NCBI RefSeq assembly: GCF_000251145.1
Contig: NZ_AIDW01000014.1
Location: 1 to 64,000 of the forward strand
DNA: 64,000 nucleotides
Reading direction: 5' to 3'
Origin: Sphingomonas sp. PAMC 26621
GTDB taxonomy: Bacteria > Pseudomonadota > Alphaproteobacteria > Sphingomonadales > Sphingomonadaceae
The notes beneath the pieces were generated by a model, which was given only the letters and a program-made list of their open reading frames with translations, made no database searches and was not told the origin of the DNA. A program made the position numbers and the translations under genes. Below are positions 1 to 64,000 of the stretch, one piece after another; the stretch's first letter is position 1; each line of letters begins with the position of its first letter.

Positions 1-24
1 GTTCGCGGCACCGCCCCACCCCAA

Positions 25-46
25 CCCCTCCCCTGAAGGGGAGGGG
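25..46. repeat. Perfect 10-bp palindrome with 2-nt loop, terminator-like
   Basis: The arms CCCCTCCCCT and AGGGGAGGGG flank a GA loop and are followed on the plus strand by CTTTGT. It sits just past the stop of the MaoC gene, so it may end transcription from either side. The U-tract is poor on both strands. It could equally be one of the short intergenic palindromes common in sphingomonad genomes. Confidence 0.5.
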
Positions 47-56
47 CTTTGTAGGT

Positions 57-518
57 TCAAACGAAGATCTGCGACATCCATTCGGCGATCATCGCGGGCT
101 TTTCCTCGCCTTCGATCTCGACCGAAAACTCGTTGGTCTGCTGCCACTGGCCGGGGCGCTTCTCGATCAACTCCAACAGCTTGAACCGCCCACGAACGCG
201 TTTGCCCGAGCGGACCGGCTGGAGGAAGCGGACTTTGTTACCGCCGTAGTTGATGCCCATCTTCACGCCCTCGATCTGGACCGCGTCGATGATCTTGGAG
301 GACAGCAACGGCATCAATGACAGCGTCAGGAAGCCATGCGCGATCGTCCCGCCGAACGGGGTCATCGCGGCCATCTGCGGGTTGACGTGGATGAACTGGT
401 GGTCCCCGGTCGCGTCCGCGAACTTGTCGATCATTTCCTGGCTGACTTCGACCCAGTCGGACACCTGTTCGCTGCCGATCCGGCCTGCCAGTTCCTGAAT
501 AGTGATCGTCGTGGTCAC
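57..518 (-). CDS. MaoC family (R)-specific enoyl-CoA hydratase/dehydratase-like protein
   Basis: A protein of 153 residues with a single hot-dog fold, as in MaoC/PhaJ-type hydratases that add water to trans-2-enoyl-CoA. The hydratase signature lies at residues 33-63: FADATGDHQFIHVNP, with Asp39 and His44 as the expected catalytic pair, followed by GGTIAHGF. The GTG start is preferred over an ATG 29 codons upstream because GCAGGGGAA precedes it at good spacing, and the extra N-terminus is Arg-rich and unlike the family. It stands alone on the minus strand, with no thiolase or PHA gene nearby, so the physiological acyl substrate is not shown. Confidence 0.88.
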   Translation of the reverse strand: MTTTITIQELAGRIGSEQVSDWVEVSQEMIDKFADATGDHQFIHVNPQMAAMTPFGGTIAHGFLTLSLMPLLSSKIIDAVQIEGVKMGINYGGNKVRFLQPVRSGKRVRGRFKLLELIEKRPGQWQQTNEFSVEIEGEEKPAMIAEWMSQIFV

Positions 519-888
519 GGCATTCCCCTGCAAAGTGCGCGTATCGCGGGCTGTGCGGCGGAGATGGCACCAGCGCTTGCCGCGCGCAAGCCTGCCAAAA
601 CCCAAATCCGGAACGGACCGGCTGCCGTAGCGTTAACAGGCAGGATAGCAGGGGCGAATCATACCCTGCCGGCGAACCGATCTTTCGAAATGGAAACCGA
701 TGTGATTCGAATACGTGGCCGAGATGGCGTTTCCGATGGAAAACTGACGCGGAACTTACGCCGGTTTGACACGGAACATAGTCAATAGGAATGAAACCCT
801 TCTTAAGGCGGATGCACGACGTTCCAATATTCGGCAAAGCTCCTCCTACATTAAACCAACATCTCTTCGGTCTTGGGGGACTTTCGTG
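519..888. other. Intergenic region without a supported gene
   Basis: This divergent spacer separates the MaoC gene from the GAF gene. It must carry both promoters. I saw no convincing -35/-10 pair, repeat or RNA. The reading frames that cross it are antisense to or extensions of the flanking genes. Confidence 0.5.
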
Positions 889-1332
889 ATGCGAGTAGCG
901 ATGAAACAGCGGCCAACCGATCGTAGTGAAATGTACGTCCTCAGCGACCCGCGTCGAGCCGACCGGCCCGGCATGTCGGTCGCGCTCCTCGATGATATCG
1001 CGCACGTCGCGGTCCGGGCGCTCGGCGTTGACGTTGCGGTCATCGTGATGAATCGTAGCGTCGCGACGTGGAACACCGCCAGGGTCGGCGTAGCCACCAC
1101 GGCGGACGAAACCGCCACCGTTCCGGCAAGGCGCTCGGCTCTCGCCGACCTCGTTCATCCGGTCGCCGCCGATGCTGCGGGGTTTGCCTTCTATGCCGCG
1201 ACGCCAGTGCGCGATATCTCGGGCTTGCGGATCGGGACCCTGGCGATCCTGTCAAGACAACCACGCGCGATTTCTGAAGAAGACCTCGTAACCTTTCGCA
1301 AGATTGCAACGATCGTCGAACAGAGCCGATAA
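889..1332 (+). CDS. Small GAF-domain protein
   Basis: A protein of 147 residues. Its C-terminal half reads like the end of a GAF sensor fold: FAFYAATPV, then GLRIGTLAILSRQPRAISEED, closing with an amphipathic helix. No output domain (HTH, kinase, GGDEF) is present, so it may be a stand-alone small-molecule sensor or a degenerate phytochrome-type module. The ATG at 889 was chosen because GGGGGA lies 8 nt upstream; an in-frame start 41 codons earlier lacks such a site. The gene is monocistronic and convergent with the next gene. The GAF assignment is moderately sure, the ligand unknown. Confidence 0.65.
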   Translation: MRVAMKQRPTDRSEMYVLSDPRRADRPGMSVALLDDIAHVAVRALGVDVAVIVMNRSVATWNTARVGVATTADETATVPARRSALADLVHPVAADAAGFAFYAATPVRDISGLRIGTLAILSRQPRAISEEDLVTFRKIATIVEQSR

Positions 1333-1351
1333 GGCGCCCGCGCCGGGCGGC

Positions 1352-1603
1352 TCATGCCTCCGCGATCGACGCGACTCCCTTGCGCGTCAGGATCGCGTCC
1401 CGCGCGGTCGGTTCGTCACCGGTGCCGATCAAGAAGAACTCGACCGAAAGCAGACCCTCGTCGATCAAACTCTGGATGATCCGAACGAACATCTTACCCT
1501 CGGGCGTGAACTCATTGCCAAGCCTGGTGGGCGACAGATTGACGGGGTTGGGCCAGTTCTTCCGAAGATAGGCGAGGGTGGCGTGGTTGAGACGCACTTC
1601 CAT
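1352..1603 (-). CDS. Conserved small hypothetical protein
   Basis: A protein of 83 residues that I do not recognise as a named family. The sequence is well-behaved coding sequence with a mixed charged/hydrophobic pattern (RLGNEFTPEGKMFVRIIQSL) and no signal peptide or membrane segment. The ATG at 1603 is preferred over one 24 codons upstream because AGGAC sits at about 7 nt spacing. A TATAAT box lies some 130 nt upstream on the same strand. Confidence 0.55.
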   Translation of the reverse strand: MEVRLNHATLAYLRKNWPNPVNLSPTRLGNEFTPEGKMFVRIIQSLIDEGLLSVEFFLIGTGDEPTARDAILTRKGVASIAEA

Positions 1604-1730
1604 ACTGTCCTGATGGCCGTGCACCCACCGTACTGACACTGAATCCGCCCCCAAAAAGACCCGCGTCTTGTTCAAAATCCCTTCCGACAGGCGCCCCGGG
1701 ATATATCATGCGCTTACAGTATACAGGGAA

Positions 1731-1736
1731 ATTATA
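1731..1736 (-). promoter_or_regulatory. Candidate -10 hexamer (TATAAT)
   Basis: A perfect TATAAT on the minus strand in an AT-rich spacer, upstream of the small hypothetical gene ending at 1352. The hexamer about 17 nt further upstream (GGCGTT) is a poor -35, so the call rests on the -10 alone. Confidence 0.28.
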
Positions 1737-1850
1737 GGGCAAAAACGGTGATAACGCCAGCCGGGTTATGGCCATTTCGGTGCTTACGCCAAAAATGGCA
1801 TGCGATATGGGGTAAATACAGTACCATTAATGCAGCGGAAACCATAGTGT

Positions 1851-3059
1851 TCAGTGCTGTCCGCCATCTTCGTCAACCGCAGAATTGCTTGATATCGCAC
1901 CAGTTCCGCGACGATCCTCTGTCTTTAGAGCGCTTTTAGGGGCATTTTGCTCGGGTTTCACGTTGAACGTCGTCTGCGTCGGATAAGCCAGTTCGATCCC
2001 GTCCTCGTTGAGCCGCCGAACGATTGCGAGCCCTACGGCGTGGCGCGCGTCGTAAAACTCCTGGAAGGCCGCGCTGGGGGAATCGAACTCGACGTCGAAA
2101 TCATAGCTGCTTGCGCCGAACGTGGTGAAGCCGGCGCGGACAAACTTCATGCCCTTCGCCTCGATCACGTCCTTCAGCACGGACGGCAGTGCCTCCATCG
2201 TCTCGACCGGGGTCGCCTGCACCAGCCCGATCGTGAAGACCACACGGCGATATTCGCGCGAGGTGTTGTTGATGATCTCCTTCTCTAGCAATTGCTTGTT
2301 GGCGACGATCCGCTCCTCGCCGGTAACGCCGCGGATACGCGTCGACTTCAGCCCGATCGCCTCGACCGTGCCCGAGGAGGAATCATAGCTGATCGCATCG
2401 CCGCGCCGGAATGGCCGGTCGAAGATGATCGCGAGTGCCGCGAACAGGTCGGCGAAGATGCCCTGCGCGGCGAGACCGATCGCGATGCCGCTGACGCCGA
2501 GCCCGGCGACGAGCCCGGTGACATTGACCCCGAGATTGTCGAGCACGACGATAAGCGCGATCGCGAATACCGCGAAGCTGACGAGCAGCCGGATGATCCC
2601 CATCGCGCTGCCGATCGCTTCGCCCGAATAATGTTCGCTGCGGGTGCGATGCTCGATCGCGCCGAGGATCAGTTCGCGCGCCCAGTTCGCCGCCTGGAAC
2701 ACCGCGGAGATCGTGAACAGGAAGTTGACCACCCGCGTGACTTCGGCGGGCGGGTTGGCAAAGCCGATCACGAGCTTTGCCGCCAGCAGGACGATGAACA
2801 CGTTTCCGGTCCGCGCGATTGTCCGGCCGAACACGATCCCCCAGCCGTGCAATTGCCGGTCGCGTTCGCACAAGCCCCGCCCGATCCGCCGCGCGAAATG
2901 GAGCGCGATGACGATCGCCGCACCGGCGCCGAACGAGATCAGGAGCTGCAGCCAGTAATCGCCGATCCAGTCGAGCGTGGTCTTGGCGAGGCCGTGGACC
3001 TGGCTGCTTACGTCGCGGACGCGGATCGGCGGGAGGATCGCCGCAGACTTGTTACTCAT
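1851..3059 (-). CDS. MscS-family mechanosensitive ion channel
   Basis: A protein of 402 residues and an inner-membrane channel of the small-conductance mechanosensitive type. Hydrophobic segments fall near residues 37-54, 86-102, 111-130 and 155-175. A pore-lining helix rich in Gly and Ala at about 180-215 (GLGVSGIAIGLAAQG) is followed by the MscS beta domain (FRRGDAISYD, then GTVEAIGLKSTRIR). The C-terminal tail ends in a short charged stretch. The ATG at 3059 follows AAGG with 8-nt spacing; an in-frame ATG 24 codons upstream would run into the topoisomerase gene. Topoisomerase IB lies 10 bp upstream on the same strand, suggesting cotranscription. Confidence 0.9.
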   Translation of the reverse strand: MSNKSAAILPPIRVRDVSSQVHGLAKTTLDWIGDYWLQLLISFGAGAAIVIALHFARRIGRGLCERDRQLHGWGIVFGRTIARTGNVFIVLLAAKLVIGFANPPAEVTRVVNFLFTISAVFQAANWARELILGAIEHRTRSEHYSGEAIGSAMGIIRLLVSFAVFAIALIVVLDNLGVNVTGLVAGLGVSGIAIGLAAQGIFADLFAALAIIFDRPFRRGDAISYDSSSGTVEAIGLKSTRIRGVTGEERIVANKQLLEKEIINNTSREYRRVVFTIGLVQATPVETMEALPSVLKDVIEAKGMKFVRAGFTTFGASSYDFDVEFDSPSAAFQEFYDARHAVGLAIVRRLNEDGIELAYPTQTTFNVKPEQNAPKSALKTEDRRGTGAISSNSAVDEDGGQH

Positions 3060-3069
3060 GTCGGGACCT

Positions 3070-4098
3070 TTACGCGGCTCCGGCAAGGACCGGCGGGACG
3101 CCGCGCTCGCTGCCGTGCTCGAGGAAGGCAATCAGCCCGCGCTCGGTGCGGGTCAGATGCTGGGTGGAACGCGGGAGCTTCAGGGCAGCGCGGAATGCGG
3201 TCTGCCCATCCTTCGCCAGTGCGAGAAGCGCGGGATGGACATAGGACTTGCGTGCGATCGCGGGGGTGTTGCCGAGCGCCTCGGTCACGGGCTCGAGCAT
3301 CGTCTTGAGGCTGATGTCGTGTTTCGCCCGCGCCAGCGCTTCGAACGCAAGCACGCTCGCGGACCAGGTGCGGAAATGCTTGGCGGTAAAATTCCCGCCC
3401 ATCGCCGCGCGGATATAGGCGTTGACGTCAGAGGAAGACACCGGATGGCACGTGCCTTCCGCATCGACCCAGCGGAACAGGTGCTGGCCCGGCAGGTCCT
3501 GACAACGTTTGACGAACCGGCTGAGCGACCCGTCGGTGATCGTCAGCATCCGGAGCTTGCCCGACTTGGCCTTGAACTGAAGCTTGAGCGATTGCCCCTT
3601 CACCGCGGCATGGCGCTTGCGCAGCGTGGTCGCCCCGAAGCTTTTGTTCGACTTCACATAACCTTCGTTGCCGATGCGAACCTTGCCGAGATCAAGCAGC
3701 CGCACCACCGCGGCGACCGCGATGTCCTTGTCGAGCCCGCGTCGCGCGAGATCCTTCGCCACCCGCGCGCGCAGCTTGGGAAGCGCGTGGCCGAACGGGG
3801 CGCACAGTTCATATTTGGCGGCATCCTGCGTCTCGCGAAAGCCAAGGTGATAGCGATATTGCTTGCGCCCCTTTTCGTCCCATCCGACCGCCTGGATGTG
3901 GCCGACGGGAGAGGGGCAGAACCATGCGTCGCGATAGGCGGGGGGCAGGCCGATCGCGTTCAGCCGGTCGATCTCGTCGCGCTCGGTGATCCGCGTACCG
4001 GCAGCATCGTAATAGCCCCAGCCCGACCGCATCTTCTTGCGCGTGATGCCGGGCTCGCTGTCGTCGTGGTACGTGATCGGGTGGATCTGCTGCGCCAT
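3070..4098 (-). CDS. Type IB DNA topoisomerase (poxvirus/bacterial-like)
   Basis: A protein of 342 residues that relaxes DNA supercoils through a 3'-phosphotyrosyl intermediate. The catalytic set of the family can be located: Arg141 in VRIGNEGY, a Lys-rich beta hairpin near 176-181, Arg243 in KHFRTW, and the nucleophile Tyr286 in ARKSYVHP. The length matches bacterial/vaccinia-type TopIB. The N-terminal domain begins with ITYHDDSEPGITR. It is first in a two-gene unit with the MscS gene (10-bp gap) and divergent from the DJ-1 gene. Confidence 0.93.
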   Translation of the reverse strand: MAQQIHPITYHDDSEPGITRKKMRSGWGYYDAAGTRITERDEIDRLNAIGLPPAYRDAWFCPSPVGHIQAVGWDEKGRKQYRYHLGFRETQDAAKYELCAPFGHALPKLRARVAKDLARRGLDKDIAVAAVVRLLDLGKVRIGNEGYVKSNKSFGATTLRKRHAAVKGQSLKLQFKAKSGKLRMLTITDGSLSRFVKRCQDLPGQHLFRWVDAEGTCHPVSSSDVNAYIRAAMGGNFTAKHFRTWSASVLAFEALARAKHDISLKTMLEPVTEALGNTPAIARKSYVHPALLALAKDGQTAFRAALKLPRSTQHLTRTERGLIAFLEHGSERGVPPVLAGAA

Positions 4099-4221
4099 GG
4101 CCTTTGTGAATGCACGGATTGGCGCATCGTTCCGGAACAGGCGCTGGCCCTCGCGGGTTTACTGACCCGAGCCCAAGGTGGCTTCGATCCCAAAATGCCA
4201 AAATTGCACCGGAGACAAATC

Positions 4222-4800
4222 ATGGCCGAGCTATCGCAGGCGCACGTTCTCATCATCGCGACCGACGGCTTCGAGCAGGCCGAACTGTTCGAGCCGCGCA
4301 AGGCGTTGCTCGACGCGGGCGTCAAGGTCACGCTCGCCTCGATCAAGACCGACCCGATCCAGGGCATGGTTGCCGACGAGAAGGGCGACACGATCACTCC
4401 CGACACGACGCTCGACGAGGTGGATACCGAGGACTTCAACGCGCTGTTGCTGCCGGGCGGCGTCGGCAATCCGGACAAGCTGCGGATGAACGATCGCGCG
4501 GTCGAGATCGTCGAGGAATTCGCCGACGACGGCAAGCTGATCGCCGCGATCTGCCACGCGCCGTGGTTGCTGATCGAGGCGGACGTGGTCGATGGCCGCC
4601 GCATGACGAGCTGGCCGTCGCTGCGCGTCGATCTCGCCAACGCTGGCGCCGAAGTCGTCGATGAGGAAGTCGTGCGCGACGGGTCGTTCATCACCAGCCG
4701 CAAGCCCGGGGATATCCCCGCCTTCAACAAGGCGATCCTCGCGGCGTTGCAGGAAGATGTCGACGATCAGGAGGCGGAAGCCGACGACACCGACGCCTGA
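4222..4800 (+). CDS. DJ-1/PfpI family protein (type 1 glutamine amidotransferase-like)
   Basis: A protein of 192 residues, a cytosolic single-domain member of the PfpI/YhbO group linked to protein or nucleotide deglycation and stress protection. The nucleophile elbow is AAICHAPW with Cys111-His112, and the conserved acidic residue is Glu18 in TDGFEQAE. The tail beyond residue 180 is acidic and probably disordered. The ATG at 4222 follows GGAGA at 6-nt spacing. The last 34 bp overlap the 3' end of the convergent acyltransferase gene. Confidence 0.9.
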   Translation: MAELSQAHVLIIATDGFEQAELFEPRKALLDAGVKVTLASIKTDPIQGMVADEKGDTITPDTTLDEVDTEDFNALLLPGGVGNPDKLRMNDRAVEIVEEFADDGKLIAAICHAPWLLIEADVVDGRRMTSWPSLRVDLANAGAEVVDEEVVRDGSFITSRKPGDIPAFNKAILAALQEDVDDQEAEADDTDA

Positions 4801-5870
4801 CGCCCGGAACCGGCTCGCCAGCGCGTGGCGAGCCGGTTCATCCAGGCCTGCGCGGGGCGTTCGACAAAGCGGTACAGCACCAGCGAACTGACCAGCACGA
4901 GCGCCAGATACAGAGCGATTAGCGCTGGAGAGATGCTCCGCGCATCACTGACCAGCGCCAGCTTGAACACTACGAACAGCAGGAAGTGACCGAGATAGGT
5001 CGCGTAGCTGAGCTCACCGAGCGCGTGGAGCGGACGCCATGATAGCGGATTGCCGCGCCAGTCCGAGGTTAGTGCAAGGCACAGCAGCGCGGCGGCCAGC
5101 ACGCCCGGCACGACGAGCGTTTCCGCGGCACCCGCAGCAAGCGCACCGACCACCGCGACCGCGAGACCCGCGCTAACCCGGATCGCGCGCCCGGGCATGT
5201 CCCGAAAGCGCAGCCACAGCGCGCAGATCGCGGTGCCGACCGTGAACTCGAGCAGGCACCGCCGCAGTCCGAATGTCCAGATGTCGGTCCCGAGCGTCGG
5301 TGCCCCCGCCATCACGAGGTGCAGCAGCACAAGCAGCGCGACGATCGCGCTGACTACGATCACGGTCGGCATCCGCCGCCAGTCGATCGCCAGCGCGAGC
5401 AACGGGAAGGCAAGATAGGCCGCCCACTCGGTGCTGATCGACCAGCTCGGGTCATTCCACGCAAGATGATCGGTAAACCCCCAGTTCTGCAGCAGCAGCA
5501 AATGGAGCGGCAGGTCCGCGAACGGATAGTCTGCCGCATCGTGCTTTCCTACCGCCGCGAGCAGGATTGCGAGCGCAACCGCGCAGCCGAGCATGAACAC
5601 ATGCAGCGGCCAGATCCGCGCCAGCCGCCGCCACAGGAACCCCGGCACCGCCGCGAACCCGCCCGTGCGCAGGCGGTTGCTCCAGCTCAACCAAAGTACG
5701 AAGCCCGACAGCAGGAAGAAGAAATCGACCGCCAAATAGCCCTTGGCCAGCACCGCGAGCCAGAAGGGCGGTACGCCCGCGATCGACAGCCGAATGTGGT
5801 ACAGCACGACGAACCACGCGGCGATGCCGCGCATCCCGGTCAACGCGCGGAGTTCGGAACGGCCCGTCAC
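4767..5870 (-). CDS. Acyltransferase 3 family membrane protein
   Basis: A protein of 367 residues and a polytopic inner-membrane O-acyltransferase of the OafA/ExoZ type, which decorates surface sugars with acyl groups. The family signature opens the protein: RALTGMRGIAAWFVVLYH, with the catalytic His of the first helix. VDFFFLLSGFVL follows in the second segment, and ten or so hydrophobic helices come after. It starts with GTG inside the stop of the upstream O-ligase (GTGA overlap), so translation is coupled. Position in an exosortase-associated glycan block suggests a polysaccharide-modifying role, which is inference. Its end overlaps the convergent DJ-1 gene by 34 bp. Confidence 0.88.
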   Translation of the reverse strand: MTGRSELRALTGMRGIAAWFVVLYHIRLSIAGVPPFWLAVLAKGYLAVDFFFLLSGFVLWLSWSNRLRTGGFAAVPGFLWRRLARIWPLHVFMLGCAVALAILLAAVGKHDAADYPFADLPLHLLLLQNWGFTDHLAWNDPSWSISTEWAAYLAFPLLALAIDWRRMPTVIVVSAIVALLVLLHLVMAGAPTLGTDIWTFGLRRCLLEFTVGTAICALWLRFRDMPGRAIRVSAGLAVAVVGALAAGAAETLVVPGVLAAALLCLALTSDWRGNPLSWRPLHALGELSYATYLGHFLLFVVFKLALVSDARSISPALIALYLALVLVSSLVLYRFVERPAQAWMNRLATRWRAGSGRQASVSSASAS

Positions 5871-7227
5871 GCCGCCGCCGCCTGCGCCGGGCGGACCTTG
5901 CGGAACGACCGGAAGGACTGCTCGGCGCGTTTGCGCGCCAGATACGTATCGAGCCCGATCTGTGCGCCGATCAGCATGTAGACGAACGGCTGGAATGCGA
6001 TCGCGATGAACCCCGCGCCCAGCAGATAGACGAGATGCGCCGATTGCAGCGCGCCGGCGAGTGGCGCGATCCACGCCTGTTCGGGGTCGCCCCGGCGATA
6101 GCGCCGCCGCAGCACTTCCATCCGCAACAGCCCGATCAGATTGATCGCTGCCCAGATCGCGAAGCCCGGGAAGCCCTGTTCACCGATCATCTCGAAATAG
6201 GCGCTGTGGAACGCACGCGCCTTGTCGACGGTCAGCTTGCGGTCGACCGTCGCGTTGTTGCCGTCGCCCTCGACCTTTTCGGTGTCGTAGCGGATCTGGT
6301 TCTGGCGATACATTTCGAACCCGCCGCCGAGCGGGTGCTGCTTGGCATAGTCCCACGTCCAGCCCCACACCGCGATCCGGGTCGAGGCGGATTCGTCGCC
6401 CTTGTAAGTCTTGATCGTCCCCATCCGCTCGGTGAAGGCGCTCGGCAGGAACGGTACGGCGATGAGCCCCGCCGCCGCGATTAGCCCGATGTAGAGGAGT
6501 TTCCGTTTCGCATCGCGCACCATCAGCAAGGCGACGAGACCGATGCACAGCAACCCGGTCCGCGTCGAGGTGCCGACCGGGATGAGGAGGCACGCGAACA
6601 CCAGCGCGTAGCAGAAGGCGATGACCTTCCAGTTCGGCGGGAAGATCGTGCCATGCCGCGTGAACCACAGGATCAGCGGATGATCGCCACCGCGACGGTC
6701 GATATGGTCGAGCCTTCGTACAGCCCCGAATTGTTCGCGACCATCAGGTTGAGCGTACCATAGCCGCCGCCGCCGCTCGCGATCGTCTTGAGGCCGCCGA
6801 CGATGATGATCGACGCCGCCGACGCGATCATCACCAGCAGCAGCGATTCGATCCGCAACCGCGTGCGCAGGGTGAGGGGGAGGAAGGCCGCAAACGCCAG
6901 CGTCTTCCACACCCACCCCCATTTATCGAGCGCCTCGACCGGAAAGTCGGCGGTGCGCGTGGTGATGCCGCAATAGAGCAGCAGCAGCACGATCAGGATC
7001 TGGCGCGGCGCGACACGAACGTCGCGCTTGTCGTCGGCGATCACGAACCCGCCGACCGCGAGCGCGACCGCGATCAGCGAGATCGGCACGGCATTGAGCA
7101 GCAGATACGTCAGCCGTTGCGGGGAAACGATGTCGATATAAACATAGGCCAGCACGAACAGGAACGGCCGGCGGAACCCGGCCGCGAAGAAGGCGGCGAG
7201 GAAGCCGACGAAAAACAGGTCACGCAC
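5867..7227 (-). pseudogene. Exosortase A-associated O-glycosylation ligase/Wzy-like protein, frameshifted
   Basis: A polytopic membrane protein of about 450 residues, resembling the putative O-glycosylation ligases associated with exosortase A. The N-terminal 184 residues (from the ATG at 7227) carry several hydrophobic helices and stop at 6673. The remainder continues in the -1 frame as PLILWFTRHGTIFPPNWK to the stop at 5867. The frames join cleanly at a CC run near 6678-6679, where a third C would restore one reading frame. This is either a true null mutation or a consensus error. It lies in a translationally coupled run: the small membrane gene overlaps its start by 8 bp, and the acyltransferase overlaps its end by 4 bp. 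Confidence 0.75.
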
Positions 7228-7375
7228 GCGGGCGGGCCTTTGATTTAGGCTTTGCGCGATCCGCCGCAGGATCGGACGAGGGCGTCTCCCGGTCGAGATC
7301 GGGCCGGCGCAGCAACAGCCACACCGTCAGCGCGATCAGGCCGTGGCTGATCGCCAGCGCGAAATTGTCGATCAT
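7220..7375 (-). CDS. Small single-pass membrane protein
   Basis: A protein of 51 residues. One hydrophobic helix lies near residues 5-22 (ALAISHGLIALTVWLLL), and then comes a charged tail rich in Lys, Arg, Asp and Pro. The ATG at 7375 was chosen because the extra 29 residues upstream are not protein-like. Its stop overlaps the ATG of the O-ligase by 8 bp, so it is the first cistron of the glycan operon. No family recognised. Confidence 0.55.
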   Translation of the reverse strand: MIDNFALAISHGLIALTVWLLLRRPDLDRETPSSDPAADRAKPKSKARPRA

Positions 7376-7482
7376 TCTTGCCTGAGCCCTTGCGACACCC
7401 GTGCCGGCGAACCAGCCACGCTCCGTGTCGTAGCGCGCGCCGGTTGAGGCTCCGTTAAACACTGATGCGCTACCGAGAGCAG

Positions 7483-8724
7483 ATGCGGATTCTCCACATT
7501 CTCGATCACGGTTTGCCGCTCCACAGCGGCTACACCTTTCGCACGCGCGCGATCCTCAAGAGCCAGATGCGGCGGGGATGGCAGGTCGCCGCGGTGACCG
7601 GGCCGCGACATGGCGCGGCGGCGCTCGCCGAGGAAACGGTCGACGGGATCGACTTTCATCGCACGACCCCGGTCGCCGGGTCGGTCCCGGTGGTGCAGGA
7701 ACTGCGCGAGATCCACGCCTTTGCGAAGCGGATCGATGCGGTAGTCGAGCAGTTCCGGCCCGACGTGCTCCATGCGCATTCCCCCGTACTCGACGCGCTG
7801 GCGGCGCTTCGTGTCTCGCGGCGGCGGAAGCTGCCGTTGGTTTATGAAATTCGCGCGTTCTGGGAGGATGCGGCGGTCGGCAACGGGACCGGGCGCGAGG
7901 GATCGGCGGTCTATCGCGCGACTCGCGCGCTCGAGACCTATGCAGTGCGCCGCGCGAATGCGGTCGCGGTGATCTGCGATGGCCTGCGCCGCGATCTCGT
8001 CGCGCGCGGGCTCGAGGCGGACAAGATCTTCGTGTCGCCCAACGGAGTCGATCTGTCGCTGTTCGGGGAACCGCGGCCCTATGATGCGACGCTTGCGGCG
8101 CAAATCGGCGTCGAAGATGCGGAAGTGATCGGCTTCATCGGGAGCTTCTACGATTACGAGGGCCTCGACGATCTGCTTGCCGCGATGCCGCAACTCGTGG
8201 CGAAGCGGCCGAGGGCGCACCTCGTGCTCGTCGGCGGCGGCCCGGTCGAGGCGGCGTTGCGCGCGCAGGCGGCGGCATCGCCGGTCGCGGATCATATCCA
8301 CTTCGTCGGACGCGTCCCGCACGATCAGGTCGAGCGGTACTACAGCGTGATCGACGTCCTCGCTTATCCGCGCAAGCACATGCGGCTGACCGATCTCGTC
8401 ACGCCGCTCAAACCGCTCGAGGCGATGGCGCAGCGCCGGCTGGTCGCCGCGTCCGACGTCGGCGGGCATCGCGAGCTGATCGAGGATGGCGTCACCGGCA
8501 CGCTGTTTCCGCCCGACGATCCGAACGGCATGGCGCACGCGCTCGCTGCGATGCTCGCGGACCGGGGGGCGTGGCCGATGATGCGCGAACGGGGACGTGC
8601 GTTCGTTGAAAAAGAGCGTAATTGGGCGGTCAACGTTGCCTGTTACGCCCCCGTTTACCAGAAACTTACCGATCCGCTGGCAAGGTCCTCCGCATGGCCG
8701 TCCTCTCCGATTCCCACCGTCTGA
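7483..8724 (+). CDS. Exosortase A system-associated glycosyltransferase (GT4-like)
   Basis: A protein of 413 residues and a cytosolic GT-B fold retaining glycosyltransferase. The start MRILHILDHGLPLHSGYT is characteristic of the glycosyltransferase found beside exosortase A loci. The C-terminal donor domain shows VSPNGVD near 185, GFIGSFYDYEGL, and the LTDLVTPLKPLEAMA segment with the conserved Glu. An ATG 6 codons upstream exists, but homologues begin at MRIL. It is divergent from the O-ligase unit and likely shares its control region. The last 31 bp overlap the next gene. The sugar donor cannot be read from sequence. Confidence 0.88.
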   Translation: MRILHILDHGLPLHSGYTFRTRAILKSQMRRGWQVAAVTGPRHGAAALAEETVDGIDFHRTTPVAGSVPVVQELREIHAFAKRIDAVVEQFRPDVLHAHSPVLDALAALRVSRRRKLPLVYEIRAFWEDAAVGNGTGREGSAVYRATRALETYAVRRANAVAVICDGLRRDLVARGLEADKIFVSPNGVDLSLFGEPRPYDATLAAQIGVEDAEVIGFIGSFYDYEGLDDLLAAMPQLVAKRPRAHLVLVGGGPVEAALRAQAAASPVADHIHFVGRVPHDQVERYYSVIDVLAYPRKHMRLTDLVTPLKPLEAMAQRRLVAASDVGGHRELIEDGVTGTLFPPDDPNGMAHALAAMLADRGAWPMMRERGRAFVEKERNWAVNVACYAPVYQKLTDPLARSSAWPSSPIPTV

Positions 8725-9479
8725 TTTTCCCGGTAGCGCCGATCGTCGGGGCGGTCGTTGGCACCTGCGCCGCCGCCGTGTTCGCGCTGGTGCCGACCGT
8801 CGCGATCGAGAACGTCTCGCTCGACAGCGGGCTTGCCGCGATCGTCGCCGCCGCCGCGCCGCCGCTTGGCTTTACCGCGCGGTTGCTGCTGGTGCTGCTC
8901 GGGGGCGGGGGGCTCGGCGTGATCAGCGGGTTCGCGACCTTCCTCGCGCTGGGCCATCGCCGCGCCGCGTTCGGCGGGGGACGCGTGATAATGGATGTCA
9001 CGACGGCGCCGAATGATCCGGCGCCGGTGTTGCGCCGCGCCGATGCGCACCCCGATGCGCCGTCGCGCCGGCCGCTGCGCGCGGATCGCGATCTCGGCAC
9101 GCGGTTTCTCGAGGTTCCGGTGACCCCGGCACGGCATCTGGACGCGCAGGCGCTGCTTGCCGAACCGATCCTACTGCCCGAACAGATCGCACCGGTCGCC
9201 GAGCGCGCATTGCCCGAGGATCTCGATCAACCGCTTGCCGGTTATGCGAGCATGGCGCTCGGCAACCAACGCCCGCAGACTTTCGCTGCGACAGAGCGGT
9301 TCGAAACCTTCGCGCTGACGCCGACCCGCGCCGATCCGTCCGAAACGATCCATGCGCTGCTCGACCGGCTCGAACGCGTGGTGCAGCGCCCGGCGGTCGA
9401 ACGGAACGCCGTTTCGCCGCAGGACCGGCTCGAGGATACGCTCGCCACGCTCCGCGCGATGGCGCAGCGCGCGCACTGA
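8694..9479 (+). CDS. Hypothetical membrane-anchored protein
   Basis: A protein of 261 residues. Two hydrophobic helices sit in the N-terminal 85 residues (PVAPIVGAVVGTCAAAVFAL, and one around LLLVLLGGGGLGVISGFATF). After these comes a long Arg/Ala/Pro-rich hydrophilic domain without recognisable motif and a coiled-coil-like end. AAGG precedes the ATG. It overlaps the glycosyltransferase gene by 31 bp, so the two are coupled. A role in polysaccharide export is only guessed from position. Confidence 0.6.
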   Translation: MAVLSDSHRLIFPVAPIVGAVVGTCAAAVFALVPTVAIENVSLDSGLAAIVAAAAPPLGFTARLLLVLLGGGGLGVISGFATFLALGHRRAAFGGGRVIMDVTTAPNDPAPVLRRADAHPDAPSRRPLRADRDLGTRFLEVPVTPARHLDAQALLAEPILLPEQIAPVAERALPEDLDQPLAGYASMALGNQRPQTFAATERFETFALTPTRADPSETIHALLDRLERVVQRPAVERNAVSPQDRLEDTLATLRAMAQRAH

Positions 9480-9543
9480 CGCAAACCGACGTTCGGCGAC
9501 CGGACGAATCGGATCGTGGCATAAATCCGGAAAATCGCGCCGG

Positions 9544-9852
9544 TCACGTCTCGACCGTCAGCACCTCCACCCCGAGTTCGGCCTGATCCTCGGCGCGCGA
9601 GATCATCGTCACGACGACGTCCGCAACGAGATGTCCGCGCAACTGCAGATGCACTTCGTCCAAGCCGTCGATCCAGGCGTCCAGCCCCGTTCCCGCGACG
9701 GTCGCCGCGATACGGTGTTGCGCACCGACGAAGGTGGCGCTTGCCCAGCGGCGGGAGAGGACACCGTGCCACGTCACCGTGATTCCACAACGATCGGCGT
9801 GTCGATCCAGCGCGCGGCGAAGCAACGTCGCGGCGTCGGGGCCGCGGCTCAT
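9544..9852 (-). CDS. Conserved hypothetical protein, second gene of a small operon
   Basis: A protein of 102 residues without recognised domain. Its hydrophobic/charged alternation (HLQLRGHLVADVVVTMISR) suggests a compact alpha/beta fold. Its ATG overlaps the stop of the 61-residue HTH-like gene upstream (ATGA), which is strong evidence that both are translated. The pair is divergent from an S24 repressor and may be under its control. It has no signal peptide. Confidence 0.6.
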   Translation of the reverse strand: MSRGPDAATLLRRALDRHADRCGITVTWHGVLSRRWASATFVGAQHRIAATVAGTGLDAWIDGLDEVHLQLRGHLVADVVVTMISRAEDQAELGVEVLTVET

Positions 9853-10034
9853 CGGGGCGTCTCGCTATGGGCGGCGAGGAACGCCTCGATCCGTCGGACC
9901 ATCTGAACGCCGGGTTCGCGACCCCGGCGCAGATCGTGCACCAGCCGGGGATCGCGGACCGCGAGCCGCCCGAATCTGGTCGGCGGCATCGCCGTCGCGC
10001 GCAGGTAGCGGTCGATTTTATGCAGTACCGACAT
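9849..10034 (-). CDS. Small HTH-like protein
   Basis: A protein of 61 residues. The core TRFGRLAVRDPRLVHDLRRG followed by a regular helix (MVRRIEAFLAAH) looks like a minimal lambda/XRE-type helix-turn-helix, as in short alphaproteobacterial proteins of this pattern. It overlaps the next gene by 4 bp and is divergent from the S24 repressor at 10126. Both partners lie close to the palindrome at 10096, so the three genes may be one regulatory module. DNA binding is inferred from pattern only. Confidence 0.6.
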   Translation of the reverse strand: MSVLHKIDRYLRATAMPPTRFGRLAVRDPRLVHDLRRGREPGVQMVRRIEAFLAAHSETPR

Positions 10035-10095
10035 GGTGGCCCTTTCCTTCGAGTCGATCTATGTTCCCGATGTGTTCCGCCATTTCCAACTTGTC

Positions 10096-10109
10096 TAGGA
10101 TATTTCCTA
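10096..10109. promoter_or_regulatory. Candidate operator of the S24 repressor
   Basis: The inverted repeat TAGGA-TATT-TCCTA lies 17 bp upstream of the repressor start codon, in the short divergent spacer shared with the 61-residue HTH-like gene. Its position would allow autoregulation. No protein-DNA data support it, and a 5-bp arm is short. Confidence 0.4.
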
Positions 10110-10125
10110 TGGTATCGTCATCGGC

Positions 10126-10752
10126 ATGGAAGTGAGCGATCCCCGCGCGCGCCTGGCGACGCTGATCGACGCACACGGCGGCGGTTACGCCGCGCTGTCG
10201 CGCATGCTCCGGCGGAACGACGCCTATTTGCAGCAATATGTCCGGCGCGGGACGCCGCGGGTGCTCGCGGAGCGCGACCGTGCGCTGCTCGCCGCCTACT
10301 TCCGGGTCGACCAGAGCGAACTCGGCGGTCCTTCAGCAACGCCGATGGCGGCGATCCGCCGGCTCGCGGTCGAGGCGTCGGCAGGGCCGGGCGCGCTGAC
10401 CGATACGGACGAGACTCGCGAGGGCGCGCGCGCGATGCTGCTCGATCCCCGGTTGCTCGCCGACCTTCGGCTGAGTCCGGCGGATGCGAGCATGCTGACC
10501 GCGCGGGGCGATTCGATGCTGCCGACGATTTCGGATGGCGACACGCTGGTCGTCGACGAGCGCGACCGGCGCGTCACGGCGCGCGCGGGCATTTTCGTGC
10601 TGCGACATGAAGGGGTGCTGCTGGTGAAACGGCTGACGTCGCGCGAAAGCGGTGTCGTCATCGCGAGCGACAATCCGGCCTATCCGGACATCACGGCGCC
10701 TGCAGTCGATGTCATCGGGCGGGTGGTGTGGCTATCGCGCGCGTTACGGTGA
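10126..10752 (+). CDS. S24 family LexA/CI-like repressor-peptidase
   Basis: A protein of 208 residues. An N-terminal XRE-like region (AALSRMLRRNDAYLQQYVRRG, about 22-42) is followed by an S24 autoproteolysis domain. The Ser-Lys dyad is visible: Ser130 in ARGDSMLPTI and Lys168 in GVLLVKRL. This architecture is that of repressors inactivated by RecA-stimulated or stress-triggered self-cleavage. It is not the housekeeping LexA, as the DNA-binding part differs, and no prophage genes surround it. It is divergent from two small overlapping genes. The targets are unknown. Confidence 0.88.
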   Translation: MEVSDPRARLATLIDAHGGGYAALSRMLRRNDAYLQQYVRRGTPRVLAERDRALLAAYFRVDQSELGGPSATPMAAIRRLAVEASAGPGALTDTDETREGARAMLLDPRLLADLRLSPADASMLTARGDSMLPTISDGDTLVVDERDRRVTARAGIFVLRHEGVLLVKRLTSRESGVVIASDNPAYPDITAPAVDVIGRVVWLSRALR

Positions 10753-10804
10753 AAGTTTGCGGCGCAGCTTGTCGAGCTTCGCCCTTTTCAAGGCGGTGCC
10801 GCCG

Positions 10805-10987
10805 CTAGTGCCGTCGATCCAGCAACCAGATCGCAAGCGACATCGCGACCCCGGCCGACAGCCCGATCAGGAACCCCCGCGTCGGGCCCAGTGGCGTGAA
10901 CAGGCTGATCGCCGCGCCGGCGATAGACCCGAGCGCGATCAACGATCCGCCGGCAAGCGGCGAGCGGGGCGGGGGGGAGACGGCCAT
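10805..10987 (-). CDS. Small membrane protein
   Basis: A protein of 60 residues with two probable helices (GSLIALGSIAGAAISLFTPL, then GFLIGLSAGVAMSLAIWLL) ending in a charged DRRH. CAGGGCG at 6-nt spacing supports the ATG at 10987 over the one 7 codons upstream. The function is unknown, and it is convergent with the S24 repressor gene. Confidence 0.55.
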   Translation of the reverse strand: MAVSPPPRSPLAGGSLIALGSIAGAAISLFTPLGPTRGFLIGLSAGVAMSLAIWLLDRRH

Positions 10988-11189
10988 GATCGCGCCCTGC
11001 CACGTCACACCGGCCAGCGCCAGTGTTCCGATCCGCCCCGGCTCCGCGCGCGCTGGCGTCCCGATCCGGGAGCGACGGGGCAGCCGAGACGGCGCACCGC
11101 CAAAATGAGCGAGACTGGCTCGTGACGCGATCGCAAGGACTTGCTAGTCGGCACTCCGATCGATCACCGTTGCCGCGCGTGGAGCCTGA

Positions 11190-11402
11190 ATGCCTTATCT
11201 TCCCTATCTCGCCGACCGCGCGGAACTGACAGACGCGACCGACCTGATCACCATGTTCGGGAGCGAAGCGCGCACGGAAGCGGCGGCGCGCGCGGACCGC
11301 AGCCGCGATCTTGGCAATCACCTGCATTTCTGTCGCTGGCGCCAGATCGAGCGTCTGATCGCCTGGCTTTCGTTCGATCGTGCGATCGGCACGGTTCACT
11401 AA
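11190..11402 (+). CDS. Conserved small hypothetical protein
   Basis: A protein of 70 residues, soluble, opening with MPYLPYLADRAELTDATDLI and carrying a short HFCRWRQIERLI helix. GGAG lies 5 nt upstream of the ATG. The pattern looks conserved in sphingomonads, but I know no function. It lies 53 bp before tamA on the same strand without evident linkage. Confidence 0.55.
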   Translation: MPYLPYLADRAELTDATDLITMFGSEARTEAAARADRSRDLGNHLHFCRWRQIERLIAWLSFDRAIGTVH

Positions 11403-11455
11403 AGTCCTGCGCCAGCCCCCTGTCGCTTCGGCGAGAGCCGGGCTAGGACGGCGCC

Positions 11456-13429
11456 ATGTCGTTGCCGGTCGGGCGGCGGGGCCACTTGTTTGCCGCCGTC
11501 GGGGTCTTTGTCATGGGGTGTCCGTATGCTGCGGCACAGGTGCGCCCGGCGTCCGAGCCCTCAGCCCCGGGGTCGATCCCCGAACCCCAGCTCGACCCGC
11601 AATCCCCGCTCGCGCCGCTTCCCGGGCTCGGTGTGGACTGGCCCGATCTCGCCACGGCACCGGTCGAGCCGGCCGCGGTTGCGGACCCCGCGACCATCGC
11701 GGGCGAAACGCGCTACACCTACCGCGTCGACGGCATCGATGACGTCGGCGGATCACTCCTCCGCGAGCGGTTCGACCAGCTTTCGTCGCTCAACGCCAAT
11801 CATGGTCAGCCCGCCAATGGTGCGCAACTCGACCGCCGCGCCCGCGAGGATGCGACGCTGCTGACGTCGCTGCTCAAGGCCGATGGCTATTATGACGCGC
11901 GCATCGCGACGCGGGTCGAGCCGAATGGCAGCCATCCTATCGTCATCCTCGATGCCGAGCCGGGGACGCTCTACCGGTTCAGCGGCGTGACGCTCGCGGG
12001 GGTCGATGCCGCGGGCGAAAAGCAGGCGTTGCTGCGCGACGCGTTCGCGGTGCGCAAAGGCGACCCGGTGAATTCCGATTCCATCGTCGCCGGGCAGACC
12101 GCGCTGACCACGACGATCACCGACAAGGGGTTCCCGTTCGCGGTGGTCGGCGACCCCGCGATCGTCGTCGATCGCGCGGCCAAGAGTGCGACGCTCGATC
12201 TCGCGGTGGTCCCTGGTGCGGAACGTCGTTTCGGGCATGTCGTGATGACCTCGGGCGAGAAGATCTTCGACGCGCGCCATGTCCAGGATATCGCGCGGTT
12301 CGTCCCCGGGCACCCGTATGACGCGTCAGCGCTGGTCGACCTGCGCCGCGCGCTGATCCAGACCGGACTGGTCTCGACCGTCCGGGTCGCGCCGGTCGAT
12401 GGCAAGGACCCCGGCACGGTCGACATCGCGGTCGGGATCGACCGCGCCCCGCCGCGCACGATCGCGGGCGAGATCGGCTATGGCGCCGGCGAAGGCGCCC
12501 GCGCCGAAGTGAGCTGGACGCATCGCAACCTGTTCCCGCCCGAGGGCGGGCTGACGCTGCGCGGGGTGCTCGGGACGCAGGAGCAGCTGGCGAGCGTGAT
12601 TTTCCGACGCAACAATTTCAACGGGCGCGACCGGATCCTGACCGCGTCGCTCACGGCGTCCAACCTCACCCGCAACGCCTATCAGGCGCGCACCTTCGGA
12701 CTGGCGGCGAGCCTGGAGCGGCAGACCAACATCTTCTTCCAGAAGAAATGGACCTGGTCGCTCGGCGGAGAATTGCTCGCGTCGGACGAGCGCGACGTGA
12801 TCGTCACGACCGGTGCGCCGCGGCGACGCACCTATTTCATCGGCGCGCTGCCGACGACGCTCAGCTACGACGGGTCGGACGACCTGCTCAACCCGTCGCG
12901 CGGGTTCCGGCTGAGCGGGCGGTTCTCGCCCGAGTTGTCGCTCGAAGGCAACGTCTTCGGCTATTCGCGCGTCCAGCTCGATGCGAGTACCTATCGCATG
13001 GTGACCAAGGGGACGGTGCTTGCCGGGCGAGTCCGGCTGGGGACGATCTTCGGCGCGCCGCGCGATGCGGTCGCGCCGTCGCGGCGGTTCTATGCGGGCG
13101 GCGGCGCTTCGGTGCGGGGTTATGGCTATCAGGACATCGGCCCGCGCGACCCGAATAATGATCCGATCGGCGGGCGCAGCTTGGCCGAATTCTCGCTCGA
13201 GGCGCGGGTCAAGACGTTCGGCAATTTCGGGGTCGTCCCGTTCTTCGATGGCGGCAACATCTATACCGGTGTGCTCCCCGACTTCAGCGGCATGCGCTAC
13301 GGCGCGGGGATCGGGGTGCGCTATTACACCAATTTCGGCCCGATCCGGATCGACGTCGGGACGCCGGTCAACCCGGTGAAGGGCGATCCGCGGGTCGCGG
13401 TCTACGTTTCGCTGGGGCAGGCGTTTTGA
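11456..13429 (+). CDS. tamA: TamA-like Omp85 outer-membrane assembly factor
   Basis: A protein of 657 residues. A signal peptide (hydrophobic core about 10-27, ending PYAAAQ) leads into a Pro-rich linker, POTRA repeats over roughly 75-300 (YTYRVDGIDDVG, then LYRFSGVTLAG), and a 16-strand Omp85 barrel. The L6-type VRGY signature appears as ASVRGYGYQD, and the protein ends in an aromatic terminal residue (SLGQAF) as expected for BAM substrates. It inserts selected beta-barrel and autotransporter-like proteins together with TamB. The next gene starts within its stop codon, so TamA and TamB are coupled. Confidence 0.92.
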   Translation: MSLPVGRRGHLFAAVGVFVMGCPYAAAQVRPASEPSAPGSIPEPQLDPQSPLAPLPGLGVDWPDLATAPVEPAAVADPATIAGETRYTYRVDGIDDVGGSLLRERFDQLSSLNANHGQPANGAQLDRRAREDATLLTSLLKADGYYDARIATRVEPNGSHPIVILDAEPGTLYRFSGVTLAGVDAAGEKQALLRDAFAVRKGDPVNSDSIVAGQTALTTTITDKGFPFAVVGDPAIVVDRAAKSATLDLAVVPGAERRFGHVVMTSGEKIFDARHVQDIARFVPGHPYDASALVDLRRALIQTGLVSTVRVAPVDGKDPGTVDIAVGIDRAPPRTIAGEIGYGAGEGARAEVSWTHRNLFPPEGGLTLRGVLGTQEQLASVIFRRNNFNGRDRILTASLTASNLTRNAYQARTFGLAASLERQTNIFFQKKWTWSLGGELLASDERDVIVTTGAPRRRTYFIGALPTTLSYDGSDDLLNPSRGFRLSGRFSPELSLEGNVFGYSRVQLDASTYRMVTKGTVLAGRVRLGTIFGAPRDAVAPSRRFYAGGGASVRGYGYQDIGPRDPNNDPIGGRSLAEFSLEARVKTFGNFGVVPFFDGGNIYTGVLPDFSGMRYGAGIGVRYYTNFGPIRIDVGTPVNPVKGDPRVAVYVSLGQAF

Positions 13430-16400
13430 GCGACGACGGGTCTGTCTTAACGCCGGACGTGGTTGTCCCGCGGCGGCGCTGGGGGCGGATCGTGCTGGGC
13501 GCGATCGCTGCAATGCTGCTGCTCGCGGTGGCGCTGGTCGGCCTGCTCGATACCGCGATCGGCCATCGCTTCCTGACCGACCGGATCGCCGCACAGCGCC
13601 CGTCGAACGGGTTGCGCTACAGCATCGGGCGGATCGATGGGTCGATCTACGGGCAGGCGACGCTGATCGACGTGCGCGTGCGCGATCGGCGCGGGCTGGT
13701 GTTCGCGGCCCCGCGCGCCGAACTCGACTGGGCACCGCTGCGCTGGGTCCACAACCGGCTCGACATCACCCGGCTGCACGTCGCGCGGGCGCGGCTCGAG
13801 CGGTTGCCCGACCTCGTCCCGTCTACGCGCAAGCAGCCGATTTTGCCCGCGTTCGACATCAGGATCGGGGCGCTCGCGATCGACCGGCTGACGCTGGCGA
13901 AACCCGTCACCGGGGTCGAGCGCGTCGGAAGGCTGGCGGGACGGGCGGATATCCGGGGCGGTCGCGCGCTGATCGATCTCGATGCCGTGGTGGCGGGGAG
14001 CGATACGCTGCGGCTCAAGCTCGACGCCGCGCCCGACCGCAACCGCTTCGACGTGGACGCGCACGCGCGCGGCACCGCCGACGGGCTGCTGGCGAAGCTG
14101 GCGGGGTTCCGGCGGACGGTCGCGCTCGATGTCGCCGGGCGCGGGAGCTGGACGAAGTGGGGCGGCAGCGCGGTCGCCGAGATCGGGACGGTGCGGCTGG
14201 CAGATCTCATCCTCGCCAACCGGGCGGGGGCCTATACGCTCGCGGGCGTGCTCGACCCCGCGCCGCTCGCGCATGGCAAGCTGCAGCGGCTGACGACCCC
14301 GCGGGTCCGCGTGCAGGGCGATGCCACGCTGGCCGACCGGCAATTGAAGGGCACGCTGTCGCTGCGGTCGGGGTCGCTGAGCGTGGAGGGCGACGGCACG
14401 CTCGATCTCGCCGCCAACGCCTTCCGCGGCGTGCGGCTGCATGCGGTGCTGTTCAAGCCTTCAGCGCTGTTCCCCAACATGACCGGGCGTGCGATCGAAC
14501 TGCGGATGCTGCTCGATGGCGCGTTCGCGACCGCGCGGTTCGATTACCGGCTCGCGGCGAAGCGGTTCGCGTTCGACGACACCGGGTTCGAGGACGCGTT
14601 CGCCGCGGGGAGCGGGCGGCTGTCGCGCGCGCCGGTGCTCGTCCCGATCCGCTTCGTCGCGGCGCGCGTGACCGGGGTCGGCGATGTCGCGGGCGGAATT
14701 CTGCGCAACCTGACGATGCAGGGCGTGCTCCGCGTGACCGCGACGATGGTGACCGGGGACGATTTGCGGCTGACCTCGGACAAGCTCAACGGGCGGTTCA
14801 ACCTGCTGCTCGACCTGCGCGACGGGCGCTATGACATCGGCGTCAACGGCGGGCTGTCGCGCTATCTGATCCCGGGGCTGGGGCTGGTCGACGTGCAGAC
14901 CGTGCTCAAGGTCGTGCCGGGCGCGGACGGGCACGGGACTCGCGTGATCGGGCAGGGGACCGCGCAGATGGTGCGGCTCGACAACGCCTTCTTCCGCTCG
15001 CTCGCGGGCGGGTTGCCGAGGATCGTCACCGGGCTCGAGCGCACCCCCGATGGCGTGCTTCACCTCAACAATCTCGTGCTGACCGGGCCGCAGATCCGGA
15101 TCACCGGCAACGGCATCCGACGGCGCGACGGGACGTTCCACTTCGAGGGCACGGGGACGCAGCAGACCTATGGCCCGCTGACGCTCAAGCTCGACGGCAA
15201 GATCGACCGCCCGACGCTCGATCTGGTCTTCAAACGCCCCAACGAAACGATGGGCCTGAGCGACGTGGTCGCGCATCTCGACCCGACCGAGGCGGGCTTT
15301 GCCTTCACCGCGCGCGGCGGATCGCGGCTCGGGCCGTTTACCGGCAATGGCGCGATCCTGCTGCCCAAGGGCGGCGGCGGGACGATCGCGATCGCGGATC
15401 TTGCGGTGAGCGGGACGCATGCGTCGGGACCGCTCGCGATCGTCGATGGCGGGTTTGACGGGACGCTGGCGATCGCGGGCGGCGGGCTGTCGGGCGCGTT
15501 GCTGTTTGCGCCGGTCGGGGACAATCAGCGGATCGAGGCGCATCTCGACGCGCGCAGCGCCACGCTGTCGAACGGGATCAGCGTCAGGCGCGCGCACCTC
15601 GATGCGGTCACGCTGCTCGATCCGGCGGGGACGACGATCGAGGCGACGCTCAACGCCGGCGGGGTGCGGCGGGGGGCGCTGGTGATCGGGCGGTTCGGTG
15701 CGCGCGCGTCGCTGCGCGGGGGGACGGGGACGATCACCGCGTCGATCGCGGGGTCGCGCGGGCGCGCGTTCGATATCCAGTCGGTGACGCAAGTTTCGCC
15801 CGATCGCTACGTCGTTTCGCTCCAGGGGACGCTCGACCGACGGCCGCTTAAGCTCGTGACGCCCGCGGTGTTCACGCGCGACGGGGCCGCCGAGCAGGGC
15901 GGCTGGCGGCTCGCGCCGACCGCGCTGAGCTTTGCCGGGGGCGATGCGCAGCTGTCGGGGCGGTTTACGCCGGGCGGCACCGCGATCGATGCGAAGGTTG
16001 CACATATGCCGCTCGCGATCCTCGACATCGGTTACCCCGGGCTGGGGCTGGGCGGGAGTGCGTCGGGCAGCCTATCCTATTCACAAAGCAGGACAAATCC
16101 CCCGACGGGGCGGATCGACATGACCGTGCGCGGGCTCACGCGTTCAGGTCTTGTGCTGACCTCGCGCCCGGTCGACGTCGGCATCGCCGGGATTCTGTCG
16201 GCCGACCGGATCGCCGCGCGCGCGGTCGCGGCGACCGCGGGCAAGACGGTCGGGCGCGCCCAGATGCTGCTCACCTTGCCCGCCGGGCCGGATCTGGCGA
16301 CCCGCGTGCAGGACGCAGGCGTGTTCGCGCAGCTGCGCTACAATGGTGCGGCGGATACGCTGTGGCGGCTGACCGGGATCGAGCTGTTCGACCTGACCGG

Positions 16401-17598
16401 TCCGGTCGCGATCGGCGCGGATGTCGGCGGGCGCGTCAGCAACCCGCAGATCAAGGGAATCGTCCAGGCGCGCGGCGCGCGGATCGAGAGTACCGCCACC
16501 GGCACGGTGCTGACCAACGTCGTCGCGAACGGCCAGTTCGGCGGATCGCGGCTGACGATCGACACCTTCACCGCGGACGCGGGCAAGGGCGGGCGCGTGA
16601 CGGGGAAGGGCGCGTTCGAGTTCGGCGCGAACAGCGGGTTCGATCTCGCGGTCCAGGCGGACCATGCGGTGATGATCGCGCGCGACGACATCGGCGCGAC
16701 CGTGACCGGACCGTTGCGCTTCCTGTCCGACAAGCAGGGCGGAACGATCTCTGGCGAGCTCCGGCTCGACAAGAGCCGTTACCGGCTTGGGCAGGCGACC
16801 GCGGCGAGCGCGGTGCCGCAGCTCAACATCCGCGAGATCAACGTGCCCGGCGGCGGCAGCGAGGACGACGACACCCCGCGCACCCCGTGGCGGCTCGCGA
16901 TCCACGCGCGCGCGCCCAACCAGGTGATCGTCTCTGGGCTGGGCCTGCGCAGCGAATGGTCGGCGGACCTCAAGATCGGCGGCGCGCCCGACAATCCGGC
17001 GATTGCGGGCCGCGCCGACCTGGTGCGCGGCAATTACGACTTCGCGGGGCGCACCTTCGCGCTCGAACGCGGCAAGATCCTGTTTACCGGCGACGTCCCC
17101 GCCAACCCGGCACTCGACATCGCGGCCAACGCGAGCACCACCGGGCTCAACGCGACGATCAACGTGACCGGCCCCGCGCTCAAGCCCGAGATCGCCTTCT
17201 CGAGCGTGCCCGCGCTGCCGCAGGACGAATTGCTGTCGCGGCTGTTGTTCGGCACCTCGATCACCAACCTGTCCGCGCCCGAGGCGCTGCAACTCGCGTC
17301 AGCGGTGGCGGCGTTGCAGAACGGGCGCGGCGGGCTCGACCCGATCAACGCCGTGCGGCGCGTGGCGGGGCTCGACCGGCTCCGCATCGTCTCCGCCGAC
17401 CCGCAGACCGGGCAGCGGACTTCGGTCGCGGCGGGGAAATATATCACGCGGCGCTTCTACGCCGAGATCGTGACCGACGGCGCGGGATATTCCGCGACAC
17501 AGGTCGAGTTCCAGGTGACGCGCTGGCTGTCGGTCCTGTCGTCGATCTCGACACTCGGGCGGCAGAGCGCGAACTTGCGGGTTTCGAAGGATTATTGA
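13426..17598 (+). CDS. tamB: TamB-like translocation/assembly module protein (DUF490)
   Basis: A protein of 1390 residues anchored in the inner membrane by an N-terminal helix (about 19-42, IVLGAIAAMLLLAVALVGLL). A very long repetitive beta-rich periplasmic domain follows, as in AsmA/TamB bridge proteins implicated in lipid transfer and outer-membrane assembly. The DUF490 region covers roughly the last 400 residues (SEWSADLKIGG, then PALDIAANAS, PQDELLSRLLFG). The start is TTG, overlapping the tamA stop as TTGA. The gene is very Arg/Gly/Asp-rich and highly GC-biased, which creates long spurious antisense reading frames. Confidence 0.93.
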   Translation: MSDDGSVLTPDVVVPRRRWGRIVLGAIAAMLLLAVALVGLLDTAIGHRFLTDRIAAQRPSNGLRYSIGRIDGSIYGQATLIDVRVRDRRGLVFAAPRAELDWAPLRWVHNRLDITRLHVARARLERLPDLVPSTRKQPILPAFDIRIGALAIDRLTLAKPVTGVERVGRLAGRADIRGGRALIDLDAVVAGSDTLRLKLDAAPDRNRFDVDAHARGTADGLLAKLAGFRRTVALDVAGRGSWTKWGGSAVAEIGTVRLADLILANRAGAYTLAGVLDPAPLAHGKLQRLTTPRVRVQGDATLADRQLKGTLSLRSGSLSVEGDGTLDLAANAFRGVRLHAVLFKPSALFPNMTGRAIELRMLLDGAFATARFDYRLAAKRFAFDDTGFEDAFAAGSGRLSRAPVLVPIRFVAARVTGVGDVAGGILRNLTMQGVLRVTATMVTGDDLRLTSDKLNGRFNLLLDLRDGRYDIGVNGGLSRYLIPGLGLVDVQTVLKVVPGADGHGTRVIGQGTAQMVRLDNAFFRSLAGGLPRIVTGLERTPDGVLHLNNLVLTGPQIRITGNGIRRRDGTFHFEGTGTQQTYGPLTLKLDGKIDRPTLDLVFKRPNETMGLSDVVAHLDPTEAGFAFTARGGSRLGPFTGNGAILLPKGGGGTIAIADLAVSGTHASGPLAIVDGGFDGTLAIAGGGLSGALLFAPVGDNQRIEAHLDARSATLSNGISVRRAHLDAVTLLDPAGTTIEATLNAGGVRRGALVIGRFGARASLRGGTGTITASIAGSRGRAFDIQSVTQVSPDRYVVSLQGTLDRRPLKLVTPAVFTRDGAAEQGGWRLAPTALSFAGGDAQLSGRFTPGGTAIDAKVAHMPLAILDIGYPGLGLGGSASGSLSYSQSRTNPPTGRIDMTVRGLTRSGLVLTSRPVDVGIAGILSADRIAARAVAATAGKTVGRAQMLLTLPAGPDLATRVQDAGVFAQLRYNGAADTLWRLTGIELFDLTGPVAIGADVGGRVSNPQIKGIVQARGARIESTATGTVLTNVVANGQFGGSRLTIDTFTADAGKGGRVTGKGAFEFGANSGFDLAVQADHAVMIARDDIGATVTGPLRFLSDKQGGTISGELRLDKSRYRLGQATAASAVPQLNIREINVPGGGSEDDDTPRTPWRLAIHARAPNQVIVSGLGLRSEWSADLKIGGAPDNPAIAGRADLVRGNYDFAGRTFALERGKILFTGDVPANPALDIAANASTTGLNATINVTGPALKPEIAFSSVPALPQDELLSRLLFGTSITNLSAPEALQLASAVAALQNGRGGLDPINAVRRVAGLDRLRIVSADPQTGQRTSVAAGKYITRRFYAEIVTDGAGYSATQVEFQVTRWLSVLSSISTLGRQSANLRVSKDY

Positions 17599-17707
17599 GG
17601 GCGCGCTTGGCTGCGGCAAGTGCGGTCGTTTGGCCAATCGGAGCGGACTGTCAGCGCTCCTCGGGGACGAGGAATCGCGCGGCCGTTTTCCCCTCTAAAC
17701 CGACAAA

Positions 17708-17735
17708 GGCCGTCGATCCGTTGAGATCGACGGCC
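17708..17735 (-). terminator. Hairpin between tamB and the PEPxxWA gene
   Basis: Perfect 11-bp arms GGCCGTCGATC and GATCGACGGCC enclose a 6-nt loop. On the minus strand the stem is followed by TTTGTC. It lies 23 bp past the stop of the PEPxxWA gene and 110 bp past tamB, so it can serve either gene. The U-tract favours the minus strand. Confidence 0.6.
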
Positions 17736-17757
17736 AATGGGTAATAGTGCCGGAAGT

Positions 17758-18513
17758 TCAGGCGTAGGTAACACGCACCCAAGGCGTCTTACGACCCCGC
17801 GCGGCAAAACCGATCATACCGAAGCCCGCGAGCATCATTGCCCATGTCGCTGGCTCCGGAACAGCGCCCGAAACCGCCTCGATCGAAACATTGTCGACGC
17901 CCTGCTGGAAAAAGCTTTGGTTGTCGACTTCGCCAAACCGGATTTGATAGCCGGTGCCAGCGCTCAGTCCAATGTTCAGCAAATTGAAGCTGTAGTTCCC
18001 GTAGGGATTGGCTCCGCTGCCATCAGCGCCAAGGTAAAGTCCGGCGACGATATCCGCTGCGTCGGTGCTGAAAACTGTTGCTCCGGCAGTGAGAATGTCG
18101 ACTCGCGCGTGCTGGTTGGGCACCCCTCGATGATCGAGACCGATCGGATCGATGATCGTGTTCCCCGCCTGGTTGTTCGCGAACATCTGGAAGGTGAGAA
18201 CGGCCGAGGTCGTTCCGACAGGAAGGAAAAAGCTCTGCATAAGGGCATAGGAACCCGGCCCGTTCTGATCGGTCACCGAGTAGTAGTTGCCGCCGGCTGC
18301 ATTCAGCGCAGTTGCGTACCCGGAAATCGGCGAGGCAGCGCCGGGCGCCGCGATGTTGAGCTTGCCGTTCGAACCTGGGCGAACAGTGGCTGACCAACCC
18401 GTATAATCGCCCGTTTCGAAGCCGCCATTGACGATCAGTTCGGTGGCGAAGGCCGGTGCCGCGAAAGTGGCCGAAAGCAATGTCAGGAGGCTTAGTGCCT
18501 TGTTGGTGAACAT
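17758..18513 (-). CDS. PEPxxWA-CTERM sorting domain surface protein
   Basis: A protein of 251 residues, secreted. The Sec signal peptide ends near residue 23 (APAFA-TE). The body opens with ELIVNGGFETGDYTGW, a carbohydrate-binding-like start frequent in PEP-CTERM proteins. The C-terminus is a sorting signal: VPEPATWAMML at 218-228, a Gly-rich hydrophobic helix, basic ARGRK, and a short VRVTYA tail. Such proteins are cut by exosortase and usually glycosylated, which fits the exosortase-associated genes at 5.9-8.7 kb. Three ATG codons abut the AGGAG; the third (18513) has the best spacing. Two dyads lie upstream, and a terminator hairpin follows. Confidence 0.92.
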   Translation of the reverse strand: MFTNKALSLLTLLSATFAAPAFATELIVNGGFETGDYTGWSATVRPGSNGKLNIAAPGAASPISGYATALNAAGGNYYSVTDQNGPGSYALMQSFFLPVGTTSAVLTFQMFANNQAGNTIIDPIGLDHRGVPNQHARVDILTAGATVFSTDAADIVAGLYLGADGSGANPYGNYSFNLLNIGLSAGTGYQIRFGEVDNQSFFQQGVDNVSIEAVSGAVPEPATWAMMLAGFGMIGFAARGRKTPWVRVTYA

Positions 18514-18616
18514 CATCATCTCCTAAAGAAATTTTATTATTTCTTATATTTTTTGGAAACAACAAACTCGACTAACTGTCTTGAGTCGTCGCAGCAATAT
18601 TCATACCAAATCCTTG

Positions 18617-18640
18617 GCATGTTTATGATCAATGACATGC
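18617..18640. promoter_or_regulatory. 24-bp imperfect dyad upstream of the PEPxxWA gene
   Basis: GCATGT and ACATGC arms are centred on a TGATCA core, all sharing one axis of symmetry. The site lies about 105 bp upstream of the start codon in a markedly AT-rich spacer (18514-18886) that holds no gene. It resembles an operator for a dimeric regulator, but no family can be named. Confidence 0.45.
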
Positions 18641-18655
18641 AAAAATGTGCAGCTT

Positions 18656-18682
18656 TCAAGTGTAATCCAAAGCTACACTTGA
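18656..18682. promoter_or_regulatory. 27-bp inverted repeat upstream of the PEPxxWA gene
   Basis: Perfect 9-bp arms TCAAGTGTA and TACACTTGA are separated by 9 bp, centred about 156 bp upstream of the start codon. Without a U-tract it does not look like a terminator, and arm length and spacing suit an activator or repressor site. Beyond it, up to the gene ending at 18887, I see nothing further. Confidence 0.5.
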
Positions 18683-18886
18683 GTGACCGGTCCGCCATCT
18701 AAAGGTAAGGAATGGGCGTCTCTGGACGTTCGGTAGATCGCTGACCCGAATGTCGCATTGTGGTGGTGAGCCGTTTGTCCGCTTTTGGGCAGGCGAATGC
18801 GGTAACGGACGTAGTCAAGCGCCGCCGGCCTTACCAAAAAGGATAGTTCAACAGAACGCAGGCGCGTTGATCGTCATGCACTCCTC

Positions 18887-19219
18887 TTAACGTTTGATAG
18901 CCGCCTCGCGCCGAGCGGCGACGATAGCGTCAATTTCCCGATTAGACTTGCCTTCTACGCACGCAACCAACTGCCGTTTGCTTACCACCCCCTCGGTCAC
19001 GCATTGCTGCGCAACGCCACACGGAATAGCATCAAGTTCTCCTTCGCCCGACGGGCGCGTAACCCGGCAGCTTCTAAGGATCACTATCCCGCCCCGCTTT
19101 TCCATCTTCATGTCGACATCAATACGGCGCAGCTTGTTCGCAAGCACCACGATATCTGGTTCTATAGGCGTGACTGGCGAGGTTCCAGATTGCAGCGCGA
19201 ACAGCAGCGACAGGATCAT
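18887..19219 (-). CDS. Hypothetical protein with hydrophobic N-terminus
   Basis: A protein of 110 residues. A short hydrophobic leader (MILSLLFALQSG) may be a signal peptide. The mature part has four Cys (SCRVT, IPCGVAQQC, ACVEG), consistent with periplasmic disulfides, and a helical Arg/Ala-rich end. A TTG start 17 codons upstream is possible. No family recognised. Base composition is lower in GC than neighbouring core genes. Confidence 0.5.
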   Translation of the reverse strand: MILSLLFALQSGTSPVTPIEPDIVVLANKLRRIDVDMKMEKRGGIVILRSCRVTRPSGEGELDAIPCGVAQQCVTEGVVSKRQLVACVEGKSNREIDAIVAARREAAIKR

Positions 19220-19438
19220 ATAGCGGACGGCCTCAAAAGCTTCAGGACTTGCAGGCGGTCTCTCGATCAACCCACGACACCGTCTCCGCTACCATAGTTC
19301 TATGGACGCGCACGATAAATAGCGGTCAACTAATCATGCTCTGCGACCGCGGACCGCCGATACCGTTTTTCACGCATCTGATGGTAGCGGTCCGACGGCT
19401 TAAAAAGAAACGAGGCGAGATAGCTGCCGTCAGGTACG

Positions 19439-20338
19439 CTAAGCGTGTACTGCTCGTCGCGCGACGCTATCGATCTTCCCTGCGATCTGGTGCCACACAC
19501 TAGCGGGAAGGTCATGTCCCATGCCATTGATGAGCAAGAGTTCGGCCTCCGGAATAGAAGCGGCTGTGTCCCGGCCGCAGTCCGGCAAAAACAATGGATC
19601 GTCATTTCCATGAATGACCAGCGTGGGTACAGTAACAGCCGACAGCCGAGCACGCCGATCTCCGGTCACGCCAACGGCGGCGATCTGACGGCCCGTTCCG
19701 GCGGGATCGTAGGCACGGCTGAGTTCTTCCGAAGCCAGCGCACGGTGGGCTTCCTCGTCGAAAGGGTATCCCGAGCCCGCTATGCGTCTGGCGAAGGCTG
19801 AACTTCGCGACAGGAAGCCTGCTCGATCGGAGGAAGGGTCGGGCATCGGCTGCACCATCATCGCCATGGCATCTGGTGCTGACTGCGGGAGCGCTGGGTT
19901 GCCCGTGCTCGACATAATCGAGGTGAGCGATAGGACGCGACTAGCGTGCTCGCTGGCCATGATTTGCGCGATCATGCCTCCCATGGACCGGCCAACGATG
20001 TGAGCTTGCGCAATCCCCAGCGCGTCCATCAGTCCGATCGCGTCTGCCGCCATGTCGTAGAGCGTGTACGGGACCTCCGGTCGTTCTCCCGCCCCGAGCG
20101 CTGCAGCTAGCGCGCCGAAATTCACGGCCGGGTAAGCGTCGAGGTGCGTCGAATAGCCGGCGTCCCGGTTGTCGAAGCGCACCACGCGATAACCCAGAGC
20201 TACGAGGTGGGCGCAGAACGGAGCGGTCCAGCGGATCATCTGGGTGCCAAGTCCGGCGATCAGGAGGACAACCTCACCGTTCGTATGGCCGAAGCTCTCC
20301 CAAGCCAGTTCGATCCCGTTTGCTTTGGCAATGTCCAT
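19439..20338 (-). CDS. Alpha/beta hydrolase fold protein
   Basis: A protein of 299 residues, resembling the RdmC/methylesterase-like group of alpha/beta hydrolases. The nucleophile elbow is VGRSMGGM with Ser118. The acid is Asp246 or Asp247 in HGNDDPLF, and the base His275 in NGMGHDLP. The oxyanion region is LIAGLGTQ. It is a cytosolic ester or thioester hydrolase of unknown substrate. It stands alone in the lower-GC accessory stretch. Confidence 0.87.
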   Translation of the reverse strand: MDIAKANGIELAWESFGHTNGEVVLLIAGLGTQMIRWTAPFCAHLVALGYRVVRFDNRDAGYSTHLDAYPAVNFGALAAALGAGERPEVPYTLYDMAADAIGLMDALGIAQAHIVGRSMGGMIAQIMASEHASRVLSLTSIMSSTGNPALPQSAPDAMAMMVQPMPDPSSDRAGFLSRSSAFARRIAGSGYPFDEEAHRALASEELSRAYDPAGTGRQIAAVGVTGDRRARLSAVTVPTLVIHGNDDPLFLPDCGRDTAASIPEAELLLINGMGHDLPASVWHQIAGKIDSVARRAVHA

Positions 20339-20685
20339 GGTCGACGCTCTCTCTTGTTCGGTCGTTCGACGAGATCTTTTTAAGACGGCCTGCGCTCACT
20401 AGAGAAGATGTCGTTCAGATGCGAACGTCCGGAATCAGGAAAGACATTTCTGCCGGCTTATGTCCATTGTTGGGCGCTTCCGGCCCGTCCGGTCTGCCGT
20501 CCGATAGCTGCCAGTCCGCTTTGATGAACGGTCGCCGCGCCAGCAGAACCTGGACGTCGTTACCTTGTGGCAAGCGGACTCTCTGCTTACCGGGAGGTTT
20601 ATTCCGATAGCAGACCTAGCGTGGCTCGGCCTTTCCTGAAGACGATGGTACTTCGAGAACGCTAAGCCTGTACGCCGATATACCT
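20339..20685. other. Intergenic stretch without a supported gene
   Basis: This spacer lies between the hydrolase start and the HxlR gene end. Short reading frames cross it, but none has a ribosome site or family features. No repeat or RNA structure was noticed. Confidence 0.45.
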
Positions 20686-21123
20686 TCAGGAATCTTCTCC
20701 CTCGTCCTCCCGATCAAACATCTCCCGTGATGTGCGAAAGCTGTCGACGTTCTCGACGATCCACGTCCAAAGGGGAACCATCCTGACCAGTAGCTCCAGT
20801 CCGGTTTCGGATAGAGCATATTCTACGTGCGGAACGACCTCCTCGAAGTCGTGACGCACCACCAATCCATCGCGCTCCAGATGGCGCAGCGTGCGTGTCA
20901 GCATCCGCTGCGTAATACCGTGCATCCGTCGACCGATTTCGGCATGGCGAAGCTTGCCGTACACGCCGAGCGTATGGATGACACCAAGCGACCAGCGGTT
21001 GCCGGCGTGGGCCAATACCTCACGGCGAACCCCGTCATCATCGTCCCGCAGGCCATCGCAAACCGTTTGCGAATATCGGAGGATGTCGTCCTGGCTTAAA
21101 GATTTAACGGCAGTATCACGCAT
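20686..21123 (-). CDS. HxlR-family winged-helix regulator
   Basis: A protein of 145 residues. It carries the HxlR fold with the typical GNRWSLGVIHTLGVYGKLRHAEI helix region (split by a turn), then ITQRMLTRTLRHLERDGLV, the recognition helix and start of the wing. The tail is acidic (REDEGEDS). It is divergent from an NmrA-type oxidoreductase only 69 bp away. That arrangement usually means control of that gene in response to an electrophile or quinone, though this is inference. A GTG 5 codons upstream is an alternative start. Confidence 0.9.
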   Translation of the reverse strand: MRDTAVKSLSQDDILRYSQTVCDGLRDDDDGVRREVLAHAGNRWSLGVIHTLGVYGKLRHAEIGRRMHGITQRMLTRTLRHLERDGLVVRHDFEEVVPHVEYALSETGLELLVRMVPLWTWIVENVDSFRTSREMFDREDEGEDS

Positions 21124-21192
21124 GTACCCATCTTTCACGCTTGCCCGTGGCTTGCCAGATCAGCGGCATCCAAGGTGAAACGAGTTAGAACT

Positions 21193-22149
21193 ATGAACGA
21201 TACAGTCTCCACCGTGAAATCACGCAATATCCTCGTTCTGGGTGCCGGTGAGCTTGGCATGCCAGTGCTCCGCAATCTGGCGCGTCGCGCCAAGGGCATC
21301 GACGGTGCGAAGATCAGCGTCCTTCTCCGCGAGAGTGCCGTCGAGTCTGGCGATCCCTCCAAGCAGCGTGACATCGCCGAAATTCGCGAAGCGGGGACCG
21401 AGATCGTGCTCGGCGACCTGGTGAACGACACGGTCGATGAGCTGGCATCGCTCTTTTCAGATTACGATACGGTGATCGGCTGCGCAGGCTACGCCGCGGG
21501 GATCAACACGCCGATGAAGCTCGCCAAGGCGGCGCTGCAATCCGGTATCCCGCGCTATTTCCCGTGGCAGTTCGGCGTCGACTTCGAGGCGATCGGCCGC
21601 GGCGGACCGCAGGATATCTTCGATGCGCAGCTCGACGTACGCGAGCTGCTGCGCTCGCAGGACAAGACCGAGTGGGTCATCATCTCCACGGGCATGTTCA
21701 TGAGCTACCTGTTCGAGCCGGATTTTGGTGTCGTCGATCTGGAGAATAGCGAAGTTCACGCGCTCGGCAGCCTTGATACCGCTGTGACGCTGACGACGCC
21801 GGATGACATCGGTATGCTGACCGCCGAGATCGTGTTCTTCGAGCCGACGATCCGCAACGAGATCGTCTTTCTGGCCGGTGACACCGTCACCTATGGCGAG
21901 GTCGCGGACACGTTGGAGGCGGCATTGGGCCGGGCCTTCAAGCGGTCGGTCTGGACCGTGCCTTTCCTGATGGAAGCGCTGGCGAACGATCCGAACAACA
22001 TGATGCGCAAGTACCGCGCCGCCTTCGCGATCGGTCGCGGTGTGTCCTGGCCGAAGGCAGGCACGTTCAACGATCGGCAGGGCCTTCCGGTCACCGACGT
22101 TGCGACCCTGATCGATGCCGATCTGCGAGGGGCGCGACGAGCAAAGTGA
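21193..22149 (+). CDS. NmrA-like/isoflavone reductase-like NAD(P)-binding protein
   Basis: A protein of 318 residues with a Rossmann fold: the nucleotide loop GAGELG occurs at 17-22, after ILVLG. FPWQFGVDF and the following segment fit the atypical SDR/NmrA-isoflavone reductase group, which may act as an NAD(P)H sensor or aromatic alcohol reductase. A GTG start 6 codons upstream is possible. It is divergent from the HxlR regulator, its likely controller. Confidence 0.83.
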   Translation: MNDTVSTVKSRNILVLGAGELGMPVLRNLARRAKGIDGAKISVLLRESAVESGDPSKQRDIAEIREAGTEIVLGDLVNDTVDELASLFSDYDTVIGCAGYAAGINTPMKLAKAALQSGIPRYFPWQFGVDFEAIGRGGPQDIFDAQLDVRELLRSQDKTEWVIISTGMFMSYLFEPDFGVVDLENSEVHALGSLDTAVTLTTPDDIGMLTAEIVFFEPTIRNEIVFLAGDTVTYGEVADTLEAALGRAFKRSVWTVPFLMEALANDPNNMMRKYRAAFAIGRGVSWPKAGTFNDRQGLPVTDVATLIDADLRGARRAK

Positions 22150-22620
22150 TGTAGCCGGGCTGACGAACTAGACCGTTCCAGAGACGAACCCAGAGTGGTA
22201 CGGTCGCCCCGTGATCACGCAAGCAGCCATCCGGGGCAGTCTCGCTCCCAAATCCTTTCCCGATTGGCATCTCCTGAGATGGCCTGTCGGAGACGGAGAA
22301 ACGGCAAAGATCGCGCTTACCGAATCGCCGTTATCGGGAGCCTGGATCGCCAGCTTGAACGTCGAGATGTGGGCGTTTCCGGTCCGTCTGTTTGCGTGCC
22401 TGAAAGCGCACGGTCGGCCTCCGGGCACGATGAGCGCCGGCGAGGGGTCTGGGCGGGAATGGCTGGTAGCGAGCGGAACGGCAGCATTCGGGAAGACGGG
22501 GGTCGATAGCCGACATTGCGGAGCTGCGGCTTCTCTTAAAAAAGGATCGAACTCTAAAAGCGGCTGCCGCTGATGCCCTACGGACAGCCGGGCTTCGGCC
22601 ACATTGGGCATTCTTCGCGC
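22150..22620. other. Intergenic stretch, no convincing gene
   Basis: About 470 bp between the NmrA-like and LysR genes. Open frames exist on both strands (for example 22168-22611 minus and 22211-22573 plus), but they lack family features, good ribosome sites and coding-like composition. It may hold decayed sequence. Confidence 0.4.
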
Positions 22621-23547
22621 TTATCCTCGGGCCGGCGACCGGCGTTCTGCTGCAATACAATCGATCAGCGCGCGCAGGGGTGCAGGCACGAAGCGCCGGG
22701 AAAAATACAGTCTCGGGCCGTCGAACGATGGCCACCACTCAGGCAGAACGGGATGCAGCGCGCCGTTTTCGATGTACGGATCGAGCCAGTTCCTGAAGGT
22801 TCCAATGACGCCGTGACCAGCACACGCAGCGGCGATCGCGGCGGGCGCGGCATCGACGCCGATGATCAGGCGGCCCGGTGGATCGATCGTCGCCGACTCA
22901 GAACCGCGCTCGAACGCCCATGCGACGAGCGCGCCGCTCGAAAAGCGCAGCCGGATCGCGTCATGCGCGAGCAGGTCGCGCGGGCCGAGCGGCATTGCGT
23001 TTCGCGCGAGATACGACGGAGCGGCGGCATAGGCCAAGCTCTGAACCGCAGGCCCGATCGGCACCGCAATCATGTCTTTGGCGAGATGCTCTCCATACCG
23101 GATCCCGGCGTCGCAGCCCGCCGCCACGATATCTACGAGCCGATCTTCCACCTCGATTTCGACGCGGACGTGCGGGTGCAATATCAGGAAGCGGTCGATC
23201 AACGACGGAAGGATATCCACCATCACCGCTCCGGTGACATTCAGTTTGAGAAGACCGCGCACCTCGGCTTGCGAATTTGCGGCGTCCTGAAGCGCTGCCC
23301 GCGCCTCGGCAAGGAGCGGAGCGAGCCGCGCGGCCAATGCGCTTCCGGCCTCGGTCGGCATGACGCTGCGCGTCGTCCGGGTGAGAAGCGGAACGCCCAG
23401 CTGGAGTTCGATCTCGGCAATCTTCTCGCTTACGGTCGAGGGCGAGAGGCCCAGTTGCTTCGACGCTGCCCGGAAGCCACGCGCCTCCACGACGGAGAGG
23501 AACACTTTCAGGGTATCTAGGCTCGTCACCTCTGCATTGTTCGCCAT
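22621..23547 (-). CDS. LysR-family transcriptional regulator
   Basis: A protein of 308 residues. The winged HTH lies at about 8-65 (LDTLKVFLSVVEARGFRAAS, then LGLSPSTVSEKIAEIE, LLTRTTRSV). The type 2 periplasmic-binding-fold effector domain follows from about 90, in the CrgA/DsdC-like subgroup. It is divergent from an SDR gene at 23667, the likely target. The inverted repeat ATCCG-N8-CGGAT near its start may be its binding site. The ATG at 23547 was preferred over one 12 codons upstream because the family begins near the HTH. Confidence 0.92.
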   Translation of the reverse strand: MANNAEVTSLDTLKVFLSVVEARGFRAASKQLGLSPSTVSEKIAEIELQLGVPLLTRTTRSVMPTEAGSALAARLAPLLAEARAALQDAANSQAEVRGLLKLNVTGAVMVDILPSLIDRFLILHPHVRVEIEVEDRLVDIVAAGCDAGIRYGEHLAKDMIAVPIGPAVQSLAYAAAPSYLARNAMPLGPRDLLAHDAIRLRFSSGALVAWAFERGSESATIDPPGRLIIGVDAAPAAIAAACAGHGVIGTFRNWLDPYIENGALHPVLPEWWPSFDGPRLYFSRRFVPAPLRALIDCIAAERRSPARG

Positions 23548-23559
23548 GCCGATCAGCGT

Positions 23560-23577
23560 ATCCGATCCCGGGCGGAT
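23560..23577. promoter_or_regulatory. Candidate LysR binding site
   Basis: The inverted repeat ATCCG-ATCCCGGG-CGGAT lies in the LysR/SDR divergent spacer, 13 bp before the regulator start. Dyads of this size in such spacers are typical LysR sites, but the exact T-N11-A pattern is not clean. Confidence 0.4.
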
Positions 23578-23666
23578 TATCAAAGCTGCCCGAACGGCCG
23601 ATCATACGCCTCAAGCAAGAGGGCTCAGGGGACGCACCGTCGCCGACCGCTGCGCAGGAGCATAGC

Positions 23667-24392
23667 ATGACCGACAGAACCGTCCTCATCACCGGTGCCA
23701 ACAAGAGCATCGGCTACGAAACCGCCCGACACTTGGGCCGGCAGGGCTTTCGGATCTGGCTCGGCAGCCGCGACGCGGATCGCGGCAGGGCGGCCGCCGA
23801 GACCCTCGCCGCCGAGGGGATCGATGTCCGCGCGCTGACGCTCGACGTGACCAGCGACGACAGCGTCCGATCCGCGTTCGCCCGCGTCGAGGGTGACGAC
23901 TCCAAGCTCGACATTCTGATCAACAATGCCGGCATATCCGGTCTTCAGCCAATTCTCCCGAGCGAGCAGCCGCTCGATGACATCAGGACGATCTACGAAA
24001 CGAACGTCTTTGCCCCGATCCGCGTGACACAAGCCTTCCTTCCGCTGCTGAAGGCAGCGACCGATGCCCGCGTCATCATGGTCAGCAGCGGGCTTGGCTC
24101 GCTGGGCTGGCTATCGGACCCGAGCAACCCGTTCCACGGCGTCAACATCCTCGGCTATAACAGCTCGAAAACCGCGCTCAACGCGGTGACGGTTGCGTTT
24201 GCGAAGGAACTGGCCGCCTGCGGGATCACGGTGAACGCAGCGGACCCCGGCTATACCGCGACCGACTTCAACGGCCATAGCGGATACCGCACGGTGGAGC
24301 AGGCCGCGACGGGCATCGTCTGGCTGGCGACCCGGAACGCGCGGGATACGACCGGCCGCTTCTACTTGGAGCAGAACGAGGTGCCTTGGTAA
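23667..24392 (+). CDS. SDR family NAD(P)-dependent oxidoreductase
   Basis: A protein of 241 residues and a classical short-chain dehydrogenase. The cofactor motif TGANKSIG is at 9-16, NNAG at 86-89, and catalytic Ser140 or Ser141, Tyr164 and Lys168 (YNSSK). The Arg at the end of beta-2 (GSRD) suggests NADP(H). AGGAG at 7 nt supports the ATG. It is divergent from the LysR gene. It belongs with carbonyl reductase-like SDRs, and the substrate is unknown. Confidence 0.9.
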   Translation: MTDRTVLITGANKSIGYETARHLGRQGFRIWLGSRDADRGRAAAETLAAEGIDVRALTLDVTSDDSVRSAFARVEGDDSKLDILINNAGISGLQPILPSEQPLDDIRTIYETNVFAPIRVTQAFLPLLKAATDARVIMVSSGLGSLGWLSDPSNPFHGVNILGYNSSKTALNAVTVAFAKELAACGITVNAADPGYTATDFNGHSGYRTVEQAATGIVWLATRNARDTTGRFYLEQNEVPW

Positions 24393-24546
24393 GGTGCGCA
24401 GCGCCACAATCTCACCATCCGCGCTTACACCAGCCACGACGCTGCTAACTGCCGGACGATGATGTCCGGAGGGACGGCAAGCCCGGAAGCGCCCTGGGCG
24501 CGGCGGACGGATAGTGTCGCGCCGGCGCGTCGGGTAGGGAGACGCG

Positions 24547-25440
24547 ATGGGAATCGAGAACACCAGTCTCCACGCGACTGTCGACCGCCGGACGTTCCTG
24601 TCTGCCGGCGCGGCGCTGACGATCGCGGGCACGGGGCATGCGCGACGGGATTCCGGTGCCGCGGCGCTGGCGGCGCTGGAACGGCGCCATGGCGGGCGGC
24701 TCGGGGTCCATGCGCTCGATATGCATACCGGGCGTACGCTTGGATATCGCGCCGACGAGTCCTTCAAGCTGATGAGCAGCTTCAAGGGATTGCTGGCGGC
24801 GCTCGTCCTGTCCAACGTTTCGAAGCATCGCGACAGCTTGCAGTCTCCGGTCCGCTACGGGCCTTCCGATCTCCTGGCGGCGTCCCCGGTGACGCAGGCC
24901 AACGTCGCCCGGGGATCGATGACCGTGCGCGAGCTGTGTGAGGCGATCATGCTCCGCAGCGACAATGCCGCCGCCAATCTGTTGATGCGTCGCTCGGGCG
25001 GCCCGGCGGGCCTGACCGCGTTCCTGCGCAGCATCGGCGACCGGGTCACGCGCATCGACACTTACGAGGGGCATTTGACCGACCATCCGCTCCCGGCGGA
25101 CAGCTCGACACCCCGCGCGGTCACCGAGACGGTTCGCCGGATCCTGTGCGGCCCGGTGCTGCCGATCGCGGGGCGGCGGGTGTGGGAAGGCTGGATGGCG
25201 GGCAACATCGTCGGTCGCGCGCGGTTGCGCGCCAGCTTTCCCGCGAACTGGATCGCCGGGGACCGGACCGGCACTGGCGACGGCATCTGTAACGACTTCG
25301 CCTTCGCCAGGCGTCCCGGCATCGCGCCGCTTCTGCTGAGCGCTTATTATACCGCCCCGGGATCAGAGCTCCCGGATCAGGAAGCGGTGCTGCGGGCGGT
25401 CTCGCGCCTCGTCGTCACGTGGCAGACCGCGCGCGAATGA
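24547..25440 (+). CDS. Class A beta-lactamase-like serine hydrolase, divergent
   Basis: A protein of 297 residues. The twin-arginine leader (DRRTFLSAGAALTIAG) points to Tat export. The class A motifs in order are Ser77-Ser-Phe-Lys80 (Ambler 70-73), Ser138-Asp-Asn140 (130-132), Glu174 (166), and Arg240-Thr-Gly (234-236). The omega loop departs from the family. Ambler 164 appears to be Thr instead of Arg, 170 is Thr instead of Asn, and about two residues are missing before the STP segment. Deacylation could therefore be altered. It might be a weak or unusual beta-lactamase, or a penicillin-binding hydrolase. AGGGAG precedes the ATG. No regulator of AmpR type adjoins it. Confidence 0.85.
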   Translation: MGIENTSLHATVDRRTFLSAGAALTIAGTGHARRDSGAAALAALERRHGGRLGVHALDMHTGRTLGYRADESFKLMSSFKGLLAALVLSNVSKHRDSLQSPVRYGPSDLLAASPVTQANVARGSMTVRELCEAIMLRSDNAAANLLMRRSGGPAGLTAFLRSIGDRVTRIDTYEGHLTDHPLPADSSTPRAVTETVRRILCGPVLPIAGRRVWEGWMAGNIVGRARLRASFPANWIAGDRTGTGDGICNDFAFARRPGIAPLLLSAYYTAPGSELPDQEAVLRAVSRLVVTWQTARE

Positions 25441-25575
25441 CGAACGCACCGTCGCCCGGCGGTAGCGGATGATCGGCCTCGATCCACACGGGCGCCGACC
25501 CGGGCCGGACGATCAAGGCCTGCCGCATCATCGCAGCAGGCCCGGTGTCGTCATGATCGATCGTGCGGCGAAGGA

Positions 25576-25983
25576 TCAGGCCGCGGTGACCGCTTTCTCG
25601 ATGTCGGCGACCGAGTGACCGGTAAGGTCCTTCGAGACTTCACCGACGAGCTTGGCGCTCAGCGTCTTGTGATAATGCTTGCGCAGCTCGCCCAGCGTGC
25701 GGGGTGCGGCGATGATCACCAGCTCGTCGATCGATCCGCCCATCAGCTTCTTGTTGAGCACTTCCGCGACGCCCGCGGCGAAGGCATCCTCGTCCTGCTG
25801 GCTGTCCGACGGGTTGGCGGAACTGCTCTGATGGCGTCCGCCGGAGCCCATGTTTTCGGTCGACACGTCGCCGGTCGGCTGCTCGGTGAGCTTCAACGAT
25901 CCCGCATCGCCGGAATTCTTGAACAGCTTCAGATGCTCCCCGTCGACAACGGCAACGAGCGCGCCCTTTTTCAAATCTACCAT
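25576..25983 (-). CDS. Host attachment family protein
   Basis: A protein of 135 residues resembling the host-attachment protein family first named in plant-associated bacteria. Features are an N-terminal ALVAVVDGEHLKLFKN strand-turn-strand and a conserved C-terminal half (DELVIIAAPRTLGELRKHYH, then LSAKLVGEVSKDLTGHS). This fold resembles release-factor domain folds, and the biochemical role is unclear. The start at 25983 has GGAAAA upstream. A long upstream extension is not protein-like. Confidence 0.85.
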   Translation of the reverse strand: MVDLKKGALVAVVDGEHLKLFKNSGDAGSLKLTEQPTGDVSTENMGSGGRHQSSSANPSDSQQDEDAFAAGVAEVLNKKLMGGSIDELVIIAAPRTLGELRKHYHKTLSAKLVGEVSKDLTGHSVADIEKAVTAA

Positions 25984-26215
25984 GATGTTTTCCAATGAAG
26001 TTGCGTAGTTGGTCGTAACCGGAGGCCAACTCTCCTGCGCCCGGAACGGTTCATTTCGCGATGCATCCGGATTCGCGCTCCGGCGCATATGCGCCCGGAT
26101 GAGGGGTGACGGTGGCGGTCGGGAAGCCCGCCGAGGCGCGCGAACGCCGGTCTGTTGCATCGGCAGCGAGGACCGGGGTCCCCTTTGTCTAGACGTTGCG
26201 CCGCCGTCATCGTGG

Positions 26216-26428
26216 TTAGCCGTCTTCGCGGTACCGGCCGATGCGAAGCCACCGCTGGTGGGGAAGGACGTTGAACACCAGGATGCTGAGCAAACTGCTT
26301 ATCCAGATGTTGCGCTCTGCACGAAGTGTACCGATGACGGGTTCCATGGCGTACAAAAGTCCAGAAAAACCGACGCCAATTCCGAACATCAGTATCGACA
26401 CCAGTGTAAATCGAAACAGGAGCCTCAC
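26216..26428 (-). CDS. Small membrane protein
   Basis: A protein of 70 residues with two hydrophobic segments (FTLVSILMFGIGVGFSGLLY and WISSLLSILVFNVL) and a basic end. The start is GTG with AGGAA at 8-nt spacing. The function is unknown. It resembles the short membrane proteins often seen among general-stress genes, but no promoter motif was found. Confidence 0.55.
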   Translation of the reverse strand: MRLLFRFTLVSILMFGIGVGFSGLLYAMEPVIGTLRAERNIWISSLLSILVFNVLPHQRWLRIGRYREDG

Positions 26429-26626
26429 GGCAGGGTTCCTTCCGCTACGTGCGAATAGCTGAAGCGCGACTGTTCGCCTGCAGGCGACACTGGTCCGTCT
26501 ATACTATTACCCGTCTGTTGAAAGGGAGCGACTGTCCCGTTACCCGTGCCGTGCGCCGATCTAGCCTCGACTTGGCGCGAGCCGTCCGGGTATTTCGGAG
26601 AGAGAAAGCGCAAAGGGCAGGCGATC

Positions 26627-27184
26627 GTGGCGACCGAACAGACCGATGCCTATCTCGCCGCGCTGTTTGGGGATTCGTACAAACGCGAACTCGATGCGGA
26701 TGAGGCGATCTGGCGGTCGTTGCCGTTCTTCGCGGCGATACTCGGGATTGCGGTTGCGGTCCTGCCCGCGGTGTATCGCGCGGCGCGCGCGGTGCGCGGG
26801 CTGGAGTGGGCGATCGGTGTCGGTGCCTTGCTCGCGGGGTCGCTGCTGTGATTCGCGATTGCCGGGCGGTGGTTCTGGGACGTGGTCCGGCTGCAACCCT
26901 ATCGGCATCCGCCAAACGAGGTCGAACTGCTCGATTACGCGCAGACGCTGGCGTCCTTCTACGCGGACCAGAGCGAGGGGCCGGTCGATCGCGACGCACG
27001 GATCCGCGGCGATCTGCGCAAGCTGATGATCGAGGAACTGGCGGATGCGGCGACTTGCAACCGGCGCAACAACACCGCCAAGGCGCATGCGCGGGGGCAG
27101 GTGCTGCTGTTCGCGATGACCGGCTTCCTGCTCGCATTCCTGGCGGAAGCGGCTATATTACTGAGCGAGGCGCTTGTCGCATGA
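26627..27184 (+). pseudogene. Membrane protein gene interrupted by an in-frame TGA
   Basis: One reading frame of 186 codons, broken only by a TGA at 26849-26851 (codon 75). The first part has two transmembrane helices (SLPFFAAILGIAVAVLPAVY, and WAIGVGALLAGSLL). After the stop the same frame continues FAIAGRWFWDVVRLQPYRHP, a soluble helical region and a final helix (LLFAMTGFLLAFLAEAAILL). Continuity in frame and topology argues for one ancestral gene. A second start at the GTG of 26882 could still make the C-terminal part. The start is GTG at 26627 after AAAGGGCAGG. The family is unknown. Confidence 0.6.
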
Positions 27185-27214
27185 TGGGCGTGCGGCGCTT
27201 CGGAGACTGTCGTG

Positions 27215-27349
27215 ATGGCTGACCGATCGAAAGACGCCGAACCGAAACGGGTCCCGCAAAAGCCTGAGCCGCCCAAGGGGCACACCGTATTGCAGGGCGC
27301 GAGCTTCACGCTGCGCCCGCTTCGATCGCGGGATGCGCGACCGGCGTAG
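27215..27349 (+). CDS. Short basic protein downstream of the interrupted membrane gene
   Basis: A 44-residue frame, MADRSKDAEPKRV to RSRDARPA, rich in Lys, Arg and Pro and without hydrophobic segments. GGAGA precedes the ATG. It begins 31 bp after the interrupted membrane gene on the same strand and is probably cotranscribed. No homology can be judged by eye. Confidence 0.35.
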   Translation: MADRSKDAEPKRVPQKPEPPKGHTVLQGASFTLRPLRSRDARPA

Positions 27350-27427
27350 GTCTGCGCCGACTATCCTTTTTGCGCGTCTTTTTCGAACGCTTCCCCGGCG
27401 GAAGCGTGGCTTCTGCTAAATCATCGC

Positions 27428-27571
27428 TGTTCTCCCGCGAAAGCGGGAGTCCAGGAGTCGCGGGAACTGTAAGCCGTTGTTTTGCTCGGCCCTGGATTAC
27501 CGATTTCGCGGGAAAACAGCAGAACAAGCGTCCGTGAACCGACTTTCGCGAAAGTCTCGCGAGGACCGGGG
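27428..27571 (+). repeat. Intergenic palindromic repeat, family 1, copy 1
   Basis: About 140 bp beginning TGTTCTCCCGCGAAAGCGGG, with CTGTAAGC and TTGTTTTGCT in the middle, and ending AACCGACT to CCGGGG. The reverse complement of 37806-37947 matches it over its whole length with scattered differences. The ends form hairpins. It has no coding capacity. Confidence 0.75.
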
Positions 27572-27651
27572 TCCATTAGCGAAGGTCTTGCCAACTGAGC
27601 GCGGCGCTCGCCAGCATTTGTCTCGCTACTGGGCCCCGGCCTTCGCCGGGG
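27566..27651 (+). repeat. Intergenic palindromic repeat, family 2, copy 1
   Basis: It starts CCGGGGTCCATTAGCGAAGG and ends CCCCGGCCTTCGCCGGGG. The same outline is found at 40244-40344. It abuts family 1 copy 1, so the two form a composite just downstream of the aldehyde dehydrogenase stop. Confidence 0.7.
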
Positions 27652-27670
27652 AAGGAGACGCCGAGCGATC

Positions 27671-29095
27671 TCAGCCCGGCGCGCCCACCACCGTCTTCAC
27701 TTCCATGAAATCGGTCAGCCCGAACTTGCCGTTCTCGCGCCCGTTGCCCGATTGCTTGTAGCCGCCGAACGGCGCGTTGCCGTCGGGGCTCCACGAGTTG
27801 ATCGTCACCAGCCCGGCGCGCAGCCGCGGCGCGACCCGGGCGGCGGCGGCGGGGTCGCCCGAGATCGTCGCGGACAGGCCGAACGGCGTGCCGTTGGCGA
27901 TCTTCACCGCTTCGTCCTCGGTGTCGTAGCGCGTGATCGTCGCGACTGGGCCGAACACTTCCTCCTGCGCGATCCGCATCTCCGGCGTCACGTCGGCGAA
28001 CAGCGTCGGCTTGATGAAATAGCCCGCGTTGCGGCCATCCGGGCGCCCGGTCCCGCCGGTGACGAGCGTCGCGCCCTCGTCGATCGCGGACTGGATCAGC
28101 CCCTGGATCTTGTCGAACTGCGCCTTGTTGACGACCGGGCCGATATGCGCGCCCATCTGTGCGGGGTCGCCGACTTGCGTTCCCTCCATCATCGCCTTGA
28201 CGATCGCGGTGGCTTCGTCGACCTGGCTCGCGTGGACGAGCAGGCGGGTCGGCGCGATGCAGCTTTGCCCCGAATTGGCAAGCACGCCCTGGACGGTCGG
28301 CGGCAGCACCGCGCCCAGATCCGCGCCTTCGAGCACGAGGTTCGCGGCCTTGCCGCCAAGTTCCTGATGGACTCGCTTGACCGTCGCGGCGGCGGCCTGC
28401 GCGACCGCGATCCCTGCGCGAGTCGATCCGGTGAAGCTCACCATGTCGACGTCGGCGTGGCTGGAAAGCGCGGACCCGACGCCGGCACCGTCGCCGTTGA
28501 CGAGGTTGAACACGCCCTTCGGCACGCCGGCTGCGTCCATGATCTCGGCGAGGATGACCGCGCAGCCGGGGGATTCCTCGCTCGGTTTGAGGATCATCGT
28601 GTCGCCCGCGGCGAGCGCGGGGGCGACCTTGGCGGTGATCTGGTTGAGCGGCCAGTTCCACGGCGTGATCATCGCGACGACGCCGAGCGGCTCGTGCACC
28701 ACGGTCGAGCGGCCGATCCGTTCCTCGAACTGGAAGGCGTTCAAGGCCTTGAGCGTCGAGAGGAAATGCCCGAGCCCGGCGGGGACCTGCGCCGCCATCG
28801 CGAAGCCGATCGGTGCGCCCATCTCGTTGCTGACCGCCTGCGCGAGATCGGGGATGCGCTTCTTATATTCCTCGATGATCCGCTCGAGCAGCGCGGCACG
28901 CTCGGCGACGCTGGTCTGCGAGAAGGTCTCGAACGCGGTGCGCGCGGCGGCGACCGCGGCGTCGACGTCGGCGGGGGTGCCGAGCGTGATCTCGGTACAC
29001 GGCTGCTCGGTCGCGGGGTCGATCACGTCGTGGCGTGCGCCGCCCTGGCTCTCGACCCAGGCGCCATCGATATAGTGCTTGAGATAGCTCTTCAT
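27671..29095 (-). CDS. Aldehyde dehydrogenase family protein
   Basis: A protein of 474 residues, a cytosolic NAD(P)-dependent enzyme oxidising an aldehyde to the acid. Key residues are Asn147 in TPWNWP, Lys170 in LKPSE, Glu245 in QELGGK and the nucleophile Cys279 in GQSCIAP. The length is normal for the family. The ATG at 29095 has GGAGG at 6 nt. It is divergent from a quinone oxidoreductase 123 bp away, suggesting shared control in carbonyl or redox stress. Confidence 0.93.
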   Translation of the reverse strand: MKSYLKHYIDGAWVESQGGARHDVIDPATEQPCTEITLGTPADVDAAVAAARTAFETFSQTSVAERAALLERIIEEYKKRIPDLAQAVSNEMGAPIGFAMAAQVPAGLGHFLSTLKALNAFQFEERIGRSTVVHEPLGVVAMITPWNWPLNQITAKVAPALAAGDTMILKPSEESPGCAVILAEIMDAAGVPKGVFNLVNGDGAGVGSALSSHADVDMVSFTGSTRAGIAVAQAAAATVKRVHQELGGKAANLVLEGADLGAVLPPTVQGVLANSGQSCIAPTRLLVHASQVDEATAIVKAMMEGTQVGDPAQMGAHIGPVVNKAQFDKIQGLIQSAIDEGATLVTGGTGRPDGRNAGYFIKPTLFADVTPEMRIAQEEVFGPVATITRYDTEDEAVKIANGTPFGLSATISGDPAAAARVAPRLRAGLVTINSWSPDGNAPFGGYKQSGNGRENGKFGLTDFMEVKTVVGAPG

Positions 29096-29218
29096 CCTCA
29101 GCCTCCGCATTTTTTTGAATTTGGGGTACGCGGGGCCATATCTGCCGTGCGTCAACAAGCGTTGCAACCTGAAACCTGTTCGATAGGGTGCCGCGCGCGA
29201 CCATGGAAAGGATTGCAG

Positions 29219-30193
29219 ATGACACGCACCGCACGGATCGAGTGCACCGGTGGCCCCGAGGTGATCGCGTGGATCGATGTCGATCTGCCCGCCCCCGGGC
29301 CGGGCGAGATTCGGATGCGCAACACCGTGGTCGGACTCAACTTCATCGACATCTATTTCCGCAGCGGCGTCTATCCCGCAAACCTGCCGTGCGGCCTGGG
29401 GTCGGAAGCGGCGGGCGTGGTCGAGGCGGTCGGGGACGGCGTGACCGGGCTTGCGGTCGGCGACCGGGTCGGCACGTTCGGGCCGACGCCGGGGGCCTAT
29501 GCGCAGGCGCGCAACCTCCCCGCCGCGACGGTGTTCAAGCTGCCCGACGACATCGACGACCGGACCGCGGCGGCGGTGCTGCTGAAAGGGTGCACGACCG
29601 AGTTCCTGGTCGAGCGCTGCGCGAAGGTCGAGGCGGGGCAGACTGTCCTCGTCCATGCGGCCGCGGGCGGGGTCGGGCATCTGCTGGTCGGCTGGCTCAA
29701 GGCGATCGGCGCGACGGTGATCGGGACGGTCGGTACCGAAGACAAGGCCGAGCAGGCGCGCGCGGCGGGGGCGGATCACGTCATCCTCCACAAGCAGGAA
29801 GACGTGGTCGCGCGCGTGCGCGAGATTACCGGCGGGGCGCTGGTGCCGATCGTGCTCGACGGGGTCGGGATGGCGACGTGGGACATTTCGCTCGCCTGCA
29901 CCGCGCGGCGCGGGCTGATCGTCAGCTACGGCAATGCCGGGGGCAAGGTGACCGGGGTCGATCTCGGGACGCTGTCGACGCGCGGGTCGCTGTTCGTGAC
30001 GCGGCCGACGCTGTTCAGTTACTATGTCACGCCCGAGGAACGGCAGGCGGGGATCGAGCGGCTGTTCACGATGCTGCGCTCGGGCGCGATCACGCCCGCG
30101 ATCGGGCAGACCTTTGCGCTCGAGGATGCGGCGGACGCGCATCGCGCGCTGGCGAAGGGGGAGACCTCCGGGGCGACGCTGCTGCTGGTGTAG
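29219..30193 (+). CDS. Quinone oxidoreductase (zinc-free MDR, QorA-like)
   Basis: A protein of 324 residues of the medium-chain dehydrogenase/reductase superfamily without the zinc ligands of alcohol dehydrogenases. Typical segments are GLNFIDIYFRSGVYP, GSEAAGVVEAVG and the nucleotide-binding HAAAGGVGHLL, where the usual AAGGVG is kept. It probably reduces quinones with NADPH in the cytosol. GGAAAGGA precedes the ATG. It is divergent from the aldehyde dehydrogenase gene. Confidence 0.92.
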   Translation: MTRTARIECTGGPEVIAWIDVDLPAPGPGEIRMRNTVVGLNFIDIYFRSGVYPANLPCGLGSEAAGVVEAVGDGVTGLAVGDRVGTFGPTPGAYAQARNLPAATVFKLPDDIDDRTAAAVLLKGCTTEFLVERCAKVEAGQTVLVHAAAGGVGHLLVGWLKAIGATVIGTVGTEDKAEQARAAGADHVILHKQEDVVARVREITGGALVPIVLDGVGMATWDISLACTARRGLIVSYGNAGGKVTGVDLGTLSTRGSLFVTRPTLFSYYVTPEERQAGIERLFTMLRSGAITPAIGQTFALEDAADAHRALAKGETSGATLLLV

Positions 30194-30223
30194 CGGCGGG
30201 GAAGGGGCCGTTCTGGCTCTTTG

Positions 30224-30248
30224 GGAACGGCCTCCCGGCGGCAACGTT
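30224..30248 (+). promoter_or_regulatory. Candidate EcfG (general stress sigma factor) promoter
   Basis: GGAAC, 16 nt, CGTT is an exact match to the alphaproteobacterial EcfG consensus. It ends 52 bp before the GCG_CRPN gene start. Its left part also forms a hairpin with GGCCGTTC upstream (about 30206), which may end the quinone oxidoreductase transcript. One such match per 64 kb is expected by chance, so position is the main support. Confidence 0.45.
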
Positions 30249-30299
30249 TTTCCCGCTGTCCCGAAAGGGAAGTAGTGAAGCGTTTAGCGCGAGGTGAAC

Positions 30300-30551
30300 A
30301 TGAAAAAACTTCTGGCAGCCGCGATTGCGGCAGGCGTGGCGCTTGCCGCCATTGGCCCAGCCGAAGCCGCCGGCGGATGTGGCCGCGGTTTCCACCCGGG
30401 ACCGCGCGGGATGTGCCGGCCGAACGGGCCGGTCTACGCGCACCGCGGCCCGCCGCGCGTCGGCTATTATCACCGCGGACGCGGCTATTGGGATGGCCGT
30501 CGCTATTACCAGCATCGCTACCGGTACAATAACGGCTGGCGTTACCGCTGA
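30300..30551 (+). CDS. GCG_CRPN-type small secreted protein
   Basis: A protein of 83 residues. The signal peptide (KLLAAAIAAGVALAAIG, cleaved near AEA-AGG) leads to the motif GGCGRGFHPGPRGMCRPN that gives the GCG_CRPN family its name. A Tyr/Arg/His-rich tail with YHRGRGYWDGRRYY-like repeats follows. It is periplasmic or extracellular, with unknown function and a possible metal- or polyanion-binding tail. The ATG at 30300 has GAGG at 5 nt; a GTG two codons earlier overlaps that site. Confidence 0.8.
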   Translation: MKKLLAAAIAAGVALAAIGPAEAAGGCGRGFHPGPRGMCRPNGPVYAHRGPPRVGYYHRGRGYWDGRRYYQHRYRYNNGWRYR

Positions 30552-30563
30552 TCGAACAGCCGT

Positions 30564-30587
30564 CACCCCGGGCATGTCCCCGGGGTG
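30564..30587. terminator. Terminator-like hairpin
   Basis: Perfect 9-bp arms CACCCCGGG and CCCGGGGTG enclose a 6-nt loop, 13 bp after the GCG_CRPN gene. No U-run follows, so it may act as a bidirectional or Rho-assisted end, or be an intergenic palindrome. Confidence 0.45.
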
Positions 30588-30668
30588 GCGGTGGTCGGTG
30601 CCGCTCGTCTTTAGACGGGTGGCACGATCGATGCCGGGACGAGCCCGATATGGCGGTGAAGGTTCGCG

Positions 30669-31439
30669 TCAACTCGGACTGGTTGCGGGCATCGCGATCC
30701 GCTTCGCCGCTTCGAGGATCTCGGTCGGGAACATCGCGATGATTGTCGAATTATGCTCGATCCCGATTTCGGACAAAGTCTGAAGCCGCCGCAGTTCGAG
30801 CGCGCCCGGCACTTCGCCGATCACGCGCGCTGCGTCGCTGAGCTTTGCCGCCGCCTCCTGTTCGCCCTCCGCCTTAATGATCCGCGCGCGCTTCTCGCGG
30901 ATCGCCTCCGCCTCGCGCGCGATCGCGCGCTGCATCTGCGCGGGGATGTCGAGGTCCTTGATCTCGACCGCGTCGAACTCAACGCCCCAGCGATTGCAGG
31001 TCGTCGTCAGGATCTCATACAGCCGCTTGTTGATCGTGGTGCGGTCCTTGAGCATCTGGTCGAGGTCGCTTTGCCCGATCGCGTCGCGCATCGCGGTTTC
31101 GGCGGCCTGGACGATCGCCGACTGCCAGTTGCTGACGGTCGTCACCACGCCCGCCGCATCGAATGCGCGATACCACAGCACCGCATTCACCCGCACTGCG
31201 ACGCCGTCGCGCGTCACCGTCTCCTGCGTGTCGAGCGCATAGGTGATCGTGCGGATGTCGACCTTCACGACGCGCTCGACCAGCGGCACCAGCCAGAACC
31301 ACCCCGGCCCCTTGGTCGCCTGCAACCGCCCCAGCCGGAAGACGACGCCGCGTTCATATTCCTGGTTGATGCCGAAAGACTTGAGCGCAAGCACCAGCGC
31401 GATGCCGAACAGCACCGCGACCCCAAACAAGAACTCCAT
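30669..31439 (-). CDS. Slipin/SPFH (band 7) membrane protein
   Basis: A protein of 256 residues. An N-terminal helix (FLFGVAVLFGIALVLAL) is followed by the band 7 core (INQEYERGVVFRLGRL, then RTITYALDTQETVTRDGVAV) and a charged coiled coil (AREAEAIREKRARIIKAEGE). It is a bacterial stomatin homologue forming oligomers in the inner membrane. The usual NfeD protease partner is not adjacent. CGGGG before the ATG at 31439 supports this start; upstream ATGs add a non-family stretch. Confidence 0.92.
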   Translation of the reverse strand: MEFLFGVAVLFGIALVLALKSFGINQEYERGVVFRLGRLQATKGPGWFWLVPLVERVVKVDIRTITYALDTQETVTRDGVAVRVNAVLWYRAFDAAGVVTTVSNWQSAIVQAAETAMRDAIGQSDLDQMLKDRTTINKRLYEILTTTCNRWGVEFDAVEIKDLDIPAQMQRAIAREAEAIREKRARIIKAEGEQEAAAKLSDAARVIGEVPGALELRRLQTLSEIGIEHNSTIIAMFPTEILEAAKRIAMPATSPS

Positions 31440-31615
31440 GAAAACCCCGTTGAATGCCGCGATCATGCGGCTTGCTGCGGCACGCGCCGCGCGGACGAAT
31501 CTACGCCGTTCATCGGCCGAATCATCCGGGGTCCGTTGCATTCCTGCATGCATTTGCTGCACGCAGAACGTCGCCGGGCTTTGCCGCCAGCCGATTTGCC
31601 GCTATCCGCGCGGGC

Positions 31616-33148
31616 ATGATCAAACGCGCACTCCCCGTCACCCGCGAGGCCGATTTTTCCGCCTGGTACCAGTCCGTCATCACCGAGGCCGACCTCGCCG
31701 AGGAATCGGGGGTGCGCGGCTGCATGGTCATCCGGCCGTGGGGCTATGGCATCTGGGAGCGGATCCAGCGGTTGCTCGACGACCAGATCAAGGCGACCGG
31801 CCACGAGAATTGCTATTTCCCGCTGTTCATTCCGCTCTCCTATTTCGAGAAGGAAGCCGAGCATGTCGAGGGCTTCGCCAAGGAAATGGCGGTCGTCACG
31901 CATCACCGGCTCAAGGCGGACGGGCTTGGCCGGCTGATCCCCGATCCCGAGGCGAAGCTCGAGGAACCGCTCGTCGTCCGACCGACGTCGGAAATGGTGA
32001 TCGGCGCAGCGTTCGCGCGGTGGGTGCAGTCGTGGCGCGACCTGCCCGTGCTGATCAACCAGTGGGCGAACGTCGTGCGGTGGGAGATGCGCACCCGGAT
32101 GTTCCTGCGCACCAGCGAGTTCCTGTGGCAGGAAGGCCATACCGCGCATGCCTCGGCGCAGGAGGCGCGCGAGGAGACGCTCAAGATGCTCGAGGTCTAT
32201 CGCGCATTCTCCGAGGATTGCCTCGCGGTTCCGGTGGTCGCGGGCGAGAAGCCCGAGAACGAGCGCTTCCCCGGCGCGGTCTCAACCTACAGCATCGAAG
32301 CGATGATGCAGGACGGCAAGGCGCTCCAGGCGGGCACCTCGCATTTCCTCGGCACCAACTTCGCGCAGGCGCAGGAGATCAAGTTCCAGAATTCGGAAGG
32401 CGTGTTCGAGCTTGCCAATACGACGAGCTGGGGCGTGTCGACGCGAATGATCGGTGCGGTCATCATGGTCCACGGCGATGACGACGGCCTGCGCGTCCCG
32501 CCGCGGATCGCGCCGTGGCAGGTCGTGATCGTCCCGATGCTGCGCGAGAACCCCGAGGACGCAGCGATCATCGACTATTGCAAGGCGTTGCAGGCGAAGC
32601 TCGCGCAGCAGACCGCGCTGGGCGAGCCGGTGCGCGCGCTGCTCGACCTCAAGTTCGGCAAGACCGCGACCAAGCGGTGGGGCTGGGTCAAGAAGGGCGC
32701 GCCGATCGTGATCGAGGTCGGCGGGCGCGACGTGGCGGGGGGCAACGTCTCGCTGATCCGGCGCGACCGGCTGTACCGCGAGGACGGCAAGCTCGACAGC
32801 AACGTCGTCGCGCAGGACGATTTCGTCGCAGGCGCGGGCGCGATGCTCGCGGACATCCAGGCGTCGCTCCACAGCGAGGCGTGCGCGCGGCTTGAGGCGA
32901 GCGTCGTCCCCGCCGCCGACTTCGCCGCGATCGAGACGCACTTTGCCGAAGGCGTGAAGAACCCCGGCTGGCTCGAAGTGCAATGGTCGCGGCCGACCGG
33001 TGCTGCGCTCGACGCGGTCGTCGCACGGCTGAAGGCGCTGAAGCTGACGATCCGCAATGCGCCGATGGCGCAGGGTGCGATCGACGGGCCCTGTGTCTTT
33101 ACCGGCGAAACCGCGGTCGAGCGCGTGCTGATCGGGCGCGCCTATTGA
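31616..33148 (+). CDS. proS: Proline--tRNA ligase, archaeal/eukaryotic-like (type I family)
   Basis: A protein of 510 residues that charges tRNA-Pro in the cytosol. It has the short form without the bacterial editing insertion: class II core with VVRPTSEMVIG, NVVRWEMRTRMFLRTSEFLW and WQEGHTAHA, then FGKTATKRWGWVKKGAP of the anticodon domain. The C-terminal zinc-like extension ends RAY. This is the archaeal/eukaryotic-type architecture rather than the type common in many proteobacteria. It is monocistronic and divergent from the slipin gene. Confidence 0.93.
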   Translation: MIKRALPVTREADFSAWYQSVITEADLAEESGVRGCMVIRPWGYGIWERIQRLLDDQIKATGHENCYFPLFIPLSYFEKEAEHVEGFAKEMAVVTHHRLKADGLGRLIPDPEAKLEEPLVVRPTSEMVIGAAFARWVQSWRDLPVLINQWANVVRWEMRTRMFLRTSEFLWQEGHTAHASAQEAREETLKMLEVYRAFSEDCLAVPVVAGEKPENERFPGAVSTYSIEAMMQDGKALQAGTSHFLGTNFAQAQEIKFQNSEGVFELANTTSWGVSTRMIGAVIMVHGDDDGLRVPPRIAPWQVVIVPMLRENPEDAAIIDYCKALQAKLAQQTALGEPVRALLDLKFGKTATKRWGWVKKGAPIVIEVGGRDVAGGNVSLIRRDRLYREDGKLDSNVVAQDDFVAGAGAMLADIQASLHSEACARLEASVVPAADFAAIETHFAEGVKNPGWLEVQWSRPTGAALDAVVARLKALKLTIRNAPMAQGAIDGPCVFTGETAVERVLIGRAY

Positions 33149-33285
33149 GAGTCGCGGTACGGATCGGCCTGTTCCAAAGGGGGCAGGCCGCCTCCTTCAA
33201 ATGACGGATATCGCGCCCGCGTTACGGCCGTTTGGGCGTCTCCCGCCGTATCCGACGCACATTTCAACGGTTCGTGATTGCCAAG

Positions 33286-33310
33286 TGAACCATGCCCGCG
33301 CTTGATCGTT
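33286..33310 (+). promoter_or_regulatory. Candidate EcfG-like promoter (one mismatch)
   Basis: TGAAC, 16 nt, CGTT differs from the EcfG consensus GGAAC-N16-CGTT only at the first base. It ends 30 bp before the ATG of the lipoprotein gene, ideal for a promoter. It is weaker than the site at 30224. Confidence 0.38.
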
Positions 33311-33340
33311 ACACCCTGAAATCACGAATGAGGTGAGTGA

Positions 33341-33651
33341 ATGCGTCCGAATTTTGCAAAGGCTGCAACTGTAGCGATGGTCCTGGTCGGGTCGGTTGGT
33401 ATCAGCGGCTGCGCGACCAAGGGTTACGTCAACCAGCAGATCGCCACCGTCAACTCGCGCATCGACACGATCGATGGCCGCGTCCGCACGGTCGAAGGTA
33501 CGTCCGGCCAGGCGCTGACCCAGGCTCAGGCTGCCGCCGGTCAGGCCCAGCAGAACGCGCAGCGATCGACCAGATCAACGGCCGCGTCGATGGTCTTGAC
33601 CAGCAGATGCAGCAGCAGGCGCAGCGTCAGCAGCGTCGGCCGCGCGGTTAA
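33341..33651 (+). pseudogene. Small lipoprotein with coiled coil, frameshifted
   Basis: Signal peptide and lipobox ISGC put lipidation at Cys24. Heptad-like IDTIDGRVRTVEG follows. At about 33562 the reading frame slips. The original frame runs into an Arg/Ser-rich nonsense end (stop at 33679), while the other frame continues AIDQINGRVDGLDQQMQQQ to a stop at 33651. One extra G after CAG would restore a protein of about 104 residues with repeated GRVDGL-type heptads, like Lpp-style or OmpA-linked lipoproteins. GAGGTGA precedes the ATG. It may be a real lesion or a sequence error. Confidence 0.65.
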
Positions 33652-33691
33652 GCTATCAGTCGCTAACCGCTTGCATTGACGGACAGCATTG

Positions 33692-34534
33692 GTGAACACG
33701 CAAGACATGTTGACCAAGCTGTTTGCGATAGGGTGCCGCACGGGCATGGCTGTATCGGTGACGCTGGGGTTGGGATCCGTCCCGGCCTCGGCGGCACCGC
33801 TAGGCGCGCGTGCGGCAGTCCCCGCCAAGGCGAAAGCCGGGGCGAAAGCTACGACCGCCGCCACGGCGAAAGCGCGCGCCAAGCCCAAGCCCAAGGCGAA
33901 GCCGGTTGCGCCGGTTGATCTGCTCCCGCTGCCCGATCCGGTGCGGTCGGATTACGCCAACCGCATGATCGCCTGGGTCGAGACATCCCGCGACAACGGC
34001 AAGCTTCCCTATATCGTGATCGACAAGCCCGCGGCGATGCTCTCGCTGTTCGCGGCCAATGGCGACTTCCTCGGCGAGACGCCGGTCCTGCTCGGGATCG
34101 GCATCGGGGACGATTCGTCCCCCGGGGTCGGTGCCAAGAAGCTCGAGGATATCGGTCCCGCCGAGCGTACGACGCCTGCCGGGCGGTTCGTCGCGAAGTT
34201 CGGCAAGGCGTTCGGGCGCGAGCGGGTGCTGTGGGTCGATTACGCCAATTCGGTCGCGCTCCACGCGGTCATCACCACGCACAAGAGCGAGCAGCGCGTC
34301 GCGCGTCTGCTGTCGCCATCGCCCGACGACAACCGCATCTCCTTCGGGTGCATCAACGTCGGCACGAGTTTCTACACCAAGCATTTGCGCCCGCTGTTCC
34401 TCAAGCGGGGCGGGGTGGTCTATATCCTCCCCGACACCAAGCCGCTCGACGCGGTGTTTCCGCGCGTCCGCTTGCTGCCCTATCTGAACGCCCCTGGCGC
34501 CTCACCGGCGACCGCCGCGACCGCTACCGAATAA
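33692..34534 (+). CDS. L,D-transpeptidase (YkuD)-like periplasmic protein
   Basis: A protein of about 280 residues. A signal peptide (AVSVTLGLGSVPASA) is followed by a Lys/Ala-rich linker (about 46-72) and the catalytic domain. The YkuD signature is recognisable: LHAVITTHKSEQR with His191, then RISFGCINV with Ser217 and Cys220. It may cross-link peptidoglycan or tether outer-membrane proteins, but the motif is atypical (SFGCI instead of SHGCI). The GTG at 33692 was chosen with low certainty; an ATG at 33707 is possible. Ten bp separate it from the Rap1a/Tai-like gene. Confidence 0.8.
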   Translation: MNTQDMLTKLFAIGCRTGMAVSVTLGLGSVPASAAPLGARAAVPAKAKAGAKATTAATAKARAKPKPKAKPVAPVDLLPLPDPVRSDYANRMIAWVETSRDNGKLPYIVIDKPAAMLSLFAANGDFLGETPVLLGIGIGDDSSPGVGAKKLEDIGPAERTTPAGRFVAKFGKAFGRERVLWVDYANSVALHAVITTHKSEQRVARLLSPSPDDNRISFGCINVGTSFYTKHLRPLFLKRGGVVYILPDTKPLDAVFPRVRLLPYLNAPGASPATAATATE

Positions 34535-34544
34535 GGACGAGTCG

Positions 34545-34925
34545 ATGATCCTGCTCCTGGCTGGCGTTCTGGCGATGGCGGAGCCCCCGGTGGTGGTGAG
34601 TTCGCTGCAAAGCGCGCAACTTGCCGAGGATTGCCGGGGCAAGGATTCGGACGCGACCGCCAGTTTCTGCACCGGCTATATCCTGGGCGTGTTCGATACG
34701 CTGTCGATGGCGCAGCAGATCTGCCCGTCGCCGACCAGCGCCTCGACGATCAAGGCTGTTTCGGCGGCGCGGAAATATCTCCGCACGCATCGCAAGGCAT
34801 GGGACCGCGCGCCCGTCTTCCTGGTGCGCGATGCGCTGACCGCCGCTTTCCCGTGCAAGCCGCCCGAACCGGTGGCGCCGGTCAGGAAAAAACCGTCGCC
34901 GAAATCGCGCAGACCAGCAAAATGA
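34545..34925 (+). CDS. Rap1a/Tai-family immunity-like protein
   Basis: A protein of 126 residues. A short hydrophobic leader precedes a helical Cys-containing core: Cys30 (AEDCRG), Cys42 in SFCTGYILGVFDTL, Cys60 and Cys104. This is the pattern of Rap1a/Tai proteins that neutralise peptidoglycan amidase effectors in the periplasm. No type VI effector is nearby, so it may be an orphan immunity or housekeeping inhibitor. A Lys/Arg/Pro-rich tail follows Cys104. It is coupled closely to the L,D-transpeptidase gene (10-bp gap). Confidence 0.72.
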   Translation: MILLLAGVLAMAEPPVVVSSLQSAQLAEDCRGKDSDATASFCTGYILGVFDTLSMAQQICPSPTSASTIKAVSAARKYLRTHRKAWDRAPVFLVRDALTAAFPCKPPEPVAPVRKKPSPKSRRPAK

Positions 34926-35064
34926 AGAACCCCGCCGAACTGCTCCGCAAGTAGAGCGCGCCGCGATGTTCGGGGCCGTGCGCTTTGCCGCGCCCGATGA
35001 CGAGGCTCGCCACGCCGAGCACGATGGTCGCCAGAAGCGCGGCGGCGGCGATGAGGACGATCAT
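34882..35064 (-). CDS. Small two-helix membrane protein
   Basis: A protein of 60 residues with helices IVLIAAAALLATIVLGVASLV and a C-terminal one (SAGFFILLVCAISATV), linked by a His/Arg-rich loop. GGAAAC precedes the ATG. Its 3' end overlaps the convergent Rap1a/Tai-like gene by 44 bp. The function is unknown. Confidence 0.5.
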   Translation of the reverse strand: MIVLIAAAALLATIVLGVASLVIGRGKAHGPEHRGALYLRSSSAGFFILLVCAISATVFS

Positions 35065-35245
35065 GGTGGCGTTTCCAATCCGGATGCGAGGGCGCATGGC
35101 GGCCTTGCAGCGCCATTCCGAGCGATTGGGCCCGCGGGATCGGGCATGGAAAACGGTGAACACAGACCCAATACTCGGCTGCCCGAACAGTGCGCCGGTT
35201 CATCGTTCTTGTCCATGAACGCTGTGGTCCATTCCGTGCTGCGCG

Positions 35246-36745
35246 CTACAGCGTCACCGCCGCCTTAAGCCCCAGCACGCCGACATCGCCGCGCGTGCGC
35301 ACGCCGCCGGGGTGGTGGATCCACTGGACGTTGGGTTGCAGCTCGAGCCACGGAACCGGGGTGAGGCTGTAATAGATCTCGGCGGCATATTCGGCATCGC
35401 GTACCGGCGTGCCGGGGATCAGCCGGTCGGCATCGGCGGCGCGCCCGTTGACGTTGGTGCGCCCGACCGCGAGCCCGAGCACGTCGCCTTCCAGCCCGGG
35501 GAGCAGCCCCTTGTAGAAGATCCCGAGCGTCGCCTGATTGTCGGTCACGCTGGTGGCGCGGTCGGCCTGCGTGACGTTGGCGAAGATCCCGAGCCCGGTC
35601 AGCGCCTTGCCGTCCTTGGACGTGCCGGTGAGCTGCTGCTGGACATTGGCATAGACGCCGTACCGCCCCGAGCGCTGCAAGGGCGCGAGCCCGGTCACCA
35701 CGATCGGGCGGCGGTTGATGTCGAGCAGCACGTCGTCGCCATTCGCGGTCGAATACCACGCGCCGAGCTTGTACGATCCGACATGGCCGGTGTCGCCGAG
35801 CCGAGTCCACCCCGCCTCGACCGGGATCAGCGCGCCGGTCGCGCCGTGCCACCGGGCGACGAAGAAATTGTTCTTCAGGTTGAGCGGATTGACCTCATAG
35901 GCGCCGATCTGGAGATACGTTCCGCCGCCGACGTCGACGTGCAGCCGGCCGCCCCATTGGCTGACCGGCCAGTTATACCAATAATCGCCGACGAGATTGC
36001 CCGGCTGCGCGCCGCAGAACGACAGGTTCTGGAAATGGCACGAGAATGCCGCAAAATCGGTGCCCGGATTGGTCCGCCCGAGCTTGAGTTCGACCGCATC
36101 GCCGATCTTCTGTTCATACCATAATTGCGTGACGCGGACGGTCTGCCCGCGGCCATAGACTTCCTGCACCTGCTGCAACGTGCCGAGCCCGGCGTCGTCG
36201 GAAAGGTTGCGCCCGCGTCGCCACGTGATCGTCGCCTGCAGCGTGCCGCCCTCGATCCCGGCGATCTTCGCCATGTCGATCTTTGCGCCGAAATCGACCT
36301 GCCCGGTCTCGGTCAGTTTCTTTCGCTGGCCGCCGGTGAAATTATACCCGCTTTCCGACGCATAGCGTGCGGACACGTCGAAGCCGCGATCGCCCAGCCA
36401 GGTGCGCGCATGCCGCCAGTCGGCGAACAGCCCGGGCGGCGCATCGCTTTGCGTGTCGCCGATCGGCTGGTAGAACAGCATGTTGCGCGGGTGCTGCATG
36501 TGATTGGGGACGCGGCGCCTGGCGGGCGCTGCGGTCTCGACCGGCGTATCCGGGCCGGACGGGCCGGCGGGTTCGGTCGCGGGCTTCTGGCTGTCGTTGG
36601 CGGGGGGCTGCGCGACGGGAGCGTCGGCGGCGGGCGGCGGGGCGGGCGCGCCGATGTCGACCTGCTGCGCGGTCGCCGGCTGCGCGAGACCGAGCATCGT
36701 TGCCGTGGACGCCAGTGCCAATACGCGCATCCGGGAAAGAATCAT
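35246..36745 (-). CDS. OprB-family carbohydrate-selective porin
   Basis: A protein of 499 residues in the outer membrane. The signal peptide (ALASTATMLGLAQPATA) leads to a Pro/Ala-rich linker (about 30-80), then a barrel with family segments such as GAKIDMAKIAGIEGGTLQA, and it ends AAVTL. OprB porins admit glucose and related sugars. Two adjacent ATGs follow GAGG; the second gives the better spacing. It is downstream of and on the same strand as TrhO but is probably separate (61-bp gap). Confidence 0.9.
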   Translation of the reverse strand: MILSRMRVLALASTATMLGLAQPATAQQVDIGAPAPPPAADAPVAQPPANDSQKPATEPAGPSGPDTPVETAAPARRRVPNHMQHPRNMLFYQPIGDTQSDAPPGLFADWRHARTWLGDRGFDVSARYASESGYNFTGGQRKKLTETGQVDFGAKIDMAKIAGIEGGTLQATITWRRGRNLSDDAGLGTLQQVQEVYGRGQTVRVTQLWYEQKIGDAVELKLGRTNPGTDFAAFSCHFQNLSFCGAQPGNLVGDYWYNWPVSQWGGRLHVDVGGGTYLQIGAYEVNPLNLKNNFFVARWHGATGALIPVEAGWTRLGDTGHVGSYKLGAWYSTANGDDVLLDINRRPIVVTGLAPLQRSGRYGVYANVQQQLTGTSKDGKALTGLGIFANVTQADRATSVTDNQATLGIFYKGLLPGLEGDVLGLAVGRTNVNGRAADADRLIPGTPVRDAEYAAEIYYSLTPVPWLELQPNVQWIHHPGGVRTRGDVGVLGLKAAVTL

Positions 36746-36806
36746 CATGGCCTCGTCGTCGTCAAAACCTCGTGCTGCGATGCAACAGGTCGGCGCAAAA
36801 GAACAC

Positions 36807-37724
36807 CTATGCTTTGGGTGCCGCCGCGCCGACATGCGTTTCGCCGCGCCGCTCCGCGAGTTTTACCTGCCGGTGGCGCTCGGCATAAGCGGCGCGCTGC
36901 GTGTCGTCACGCGTGGCCGCACAGGCGGGGCAGGCAACGCCTTCCTCGTACAGTGGCGAGGCGCGGTCCGCCGGGCTGACCGGCATCCGACAGGCGCGGC
37001 ACAGGGCGTGGGTGCCCGGGGCGAGGCCGTGCCCGACCGCGACGCGCTCGTCGAACACGAAACACTCGCCTTCCCAGCGGCTTTGCTCGGGCGGCACGTC
37101 CTCGAGATATTGCAGGATGCCGCCTTCGAGGTGGAAGACGTCGGTCAGGCCCTCGGCCTTGAGGAACGCGGTCGACTTCTCGCAGCGGATTCCGCCGGTG
37201 CAGAACATCGCGATGCGCTTGCCGTCCAGCTCGGCGCGGTGCGCGCGCGCCCAGGCGGGGAAGTCGCTGAACGCGTCGGTCCGCGGGTCGACCGCACCCG
37301 CGAAGCTGCCGACCTTGACCTCATAGGCGTTGCGCGTGTCGATCACGACCGTATCGGGCGCGTCGATCAGCGCGTTCCAGTCGGCTGGCTTCACATAGGT
37401 GCCGGTGCCCTCCATCGGATCGATCGCGGGTTCGCCCATCGTCACGATCTCCCGCTTGAGGCGGACCTTCATGCGGTGGAATGGCATCGTCTCGGCGTGG
37501 CTGTGCTTGGCGGTGATCGGGGCGCAATCGGGGAGGGTGCGGATGTGCGCCAGCACCACCTCGATCGCTGCGTCGCTGCCCGCGATCGTGCCGTTGATGC
37601 CTTCGGGCGCGAGCAGCAGCGTGCCCTTGATGCCCTGCGCCGCGCACAGGTCGAGCAAAGGCTGGCGCAGTGCCTTGGGGTCGGGGAAGCGGGCGAAACG
37701 GTAGAGCGCGGCGACGTGGATCAT
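36807..37724 (-). CDS. trhO: tRNA uridine(34) hydroxylase TrhO (rhodanese-like)
   Basis: A protein of 305 residues with the YceA/TrhO domain order: N-terminal acylphosphatase-like part, then rhodanese domain with VVIDTRNAYEVKVG and active loop FCTGGIRCEKS (Cys175, Cys181), then a C-terminal zinc-ribbon-like end with two CxxC pairs (CRAC and CPAC). In other bacteria TrhO hydroxylates U34 of tRNAs to ho5U, using prephenate-independent oxygen chemistry. It acts in the cytosol. Confidence 0.93.
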   Translation of the reverse strand: MIHVAALYRFARFPDPKALRQPLLDLCAAQGIKGTLLLAPEGINGTIAGSDAAIEVVLAHIRTLPDCAPITAKHSHAETMPFHRMKVRLKREIVTMGEPAIDPMEGTGTYVKPADWNALIDAPDTVVIDTRNAYEVKVGSFAGAVDPRTDAFSDFPAWARAHRAELDGKRIAMFCTGGIRCEKSTAFLKAEGLTDVFHLEGGILQYLEDVPPEQSRWEGECFVFDERVAVGHGLAPGTHALCRACRMPVSPADRASPLYEEGVACPACAATRDDTQRAAYAERHRQVKLAERRGETHVGAAAPKA

Positions 37725-37805
37725 GCGGCGGGGTTTAGGGGGTTTTGCGGGGGTTTGAAAAGGCGGTTGGTTCTTTGGGGGGAGGGTCGGTTGGCACGGC
37801 CGTCA

Positions 37806-37947
37806 CCCCGGCCTGCGTGAGACCTCTGCGACAGTCGGTTTATGGAGCCCCAGTTGGCTGTTTTCCCGCGAAGGCGGGAATCCAGAGCCAAGCAAAACAA
37901 CAGCTTACAGCTCTCGCGACTCCTGGGCCCGCTTTCGCGGGAGAACA
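37806..37947 (-). repeat. Intergenic palindromic repeat, family 1, copy 2 (inverted)
   Basis: It is the reverse-complement copy of 27428-27571, sharing TTCTCCCGCGAAAGCGGG, CCAGGAGTCGCG, CTGTAAGC, TTGTTTTGC and the AACCGACT end. It occupies the gap between trhO and the glnA 3' region, together with the hairpins at 38014-38163. Confidence 0.75.
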
Positions 37948-38013
37948 CCTATGGTTTCGCAGAGGTCCCGCCTGCGCCGGGGGGACGCGGTTTTGAGCTC
38001 TGGCTGACATAGA

Positions 38014-38046
38014 AAAGGGCGCCCGGATTGCTCCGGACGCCCTTTC
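38014..38046 (-). terminator. Rho-independent terminator of glnA
   Basis: On the minus strand the stem AAAGGGCG with CCGGA (one mismatch) and a GCAA loop is followed by TTTTCTAT. It lies about 120 nt after the glnA stop and after four other hairpins, and it has the best U-tract in the window. Confidence 0.75.
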
Positions 38047-38059
38047 CAAAAGTGCCGTC

Positions 38060-38163
38060 GTGGCAAAGCCACGCCGTCGGTCCTCGCTTTGGCGAGGCCG
38101 GCCGACAGCTCCTGTGGCGACTTGGCTTTGCCTCGTCGCCACCGGCGCGGTCGTGGCCGCGCC
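38060..38163 (-). repeat. Cluster of four perfect hairpins in the glnA 3' region
   Basis: Stems in plus coordinates: 38060-38072 (GTGGC/GCCAC), 38082-38097 (CCTCGC/GCGAGG, tetraloop TTTG), 38114-38142 (GTGGCGAC/GTCGCCAC) and 38144-38163 (GGCGCGG/CCGCGCC). The last ends right at the glnA stop. They would form a folded 3' UTR ahead of the terminator. No coding potential. Confidence 0.6.
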
Positions 38164-39585
38164 TCAGTAGCTATAGTACATATCGAACTCGACCGGGCTC
38201 GGCGTCATCTCCCAGCGCAGCACGTCATGCATCTTCAGTTCGATGTACGATTCGATCTGGTCCTTCGAGAACACGTCGCCCTTGAGCAGGAAGTCGTGAT
38301 CCGCCGCCAGCGAGTCGAGCGCCTCGCGGAGCGAACCGCAGACGGTCGGGACCTGCGCGAGCTCTGCCGGGGGCAGGTCGTACAGGTTCTTGTCCATCGC
38401 CTCGCCCGGGTGGATGCGGTTCTGGATCCCGTCCATGCCCGCCATGAACAGCGCAGCGTAGCAGAGATACGGGTTCGCCATTGCATCGGGGAAGCGCACT
38501 TCGACTCGCTTTGCCTTGGGGCCGGTGCCATAAGGGATGCGGCACGACGCCGAGCGGTTGCGCGCCGAGTAAGCGAGCAGCACCGGCGCTTCATAGCCCG
38601 GGACCAGCCGCTTGTAGCTGTTGGTCGTCGGGTTGGTGAAGGCGTTGACCGCCTTGGCATGCTTGATGATGCCGCCGATGAAGAACAGGCACGTCTCCGA
38701 CAGGCCAGCATAGCCGTTGCCGGCGAACAGCGGGTTGCCCTTGTCCCAGATCGACAGATGCGTGTGCATCCCCGAGCCGTTATCTTCCTTGATCGGCTTG
38801 GGCATGAAGGTGACGGTCTTGCCGTACGCCTGCGCGACGTTGTGGCAGACATACTTGTAGATCTGCATGCGATCCGCGGTCAGCGTCATCGTGCCGAAGG
38901 TCAGGCCCAGCTCATGCTGGCCGGCGGCGACTTCGTGGTGATGCTTGTCGCACGGCAGGCCCATTTCGAGCATGGTCGAGACCATCTCGCCGCGGATGTC
39001 GACTGCGCTGTCGACCGGCGCGACCGGGAAGTACCCGCCCTTGGCGCGCGGACGATGGCCGAGGTTGCCGCCCTCATAGCTGGTGCCGGTGTTGGTCGGC
39101 AGCTCGATGTCGTCGATCTTGTAATAGCTGGTCGCGTAGCTGTTCTCGAACTGGACGTTGTCGAACATGAAGAACTCGGCTTCCGGCCCGATGAAGATCG
39201 TGTCGCCGATGCCGGTGGTCTTGAGATACGCCTCGGCGCGCTTAGCGGTCGAGCGCGGATCGCGCGCGTAGAGCTCGCCGGTCGACGGCTCGACGATGTC
39301 GCACACCAGGATCAGCATCGGCGTCGCCGAGAACGGGTCGGTCCACACTGCGTCGAGATCCGGCATGAGGATCATGTCGGACTCGTTGATCGCCTTCCAG
39401 CCCTCGATCGACGATCCGTCGAACATGAAGCCATCGGTCAGCTCGTCCTCGCCGACGACGCCCGCGACCATCGTCAGATGCTGCCACTTGCCCTTGGGAT
39501 CGGTGAACCGCAGATCGACCCACTCGATTTCCTGGTCCTTGATCATCTGCAGCACGTCGTTCGCGCTGTTGCCCGTCTTTGCCAT
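38164..39585 (-). CDS. glnA: Glutamine synthetase type I
   Basis: A protein of 473 residues that makes glutamine from glutamate, ammonia and ATP as a cytosolic dodecamer. Typical motifs are [19 protein letters not shown], the ATP-site [14 protein letters not shown], and [16 protein letters not shown]. The adenylylation site is about Tyr402 in KNLYDLPP, so activity should be regulated by GlnE. It lies 133 bp downstream of glnB on the same strand, the usual alphaproteobacterial glnBA arrangement. A hairpin-rich 3' region and a terminator follow. Confidence 0.97.
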
Positions 39586-39718
39586 GTCCCCACGCCCTTT
39601 CTGGATACTGAAAATTCGCCCGTACCGGTCAACCAGGTGCGGGACTCGTGTTAAGCCCGGATGTTCACGCTGTCACAAGATGTTGCGCTGCGTCAAACCC
39701 GCATTCCGATCATTGCGC

Positions 39719-40351
<633 letters not shown>

Positions 40352-40363
40352 CTAAACTTCGCC

Positions 40364-41188
40364 TCAATACGGCGGCTTGTCGAACCCGCCCGGGCTGAGC
40401 GTGAAGATCTCGCAGCCGTCCTCGGTGATCCCGATCGAATGTTCGAACTGCGCGGACAGCGAGCGGTCGCGCGTTACCGCGGTCCAGCCGTCGTCGAGCA
40501 GCTTCACGTCGGCGCGGCCGGTGTTGATCATCGGTTCGATCGTGAAGATCATCCCCGGCTTGAGTTCCGGCCCGGTGCCGGGACGCCCGGCATGGACCAC
40601 CTCGGGCGCATCGTGGAACAGCCGCCCCAAACCATGCCCGCAGAAATCGCGCACCACGCCGTAGCGATGCTTCTCGGCATGCCGCTGGATCGCGTGGCCG
40701 ATATCGCCGAGATGGTTGCCCGGCTTCGCCTGCTCGATCCCGATCATCAGGCATTCGTAGGTCACCTCGACCAGCCGCTTCGCCTTGATCGGCACGTCGC
40801 CGACCAGATACATCCGGCTGCTGTCGCCATGCCAGCCATCGAGGATCGGCGTCACGTCGACATTGACGATGTCGCCGGTCTTGAGCGTCTTCTGGCTCGG
40901 GATGCCGTGGCAGACGACATGGTTGATCGAGATGCAGCTCGAATGGGTATAGCCGCGATAGCCGAGCGTCGCGGGGATGCCGCCGCGATCGGTGATGAAG
41001 CGGCGGATCATGGCGTCGAGCTCGGCGGTGGCCATGCCGGGCACCATGTGCGGCACGATCATGTCGAGCGTTTCGGCGGCGAGTTGTCCTGCGGCGAGCA
41101 TCCCGTCGAACGCATCGCGGCCGTTGAGCTTGATCGCACCGGTGCGGCCCATCGGCGCATCGGCGGTTACGGTTACATAATCGGTCAT
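40364..41188 (-). CDS. map: Methionine aminopeptidase type I
   Basis: A protein of 274 residues that removes the initiator methionine from nascent proteins. The dinuclear metal ligands are all present: Asp111 (VNVDVTP), Asp122 (HGDSSR), His185 (CGHGLG), Glu218 (TIEPM) and Glu249 (FEHS). The conserved His94 sits in VCHGIP. The N-terminal 25 residues are slightly longer than in E. coli. It is divergent from the CinA-type gene. Confidence 0.96.
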   Translation of the reverse strand: MTDYVTVTADAPMGRTGAIKLNGRDAFDGMLAAGQLAAETLDMIVPHMVPGMATAELDAMIRRFITDRGGIPATLGYRGYTHSSCISINHVVCHGIPSQKTLKTGDIVNVDVTPILDGWHGDSSRMYLVGDVPIKAKRLVEVTYECLMIGIEQAKPGNHLGDIGHAIQRHAEKHRYGVVRDFCGHGLGRLFHDAPEVVHAGRPGTGPELKPGMIFTIEPMINTGRADVKLLDDGWTAVTRDRSLSAQFEHSIGITEDGCEIFTLSPGGFDKPPY

Positions 41189-41252
41189 GACAATCGATAT
41201 AGCGGCACCAAGCGGGCTTTGCGAGAGGGCGGCGCGGGGCTATGCCGAAGCC

Positions 41253-42008
41253 ATGACGCAACGTATCTGGACGGCCGCGCTCGCGGTGATCGGCGACGAG
41301 ATCCTTTCGGGTCGCACGCAGGACAAGAATGTCGCGCAAATCGCGGCGTGGCTCAACGTGCAAGGGATTCGCCTTGCCGAGGTGCGGATCGTCGCGGACA
41401 AGACCGAGGCGATCGTCGAGGCGGTCAACATCCTGCGGGAACGCAACGATTATCTGTTCACCACCGGCGGGATCGGCCCGACGCATGACGACATCACGGT
41501 CGACGCGATTGCCGCGGCGCTGGGTGTCCCGGTCGAGTTCCATCCGCACGCGGTCGAAGTGCTTGAGGCCTATTACGCGAGCCGCGGCGGGCTGAACGAG
41601 GCGCGCAAGCGGATGGCGCGGGTGCCGGCCGGCGCGGACCTGATCGAGAACCGCATGTCGGGCGCGCCGGGGATCCGGCACGGCAACATCTTCATCATGG
41701 CGGGCGTGCCGCACATCACCGCGGGGATGCTCGACGCGCTGACCGGCACGCTCGAAGGCGGTCTGCCGGTGCTGTCGCGGACGATCGGCTGCTGGGTCGC
41801 CGAGAGCGAGGTCGCGGACTTGCTGCGCAATGCGGAGAAGACGCACGAGGGCGTGGCGATCGGCAGTTACCCGTTCTTTCGCGATGGCCGGGTCGGCGCC
41901 AATTTCGTCGTCCGCGCGACCGAGGCGGCGCTTGCCGACCGCTGTATCGCCGATCTTACCCAGGCGCTGGAGCAATCGGGGCGCAGCGTCGTTGCCGACG
42001 GTATCTGA
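41253..42008 (+). CDS. CinA/MoaB-like molybdopterin-binding domain protein
   Basis: A protein of 251 residues equal to the N-terminal (MoCF/competence-damage inducible CinA-type) domain. ALAVIGDEILSGRTQDKN and TTGGIGPTHDDITVDAIA are the diagnostic segments. The C-terminal nicotinamide mononucleotide deamidase domain of full CinA is absent. Related short forms are nucleotide/pterin phosphatases of unclear role. An ATG at 41187 overlaps the map start and lacks a ribosome site, so 41253 is preferred. The lipoprotein gene follows after 13 bp. Confidence 0.88.
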   Translation: MTQRIWTAALAVIGDEILSGRTQDKNVAQIAAWLNVQGIRLAEVRIVADKTEAIVEAVNILRERNDYLFTTGGIGPTHDDITVDAIAAALGVPVEFHPHAVEVLEAYYASRGGLNEARKRMARVPAGADLIENRMSGAPGIRHGNIFIMAGVPHITAGMLDALTGTLEGGLPVLSRTIGCWVAESEVADLLRNAEKTHEGVAIGSYPFFRDGRVGANFVVRATEAALADRCIADLTQALEQSGRSVVADGI

Positions 42009-42021
42009 CCGGAGACATGTC

Positions 42022-42375
42022 ATGAAGCGCCTATCCCCCCTGTTCGTCGTGCCCATGCTCGCCGGTCTCGTCGCGGTGTCGGCGTGCGACCCCGGCGCGA
42101 GTGGGGGCAAGACCACCGCCGCCACGACCAAACCCGACCCGATGGAAGCCAAGATCGACGCGCTGCCGAAGGGCTTGCAGGAAACCACCTTCTTCCGCGC
42201 GATCCGCGACGGCGGATACACCTGCCAGAAGATCGTCCGGTTCGAGAAGCACGCGCCAATCAACGGCGAGGCGGTGTGGATCGCGGAATGCGACGATCGC
42301 GGGCAATATGTCATCACGCTCAAGCCCGACGGCGTGTTCTGGGTTAGCGGCGTGCCGCAGGCCAAGAAACCCTAA
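42022..42375 (+). CDS. Small lipoprotein
   Basis: A protein of 117 residues. The signal peptide ends in the lipobox VSAC, placing the lipidated Cys at position 22. A linker rich in Thr/Lys/Pro is followed by a small domain with two Cys (YTCQK and AECDD) and VITLKPDGVFWV strands. GGAGA precedes the ATG. It sits between the CinA-type gene and the TonB receptor, which follows by only 5 bp. The function is unknown. Confidence 0.7.
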   Translation: MKRLSPLFVVPMLAGLVAVSACDPGASGGKTTAATTKPDPMEAKIDALPKGLQETTFFRAIRDGGYTCQKIVRFEKHAPINGEAVWIAECDDRGQYVITLKPDGVFWVSGVPQAKKP

Positions 42376-42380
42376 GCTCC

Positions 42381-44417
42381 GTGAGAATCTGGAAACTTGC
42401 ACTCGCCGGTGCCGGCGTGCCGGTTGCGCTGTCCGCGCAGACCGCACCTGGCCCGGTTCCGGCCGAAACCACCGGTCCCGACATCGTCGTGCTCGGATCG
42501 CCCCTGCCGCTGCCGCCCGGGGTTCCGGCCTACGGTTCGGTGACGATCGACCGCGAGCGGCTGACCGGCGATGCGTCGGGCCGGGTCGAGAACGTCCTGT
42601 CCGACGTTGCAGGGTTCCAGCAGTTCCGCCGCAGCGACAGCCGCTCGGCCAATCCGTCCGCGCAGGGTGTCACGCTGCGCGCGCTCGGCGGCAATGCGTC
42701 GTCGCGCGCGCTCGTGCTGCTCGACGGGGTGCCGCTCGCGGACCCGTTCTTCGGCTACATCCCGTTCAACGCGCTGTCGGCGGATCGCCTGTCGAGCGTG
42801 CGGATCACGCGCGGGGGCGGGTCGGGGGCGTTCGGCGCAGGTGCGGTCGCGGGCACGGTCGAACTCGCGAGCGCGACGCGTGCCGATCTGCCGCGCGTGG
42901 CGGGGAGCGCCTTCTACGGCAGCGACAATGCGGTCGAGACCAGCGCGAGCGTCTCGCCCGATGTCGGCGCGGGCTATCTCACCGTCTCGGGCCGGTTCGA
43001 GCGCGGCGACGGGTTCTACACGACGCCGGTCGATCAGCGTACCGCCGCGACGGTCCGCGCGCGCTATCGCGACTGGTCGGGGCAGATCCGCGGCGTCGTG
43101 CCGATCGACGCGCAAACCGAAGTGCAGGCGCGGATGGTCGTGTTCCGCGACGATCGCACGCTGCGCTTCGCGGGCGCGGACAGCAGTTCGTCGGGCGAGG
43201 ATGCGAGCGTCCGGCTGATCCATCGCGGGCCGTGGGCGCTCGACGTGCTGGCCTATGTCCAGGCGCGCAACTTCTCCAACCGCGTGATCAGCGCGACCAC
43301 CGCCAGATTGACGCTCGACCAGCGTAATACGCCTGCGACCGGAATCGGCGGCAAGATCGAGCTGCGCCCGCCGGTCGGGCCGGATCACGTGTTGCGGATC
43401 GGCGCGGACGTCCGGCTGGGCGACGGGACGCTGTACGAGGACGCTTATGCCGCGAGCGGCGCGGTGACGACGCGGCGCACCGCTGGCGGCAACACCAGCA
43501 CCGCCGGGCTGTTCGCCGAGGATGACTGGACGCTCGGGCGGCTGGTGCTGACGGCAGGGGTGCGCGGCGATCGCTGGACGATCACCGACGGCTTCTTCCG
43601 CGAGCGGACGACGGCTGGTGTCATCACGACCAACCAGCGCTTTGCCGACCGCAACGGGGTCGAGGCCACCGGGCGTGCGGGTGCGCTGTTCCACGCGAGC
43701 GACGCCGTCGCCTTACGTGCGGCGGGGTACACCGGGTTCCGCCTGCCGACGCTGAACGAATTGTACCGCCCGTTCGTGGTCTTCCCGATCACGACGCAGG
43801 CGAACGCCGCATTGGGGCTCGAGCGGTTGCGCGGGGTCGAGGGCGGGGTCGACGTGACGCCGGTGGCCGGGGTGCGGCTCGGCGTCACCGCTTTCTACAA
43901 CCGGCTCGAGGGGGCGATCGCCAACGTCACGATCGCGCCCAATGTGCGGCAGCGGCAGAATGTCGATGCGATCGTCGCGCGTGGGGTGGAAGTCACCGCG
44001 CATGCGGGGCGGGGGGCGGTGTCGCTCGATGGCTCCTATGCGTTCAGCGACAGCAAGGTCCGCGCCTCCGGCGCTTCGGCGCAACTCGACGGGTTCATCC
44101 CGGCGCAAAGTCCGCGGCATACCGCGAGCGCGACGCTTGGCTGGCAGGATCGCCGCGGTTTCGGTCTGTCGCTGACCGGACGGTATGTCGGCCGGCAGTT
44201 CGAGGACGATTTGCAGACCGACGTGCTGCCGGCCGCGACGACGCTCGACGGGGTGGTGACAGTGCCCGTCGCGCGGCGCTGGTCGGTGATCGCGCGCGGG
44301 GAGAATCTCACCGACACGACGGTCATCACGCGCAACGCGGGCGGCTCGATCGATATCGGGACGCCGCGACGGTTGTGGATCGGGGTACGGCTTGGCGGGG
44401 GTAACCCGCGACCGTAA
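42381..44417 (+). CDS. TonB-dependent outer-membrane receptor
   Basis: A protein of 678 residues. After a signal peptide come a plug (about 40-155) with DVAGFQQFRRSDSRSA, VTLRALGGNASSRALVLLDG and ITRGGGSGAFGAGAVAG, and a 22-strand barrel. The size and plug sequence fit the BtuB-like vitamin/siderophore class, but no riboswitch precedes it. The substrate is unresolved. The start is GTG, 5 bp after the lipoprotein stop, so the two are cotranscribed. Confidence 0.9.
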   Translation: MRIWKLALAGAGVPVALSAQTAPGPVPAETTGPDIVVLGSPLPLPPGVPAYGSVTIDRERLTGDASGRVENVLSDVAGFQQFRRSDSRSANPSAQGVTLRALGGNASSRALVLLDGVPLADPFFGYIPFNALSADRLSSVRITRGGGSGAFGAGAVAGTVELASATRADLPRVAGSAFYGSDNAVETSASVSPDVGAGYLTVSGRFERGDGFYTTPVDQRTAATVRARYRDWSGQIRGVVPIDAQTEVQARMVVFRDDRTLRFAGADSSSSGEDASVRLIHRGPWALDVLAYVQARNFSNRVISATTARLTLDQRNTPATGIGGKIELRPPVGPDHVLRIGADVRLGDGTLYEDAYAASGAVTTRRTAGGNTSTAGLFAEDDWTLGRLVLTAGVRGDRWTITDGFFRERTTAGVITTNQRFADRNGVEATGRAGALFHASDAVALRAAGYTGFRLPTLNELYRPFVVFPITTQANAALGLERLRGVEGGVDVTPVAGVRLGVTAFYNRLEGAIANVTIAPNVRQRQNVDAIVARGVEVTAHAGRGAVSLDGSYAFSDSKVRASGASAQLDGFIPAQSPRHTASATLGWQDRRGFGLSLTGRYVGRQFEDDLQTDVLPAATTLDGVVTVPVARRWSVIARGENLTDTTVITRNAGGSIDIGTPRRLWIGVRLGGGNPRP

Positions 44418-44490
44418 GCTGTCGCCGCCCTGATCGCCGGACCGTGCGCCGCATCATGTGAACTCTACTGGGAAATGGACGGGAAACCGA

Positions 44491-45420
44491 ATGAAGATCG
44501 CTATCGTCGGTGCCGGCATCGCAGGATCGTCGTGCGGACAAGCCTTGCAGGCGCGTGGCCATGTCGTGTCGCTGTTCGACAAGGGGCGCGGCGCGGGCGG
44601 GCGGATGGCGACACGGCGCGTCGATGGTCCGGACGGCGACGTTTCGTTCGATCACGGCGCGCAATATTTCACCGCGCGCGACCCCGCGTTCGGGGCGCAG
44701 GTCGAGCAGTGGGCTGCGGCGGGCATCGTTGCCGCCTGGCCCGCGGCGGGGGAGGATGCCTGGGTCGGGACCCCCGGCATGAACGCGCTGGTCAAGGCGA
44801 TCACCGTGGATCTCGATGTGACCTGGGGCTCGAAAGTCGATGCGATCCGCCATGTCGACGGTGGCTGGCTGCTGGGCCCAGTTTCGGACACGCGGTTCGA
44901 CGCGGTGATCGTCGCGACTCCGGCCGAGCAGGCGGGGCCGCTGCTCGTCGCGCACGATCCCGCGATGGCGGCGATCGCGCAGGCGTGCCCGTCCGCGCCG
45001 TGCTGGACCGCGATGGTCGCGTTCGAAGATCGCGTTGCCATCGCCGGGGACATCGTTCGCGACAACGGCATCATCGGCTGGGCGGCGCGCAACAGCGCCA
45101 AGCCGGGGCGCGGCGGGCGCGAGGCGTGGGTGGTGCAGGCGACGCCGCACTGGTCGCGCGACCATCTGGAAGAAGCGGCGGACGGCGTCGTCGATGCCTT
45201 GCTGTCGGCGCTGGCGACGGAAGCGACGCAGCCCTTGCCCGCGGCGGTCCTGCGGATCGGACGCCGCTGGCGCTACGCCAAGGTCGCGGCAGTCCGCGAC
45301 GGGGCCTTGTGGGACCCCGCGCGCCGGATCGGCGCGGTCGGCGACTGGCTGCTTGCGCCAAGGGTCGAAAGCGCGTGGCTGTCCGGCCGGATGCTCGCCG
45401 ACCGGATCGGCCCCGCCTAG
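44491..45420 (+). CDS. FAD/NAD(P)-binding renalase-like oxidoreductase
   Basis: A protein of 309 residues. The Rossmann motif [15 protein letters not shown] at 5-19 and [15 protein letters not shown] are typical of the bacterial renalase/amine-oxidase-like family. The end [20 protein letters not shown] binds flavin. It is presumably a soluble flavoenzyme oxidising isomeric NAD(P)H species or amines. GGGAAA precedes the ATG. Its stop overlaps the stop of the convergent desaturase gene by 4 bp (CTAG). Confidence 0.88.
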
Positions 45421-47060
45421 GCGTCGACCCGCGCGCGCGGCATCCCGTCGACGATCGCGCGATCGACCGCATAGTCGCGCGCAATCTCGCGCGCGGTCAT
45501 CTTGGCGGACATCATCACCGAGGGCGTGCCGCCGCCCGGCTGCGTGCCTTGTCCGACCAGATAAAGGTTGGCGATATCCTCGCTGCGATTGTGCGGGCGG
45601 AAGAACGCGGTCTGCGTCAGCCGCGGCTCGACCCCGAAGCCGTTGCCCGCGTAGGACCCGAGCGTCTGCTCGAAATAATCGGGCGTGACGAAGCTGCGAT
45701 AGACCAGCCGCTCGCGCAGGCCGGGGATGTAGCCGCGGTCATCGAGGAAATTGAGCACCTTCTCGGCAAAGCCTTCGCCGACCGTATCCCAGTCGATCTT
45801 GCCGAGCGTGTTGGGCACGGGGATCAGCGTATAGGCCGCATGATGCCCCGGGGGCGCGAGGCTCGGGTCGGTCAGTGTCGGGATGTGCAGATATTGCGAA
45901 AAGTCCTCGGCGAGGATCTTGCGTTCGAAGATGTCGGTCAGCAATTCCTCGTAGCGCGGGCCGAGGATGATGTTGTGGTGCCGCAGGTCGGGGTCGCCAT
46001 CGCGCTTTTCATAGCCGAAGTAGATCACCATCAGCGACATGCTCTGCTTGCGGAACTTGACCACAGAGTCGCGGTTGATCCGCCGGTGCGCCTTGTCGAT
46101 CAGCTTGAGATAAGTGGTGGCATAGTCGCCGTTGGAGACGACGAGATCGGCCGCGAGCGTCTCGCCGGAGGCGAGCGTCACGCCGGTCGCGGTCCGCTTC
46201 CCGCCGCGCTTCTCGACCTCGATGCTGTCGACCTTGGCGTTCAGTTGCACCGTTCCGCCGAGTTCCTCGAACTTGACGACCATCGCCTTCACGAGCGCGC
46301 CCGTGCCGCCGATCGCATAATGGACGCCCCACGTCTTCTCGACGAAGTGGATCATTGCATAGATCGCGGGGACCTTGAGCGGGTTGCCGCCGATCAGCAG
46401 CGGTTCGAAGCTGAACACCTGCCGCATCTTGTCGCTCTTGAAATATTTGCTGATCAGCGAGAACAGCGGCTGGATCGCGCCGAGCTTGAGCAGGTCGGGC
46501 ACGACCCCGACCATCGAGCCGAGGCTGCCGAAATAGGTATAGCCGAGCTCGAGGAACCCGCGCTGGAAGATCGCGCGCGCCGCCTCGTGGAACCGCTCGT
46601 AACCGTCGAGATCCTCGGGCGCGAGCCGCGCGATCTGCGCGCGGACGTTGACCGGGTCGGCGTCGTAATCGAAGAAGGTGCCGTCGTCGAAATAGATACG
46701 GTAGAACGGCAGGACCGGGACGATCTCGAGATAGCGGCTGGTGTTGGGGCCGCCGCTGGTGCCCGACAGGATCCGCTGGTTGTCGCCCAGCACGTCGTCG
46801 GGGAAATCGGGGGCGGCCAGCATCGCGACGTCCCGCTCGAGCGAGAACAGCTCCTCGATGAAATGCGGCACGGTCAGCACGGTCGGCCCCATGTCGAAGG
46901 TGAACCCCTCCGCGCGGCGGACATAGGCGCGGCCACCGACGTCATCGAGTTGTTCGACGATCCGTGTGTCGAAGCCGAGGCTTTGCAGCCGGATCGCGCA
47001 GGCAATGCCGCCGATGCCCGAGCCGATTACGATCGCAGTACGACGGGTCATGGTATCCAT
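45417..47060 (-). CDS. Phytoene desaturase family protein (CrtI/CrtD-like)
   Basis: A protein of 547 residues. The FAD-binding dinucleotide motif [16 protein letters not shown] spans about 10-25, followed by [20 protein letters not shown]. The C-terminus is [20 protein letters not shown], the carotenoid desaturase signature. It is membrane-associated and introduces double bonds into phytoene or a later carotene. It cannot be told by eye from CrtD-type enzymes. No other crt gene lies in the window. Two close Met starts are possible (47060 or 47051). Confidence 0.9.
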
Positions 47061-47311
47061 GTCTTTTCTTGAGCGAGGGGAGCGGCGATCATTCGGCGTT
47101 CGGCCAGCGCGTTGGGTATAGATGTGGCACCGCGATCGGCGCCGTCAATGGGTAACCCGGTTCAGCGATCAGGCGGGGGCAGGGCAGGTCGGTAATGACA
47201 GCTTAACGCACTGGTCCGCGCCAAGTGCCATCCCCATTGCGGCAAGACCGGAAACATCGCAGATCCCGCCGGAACCGCAGTTCCGCCCGCACGCCACAGA
47301 AAGATCCGCGC

Positions 47312-47776
47312 ATGACCCGGCCGCCGCTCCCCCCGTTCACCGACGAAACCGCAGCGCACAAGGCGCGGCTGGCGGAGGACGCGTGGAACAGCCGCGATCC
47401 GGCGCGCGTGGCGCTTGCCTATACGCCCGACAGCCAGTGGCGGAACCGCGCCGAATTCATCACGGGCCGGGAGCAGATCGCGGCGTTCCTCACGCGGAAA
47501 TGGGCGCGCGAGCTCGACTATCGCTTGATCAAGCAAGTCTGGGCGCACGCCGGCGACCGGATCGCGGTGCGCTTCGCTTATGAATATCACGACGACAGCG
47601 GGCAGTGGTTCCGGGCGTATGGCAACGAGAACTGGCAGTTCGACGACGGCGGCCTGATGATGATCCGGATTGCCAGCATCAACGAACATCCCATCGCTGC
47701 CGATGCGCGCGCCTTCTTCTGGCCGCTTGGTCGACGGCCGGACGATCACCCGGGGCTTACGGCGATGGGGTTCTGA
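47312..47776 (+). CDS. NTF2-like/SnoaL-like protein (DUF1348 family)
   Basis: A protein of 154 residues with a cone-shaped NTF2 fold expected from [26 protein letters not shown] and the beta-sheet half ([26 protein letters not shown]). The end [14 protein letters not shown] is typical of DUF1348. The function is unknown, possibly a stand-alone small-molecule binder. The ribosome site is weak. Confidence 0.85.
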
Positions 47777-47876
47777 GCGGACGGTCCCGACCGGGATTGA
47801 TGATCGTCCGAAGACCGGTTGCAATCTCAAGATGAATGCTGGGGATTTGCGGGCGAGCATTGTACGGTCCAGCGTC

Positions 47877-48071
47877 ATGGCCGCGTACAAACTCTATTGC
47901 CTGGATGATCAGGGGCACATCACCAGCCGAATCGAATTTGTGGGCGATGGTGACGAGGCCGCGATTGCGCATGTGCGGCAACATCATTTCAGCAGCGCCT
48001 GCGAGATCTGGGAGCTGGGGCGGCTCGTCGCGAGGATGCCCAAAGGCAGCTCCAGTCCACCTGCTCGCTAG
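47877..48071 (+). CDS. Conserved small alphaproteobacterial protein
   Basis: A protein of 64 residues. The pattern YKLYCLDDQGHI, then DEAAIAHVRQH and CEIWELGRLVARM is a recurrent small-protein family in Alphaproteobacteria with no assigned function. It has a compact alpha/beta fold. A longer start at 47832 is possible. Confidence 0.65.
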   Translation: MAAYKLYCLDDQGHITSRIEFVGDGDEAAIAHVRQHHFSSACEIWELGRLVARMPKGSSSPPAR

Positions 48072-48120
48072 TAACGCCATTCTTGCCCGTCTCGGCAGCG
48101 GAATGGATCGGCAAAGGAGT

Positions 48121-48152
48121 ACTGGCGGACCGATACAGATCGGTCCGCCAGT
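48121..48152. terminator. Strong bidirectional hairpin
   Basis: Perfect 14-bp arms ACTGGCGGACCGAT and ATCGGTCCGCCAGT enclose an ACAG loop. It sits between convergent genes, 49 bp past one stop and 42 bp from the other. No long U-tract follows on either strand, so the stem strength is the main support. Confidence 0.62.
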
Positions 48153-48194
48153 GCGGTTAAGTCACCACCTGAGCCCCATCGACCCCGGCGACGG

Positions 48195-48593
48195 CTACTG
48201 GGCGGGAATGTGGATCCCGCAGAGCTTGTTGCCGTCCGGGTCGCGGACATAGGCGAGGTGGACGGTTCCCATCGCCGACTCGCGCGGACCCGGACCATCC
48301 TCGATCGAGATGCCGCCGTTGGCGACGGCGGTCCTGTGGAACAGATCGACCTGCTCGGGGGAGTCACAGGAAAACGCCACGGTGCTGCCGTTCGCCACGG
48401 TTGCCGGTTCGTCGTCGATCGGCTGGGAAACGATGAAGTTCGTCCCGCCGGCATTGCGGTAGAACAAGCGGGTATGCCCGCTGCCGGCGATGTTCAGCGT
48501 CGCTTCGCCCGCGCCGAGCGCGCCGAGCAAAGCGTCGTAGAACCGCCTCGATCGCTCGATGTCGTTCGACCCCACCATGGTATGAAACAGCAC
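48195..48593 (-). CDS. VOC family (glyoxalase-like) protein
   Basis: A protein of 132 residues with two beta-alpha-beta-beta-beta modules: VGSNDIERSRRFYDALLG at the start and HLAYVRDPDGNKLCGIHI at the end. It is a glyoxalase/bleomycin-resistance/dioxygenase superfamily protein of unknown reaction. The start is GTG with GGAG at 7 nt. It is the second gene of a unit with the Old Yellow Enzyme gene (45-bp gap), which suggests handling of electrophilic enones or aldehydes. Confidence 0.88.
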   Translation of the reverse strand: MLFHTMVGSNDIERSRRFYDALLGALGAGEATLNIAGSGHTRLFYRNAGGTNFIVSQPIDDEPATVANGSTVAFSCDSPEQVDLFHRTAVANGGISIEDGPGPRESAMGTVHLAYVRDPDGNKLCGIHIPAQ

Positions 48594-48638
48594 GTCACTT
48601 CTCCTTGATTGAATACGCAGGCGACAACACGCCTCAGA

Positions 48639-49751
48639 TCACGGAAGCTCGATCTGCCCGTTCATGCCGGGCCAGTCCGAATAGCCGACGGCGCCGCCGC
48701 CATACCAATATTGCTTCGGTGCCTCGGCAAGCGGGGCGCCGGTCCGGAGCCGATCGACGAGATCGGGGTTGGCGAGGAAGGGGCGGCCGAAGCTGAACAG
48801 GTCGGCGTCGCCGTCCGCCAGCGTCTTCTCGGCAAGCTCGAGCGTGTACTGATTGTTGGCGATATAGGCGCCCGAGAAGCGCTTGCGCATTTCGTGGAAG
48901 TCGATTCCATCGGGCACGTCGCGCGTCTGCTGGGTCACGCCTTCGATATCGTGGATGTAGAGCAGCCCGATCCCGGACAGGGCGTCGACGAAGGTGTCGA
49001 ACGTGCGTCCGACCTGGCCGTCGAGCGGGGTCTTCCCGGGCTCGGTCGTCGCCGGCGAGATGCGGATGCCGACACGGTTCGCGCCCCAGACCCCGACCAC
49101 CGCACGGACCACGTCGAGCGGGAATCGCAGCCGGTTCTCGATCGAACCGCCATAATCGTCGGTGCGCTGGTTGGTGCTGTCGCGGATGAACTGCTCGAGC
49201 AGATAGTTGTTCGCGGCATGAACCTCGACGCCGTCGAACCCAGCCGCCTTCGCCTGTTCGGCGGCGTGGCGATAATCCTCGACGATGGCGGGAATCTCGT
49301 CGGTCTCCAGCGCGCGCGGGGTGACAAAATCCTTCATCCCGTCATTGGTGAAGGCCTGCCCCTCCGCCGCGATCGCGGACGGTGCCACGGGCAGCGCACC
49401 GCCGTGGAGGTCGGGGTGCGAGATACGGCCGGTATGCCACAACTGCAGGAAGATCTTGCCCCCACGCCGATGGACCGCCGCGACGATCGGCGTCCACGCC
49501 GCGACCTGCGCGTCCGACCAGATGCCGGGCGTCATCGCATAGCCGCGGGCCTGGGACGAGATGTTCGTCGCTTCGGTGATGATCAGGCCGGCATCGGCCC
49601 GCTGCGCATAATAATCCGCCGCGAAGGCCGGGGGGATCCCATCCTCGTTCGAGCGGCTGCGGGTGAGGGGGGCCATGACGATGCGGTTCTGCAACTGCAG
49701 GTCGCCGATCGTGACGGGTTGCAGGACGGGGCTGGCGGGCTGTTCGGACAT
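48639..49751 (-). CDS. Alkene reductase (Old Yellow Enzyme, NemA-like)
   Basis: A protein of 370 residues, an FMN-dependent NAD(P)H:enone reductase with an eight-stranded barrel. The substrate-binding pair His178 and Asn181 is in VEVHAANNYLLEQF, and the active-site Tyr is Tyr183. PLTRSRSNEDGIP and LWHTGRISHPDL are family signatures. It is cytosolic and reduces alpha,beta-unsaturated carbonyls and nitro compounds. It leads the unit with the VOC gene. Confidence 0.94.
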   Translation of the reverse strand: MSEQPASPVLQPVTIGDLQLQNRIVMAPLTRSRSNEDGIPPAFAADYYAQRADAGLIITEATNISSQARGYAMTPGIWSDAQVAAWTPIVAAVHRRGGKIFLQLWHTGRISHPDLHGGALPVAPSAIAAEGQAFTNDGMKDFVTPRALETDEIPAIVEDYRHAAEQAKAAGFDGVEVHAANNYLLEQFIRDSTNQRTDDYGGSIENRLRFPLDVVRAVVGVWGANRVGIRISPATTEPGKTPLDGQVGRTFDTFVDALSGIGLLYIHDIEGVTQQTRDVPDGIDFHEMRKRFSGAYIANNQYTLELAEKTLADGDADLFSFGRPFLANPDLVDRLRTGAPLAEAPKQYWYGGGAVGYSDWPGMNGQIELP

Positions 49752-50025
49752 CTTTGGGTCTTTCCGTGGAAGGGAAGCGCGAAGGGAAGACCGCTGTAAC
49801 GCTTGAGCGCGCAGTTGATCCCGAGGGCGTGGCGGACACTGCGGCGGCGCGTCGCACGCATCGGACAGGTGTCTGTCGAGCGTCGTGGCGGCGGAATATG
49901 ACCAGCCTTAGCGGCGCGGTGATCGGTACGACGTCTGGCTTACGAATGACGACGGCGCAGGCACGGCCTGGCGTGCAACGGATTCCGTCGAGCAGGGCGC
50001 AGTTGGGAAATGTTCAGTGAAGATG

Positions 50026-50099
50026 TGGAGCGGGTGAAGGGAATCGAACCCTCGTCACTTGCTTGGGAAGCAAAAGCTCTACCATTGAGCTACACCCGC
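50026..50099 (-). tRNA. tRNA-Gly, anticodon CCC
   Basis: A 74-nt cloverleaf with encoded CCA. The acceptor GCGGGTG pairs with CACCCGC, the D-arm is GCTC/GAGC, and the anticodon arm is TTTGC-TTCCCAA-GCAAG. The T-arm is GAGGG-TTCGATT-CCCTT. The anticodon CCC reads GGG codons. It lies between the Old Yellow Enzyme gene and the redox operon. No integrase or attachment duplication adjoins it. Confidence 0.95.
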
Positions 50100-50297
50100 C
50101 TATCAACGGCAACCCGCTGATCGGGTCGGCATCGGGGTCCGGATGGCACCCTATGCGCGACGTGGCGGGCCAATGCCACGTTTCGAACGGGGTCGTCAAC
50201 GGGGATAAGACGATCCGCGCAAACTCCCGCGATGCCGGCCGATCGCCTCGCCCCGTCGACGCGCCGCGGGACCACCGGTACCGCGGCGACATCGTCG

Positions 50298-51101
50298 TCA
50301 TCCGGCGATGGTCGCGACCGAGCCGGAGTCGACCCGGATCCCGGCGCCGTTGATGAAGCTCGCCCGTTCCGAACACAGGAAGGCGACCGCGGCGGCCACT
50401 TCCTCCGCCCGGCCACGGCGCTTGAGCACCATCCCGGGTCGTTCCTCGTCGAGGAAGCTCGCGATCGCATCGTCGAAGCTCTCGCCGCGTTCGTCCGCAC
50501 GCTTGCGCATCATCGTATCGGTCATCGGGGTCGCGATGAACGCCGGGGAGACGGTGTTGACCAGCACATTGTCCCCGCCATAGGCCTTGGACAACCCCTT
50601 CGCGAGGCTGAGGATGCCGGCCTTGGACGCACAATAAGCGAGTTCGTCGATATAGGGCTGGACCCCGTCCTCCGACGCGAACAGCACGATCCGGCCCCAG
50701 CCGCCCGCGCGCATCGCCGGGATCGCCTCGCGACACATGCGGACCGCGCCCATCAGGTTGATGTCGAGCGTCTGCTGCCAGCCGGCGTCGTCGACCTCAA
50801 GGAAATCCCCGGTCGCGCCGGTGACCCCGGCGGCATTGACGTAGATGTCGGGGTTGCCGAGTTTCCCGCGAACCTCCGCCCAGATCGCGCTGACATCGTC
50901 GATCCTGGTCACGTCGCCGGTGACCGCGATGACGTCCCCGAGCGGCGACAGCTCGGCAACCGCCTCGTCGAGCGTCCCGCCGGCTTGATCGGTGATCGCG
51001 ACGCGGACGCCCGCCTCGAGCAGCAGCTTTGCCGTCTCCTTGCCCATGCCCGAATCCGCGCCGCTGATCAGCGCGATACGGTCCTTGATGCCGAGATCCA
51101 T
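50298..51101 (-). CDS. SDR family oxidoreductase, last gene of a redox operon
   Basis: A protein of 267 residues with classical short-chain dehydrogenase features. SGADSGMG at 13-20 is the cofactor loop, VNAAG at about 88-92, and the catalytic set is Ser143, Tyr156 and Lys160 (YCASK). The acidic residue after beta-2 (ITDQ) suggests NAD(H). AAGGAG precedes the ATG. It starts 10 bp after the GMC oxidoreductase gene, so it belongs to that operon, and it may act on the alcohol or ketone partner of the GMC reaction. Confidence 0.9.
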   Translation of the reverse strand: MDLGIKDRIALISGADSGMGKETAKLLLEAGVRVAITDQAGGTLDEAVAELSPLGDVIAVTGDVTRIDDVSAIWAEVRGKLGNPDIYVNAAGVTGATGDFLEVDDAGWQQTLDINLMGAVRMCREAIPAMRAGGWGRIVLFASEDGVQPYIDELAYCASKAGILSLAKGLSKAYGGDNVLVNTVSPAFIATPMTDTMMRKRADERGESFDDAIASFLDEERPGMVLKRRGRAEEVAAAVAFLCSERASFINGAGIRVDSGSVATIAG

Positions 51102-51111
51102 GGTGAACTCC

Positions 51112-52650
51112 TTACTGTTTGGATGCCAGAAAACGGTCGGCGGTGCGAAGTGACAGCGCCATGATCGTGAGCGCCGGGTTGGCGGCCAGCGCACTCGGGA
51201 AGATCGAATTGTCGCAGATCAGCAGGTTGGGGATGTCGAAGCTGCGACCGTCCGGGTCGACCACCGCCGAAGCGCCATCCCGCCCCATGCGGCACGTGCC
51301 GATGGTATGCGCCGAGCGGCTGACGGAGAAAATGTCGCGCGCGCCCGCCGCCGCCCATATGTCGGTCAGCGTGCGGCGCGCGTGCCGATCGATCGCCCGT
51401 TCGTTATCGTGATAGCTGTAGTCGATCCGCGCCTTGCGATGCCCGAAGGCGTCGGTCTCGTCGGCGAGCGTCAGCCGATTGTCCTCGTGCGGCAGGCATT
51501 CGCCGTTGATCCCGATCCCGGCCATGCTGTTGTAACCGCGCAGCAGCGTCTGGAGACGCTCGCCCCACATGCCCGCGCCGCGCGCGAGCCCGGTCGCGAG
51601 GTTGACCGGGAGCACGCCGAGGCTCTGGATCAGATAGCCGCTCGCACAGCCGATGTCGCCGGGGCGCATCATGTCCTCGCTGATCAGCGAGGAGGGATAG
51701 CCGCGGTTCATCCGCATGTCGGCGTCGAACCGGCCCCAGACCTGAGTCGCGACATGCGCCATGAAATTGCGCCCCACCTGACCGCTCGAATTGGCGATCC
51801 CGAGGTTGAGCAGCAGGCGCGGCGTCTCGACCCCGCCCGCGCACAGGAAGACGGCGGAACAGCGCTGGCGATGCTCCCGGCCGTCCTGCCAATAGACGAC
51901 CGCGCTGATCCTGCCGCTTCGATCGAATTCGAACGAAAGAACGCGGGACTCCGCGCGGATCTCGGCACCGTGCGCGACCGCGGCGGGCAGGTACGTCGTG
52001 TCCATGCTGGTCTTGGCGGCGTTGCGGCAGCCCTGATGGCAGGCACCGCAATTGACGCAGGCCTGCCGCTGCCCCCAGTGCGGCTGGTCACGATCACGCG
52101 ACACCAGCGCGGCCGGCGCATCGGTCGCGCGAATGCCGAGGGCGGCACAGCCGCGCGCCATCGCATCGGCGGAGGCGTTGCGCGCTACCGGCGGGTAGGC
52201 ATAGCGCCGCGTCGCATCCCACGGATAGTCGGCCGGCCCGGATACGCCGGTAAACTGCTCGACCTCCGCAAGGTAGGCGGTGAGCGCGTCATGGTCGATC
52301 GGCCAGTCGGCACCTTCGCCGGTCAGCGTCTGCAACTGCAGGTCGCGCGGATCGGGGCGCGGGCAGAACGCGCCCCAGTGGAGCGTCGACCCGCCGACGC
52401 CCATGCCCGAATTGTTCGAACCGAACGCGGTGGGGGTCGATCCGCCACTGAGACGTTCCTCCATCCAGTAGATATCAGCAGCCACTTCGTCCGCGACGTG
52501 ATCGTCCGGACGGAAGGCACGGCCGGCCTCGAGCGCGACCACCGACACACCCGCCTGCGCGAGCCGGGCCGTCAGCGGCGCGCCGCCCGCGCCGGTGCCG
52601 ATCACGACCGCGTCGACGACATCGTTGGCGGCATGCCGTGGCGCGTTCAA
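51112..52650 (-). CDS. GMC family oxidoreductase with Fe-S-type Cys motif (gluconate/FAD-glucose dehydrogenase alpha-like)
   Basis: A protein of 512 residues. The FAD-binding motif VVIGTGAGGAPLTARLA spans about 15-31. The C-terminal GMC segments carry His in AHTIGTCRMG and Asn in AANPALTIMAL. A Cys cluster CVNCGACHQGC (Cys198, 201, 204, 208) follows the CxxCxxCxxxC rule and could hold a 3Fe-4S or 4Fe-4S centre, as in FAD-glucose dehydrogenase alpha subunits. No signal peptide is visible. The start is TTG overlapping the stop of the upstream fusion gene (TTGA), so the two proteins are coupled. An ATG 9 codons upstream is an alternative. Confidence 0.88.
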   Translation of the reverse strand: MNAPRHAANDVVDAVVIGTGAGGAPLTARLAQAGVSVVALEAGRAFRPDDHVADEVAADIYWMEERLSGGSTPTAFGSNNSGMGVGGSTLHWGAFCPRPDPRDLQLQTLTGEGADWPIDHDALTAYLAEVEQFTGVSGPADYPWDATRRYAYPPVARNASADAMARGCAALGIRATDAPAALVSRDRDQPHWGQRQACVNCGACHQGCRNAAKTSMDTTYLPAAVAHGAEIRAESRVLSFEFDRSGRISAVVYWQDGREHRQRCSAVFLCAGGVETPRLLLNLGIANSSGQVGRNFMAHVATQVWGRFDADMRMNRGYPSSLISEDMMRPGDIGCASGYLIQSLGVLPVNLATGLARGAGMWGERLQTLLRGYNSMAGIGINGECLPHEDNRLTLADETDAFGHRKARIDYSYHDNERAIDRHARRTLTDIWAAAGARDIFSVSRSAHTIGTCRMGRDGASAVVDPDGRSFDIPNLLICDNSIFPSALAANPALTIMALSLRTADRFLASKQ

Positions 52651-54002
52651 GACGATTGCTCCACGGGGCGCTGCCACGTTTCGAGGTCATCCGCGGCAGT
52701 GCGGGTGTACCCCTGCTTGCGCGGACCATCGCCGCCGTTCGCGAAGCCGTCATAGCCGATCGCCGCCATCGTCGCGGGGAGGGACATCCAGACTCGCGCG
52801 GTTTCGGCACGTACGTCCTCGAACCACAGCCGCATCTGTTCGGCGGTCAGTTTCGAGTCGTCTTCCGCGATGCCGGTCTCGCCCGCGTCGATGCACTCGA
52901 GCAGGGCCGCCTGCGCCGTGCCCGGCGCGGTCGCGAACCCCCCTTCGAACGCGGCGAGCGTCGCGAGCCCGCGCGTCCATGCCGCGCGATCAGCGGGCAA
53001 GGCCGCAAAGCGCCAGCCGTCGCCCGGACCCTCGGCGATCCCGGCGAGAATCCGGTCCGCCAGCGCGCGGTCCGCGCCGCAATCGGGGAGGATCTGCCCG
53101 ACCAGCGCCGCCATCGTCGCGACGTGGTCGTCCGTCCACGACGACAGGTCGGAGGAGGGGGGATGGAGCCGGTCCACCATCGCGGCGCGCGTCCGGTGGC
53201 TGACGCGATCGGAGTCGAGCAACCGCGCGAACCGGGCCGGGAGTGCCGCCGGTTCGACCATCGCGGCGTGACCGTCGATCAGGCCGGCAAGCACCTGCGG
53301 CTGTTCGTAAGGAATGAGATGCGCCGCGCCTTCGACCACCCGCAGCTCGGCGGTGGCATAATGCGGCAGGTTGAGCCGTCGCTGCGCCTCCGCGCCGAGA
53401 TCGCCGTCCTCCGCCCCCGCGAGGATCAGCGCGGGGATCGGGACCTGCCCTGCAATGGCGCGCCAGTCCTCGCGGCTGCCGCGCTCGAGCCAGCCGAGCC
53501 ACGCTTCCCGGCTCGATCGCTGCACGTCGGCGATCGCCTGGTCCCGGGCTTCGCCCGCCAGCGGGGTTGCGGTATTGGCATCGACGAACGTCACGGCATC
53601 GTCACGCGTCGGCGACCGATCGGCGAACCACCCGATCATCTCGGCGCGGCGATCCTCGTCCATCGGTTCGGGCGCGGGCGGTGAGGCCGCGACCAGCACG
53701 ACGCCGAGGACGCCCGACAGGCCGATCTCCCCGGACGCAGCGCGTGCCGCCACCAGGGTGACGATCTTGCCGCCCATGCTATGCCCGACCAGCACGCAGG
53801 CGGTGAGGTGACGCGACCGGATTTCCGCCGCGAGCCAATCCGCCATTGCGGCGACATCGGCATATCCCGCGTCCGCCGCATCGCCGAACCCGGGCAGGTC
53901 CAGCGCCACGCAGGCACGGTGCGGCAAGTGCTCGACGACACGATCCCATTCTTTCGCGCTCGCGCCCAGCGCGTGAAGAAATACCAACGTCGGTCCGGTC
54001 AT
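52647..54002 (-). CDS. Alpha/beta hydrolase fused to gluconate 2-dehydrogenase subunit 3 domain
   Basis: A protein of 451 residues with two domains. Residues 1-255 form an alpha/beta hydrolase: LVFLHALGASAKEW, nucleophile Ser75 in VGHSMGGK, acid near Asp199, base His228 in GAAHLIPYE. Residues about 290-440 match the gluconate 2-dehydrogenase subunit 3 family (SWTDDHVATMAALVGQILP, then GYDGFANGGDGPRKQGY). In known complexes this small subunit accompanies a GMC flavoprotein and often brings a Tat leader; none is present here. The gene overlaps the GMC gene by 4 bp. GAGG at 5 nt supports the ATG at 54002. Such a fusion is unusual in my experience. Confidence 0.86.
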   Translation of the reverse strand: MTGPTLVFLHALGASAKEWDRVVEHLPHRACVALDLPGFGDAADAGYADVAAMADWLAAEIRSRHLTACVLVGHSMGGKIVTLVAARAASGEIGLSGVLGVVLVAASPPAPEPMDEDRRAEMIGWFADRSPTRDDAVTFVDANTATPLAGEARDQAIADVQRSSREAWLGWLERGSREDWRAIAGQVPIPALILAGAEDGDLGAEAQRRLNLPHYATAELRVVEGAAHLIPYEQPQVLAGLIDGHAAMVEPAALPARFARLLDSDRVSHRTRAAMVDRLHPPSSDLSSWTDDHVATMAALVGQILPDCGADRALADRILAGIAEGPGDGWRFAALPADRAAWTRGLATLAAFEGGFATAPGTAQAALLECIDAGETGIAEDDSKLTAEQMRLWFEDVRAETARVWMSLPATMAAIGYDGFANGGDGPRKQGYTRTAADDLETWQRPVEQSS

Positions 54003-54117
54003 GCAGCCTCGCAAATTCCCCTCTGCGTGACGTTGCAGCGACGGGTACGTTCCGGTGAAACGCCCGCGGAACCGAATAATTCCGCCGCCGCCCCGCGCGC
54101 CCGGTGCGCGCGCCTGG

Positions 54118-54552
54118 TCAGACCGTGACTTCGCCCTCGTCCGTTCCATCCCAATAATGCACCCGCACCGCGCGCACGTGGATCATCACGAGACCGGGGG
54201 TGTCGATGCCTTGCGGAAACCAGCGGTCGAGATCGGACGTCCAGCGCTCGGCAAACGCCTGCTTGTCGCGGACGATCTGGCCCGCGCCCTCGACCGCGAC
54301 GAACAGCGGCGGTTTGCCGAGCAGCCCGGCGCTGCCCTGGAACGACAAGGCGACGTGCGGATCGCTCGAAATGTCGGAGACGGTGCGCGCATCATCGTAG
54401 CTGAAGTAGAAGCTGTCTCCCTGCCATTCGACTTCGCCGTTGTTGCTCATCGGGCGGGTCGCGAGCTGGCCGCCTTCGGTCCGGGTCGTGAGCATCGCGA
54501 AGTCGATCTTGCCCATCGCCTTGGCGAGATCGTGCAGGGTCATCTCGGTCAT
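54118..54552 (-). CDS. Pyridoxamine 5'-phosphate oxidase family protein (general stress FMN-binding type)
   Basis: A protein of 144 residues with a split-barrel flavin-binding fold. IDFAMLTTRTEGGQLATRPM and GDSFYFSYDDART are typical of the general stress protein 26 group. It is a small cytosolic FMN or F420-type binding protein of uncertain reaction. AGGAAAG precedes the ATG. It is the first gene on the minus strand of the redox cluster, 115 bp before the fusion gene. Confidence 0.88.
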   Translation of the reverse strand: MTEMTLHDLAKAMGKIDFAMLTTRTEGGQLATRPMSNNGEVEWQGDSFYFSYDDARTVSDISSDPHVALSFQGSAGLLGKPPLFVAVEGAGQIVRDKQAFAERWTSDLDRWFPQGIDTPGLVMIHVRAVRVHYWDGTDEGEVTV

Positions 54553-54709
54553 CAGGTCTTTCCTCAACTGTCGGAGCATGCCGCCCGGACGGACAACGCC
54601 GCAAAGGCCGGGATAGACCCGCTCAAATCCACCGGGCGCTCCCGCCGGCGCGGGCGGATGCTCCAACACAACGGTTGGCGATTCGCGCGGGAGACGCCAA
54701 AGAACGGTG

Positions 54710-55717
54710 ATGTCCGGTACACCGACTATTTCGACCCTGGCCGAACTCGCCGAACTGGCGGGAGTCTCGGTTGCGACGGTCTCCCGCTCGCTCGCGGGAA
54801 ACGCGGTCATCGCGAAGGCGACGCGCGACCGGATCGTCTCGCTCGCGACCGAACACGGCTTCAAGGTCAACCAGGCCGCGCGCAATCTCCGGCTCAAGCG
54901 GACCGGCGCGATCGGTGTCGTGCTGCCGCTCGGGCACGAGACCGAGCAACATTTGTCCGATCCGTTCTTCATGAGCCTGCTGGGACCGCTCGCCGATGCG
55001 ATCGCGGATCGCGGGCATGACTTGCTGCTGTCGCGGATCATCCCGAAGGACGATCGCTGGCTCGACGCGATCGTCGATGCCGGGCGAGTCGATGGCGTCA
55101 TCGTGGTCGGCCAGTCGAACCAGATCGATGCGATCGAACGCGTCGCCGAACGCTATCGCCGGATCGTCGTGTGGGGCGCGATCATGCCCGACAAGACGCA
55201 GGTGACGGTCGGCAGCGATAATGTCGCGGGCGGGCGGATCGCGGCGGAACATCTGCTGGCGCAGGGGCGGCGGCGGCTGGCGTTCTTCGGCAATACCGAG
55301 GTGCCGGAATTTGCCGCGCGCTATGCCGGCTTCCAGCAGGCGCTCGCCGCATCGGGGAGCGGGCAGGCGACGTTGCTGCCGGTGCATCTGACGAGCGAGG
55401 CGTCCTATGCCGCGATCGAGGCGTATCTTGCGGGGCATTCGTCGCCCGACGGGATCGTCGCGGCGTCCGACGTGATCGCGATGAGCGCGCTGCGGGCGCT
55501 GTCCGCGCATGGCAAGCGCGTCCCGCAGGACGTGAGCGTCGTCGGCTATGACGACGTGGTGATCGCGATGCACACCAACCCGCCGCTGACGACGGTCCGG
55601 CAGGATGTCGCGCGCGGGGCCGCGGTGATGGTCGACCTGCTGTTCCGCCGGATGGAGGGCGAGGACGTCCGATCGGTCGAGATGGCGCCCGAGCTGATCC
55701 TGCGCGCGTCCGCCTGA
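54710..55717 (+). CDS. LacI-family repressor of the sucrose locus
   Basis: A protein of 335 residues. The HTH at about 9-28 reads TLAELAELAGVSVATVSRSL, with the hinge NQAARNLRLKRT; the periplasmic-binding-fold effector domain follows (GVVLPLGHE, DGIVAASDVIAM). It probably controls the adjacent transporter and receptor through the operators at 57109 and 57133. Its role resembles SuxR of the Xanthomonas sux locus, which is inference. A GTG one codon earlier is an alternative start. The stop abuts the stop of the convergent transporter gene. Confidence 0.92.
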   Translation: MSGTPTISTLAELAELAGVSVATVSRSLAGNAVIAKATRDRIVSLATEHGFKVNQAARNLRLKRTGAIGVVLPLGHETEQHLSDPFFMSLLGPLADAIADRGHDLLLSRIIPKDDRWLDAIVDAGRVDGVIVVGQSNQIDAIERVAERYRRIVVWGAIMPDKTQVTVGSDNVAGGRIAAEHLLAQGRRRLAFFGNTEVPEFAARYAGFQQALAASGSGQATLLPVHLTSEASYAAIEAYLAGHSSPDGIVAASDVIAMSALRALSAHGKRVPQDVSVVGYDDVVIAMHTNPPLTTVRQDVARGAAVMVDLLFRRMEGEDVRSVEMAPELILRASA

Positions 55718-57052
55718 TCAGGCCACGGCGAGCTGCGGCTGTGGCTGCGGCGCGCGGACGAACCAGGTCGCCACCGCCGCGGCCAGCATCATCCCCCCGC
55801 CGAGCAGCAGCACGTGGCGCGGATCGCCGCCCAGCAGCGGACGATAGGCGAGCCATACGAACAAAATCTCGACCATCATCGGGATGACGATGAACATGTT
55901 GAAGATGCCCATGTAGACGCCGGTCCGCTCGGGCGGGATCGCGTTGGCGAGCATCAGATACGGGTTGCCCATCAGGCTGCCCCAGCCGATCCCGATCCCG
56001 ACCATCGCGACCACCAGCAGCGGGATCGACCCGGTCGAGGCGATCGTCAGCATCGCCGCGCCCGACAGCACCATCGCGACCGCATGGATCGGCCGTGCGC
56101 CGAACCGCCGCGCGAAGGGCACCATCGCGAAGGCCGAGACGAAGGCGACGAGATTGTAGAACGCCCCGAGCTGGCCGTTGAGCAGCCCCGCGTCGCGAAA
56201 CCCGACGCTCCCGGGATCGCTGGTGTGGAACACGCCGCGGGCGAGCGCGAGCACGACATATTGCCAGTAGCAGAACATGCCGAACCACTGGAACAGCATC
56301 GCCACCGCAAGCTGGCGCATCGTCGGGGGCATGTCGCGGATTGCGTCGACAAGGCCGGTGACGGTCGAGCGCAACGACAGCGGATCGGCGGTGATCGCGG
56401 CGTCCTCCTCCGGCGTCAGCGGCAGCTCGGGGACGCGCCAGACCGACCACAGGATCGTCGTGATCGACAGCACCGCGCCGATCAGGAAGCTGATCCGCGT
56501 GATTTCGGGGATGCCGTTGCTGTCGAGCGTGTCCTTGTTGAGGCCCCACCAGACCAGCAGCGAGGGGGCAAGATAGGAAAGCGTCTGCGCGAGGCCGGTG
56601 AACGCGCTCTGCGTGAGGAAACCGAGCGGCCGCTGCGCCGCATCCAGCCGGTCGCTGACATAGGCGCGGTACGGCTCCATCGTGACGTTGTTCGCGGCGT
56701 CGAGCACCCACAACAGGCTCGCCGCCATCCACAGCGTCCGGCTGTACGGCATCGCGAACAGGCACAGGCTGCACAGGATCGCGCCGACGAGGAAATAGGG
56801 GGTGCGGCGCCCGAGGCGGGTCCGCGTCCGGTCGCTCATCGATCCAATCAATGGCTGGATGACCAGTCCGGTCATCGGACCGGCGAGCCACAGCAGCGGC
56901 ATGCTGCCCTCGTCCGCGCCGAGATAGCTGTAGATCGGCCCCATGTTGCTTTGCTGCAGCCCGAAGCTGAACTGCAGGCCGAGGAACCCGAGGTTCATCT
57001 GCAGGATCTGCGCGAACGGCAGATGGATCTTGCCGACCGATACGCTGGTCAC
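55718..57052 (-). CDS. MFS sugar (sucrose-type) symporter
   Basis: A protein of 444 residues with twelve predicted transmembrane segments of the glycoside/sucrose proton symporter kind. GSMSDRTRTRLGRRTPYFLVG after helix 2 is the MFS loop of that family (given here as two parts: SMSDRTRTRLG and RRTPYFLVG). It moves sucrose or a glucoside from periplasm to cytosol, comparable to SuxC. The GTG start follows GGGAGAGA. It is divergent from the TonB receptor with two LacI operators between, and its stop abuts that of the LacI gene. Confidence 0.9.
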   Translation of the reverse strand: MTSVSVGKIHLPFAQILQMNLGFLGLQFSFGLQQSNMGPIYSYLGADEGSMPLLWLAGPMTGLVIQPLIGSMSDRTRTRLGRRTPYFLVGAILCSLCLFAMPYSRTLWMAASLLWVLDAANNVTMEPYRAYVSDRLDAAQRPLGFLTQSAFTGLAQTLSYLAPSLLVWWGLNKDTLDSNGIPEITRISFLIGAVLSITTILWSVWRVPELPLTPEEDAAITADPLSLRSTVTGLVDAIRDMPPTMRQLAVAMLFQWFGMFCYWQYVVLALARGVFHTSDPGSVGFRDAGLLNGQLGAFYNLVAFVSAFAMVPFARRFGARPIHAVAMVLSGAAMLTIASTGSIPLLVVAMVGIGIGWGSLMGNPYLMLANAIPPERTGVYMGIFNMFIVIPMMVEILFVWLAYRPLLGGDPRHVLLLGGGMMLAAAVATWFVRAPQPQPQLAVA

Positions 57053-57108
57053 GTCTCTCTCCCGAAACGGCGGACTGTTGCCACCCTGCAACGGCGCATA
57101 AGCGATCC

Positions 57109-57122
57109 CGCAAACGATTGCA
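57109..57122. promoter_or_regulatory. LacI-type operator, imperfect
   Basis: CGCAAACGATTGCA differs at two positions from the perfect site 24 bp away (TGCAAACGTTTGCA). It lies 57 bp before the transporter start and within the divergent control region. The central CG and AAACG half-sites match LacI/GalR operators. Confidence 0.65.
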
Positions 57123-57132
57123 ATTTTCGTCT

Positions 57133-57146
57133 TGCAAACGTTTGCA
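57133..57146. promoter_or_regulatory. LacI-type operator, perfect palindrome
   Basis: TGCAAACGTTTGCA is a 14-bp perfect palindrome with the central CpG typical of LacI/GalR operators. It lies 60 bp upstream of the TonB receptor start and 81 bp upstream of the transporter start, so one bound repressor could silence both promoters. Confidence 0.8.
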
Positions 57147-57205
57147 CGAATCGATTAGGACCGGATCGAGCCGATAAACGGCCATGTTGTTTCCAGGAGA
57201 GTGAT

Positions 57206-59665
57206 ATGTTGAAAGGGCGCACCCTTTTTCTCGCGACGACCGCGCTGCTGGCCGCCACGCCGGTTTTCGCACAGCAGACCCCGGCCCCGGCGGCTGCGCC
57301 GGACCCCGCCGCCGAGCCACCGGCGAGTGACGACATCATCGTCACCGCGGTCGCGCGCGGGCAGAACCGCCTCGACAGTTCGGTTTCGGTAAGCTCGCTC
57401 AACAGCGATGCGATCGTCAACGCCGCCCCGCGCTCGACCGCCGAGCTGTTCCGCAGCCTGCCGGGCATCCGGTCCGAATCCTCGGGCGGCGAGGGCAATG
57501 CCAATATCGCGGTGCGCGGCCTGCCGGTCGCCTCGGGTGGCGCCAAGTTCCTGCAGCTCCAGGAAGACGGGCTGCCGATCCTAGAATATGGCGACATCGC
57601 CTTCGCCAATGCCGACATCTTCCTGCGCGCCGACTTCAATGTCGCGCGGATCGAGGCGGTGCGCGGCGGTTCCGCCTCGACCTTCGCCTCCAACTCGCCG
57701 GGTGGCGTAATCAACCTGATCTCCAAGACGGGCGAGCAGGAGGGCGGCTCGATCCAGGGCACCGTCGGGCTCGACTACGGCGAATATCGCCTCGACGCCG
57801 ATTACGGCGGCAAGCTCAGCGATACGCTGCGCTTCAACGTCGGCGGGTTCTACCGCGTCGGCGAGGGGCCGCGGCGTGCGGGCTATGACGGCAACAAGGG
57901 CGGACAGATCCGCGGCAACATCACCAAGACCTTCGACCGGGGCTTCTTCCGCCTCAACGTCAAATATCTCGACGATCGCGCGATCGCCTATCTGCCGAGC
58001 CCGGTCCGCGTGACCGGAAGCGACAGCAACCCGACCTACCGCTCGCTGCCCGGGCTCAGCGCCAATACCGACACGATCCACAGCATCTATTTCACGCGCG
58101 CGGTCACCCTCGACGGGGCGAACAACCGCGAGGTCGACGACATTCGCGACGGGATGCACCCGGTCGTCAAGGCGATTGGCTTCGAAACCGAATTCGAGGT
58201 CGCCGACGGGTGGAAGGTCAGCGACAAGTTCCGCTATTCGGACATTTCGGGGCGCTTCATCTCGCCCTTCCCGGCAAGTGTCGACACCGCGCAGAACCTT
58301 GCCAATGCGATCGGTGGCCCGGGGGCGATCCTGAGCTATGCCAACGGCCCGAATGCCGGGCAGGCCTATGCCAACCCGACGACGTCGAACGCGATCGGTG
58401 TCGTGCTGTTCAATACGAAGCTGAACAGCCTCAACAACATCACCAACGATCTGCGAGTCAACCGGCGGTTCAATGCCGGGGACGGGACGGTCGACTTCTC
58501 GGCCGGCTTCTACAAGTCGCGCCAGACGATCAACGTCGACTGGACGTGGTCGTCCTACCTGCTCGACGCGAAGGGCGACAATGCCGCGCTGCTCAACGTC
58601 CGGACGGCCACCGGCCTGTCGCGGACCGACAACGGGCTGGTCGCGTATGGCGCGTCCTTCTTCGGCAATTGCTGCCGTCGCAGCTACAACGTCGACTACG
58701 ACACCAACGCGCCGTTCGCGTCGATCGGCTACACTGGCAGCGGCTTCAACGTCGATGCCAGCGTGCGCTATGACACGGGGAGCGCCCGCGGCTTCGTCAT
58801 CGGCGATGGCCCGGTGACGAGCTTCGACGTCGACGGCAACGGGACGATCTCCTATCCCGAGACGCAGACCACCATCCTGCCGCTCAACAGCCCGCAGCCG
58901 GTCAACTACAACTTCCACTATGCGTCCTATTCGTTCGGCGCGAACTATCGGCTGGCGAGCGACCTCTCGGTCTTCGCGCGCTACAGCCGCGGCGGTCGCA
59001 CCAATGCCGATCGCTTCCTGTTCAACGCAAACAATGTCAGCGCGACCTCGGGACAACTCCAGCCCGGCGCGCGCCCGGTCGATTTCGTCCGCCAGGCCGA
59101 GGCGGGGGTGAAGTACAGCCATGCCGGGCTCAACCTGTATGGCACGGGCTTCTGGGCGAAGACCGCCGAGCAGAATTTCGAAGCGACGAGCCAGCGGTTC
59201 TTCGACCGGACCTACCGCGCTTACGGCGTCGAGCTCGAGGGCAATTACCGGATCGACGGGTTCAGCCTCGCCGCCAGCGGGACCTATACCAAGGCCAAGA
59301 TCATCAGCGACAACGTCACCCCCGCGGTGATCGGCAACCGCCCGCGTCGCCAGGCCGAGTTCGTCTACAAGGTGACGCCGCAATATACGACCGGGCTGTT
59401 CACGCTCGGCGCGAGCGCGATCGGCACGACGTCGAGCTACACGCAGGACACCAACCAGCTGAAGCTGCCCGGTTTCACGCAGGTCAACGCGTTCCTGAGC
59501 GTGCGTCCGGTGGAGCGGGTGCAGGTCTCGATCAACGCGAACAACCTGTTCAACACCAAGGGCTTCACCGAAGCGGAGGAGGCATCGATCCCCACCAACG
59601 GCATCGTGCGCGCGCGCTCGATCAACGGCCGCACCATCTCGGCCGCGCTCAAGCTCGACTTCTGA
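57206..59665 (+). CDS. TonB-dependent receptor for a sugar (SuxA-like)
   Basis: A protein of 819 residues. The signal peptide ends near residue 22 (TPVFA-QQ). A Pro/Ala linker, a TonB-box-like DDIIVTAVAR, a plug (about 60-165: STAELFRSLPGIRSES, IEAVRGGSASTFASNSPGG) and a large barrel follow. The last residue is Phe (LKLDF), the standard outer-membrane signal. AGGAGAG precedes the ATG. Location beside a LacI operator, a sugar symporter and a GH68 enzyme implies active uptake of sucrose or fructo-oligosaccharide across the outer membrane. Confidence 0.92.
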   Translation: MLKGRTLFLATTALLAATPVFAQQTPAPAAAPDPAAEPPASDDIIVTAVARGQNRLDSSVSVSSLNSDAIVNAAPRSTAELFRSLPGIRSESSGGEGNANIAVRGLPVASGGAKFLQLQEDGLPILEYGDIAFANADIFLRADFNVARIEAVRGGSASTFASNSPGGVINLISKTGEQEGGSIQGTVGLDYGEYRLDADYGGKLSDTLRFNVGGFYRVGEGPRRAGYDGNKGGQIRGNITKTFDRGFFRLNVKYLDDRAIAYLPSPVRVTGSDSNPTYRSLPGLSANTDTIHSIYFTRAVTLDGANNREVDDIRDGMHPVVKAIGFETEFEVADGWKVSDKFRYSDISGRFISPFPASVDTAQNLANAIGGPGAILSYANGPNAGQAYANPTTSNAIGVVLFNTKLNSLNNITNDLRVNRRFNAGDGTVDFSAGFYKSRQTINVDWTWSSYLLDAKGDNAALLNVRTATGLSRTDNGLVAYGASFFGNCCRRSYNVDYDTNAPFASIGYTGSGFNVDASVRYDTGSARGFVIGDGPVTSFDVDGNGTISYPETQTTILPLNSPQPVNYNFHYASYSFGANYRLASDLSVFARYSRGGRTNADRFLFNANNVSATSGQLQPGARPVDFVRQAEAGVKYSHAGLNLYGTGFWAKTAEQNFEATSQRFFDRTYRAYGVELEGNYRIDGFSLAASGTYTKAKIISDNVTPAVIGNRPRRQAEFVYKVTPQYTTGLFTLGASAIGTTSSYTQDTNQLKLPGFTQVNAFLSVRPVERVQVSINANNLFNTKGFTEAEEASIPTNGIVRARSINGRTISAALKLDF

Positions 59666-59672
59666 ACCGACC

Positions 59673-59698
59673 GCCCCGGGCGCCATCCCGCCCGGGGC
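59673..59698 (+). terminator. Intercistronic hairpin
   Basis: Perfect 10-bp arms GCCCCGGGCG and CGCCCGGGGC with a CCATCC loop are followed by ATCTTG. It lies 8 bp after the receptor stop and 33 bp before the GH68 gene. With a poor U-tract it may reduce, rather than stop, transcription into the enzyme gene, setting the receptor:enzyme ratio. Confidence 0.55.
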
Positions 59699-59730
59699 AT
59701 CTTGACGCCTGATCCAGTGAGTAGCCCGCT

Positions 59731-60843
59731 ATGACAAGTCTCTGGTCCCGCGACGCGGTCGCCGCGATCGCGGATCGGCCGATCCCCGAGGTGCCGCGGA
59801 TCGCCGCGCACAGCATGCCGCCGGTCCTCCCGGGGCAGGACCTGTGGGATTACTGGCCGGTCCAGGAACGCGACGGGCGGACCGCGACGATTGCCGGCGG
59901 CATGCTCCAGATGCTGCTGTCCGCCCCGGTCATGCCCGACCCCGAATCCCGCCACGCGCTTGCCCGCATCCGGTTGATGCACGAGACGCCGAACGGCTGG
60001 TGCGACCTTGGCACCATGTTGCCCGACGGGCTTGCCCCGGGGAGCCGTGAATGGTCGGGATCCGCCATCGTGACACCCGGGCATGACCGCGTGACGCTCT
60101 ACTTCACCGCCGCCGGGCATCGCGGCGAGGCCAAGCCGAGCTTCGACCAGCGCCTGTTCGAAACCACCGCCACGCTGTCGGTCGAGGCAGGCGTGCCCCG
60201 GCTGACGGACTGGACGACCCCCATCGAGTCGGTCGTCGCCGACGGCGAGATCTACACGCGCGACATGGCCGGGGGCGGCGCGATCGGCACGATCAAGGCG
60301 TTTCGCGATCCGGCGTGGTTCCGCGATCCGGCGGATGGGGCCGAATATCTCGTCTTCGCTGCCTCGCTTGCGCAATCGACGTCGCCCTATAACGGCGCGG
60401 TCGGGCTGGCGCGGCGCGTGCTCGGGGGCTGGGCGCTGCAGTCGCCGCTGATCACGGCGGACGGGGTCAATAACGAGCTCGAGCGCCCGCATATCGTCCA
60501 CCACGACGGGCGCTATTATTGCTTCTGGGCGACCCAGCGGAAGGTCTTCGCGCCGGAGGGACCGTCGGGACCGACCGGCCTGTACGGAATGGTCGCCGAC
60601 CGGATCGAAGGGCCATGGACGCCGCTTAACGGGAGCGGTCTCGTCTGCGGCAACCCGCCCGCCGCGCCGCTTCAGGCGTATAGCTGGCTGGTGCTCGCCG
60701 ACCTCAGCGTGTTGAGCTTCGTCGACCGGCCCGGGCTCGCCGCGAACCCGGTGGATGCCGCCGAAGCGCGCGCGCATTTTGGCGGCACGCCCGCGACGCC
60801 GTTCCGGATCGTGCTGAACGGCGACCGCGCGGCGGTGGCCTGA
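59731..60843 (+). CDS. GH68 family sucrose-active enzyme (levansucrase/beta-fructofuranosidase-like)
   Basis: A protein of 370 residues with the five-bladed propeller motifs of GH68. The nucleophile is Asp40 in QDLWDYWPVQ, the transition-state stabiliser Asp193 in FRDPAWF, and the acid/base Glu251 in NELERPHI. It cleaves sucrose and either releases fructose or transfers it to make fructan. No signal peptide is present, and a sugar symporter is encoded alongside, so intracellular sucrose hydrolysis is the simplest reading. Leaderless export as in some Zymomonas enzymes is an alternative. The ribosome site is weak, and a hairpin lies between it and the receptor gene. Confidence 0.9.
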   Translation: MTSLWSRDAVAAIADRPIPEVPRIAAHSMPPVLPGQDLWDYWPVQERDGRTATIAGGMLQMLLSAPVMPDPESRHALARIRLMHETPNGWCDLGTMLPDGLAPGSREWSGSAIVTPGHDRVTLYFTAAGHRGEAKPSFDQRLFETTATLSVEAGVPRLTDWTTPIESVVADGEIYTRDMAGGGAIGTIKAFRDPAWFRDPADGAEYLVFAASLAQSTSPYNGAVGLARRVLGGWALQSPLITADGVNNELERPHIVHHDGRYYCFWATQRKVFAPEGPSGPTGLYGMVADRIEGPWTPLNGSGLVCGNPPAAPLQAYSWLVLADLSVLSFVDRPGLAANPVDAAEARAHFGGTPATPFRIVLNGDRAAVA

Positions 60844-60873
60844 GGCAGCGAACGGCCGGGCCGTGCCGCTGCC
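60844..60873. terminator. Hairpin between convergent genes
   Basis: GGCAGCG and CGCTGCC form the outer stem and ACGGCC/GGCCGT the inner one. It begins at the base after the GH68 stop codon and lies 8 bp from the SDR gene end. There is no U-tract, so it is a bidirectional structure rather than a classical terminator. Confidence 0.5.
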
Positions 60874-60881
60874 CCGTACGA

Positions 60882-61757
60882 TCAGTTGATCGGCACGCCC
60901 CCGGTGACCGCGATCACCGCGCCCGTCATGTAACTGCCCTCGGCGGAGGCGAGCAGGACATAGGCGGGGGCAAGCTCGGCGGGCTGGCCCGCGCGGCCGA
61001 GCGGGGTGTCCTGCCCGAGTTCCTCGAGTTCCTGCGGAGACTTGGCGATCGGCTGGATCGGCGTCCACACCGGACCGGGCGCGACCGCATTGACGCGGAT
61101 CCCCTTGGCCGACAGCAGGTTGGACAGCCCGACCGTCAGGCTCGAAACCGCGCCCTTGGTGGCGGCGTAGACGATCATGCTCTTGGTCGCGACCTTGGCC
61201 TGCTCGCTGGTGGTGTTCACGATCGCGGACCCAGGCTTCATGTGCGGCGCGGCGGCCTTTGCGAGGCGGATCATCGCAAAGACGTTGGCCGAGAAGGCGG
61301 ACTGCATCTCGTCGTCGTCGATGCTAGCGATGTCCTCGTTGATGGTCTGCTGGGCCGCATTGTTGACCAGCACGTCCAGCGCGCCCAGTTCGGCGACGGT
61401 GCGCTCGACCAGCGTCGCGCAATGCGCGCGATCCCGAAGGTCGCCCGGCAACAGCAGGCAGCGCCGCCCCGCCTGCTCGACCCAGGTGCGCGTGTCCTCG
61501 GCATCGTCCTGCTCGACCTCGAGATAGGAGATCGCGACGTCCGCGCCTTCGCGGGCATAGGCGATCGCAATCGCCTTGCCGATCCCGGAATCGCCGCCGG
61601 TGATGAGCGCGACCTTGCCCGCGAGCAGGCCCTTGCCGACATAGCTCTGTTCGCCATGGTCGGGCTTGGTCTTCATGTCGGTGGTCAGGCCGGGGCCCTG
61701 CTGCTGCGGTTCGCCGGGGAAGCTGGTGGGCTGGCTGGTGCGGGGGTTGTCGGTCAT
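60882..61757 (-). CDS. SDR family oxidoreductase, general-stress type
   Basis: A protein of 291 residues. The first 45 residues are a hydrophilic extension (TDMKTKPDHGEQSYVGKGLL) typical of the YhdF/YhxC-like stress SDRs. TGGDSGIG at 53-60 is the cofactor loop, VNNAA at about 131-135, and Tyr197-xxx-Lys201 (YAATK) the catalytic pair. AGGAAAG lies upstream of the ATG. I found no EcfG promoter. The substrate is unknown. Confidence 0.92.
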   Translation of the reverse strand: MTDNPRTSQPTSFPGEPQQQGPGLTTDMKTKPDHGEQSYVGKGLLAGKVALITGGDSGIGKAIAIAYAREGADVAISYLEVEQDDAEDTRTWVEQAGRRCLLLPGDLRDRAHCATLVERTVAELGALDVLVNNAAQQTINEDIASIDDDEMQSAFSANVFAMIRLAKAAAPHMKPGSAIVNTTSEQAKVATKSMIVYAATKGAVSSLTVGLSNLLSAKGIRVNAVAPGPVWTPIQPIAKSPQELEELGQDTPLGRAGQPAELAPAYVLLASAEGSYMTGAVIAVTGGVPIN

Positions 61758-61824
61758 GCGGTTCTCTTTCCTGCGATGTCGCTGACCGAACGGTCGTGAC
61801 CCGGTTAAGTGCCCGCGATTCCGC

Positions 61825-62166
61825 TCAGTCCGGCGCGCGGCGGCGGGTGGGGGCGTGAAAATCGGCGGGTTTGTCCGCGATCCAGCGCAGGAAGCGCGCG
61901 ATGTCGGGCTGGACCCGCAACGCGTCGAGCTCCGCAAGGCCTGTCGCGAGATCGTGGTTGGAGACGCAGGCGTGGATGGTGCGGTGGCAGATCGGGTGCA
62001 CCGGCAACACCTCGGTCCCGCCACGACTCTTGGGGATGCGGTGGTGCCACTCGACCTTCCGACCGAGCGGTCGTGCGCATAGCCCGCAACGTTCGGCCTC
62101 GGAAGGTAGGAGCGCGCGCGCGTCCGCCTGCCGCAGTCCTTCCATCCGCTTCACCCGTCCGCCCAT
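61825..62166 (-). CDS. HNH endonuclease-like protein
   Basis: A protein of 113 residues with a beta-beta-alpha-metal HNH motif: Cys27-x2-Cys30, then VEWHHRIPKSRGG with His41-His42, and HPICHRTIH with Cys60-His61. The two Cys pairs may bind structural zinc. No helicase, methylase or toxin domain is attached, so the target (repair, restriction or mobile element) is open. A second Met at residue 8 is a possible start. Confidence 0.85.
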   Translation of the reverse strand: MGGRVKRMEGLRQADARALLPSEAERCGLCARPLGRKVEWHHRIPKSRGGTEVLPVHPICHRTIHACVSNHDLATGLAELDALRVQPDIARFLRWIADKPADFHAPTRRRAPD

Positions 62167-62232
62167 TTTCCCAACATGGTAACCCCCGCGCGCGCTGCCA
62201 AGGGGCGTTGAGGATGCGCCATAACCGACTGT

Positions 62233-64000
62233 TCAGGCTAGCGTTTCGAGTCTTATCGGCAGGTTTCGCACACGGCGGCCCGTAGCGTTGAAGACGGCGT
62301 TGGCGACCGCGGCGTTGACCCCGATGATCCCGATTTCGCCGAGCCCCTTCACCCCCTCGGGGTTGACCGCGGGATCGTCGTCCTCGAGCAGGATCGCGGT
62401 CATTGCGCCGACGTCGGCGGCGGTCGGCACGAGATATTCGGCAAGGTCGCGATTGAGATACGCGCCGGTCCGTGGGTCGACGATCGTCTCCTCGAGCAGC
62501 GCCGCGCTCTGGCCCCAGATCATCCCGCCGAGCAACTGGCTCCGCGCGGTCAGCGGGTTGAGGATTCGGCCCGCGGCGAAGGCCCCGACATGCCGGCGGA
62601 TTCGCACCTCGCGGGTATCGGCATGGACCCCGATTTCGACGAAATGCGCGCCGAAGGTCCAGGCAAGCTTGTCCTTGGGGGTGCTGGCGAGCTTGAGATG
62701 GCCCTTGCGCAGGTTGTCGATCGTCGACGGCTCCGACCCCGGCGGGGTGAAGGCGACTTCCACCGACCGGTCCGCGCCCGCCGGCTGCGCCAGCAACTGC
62801 CGACAGGCTTCGGCCAGCGCGTTGACCAGCGTCGTGCTCGTCGCCGATCCGCCCGAGATGCCCGCGGCGGGCAGGGCGGTGTCGCCCAAGTCGACCCGCA
62901 CCTTGCCAACCGGCACGTTCAGCCGCTCCGACGCGGTCATCGCGAGCAGCGTATAGAGGCCGTTGCCGATTTCGTGATGCGCGGTTTCGACGTGGACCGC
63001 GCCGTCGGCGGTTTGCGTCACGCGGACGATCGCGGCGCCGATCTTGACCGGGCGCGCGGCGGCGGCGCAGCCGTGGCCGACCAGCCACGCGCCGTCGCGG
63101 GTTGCCCCCGGCTCGGCGGATCGTGCGGCCCAGCCGAACGCGGCGGCGCCGGCATCGAAGCAGCGCATCAGGGGGCGCGTCGTGAAGGGATCTCCCGTCA
63201 CCGGATTTTTCAAGGTATCGTTGCGGCGGCGAAGCTCGACGGGATCGATCCGCAGCGCATGCGCAAGTTCGTCGACCGCGCTTTCGAGCGCGAACAGATA
63301 CGGCACCTCAGGCGGAGCGCGCATCGGCCCCGGCGTGTTGCGGTCGACCCGCGCGACGCGTTCCGCGCTCGCGATATTGGGGCAGGCGTAGAGCGCGGTG
63401 GTGACGTCGGTGCCCTCCATCGCGAACGTGTCGAACCGCGAGGTCGCCACCTCCGCGGTGTGCGACAGCGCGACGAAGCGGCCGTCCGCATCCGCCCCCA
63501 GCCGGATCGCATGCTGCGTCTCGGTACGATGGTTGGCGATGGTGAAGCCGTCGGCGCGGCTGACCACGATCTGGACGGGCCGCTGGAGACGGCGCGCGGC
63601 GATCGCCCCCAATACCGTATGTTGCGACAGCGCGAGCTTGGACCCGAAGTGCCCGCCGATGAAATGCGCGACGACCCGGACCTTGGCGGGGTCGATCCCG
63701 AGCTGCGCCGCCAGCCCGTTGCGCGCCGCGCCCACGAAGCGGGTGGGTTCGTAGACGGTCAGCGTGTCGCCATCCCAGACGCTGGTCGTGGTCGGCAGTT
63801 CGATCGCATTGTGATGCTGGATCGGCGTAGAGTAGCGCGCGTCGACCGTCGTTGCCGCCGTGGCGTAGGCGGCGGCGAAATCGCCGACGTGCGGGTCCTC
63901 GAAGCCCTCGCGCAGCGTCGCGAGCGGGACGGCGTTCGCGCCCGGATCGCCGCGTTCACCGACATGCGGCGCGGCTTCGTAGCCGGTGCGGATCGCGTGG
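62233..64000 (-). CDS. Xanthine dehydrogenase/aldehyde oxidase family molybdopterin-binding subunit (partial)
   Basis: The C-terminal 588 residues of a gene whose start lies beyond the right edge; the frame stays open to position 64000. It resembles YagR/PaoC and isoquinoline-oxidase-type large subunits: QHHNAIELPTTT, HFIGGHFGSKLALSQHTV, GTDVTTALYACPNIAS, and RRHVGAFAAGRILNPLTARSQ. Catalytic Glu is expected in VKGLGEIGIIG near the end. It binds the molybdenum cytosine dinucleotide cofactor and oxidises aldehydes or N-heterocycles. The FAD and Fe-S subunits would lie upstream, outside the window. Confidence 0.92.
   Translation of the reverse strand, partial: HAIRTGYEAAPHVGERGDPGANAVPLATLREGFEDPHVGDFAAAYATAATTVDARYSTPIQHHNAIELPTTTSVWDGDTLTVYEPTRFVGAARNGLAAQLGIDPAKVRVVAHFIGGHFGSKLALSQHTVLGAIAARRLQRPVQIVVSRADGFTIANHRTETQHAIRLGADADGRFVALSHTAEVATSRFDTFAMEGTDVTTALYACPNIASAERVARVDRNTPGPMRAPPEVPYLFALESAVDELAHALRIDPVELRRRNDTLKNPVTGDPFTTRPLMRCFDAGAAAFGWAARSAEPGATRDGAWLVGHGCAAAARPVKIGAAIVRVTQTADGAVHVETAHHEIGNGLYTLLAMTASERLNVPVGKVRVDLGDTALPAAGISGGSATSTTLVNALAEACRQLLAQPAGADRSVEVAFTPPGSEPSTIDNLRKGHLKLASTPKDKLAWTFGAHFVEIGVHADTREVRIRRHVGAFAAGRILNPLTARSQLLGGMIWGQSAALLEETIVDPRTGAYLNRDLAEYLVPTAADVGAMTAILLEDDDPAVNPEGVKGLGEIGIIGVNAAVANAVFNATGRRVRNLPIRLETLA

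Follow-up and report, generated by a model that had tools for sequence, protein, structure and literature searches.

A Hydrolase Fused to a Dehydrogenase Small Subunit

A single gene of Sphingomonas sp. PAMC 26621 encodes a complete α/β hydrolase and, joined to it, the entire small subunit of a flavin dehydrogenase, the GMC oxidoreductase of the adjoining gene. The gene was analyzed within a stretch of 64,000 nucleotides (the window), and its features are listed in Table 1. The fusion protein may belong to a cytosolic flavo-iron–sulfur dehydrogenase–hydrolase complex in which an alcohol is oxidized to a lactone and the lactone is opened by the hydrolase (rough probability 0.4). GMC dehydrogenase small subunits are known chiefly for assisting export and protecting the cluster; the fusion would turn one of them into the anchor of a second cytosolic enzyme, and it offers a natural test of the small-subunit role without export. 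The fusion was not described in the titles or abstract openings found in a literature search with limited coverage of subscription journals.

Table 1. Features of the Fusion Locus in the Window
Feature	Position	Strand	Basis
Fusion gene, 451 aa (α/β hydrolase and Gluconate_2-dh3 small subunit)	52647..54002	-	Open frame, Pfam, genus-wide loci
α/β hydrolase domain, residues 1–249	53256..54002	-	Pfam Abhydrolase_6, AlphaFold, Foldseek
Ser75 codon, nucleophile in GHSMGG	53778..53780	-	Invariant in 26/26 rows; role by family
Asp199 codon, likely catalytic acid	53406..53408	-	Invariant in 26/26 rows; role inferred
His228 codon, catalytic base	53319..53321	-	Invariant in 26/26 rows; role by family
Complete small-subunit domain, residues 250–451	52650..53255	-	End-to-end alignment with stand-alone small subunits, including Deinococcus
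PF13618 (Gluconate_2-dh3) match, residues 292–411	52770..53129	-	Pfam scan; orthologues too
GAGG, likely ribosome-binding site of fusion gene	54007..54010	-	Sequence; 4 nt before ATG
TTGA, with TTG taken as GMC start, overlapping TGA stop of fusion	52647..52650	-	Sequence
GMC oxidoreductase, 512 aa	51112..52650	-	Pfam GMC_oxred_N and GMC_oxred_C; no room for signal peptide
CxxCxxCxxxC, GMC residues 198–208, candidate iron–sulfur site	52027..52059	-	All four Cys invariant across 25 A3 rows
SDR dehydrogenase	50298..51101	-	Pfam adh_short_C2; starts 10 nt past GMC stop
GGAAC-N16-CGTC box, ECF-sigma-type promoter candidate	54029..54053	-	First base 51 nt before ATG

The frame is open over 451 codons from the ATG at 54002 to the TGA at 52647. 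The overlap of its stop with the GMC start, reported in the first-pass annotation, is present in the sequence and appears as ATGA or GTGA in 24 of the 24 orthologous loci printed. A fixed ratio of the hydrolase fusion to the GMC protein is plausible from this overlap. The AlphaFold model of the whole fusion protein has a mean pLDDT of 87.6. The 50 rows of a Foldseek search with this model comprised α/β hydrolase entries and one designed cage, with no match to the C-terminal domain among them.

Of 295 Sphingomonas genomes, 53 contain the same fusion at full length, with 55 loci in total. A GMC gene lies within 60 nt of the fusion at 53 of these loci, and a frame-broken GMC gene lies directly behind it at the other two. 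Sampling of 385 genomes of the class located the fusion in two further alphaproteobacterial families, and it is also present in Methylobacterium bullatum and Comamonadaceae bacterium OTU4NAUVB1. Some loci from named contigs are from the same genome as a locus of the other set (L022/L117 and L027/L101), and the counts are not additive; L029 was left out as a weak match. The fusion apparently arose in a single old event.

Small-Subunit Domain

The small-subunit domain had been placed at residues 290–440, approximately. Its presence was confirmed, but the alignment extends it at both ends, from about residue 250 to residue 451. The window protein matches PF13618 with an E-value of 2e-4 and 22.1 bits, slightly below the cut-off of 23.4. 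The same family was matched at E ≤ 0.01 by 16 of the 26 members of orthologue set A1 (best, 2.2e-7), and the fusions of Comamonadaceae and Methylobacterium reach 27.2 and 49.2 bits, respectively, both above the cut-off. The weak match in the window is settled by these orthologous fusions, since they match and some exceed the cut-off.

The C-terminal domain alone (model mean pLDDT of 82.5) gave nothing at E ≤ 0.001 with Foldseek and nothing over a Z of 2.7 with VIA-align, and profiles A2 and A4 retrieved no relative of it from the PDB above chance-level rows. The γ subunit of the B. cepacia FAD-GDH (BcGDH) was not among the fold matches returned for the domain model, where absence from the list is no exclusion. 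Because no solved relative was found, it is gene order and joint presence that argue for binding of this domain to the GMC protein. Stand-alone homologues of the domain in the family sample have an adjoining GMC gene in 15 of 15 places.

The fusion protein has no N-terminal twin-arginine leader in its sequence and model, where a strand of the hydrolase already starts at residue 5, and the GMC sequence has no signal peptide or Tat leader. The cytosolic location proposed earlier agrees with the absence of a visible export signal on either protein. The accompanying idea that the catalytic domain had replaced a Tat leader is probably incorrect, since a twin-arginine leader with a hydrophobic stretch was seen by eye in 0 of 16 stand-alone small subunits at their assumed starts. 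The domain shares family PF13618 with subunit 3 of the membrane gluconate 2-dehydrogenase, for which the accessible part of PMC10924467 describes a widely conserved twin-arginine signal; in contrast, neither the fusion nor the 16 stand-alone relatives carry one. The stand-alone small subunit L044 has SRRR near its start and no hydrophobic segment.

Hydrolase Domain

Abhydrolase_6 was matched at residues 6–239 of the window protein with an E-value of 7.6e-22 and in 26 of 26 members of set A1. The Foldseek neighbors of the domain include D14/KAI2 (among the top matches), BioH, and the P. fluorescens esterase (arylesterase). The serine-hydrolase features, a GxSxG nucleophile, an aspartate, and a histidine, are all present and invariant among the 26 orthologue rows; the hydrolase described earlier from Ser75 and His228 is thus complete, with Asp199 as its likely third residue. 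Asp201 is likewise invariant in the 26 rows, and the residue preceding the serine is tyrosine in orthologue L009. Every one of the 39 fused rows retains all three residues, as do 20 of the 22 lone-hydrolase rows. By script, 38 of the 39 and 16 of the 22 rows passed, and inspection by eye cleared up the remaining misses. The two rows that depart from this pattern come from a single truncated S. aurantiaca locus that appears twice.

The best NCBIfam score for the hydrolase was obtained with the PcaD-type enol-lactonase model PcaDC (80.4 bits versus a cut-off of 390), and the MenH and BioH models gave 64.1 versus 208.55 and 44.8 versus 206.95 bits, respectively. These enzymes share the hydrolase fold and are among the best scores, but all lie far under the curated cut-offs. 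The PcaD-type score is generic for the α/β hydrolase fold and implies no substrate. Hydrolases from clusters of separate genes score 110–154 bits, which is no proof of orthology because paralogues within the genus score 119–142; the pairwise identities overlap as well. In the hydrolase tree, the Deinococcus hydrolases, those of L091 and L093, and the paralogues all lie apart and have no firm placement relative to the fused clade.

GMC Oxidoreductase and Cysteine Motif

The solved structure closest to the GMC protein is BcGDH (6a2u_B), and the large subunit of fructose dehydrogenase (PDB 7w2j and others) represents the second nearest group. A search for kin of glucoside 3-dehydrogenase was empty. 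Fructose dehydrogenase is a membrane complex with a cytochrome and no hydrolase. His448 and Asn491 of the GMC protein are invariant in the 25 rows of alignment A3, and their catalytic roles are assigned by analogy.

The system resembles BcGDH (PDB 6a2u/8grj) in combining a GMC flavoprotein and a small subunit as its partner, in the His and Asn positions, and in a Cx5Cx3C spacing. The 3Fe–4S ligands of BcGDH are given as Cys212, Cys218, and Cys222 in the available part of PMC6719666, and Cys198, Cys204, and Cys208 of the GMC protein fit them by spacing, with the cluster itself predicted. An alignment with phmmer places Cys198 with Cys213 via a one-residue gap. The same source describes BcGDH as periplasmic, with a small subunit of the Tat hitchhiker type and with a tri-heme cytochrome c. 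The Sphingomonas system differs: it lacks a leader, its gene cluster revealed no cytochrome, its motif has a fourth cysteine, and its small subunit carries a hydrolase. No cytochrome was present among the ten window proteins scanned (45417–60843, excluding the genes at 47312–47776 and 48195–48593), and no electron acceptor was seen beside the fusion and GMC genes.

The four-cysteine motif CxxCxxCxxxC occurs in 39 of 39 GMC loci beside fusions. It is absent from all 23 loci whose small subunit is a separate protein, and these all have Cx5Cx3C. The alternation of three and four cluster cysteines is a natural variant in relatives of glucose-sensor enzymes. A new type of GMC complex can be imagined, a cytosolic dehydrogenase–hydrolase pair in which the small subunit carries the second enzyme, a fourth cluster cysteine (perhaps for 4Fe–4S rather than 3Fe–4S) and a GGD loop of the small-subunit domain were gained in the same lineage, and cluster, docking surface, and hydrolase co-evolved; this broader proposal is tentative and on balance doubtful.

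SDR Gene and Upstream Region

The SDR gene is the probable third gene of the operon. It is conserved behind the GMC gene in 10 of 25 fused loci (L001–L024 and L026) and accompanies 14 of 21 lone hydrolases, which in 10 of the 21 rows directly precede it. No SDR ortholog was found in the stretch read for the remaining 7 rows, including the truncated L025 and Roseomonas. The top PDB matches of the SDR protein are sorbose reductases, with other SDRs close behind.

The candidate promoter box is present in 23 of 29 upstream regions (absent from 6), compared with a mean of 0.24 and a maximum of 2 of 29 in 200 rounds of dinucleotide shuffling; the 29 regions are related sequences, and the shuffles ignore kinship. 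A TG in the spacer is fixed in 22 of 22 N16-spaced copies. Genome-wide, the pattern has 112 matches versus 148 for the reversed control and is not significant by itself, so the box takes its weight from conservation at a fixed place. One of these matches lies on the antisense strand within a called window gene resembling, by eye, a TonB receptor. Lone-hydrolase loci mostly have no box, and deeper clades have GGAAC with other downstream bases (by eye). The EcfG promoter is given as GGAAC-N16/17-CGTT in the accessible parts of PMC7083833 and PMC6599016, whereas the fusion box ends in CGTC. The available main texts of these regulon papers mention no GMC or gluconate, and that of PMC6599016 no hydrolase. 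In the window, Pfam identifies a PNPOx-like gene on the upstream side and an Old Yellow Enzyme gene on the downstream side, and Dps adjoins the operon in S. insulae.

Separate Genes and Co-occurrence

The same three protein types are encoded close together on three Deinococcus plasmids, but by separate genes and with GMC proteins that carry the three-cysteine motif only. The order is small subunit–GMC–hydrolase in neighboring genes of D. psychrotolerans, and MocA and a GH1-like gene sit between the GMC and hydrolase genes of D. gobiensis and D. actinosclerus. No SDR is annotated in the stretches seen of the three loci. These clusters point to a link between GMC protein and hydrolase independently of the fusion. 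Many related small subunit–GMC pairs lack this hydrolase, which had no match in L090, L094, L127, L128, and L155–L157.

In a tree of 59 rows, from which L123 was omitted as the same locus as L025, the small-subunit domain and the GMC gene are present or absent jointly while the hydrolase persists. The GMC gene accompanies 38 of 38 fused rows and 0 of 21 lone-hydrolase rows, with seven label changes by parsimony, of which at least five are forced by well-supported branches. The hydrolase–GMC link suggested by the first-pass annotation is upheld by this pattern and by the Deinococcus neighbors. A lone hydrolase without GMC occurs in 20 of 295 genus genomes (GMC at E ≤ 1e-140 in 0 of 20), and coupling to GMC is therefore not obligatory for the hydrolase.

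Proposed Function

The fusion product would be a bifunctional subunit of a cytosolic flavo-iron–sulfur dehydrogenase, and dehydrogenase and hydrolase probably function together in a single complex. The C-terminal half would hold or stabilize the GMC flavoprotein, and the N-terminal half, a predicted active serine hydrolase, would thereby be tethered to the flavoenzyme. The GMC protein, together with the SDR behind it, probably oxidizes an alcohol that is cyclic or resembles a sugar, most simply to give a lactone, with electrons passing from FAD to a putative cysteine-bound iron–sulfur cluster and a further acceptor. Opening of the lactone by the hydrolase could pull the oxidation forward. The fusion of glucose-6-phosphate dehydrogenase and 6-phosphogluconolactonase (G6PD::6PGL), described in the accessible part of PMC3148214, is a precedent for a sugar dehydrogenase tethered to a lactonase. 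The logic is the same, but the protein families are unrelated, and there the dehydrogenase itself is fused, whereas in Sphingomonas its small subunit is.

The reverse order, in which an ester or lactone is cleaved first and the freed alcohol is handed to the GMC protein for oxidation in the cytosol, is rather unlikely. It draws on the same Deinococcus clusters, joint presence, and genus loci, and BioH and the arylesterase are among the fold neighbors of the hydrolase. Oxidation followed by lactone opening fits at least as well, because of the kinship of the dehydrogenase and the survival of the hydrolase with SDR in the absence of GMC. The nearest solved GMC proteins are sugar dehydrogenases, BcGDH oxidizes the first hydroxyl of glucose according to the available part of PMC6719666, and the neighboring genes suggest no ester substrate.

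It is equally unlikely that the complex is real with a metabolically uncoupled hydrolase, the fusion fixing only stoichiometry or location while the hydrolase serves another reaction, for example alongside the SDR in a detoxification operon induced by stress. Such a role would suit the lone hydrolases that directly precede an SDR, the ECF-type box, and the PNPOx-like, Old Yellow Enzyme, and Dps genes. However, Deinococcus groups hydrolase, GMC, and small subunit with no SDR annotated, and the final base of the box departs from the EcfG consensus.

A catalytically idle hydrolase that serves as a mere folding or docking unit is improbable. D14/KAI2 are among the top fold matches, and proteins of this fold can act as receptors, but the catalytic residues are retained in every fused row and nearly every lone one. 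An assembly or consensus error, favored by nothing other than the separate genes of Deinococcus, is refuted as the source of the joined frame, as is a chance fusion, because genomes that were sequenced independently, and that span several genera and families, share the same fusion.

The fusion protein and its distribution

The domains of the fusion protein, an alpha/beta hydrolase followed by a gluconate dehydrogenase-type small subunit (C-domain), are listed in the table. The low Gluconate_2-dh3 score of the window protein looks like divergence, since 16 of the 26 members of the fusion family alignment match that profile at E ≤ 0.01 (best 2.2e-7), and the cut-off is exceeded by fusions of Comamonadaceae OTU4NAUVB1 (27.2 bits) and Methylobacterium bullatum (49.2 bits). 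Alignment with stand-alone small subunits places an entire small subunit inside the fusion, from about residue 250. Ser75, Asp199, and His228 do not vary across the 26 rows. The AlphaFold model of the fusion has a mean pLDDT of 87.6 and a pTM of 0.84, with an uncertain tail beyond about residue 429.

Features of the window, with domain positions in residues of the fusion protein
Feature	Position	Strand	Evidence
Fusion gene	54002-52647	-	451 open codons (frame check)
Alpha/beta hydrolase domain	residues 1-249	-	Pfam Abhydrolase_6, residues 6-239, E 7.6e-22
Gluconate_2-dh3 match	residues 292-411	-	Pfam, 22.1 bits, slightly below the 23.4 cut-off
PNPOx-like gene	54118-54552		PF16242
Old Yellow Enzyme gene	48639-49751
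LacI regulator, MFS transporter, TonB receptor, GH68 levansucrase/invertase	54710-60843

The fusion proposed in the first-pass annotation is real: its open frame and Pfam domains are joined by 55 full-length copies in 53 of the 295 genus genomes, which rules out an assembly artefact as its origin. The neighborhood sought there was also found, with the gene of the GMC flavin oxidoreductase at most 60 nt from the fusion in 53 of the 55 loci; at the remaining two loci a break disrupts the GMC frame close to its start. The species-genome scan provided 29 loci with 25 full-length fusions (24 Sphingomonas and 1 labelled Pseudoroseomonas). Fusion and GMC occur in the same 3 of the 385 genomes of the class sample, the window's own among them. 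The fusion is a real, old, and conserved variant of the GMC–small subunit pair. No account of such a fusion was found among the titles and abstract openings listed by literature searches on it.

The sole full-length fusion of the species scan without a Sphingomonas label (Pseudoroseomonas deserti, L017, NZ_MLCO01000090.1) falls within Sphingomonas in both the GMC and hydrolase trees, a position that would reflect either horizontal transfer or contamination. In S. metalli (L022/L117) and genome G547 (L118) the fusion is intact and the GMC is split across two frames near the N-terminus, through either sequencing error or decay. On one plasmid each of a Comamonadaceae bacterium and Roseomonas mucosa (L148, L149), a GH15 gene is located close to the fusion and to the lone hydrolase, which has no C-domain, respectively.

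Association of the C-domain with the GMC

In the hydrolase tree (59 rows, 57 distinct), a GMC is present in the stretch read for 38/38 fused rows versus 0/21 lone rows. The fused and lone labels switch 7 times by parsimony, and well-supported branches require at least 5 switches. The 22 lone-hydrolase loci of the genus (rows ≥295 bits without the C-domain) lie in 22 genomes, and the GMC at E ≤ 1e-140 is absent from all 20 of these genomes that have no fusion. Judged by the tree and genus counts, the C-domain is tied to the GMC, and the hydrolase is able to persist without it. The C-domain is very probably the partner subunit of the GMC. An orthologue of the short-chain dehydrogenase (SDR) encoded behind the GMC is found in 14 of the 21 lone rows, directly behind the hydrolase in 10, and is absent from the stretch read in 7. 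In the GMC tree the fusion partners form one group with support of 100/100 (11 versus 13 rows, root not known), a grouping that fits one fusion event.

Among 298 genomes of the family, the C-domain was matched in 14 genomes at 17 places, 2 hydrolase-fused and 15 stand-alone, all 15 adjoining a GMC. One genome of the genus, G553, pairs a stand-alone small subunit with an adjacent GMC above the threshold chosen (708 bits). The genes of Deinococcus psychrotolerans run from small subunit through GMC to alpha/beta hydrolase, with overlapping ends; in D. gobiensis and D. actinosclerus, MocA-type and GH1-like genes intervene between GMC and hydrolase. The Deinococcus small subunits score 15.7–22.1 bits against PF13618, below the cut-off, and 46–61 bits against the C-domain profile made here. 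No such hydrolase appears in the stretch read around the small subunit–GMC pairs L090, L094, L127, L128, and L155–L157. Pairs L090–L094, L152, and L154–L157 come from Pseudomonadota and Deinococcota, and their clusters include SDR, GH1-like, thiamine-diphosphate enzyme, enolase-like, MocA, or FMN dehydrogenase genes.

Cellular location and cysteine motif

The first hydrolase strand starts at residue 5 of the AlphaFold model, and the Rossmann stretch of the GMC starts near residue 12, so neither protein has room for a leader. The earlier suggestion that the catalytic domain replaced a Tat leader fails, because none of 16 stand-alone small subunits read by eye showed a twin-arginine leader containing a hydrophobic segment. 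Replacement of a leader by the fusion is therefore improbable, and the lineage seems to have been leaderless already before the fusion arose.

The GMCs next to fusions carry CxxCxxCxxxC at 39/39 loci (L022 and L117 being one genome), the ferredoxin-type 4Fe-4S motif. Weak 4Fe-4S profile matches were obtained, some centered on this stretch. GMCs with separate small subunits have Arg at the second Cys position and Cx5Cx3C (23/23 distinct loci), a spacing shared with the 3Fe-4S ligands described for Burkholderia cepacia FAD glucose dehydrogenase (BcGDH), Cys212, 218, and 222 (PMC6719666). Since phmmer pairs GMC Cys198 with BcGDH Cys213 across a one-residue gap, the correspondence is based on spacing. 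A GGD loop is inserted near the C-terminus of the fused small-subunit domains and, G916 excepted, is absent from the separate ones listed. Because the C-terminal loop of the BcGDH small subunit (gamma) is described as packing next to the cluster (PMC6719666), the fourth Cys and the GGD loop may, by analogy, meet at one interface. Fold searches gave no link between the C-domain and BcGDH gamma.

Proposed reaction order

The first-pass annotation had envisaged a hydrolase tethered to the GMC, with coupled reactions in the cytosol. This coupling gains independent support. At the sequence level, gene order and joint presence link fusion and GMC, and the fusion and its key residues are conserved. 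The physical complex, channel, and chemistry are what we infer. The GMC or the SDR would oxidize its substrate to a lactone, which the hydrolase would open; a lactone from either dehydrogenase would explain a hydrolase persisting without the GMC. The nearest solved GMC structures are sugar oxidizers, the best PDB matches of the SDR are sorbose reductases, and the lone hydrolase is often found together with the same SDR. Sugar dehydrogenase–lactonase fusions are described in other systems (PMC3148214). The reverse order, with the hydrolase acting first and oxidation second, is possible. The tethered complex with oxidation followed by lactone opening is tentatively proposed, at a probability of about 0.4.

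Operon and promoter candidate

As annotated earlier, the fusion stop overlaps the GMC start, sharing bases with a TTG taken as that start; the overlap is ATGA or GTGA in the 24 orthologous loci printed. The SDR gene follows the GMC stop by 10 nt and lies directly 3′ of the GMC in 10 of 25 loci (L001–L024 and L026). The pattern GGAAC-N16/17-CGT[T/C] was searched in 29 upstream regions and found in 23 (shuffled controls: mean 0.24, maximum 2 in 200 rounds), always ending in CGTC, with its first base 51–55 nt 5′ of the start codon. A spacer TG is invariant among the 22 N16-spaced copies. From its sequence, GGAAC-N16-CGTC looks like an ECF-sigma promoter. Its last base differs from the T that ends the EcfG consensus quoted for Sphingopyxis (GGAAC-N16-CGTT, PMC7083833) and S. 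melonis (GGAAC-N17-20-GTT, PMC6599016).

At the S. aurantiaca locus (L025 6001-6876, L123) the hydrolase ends at about residue 220; the small-subunit domain, GMC, and SDR behind it are gone and the promoter box is retained. A stress setting is hinted at by the PNPOx-like gene upstream and the Old Yellow Enzyme gene downstream in the window, and by a Dps gene adjoining the S. insulae operon (L151 6176-6775). The LacI-to-GH68 genes of the window are probably a sucrose or levan utilization cluster.
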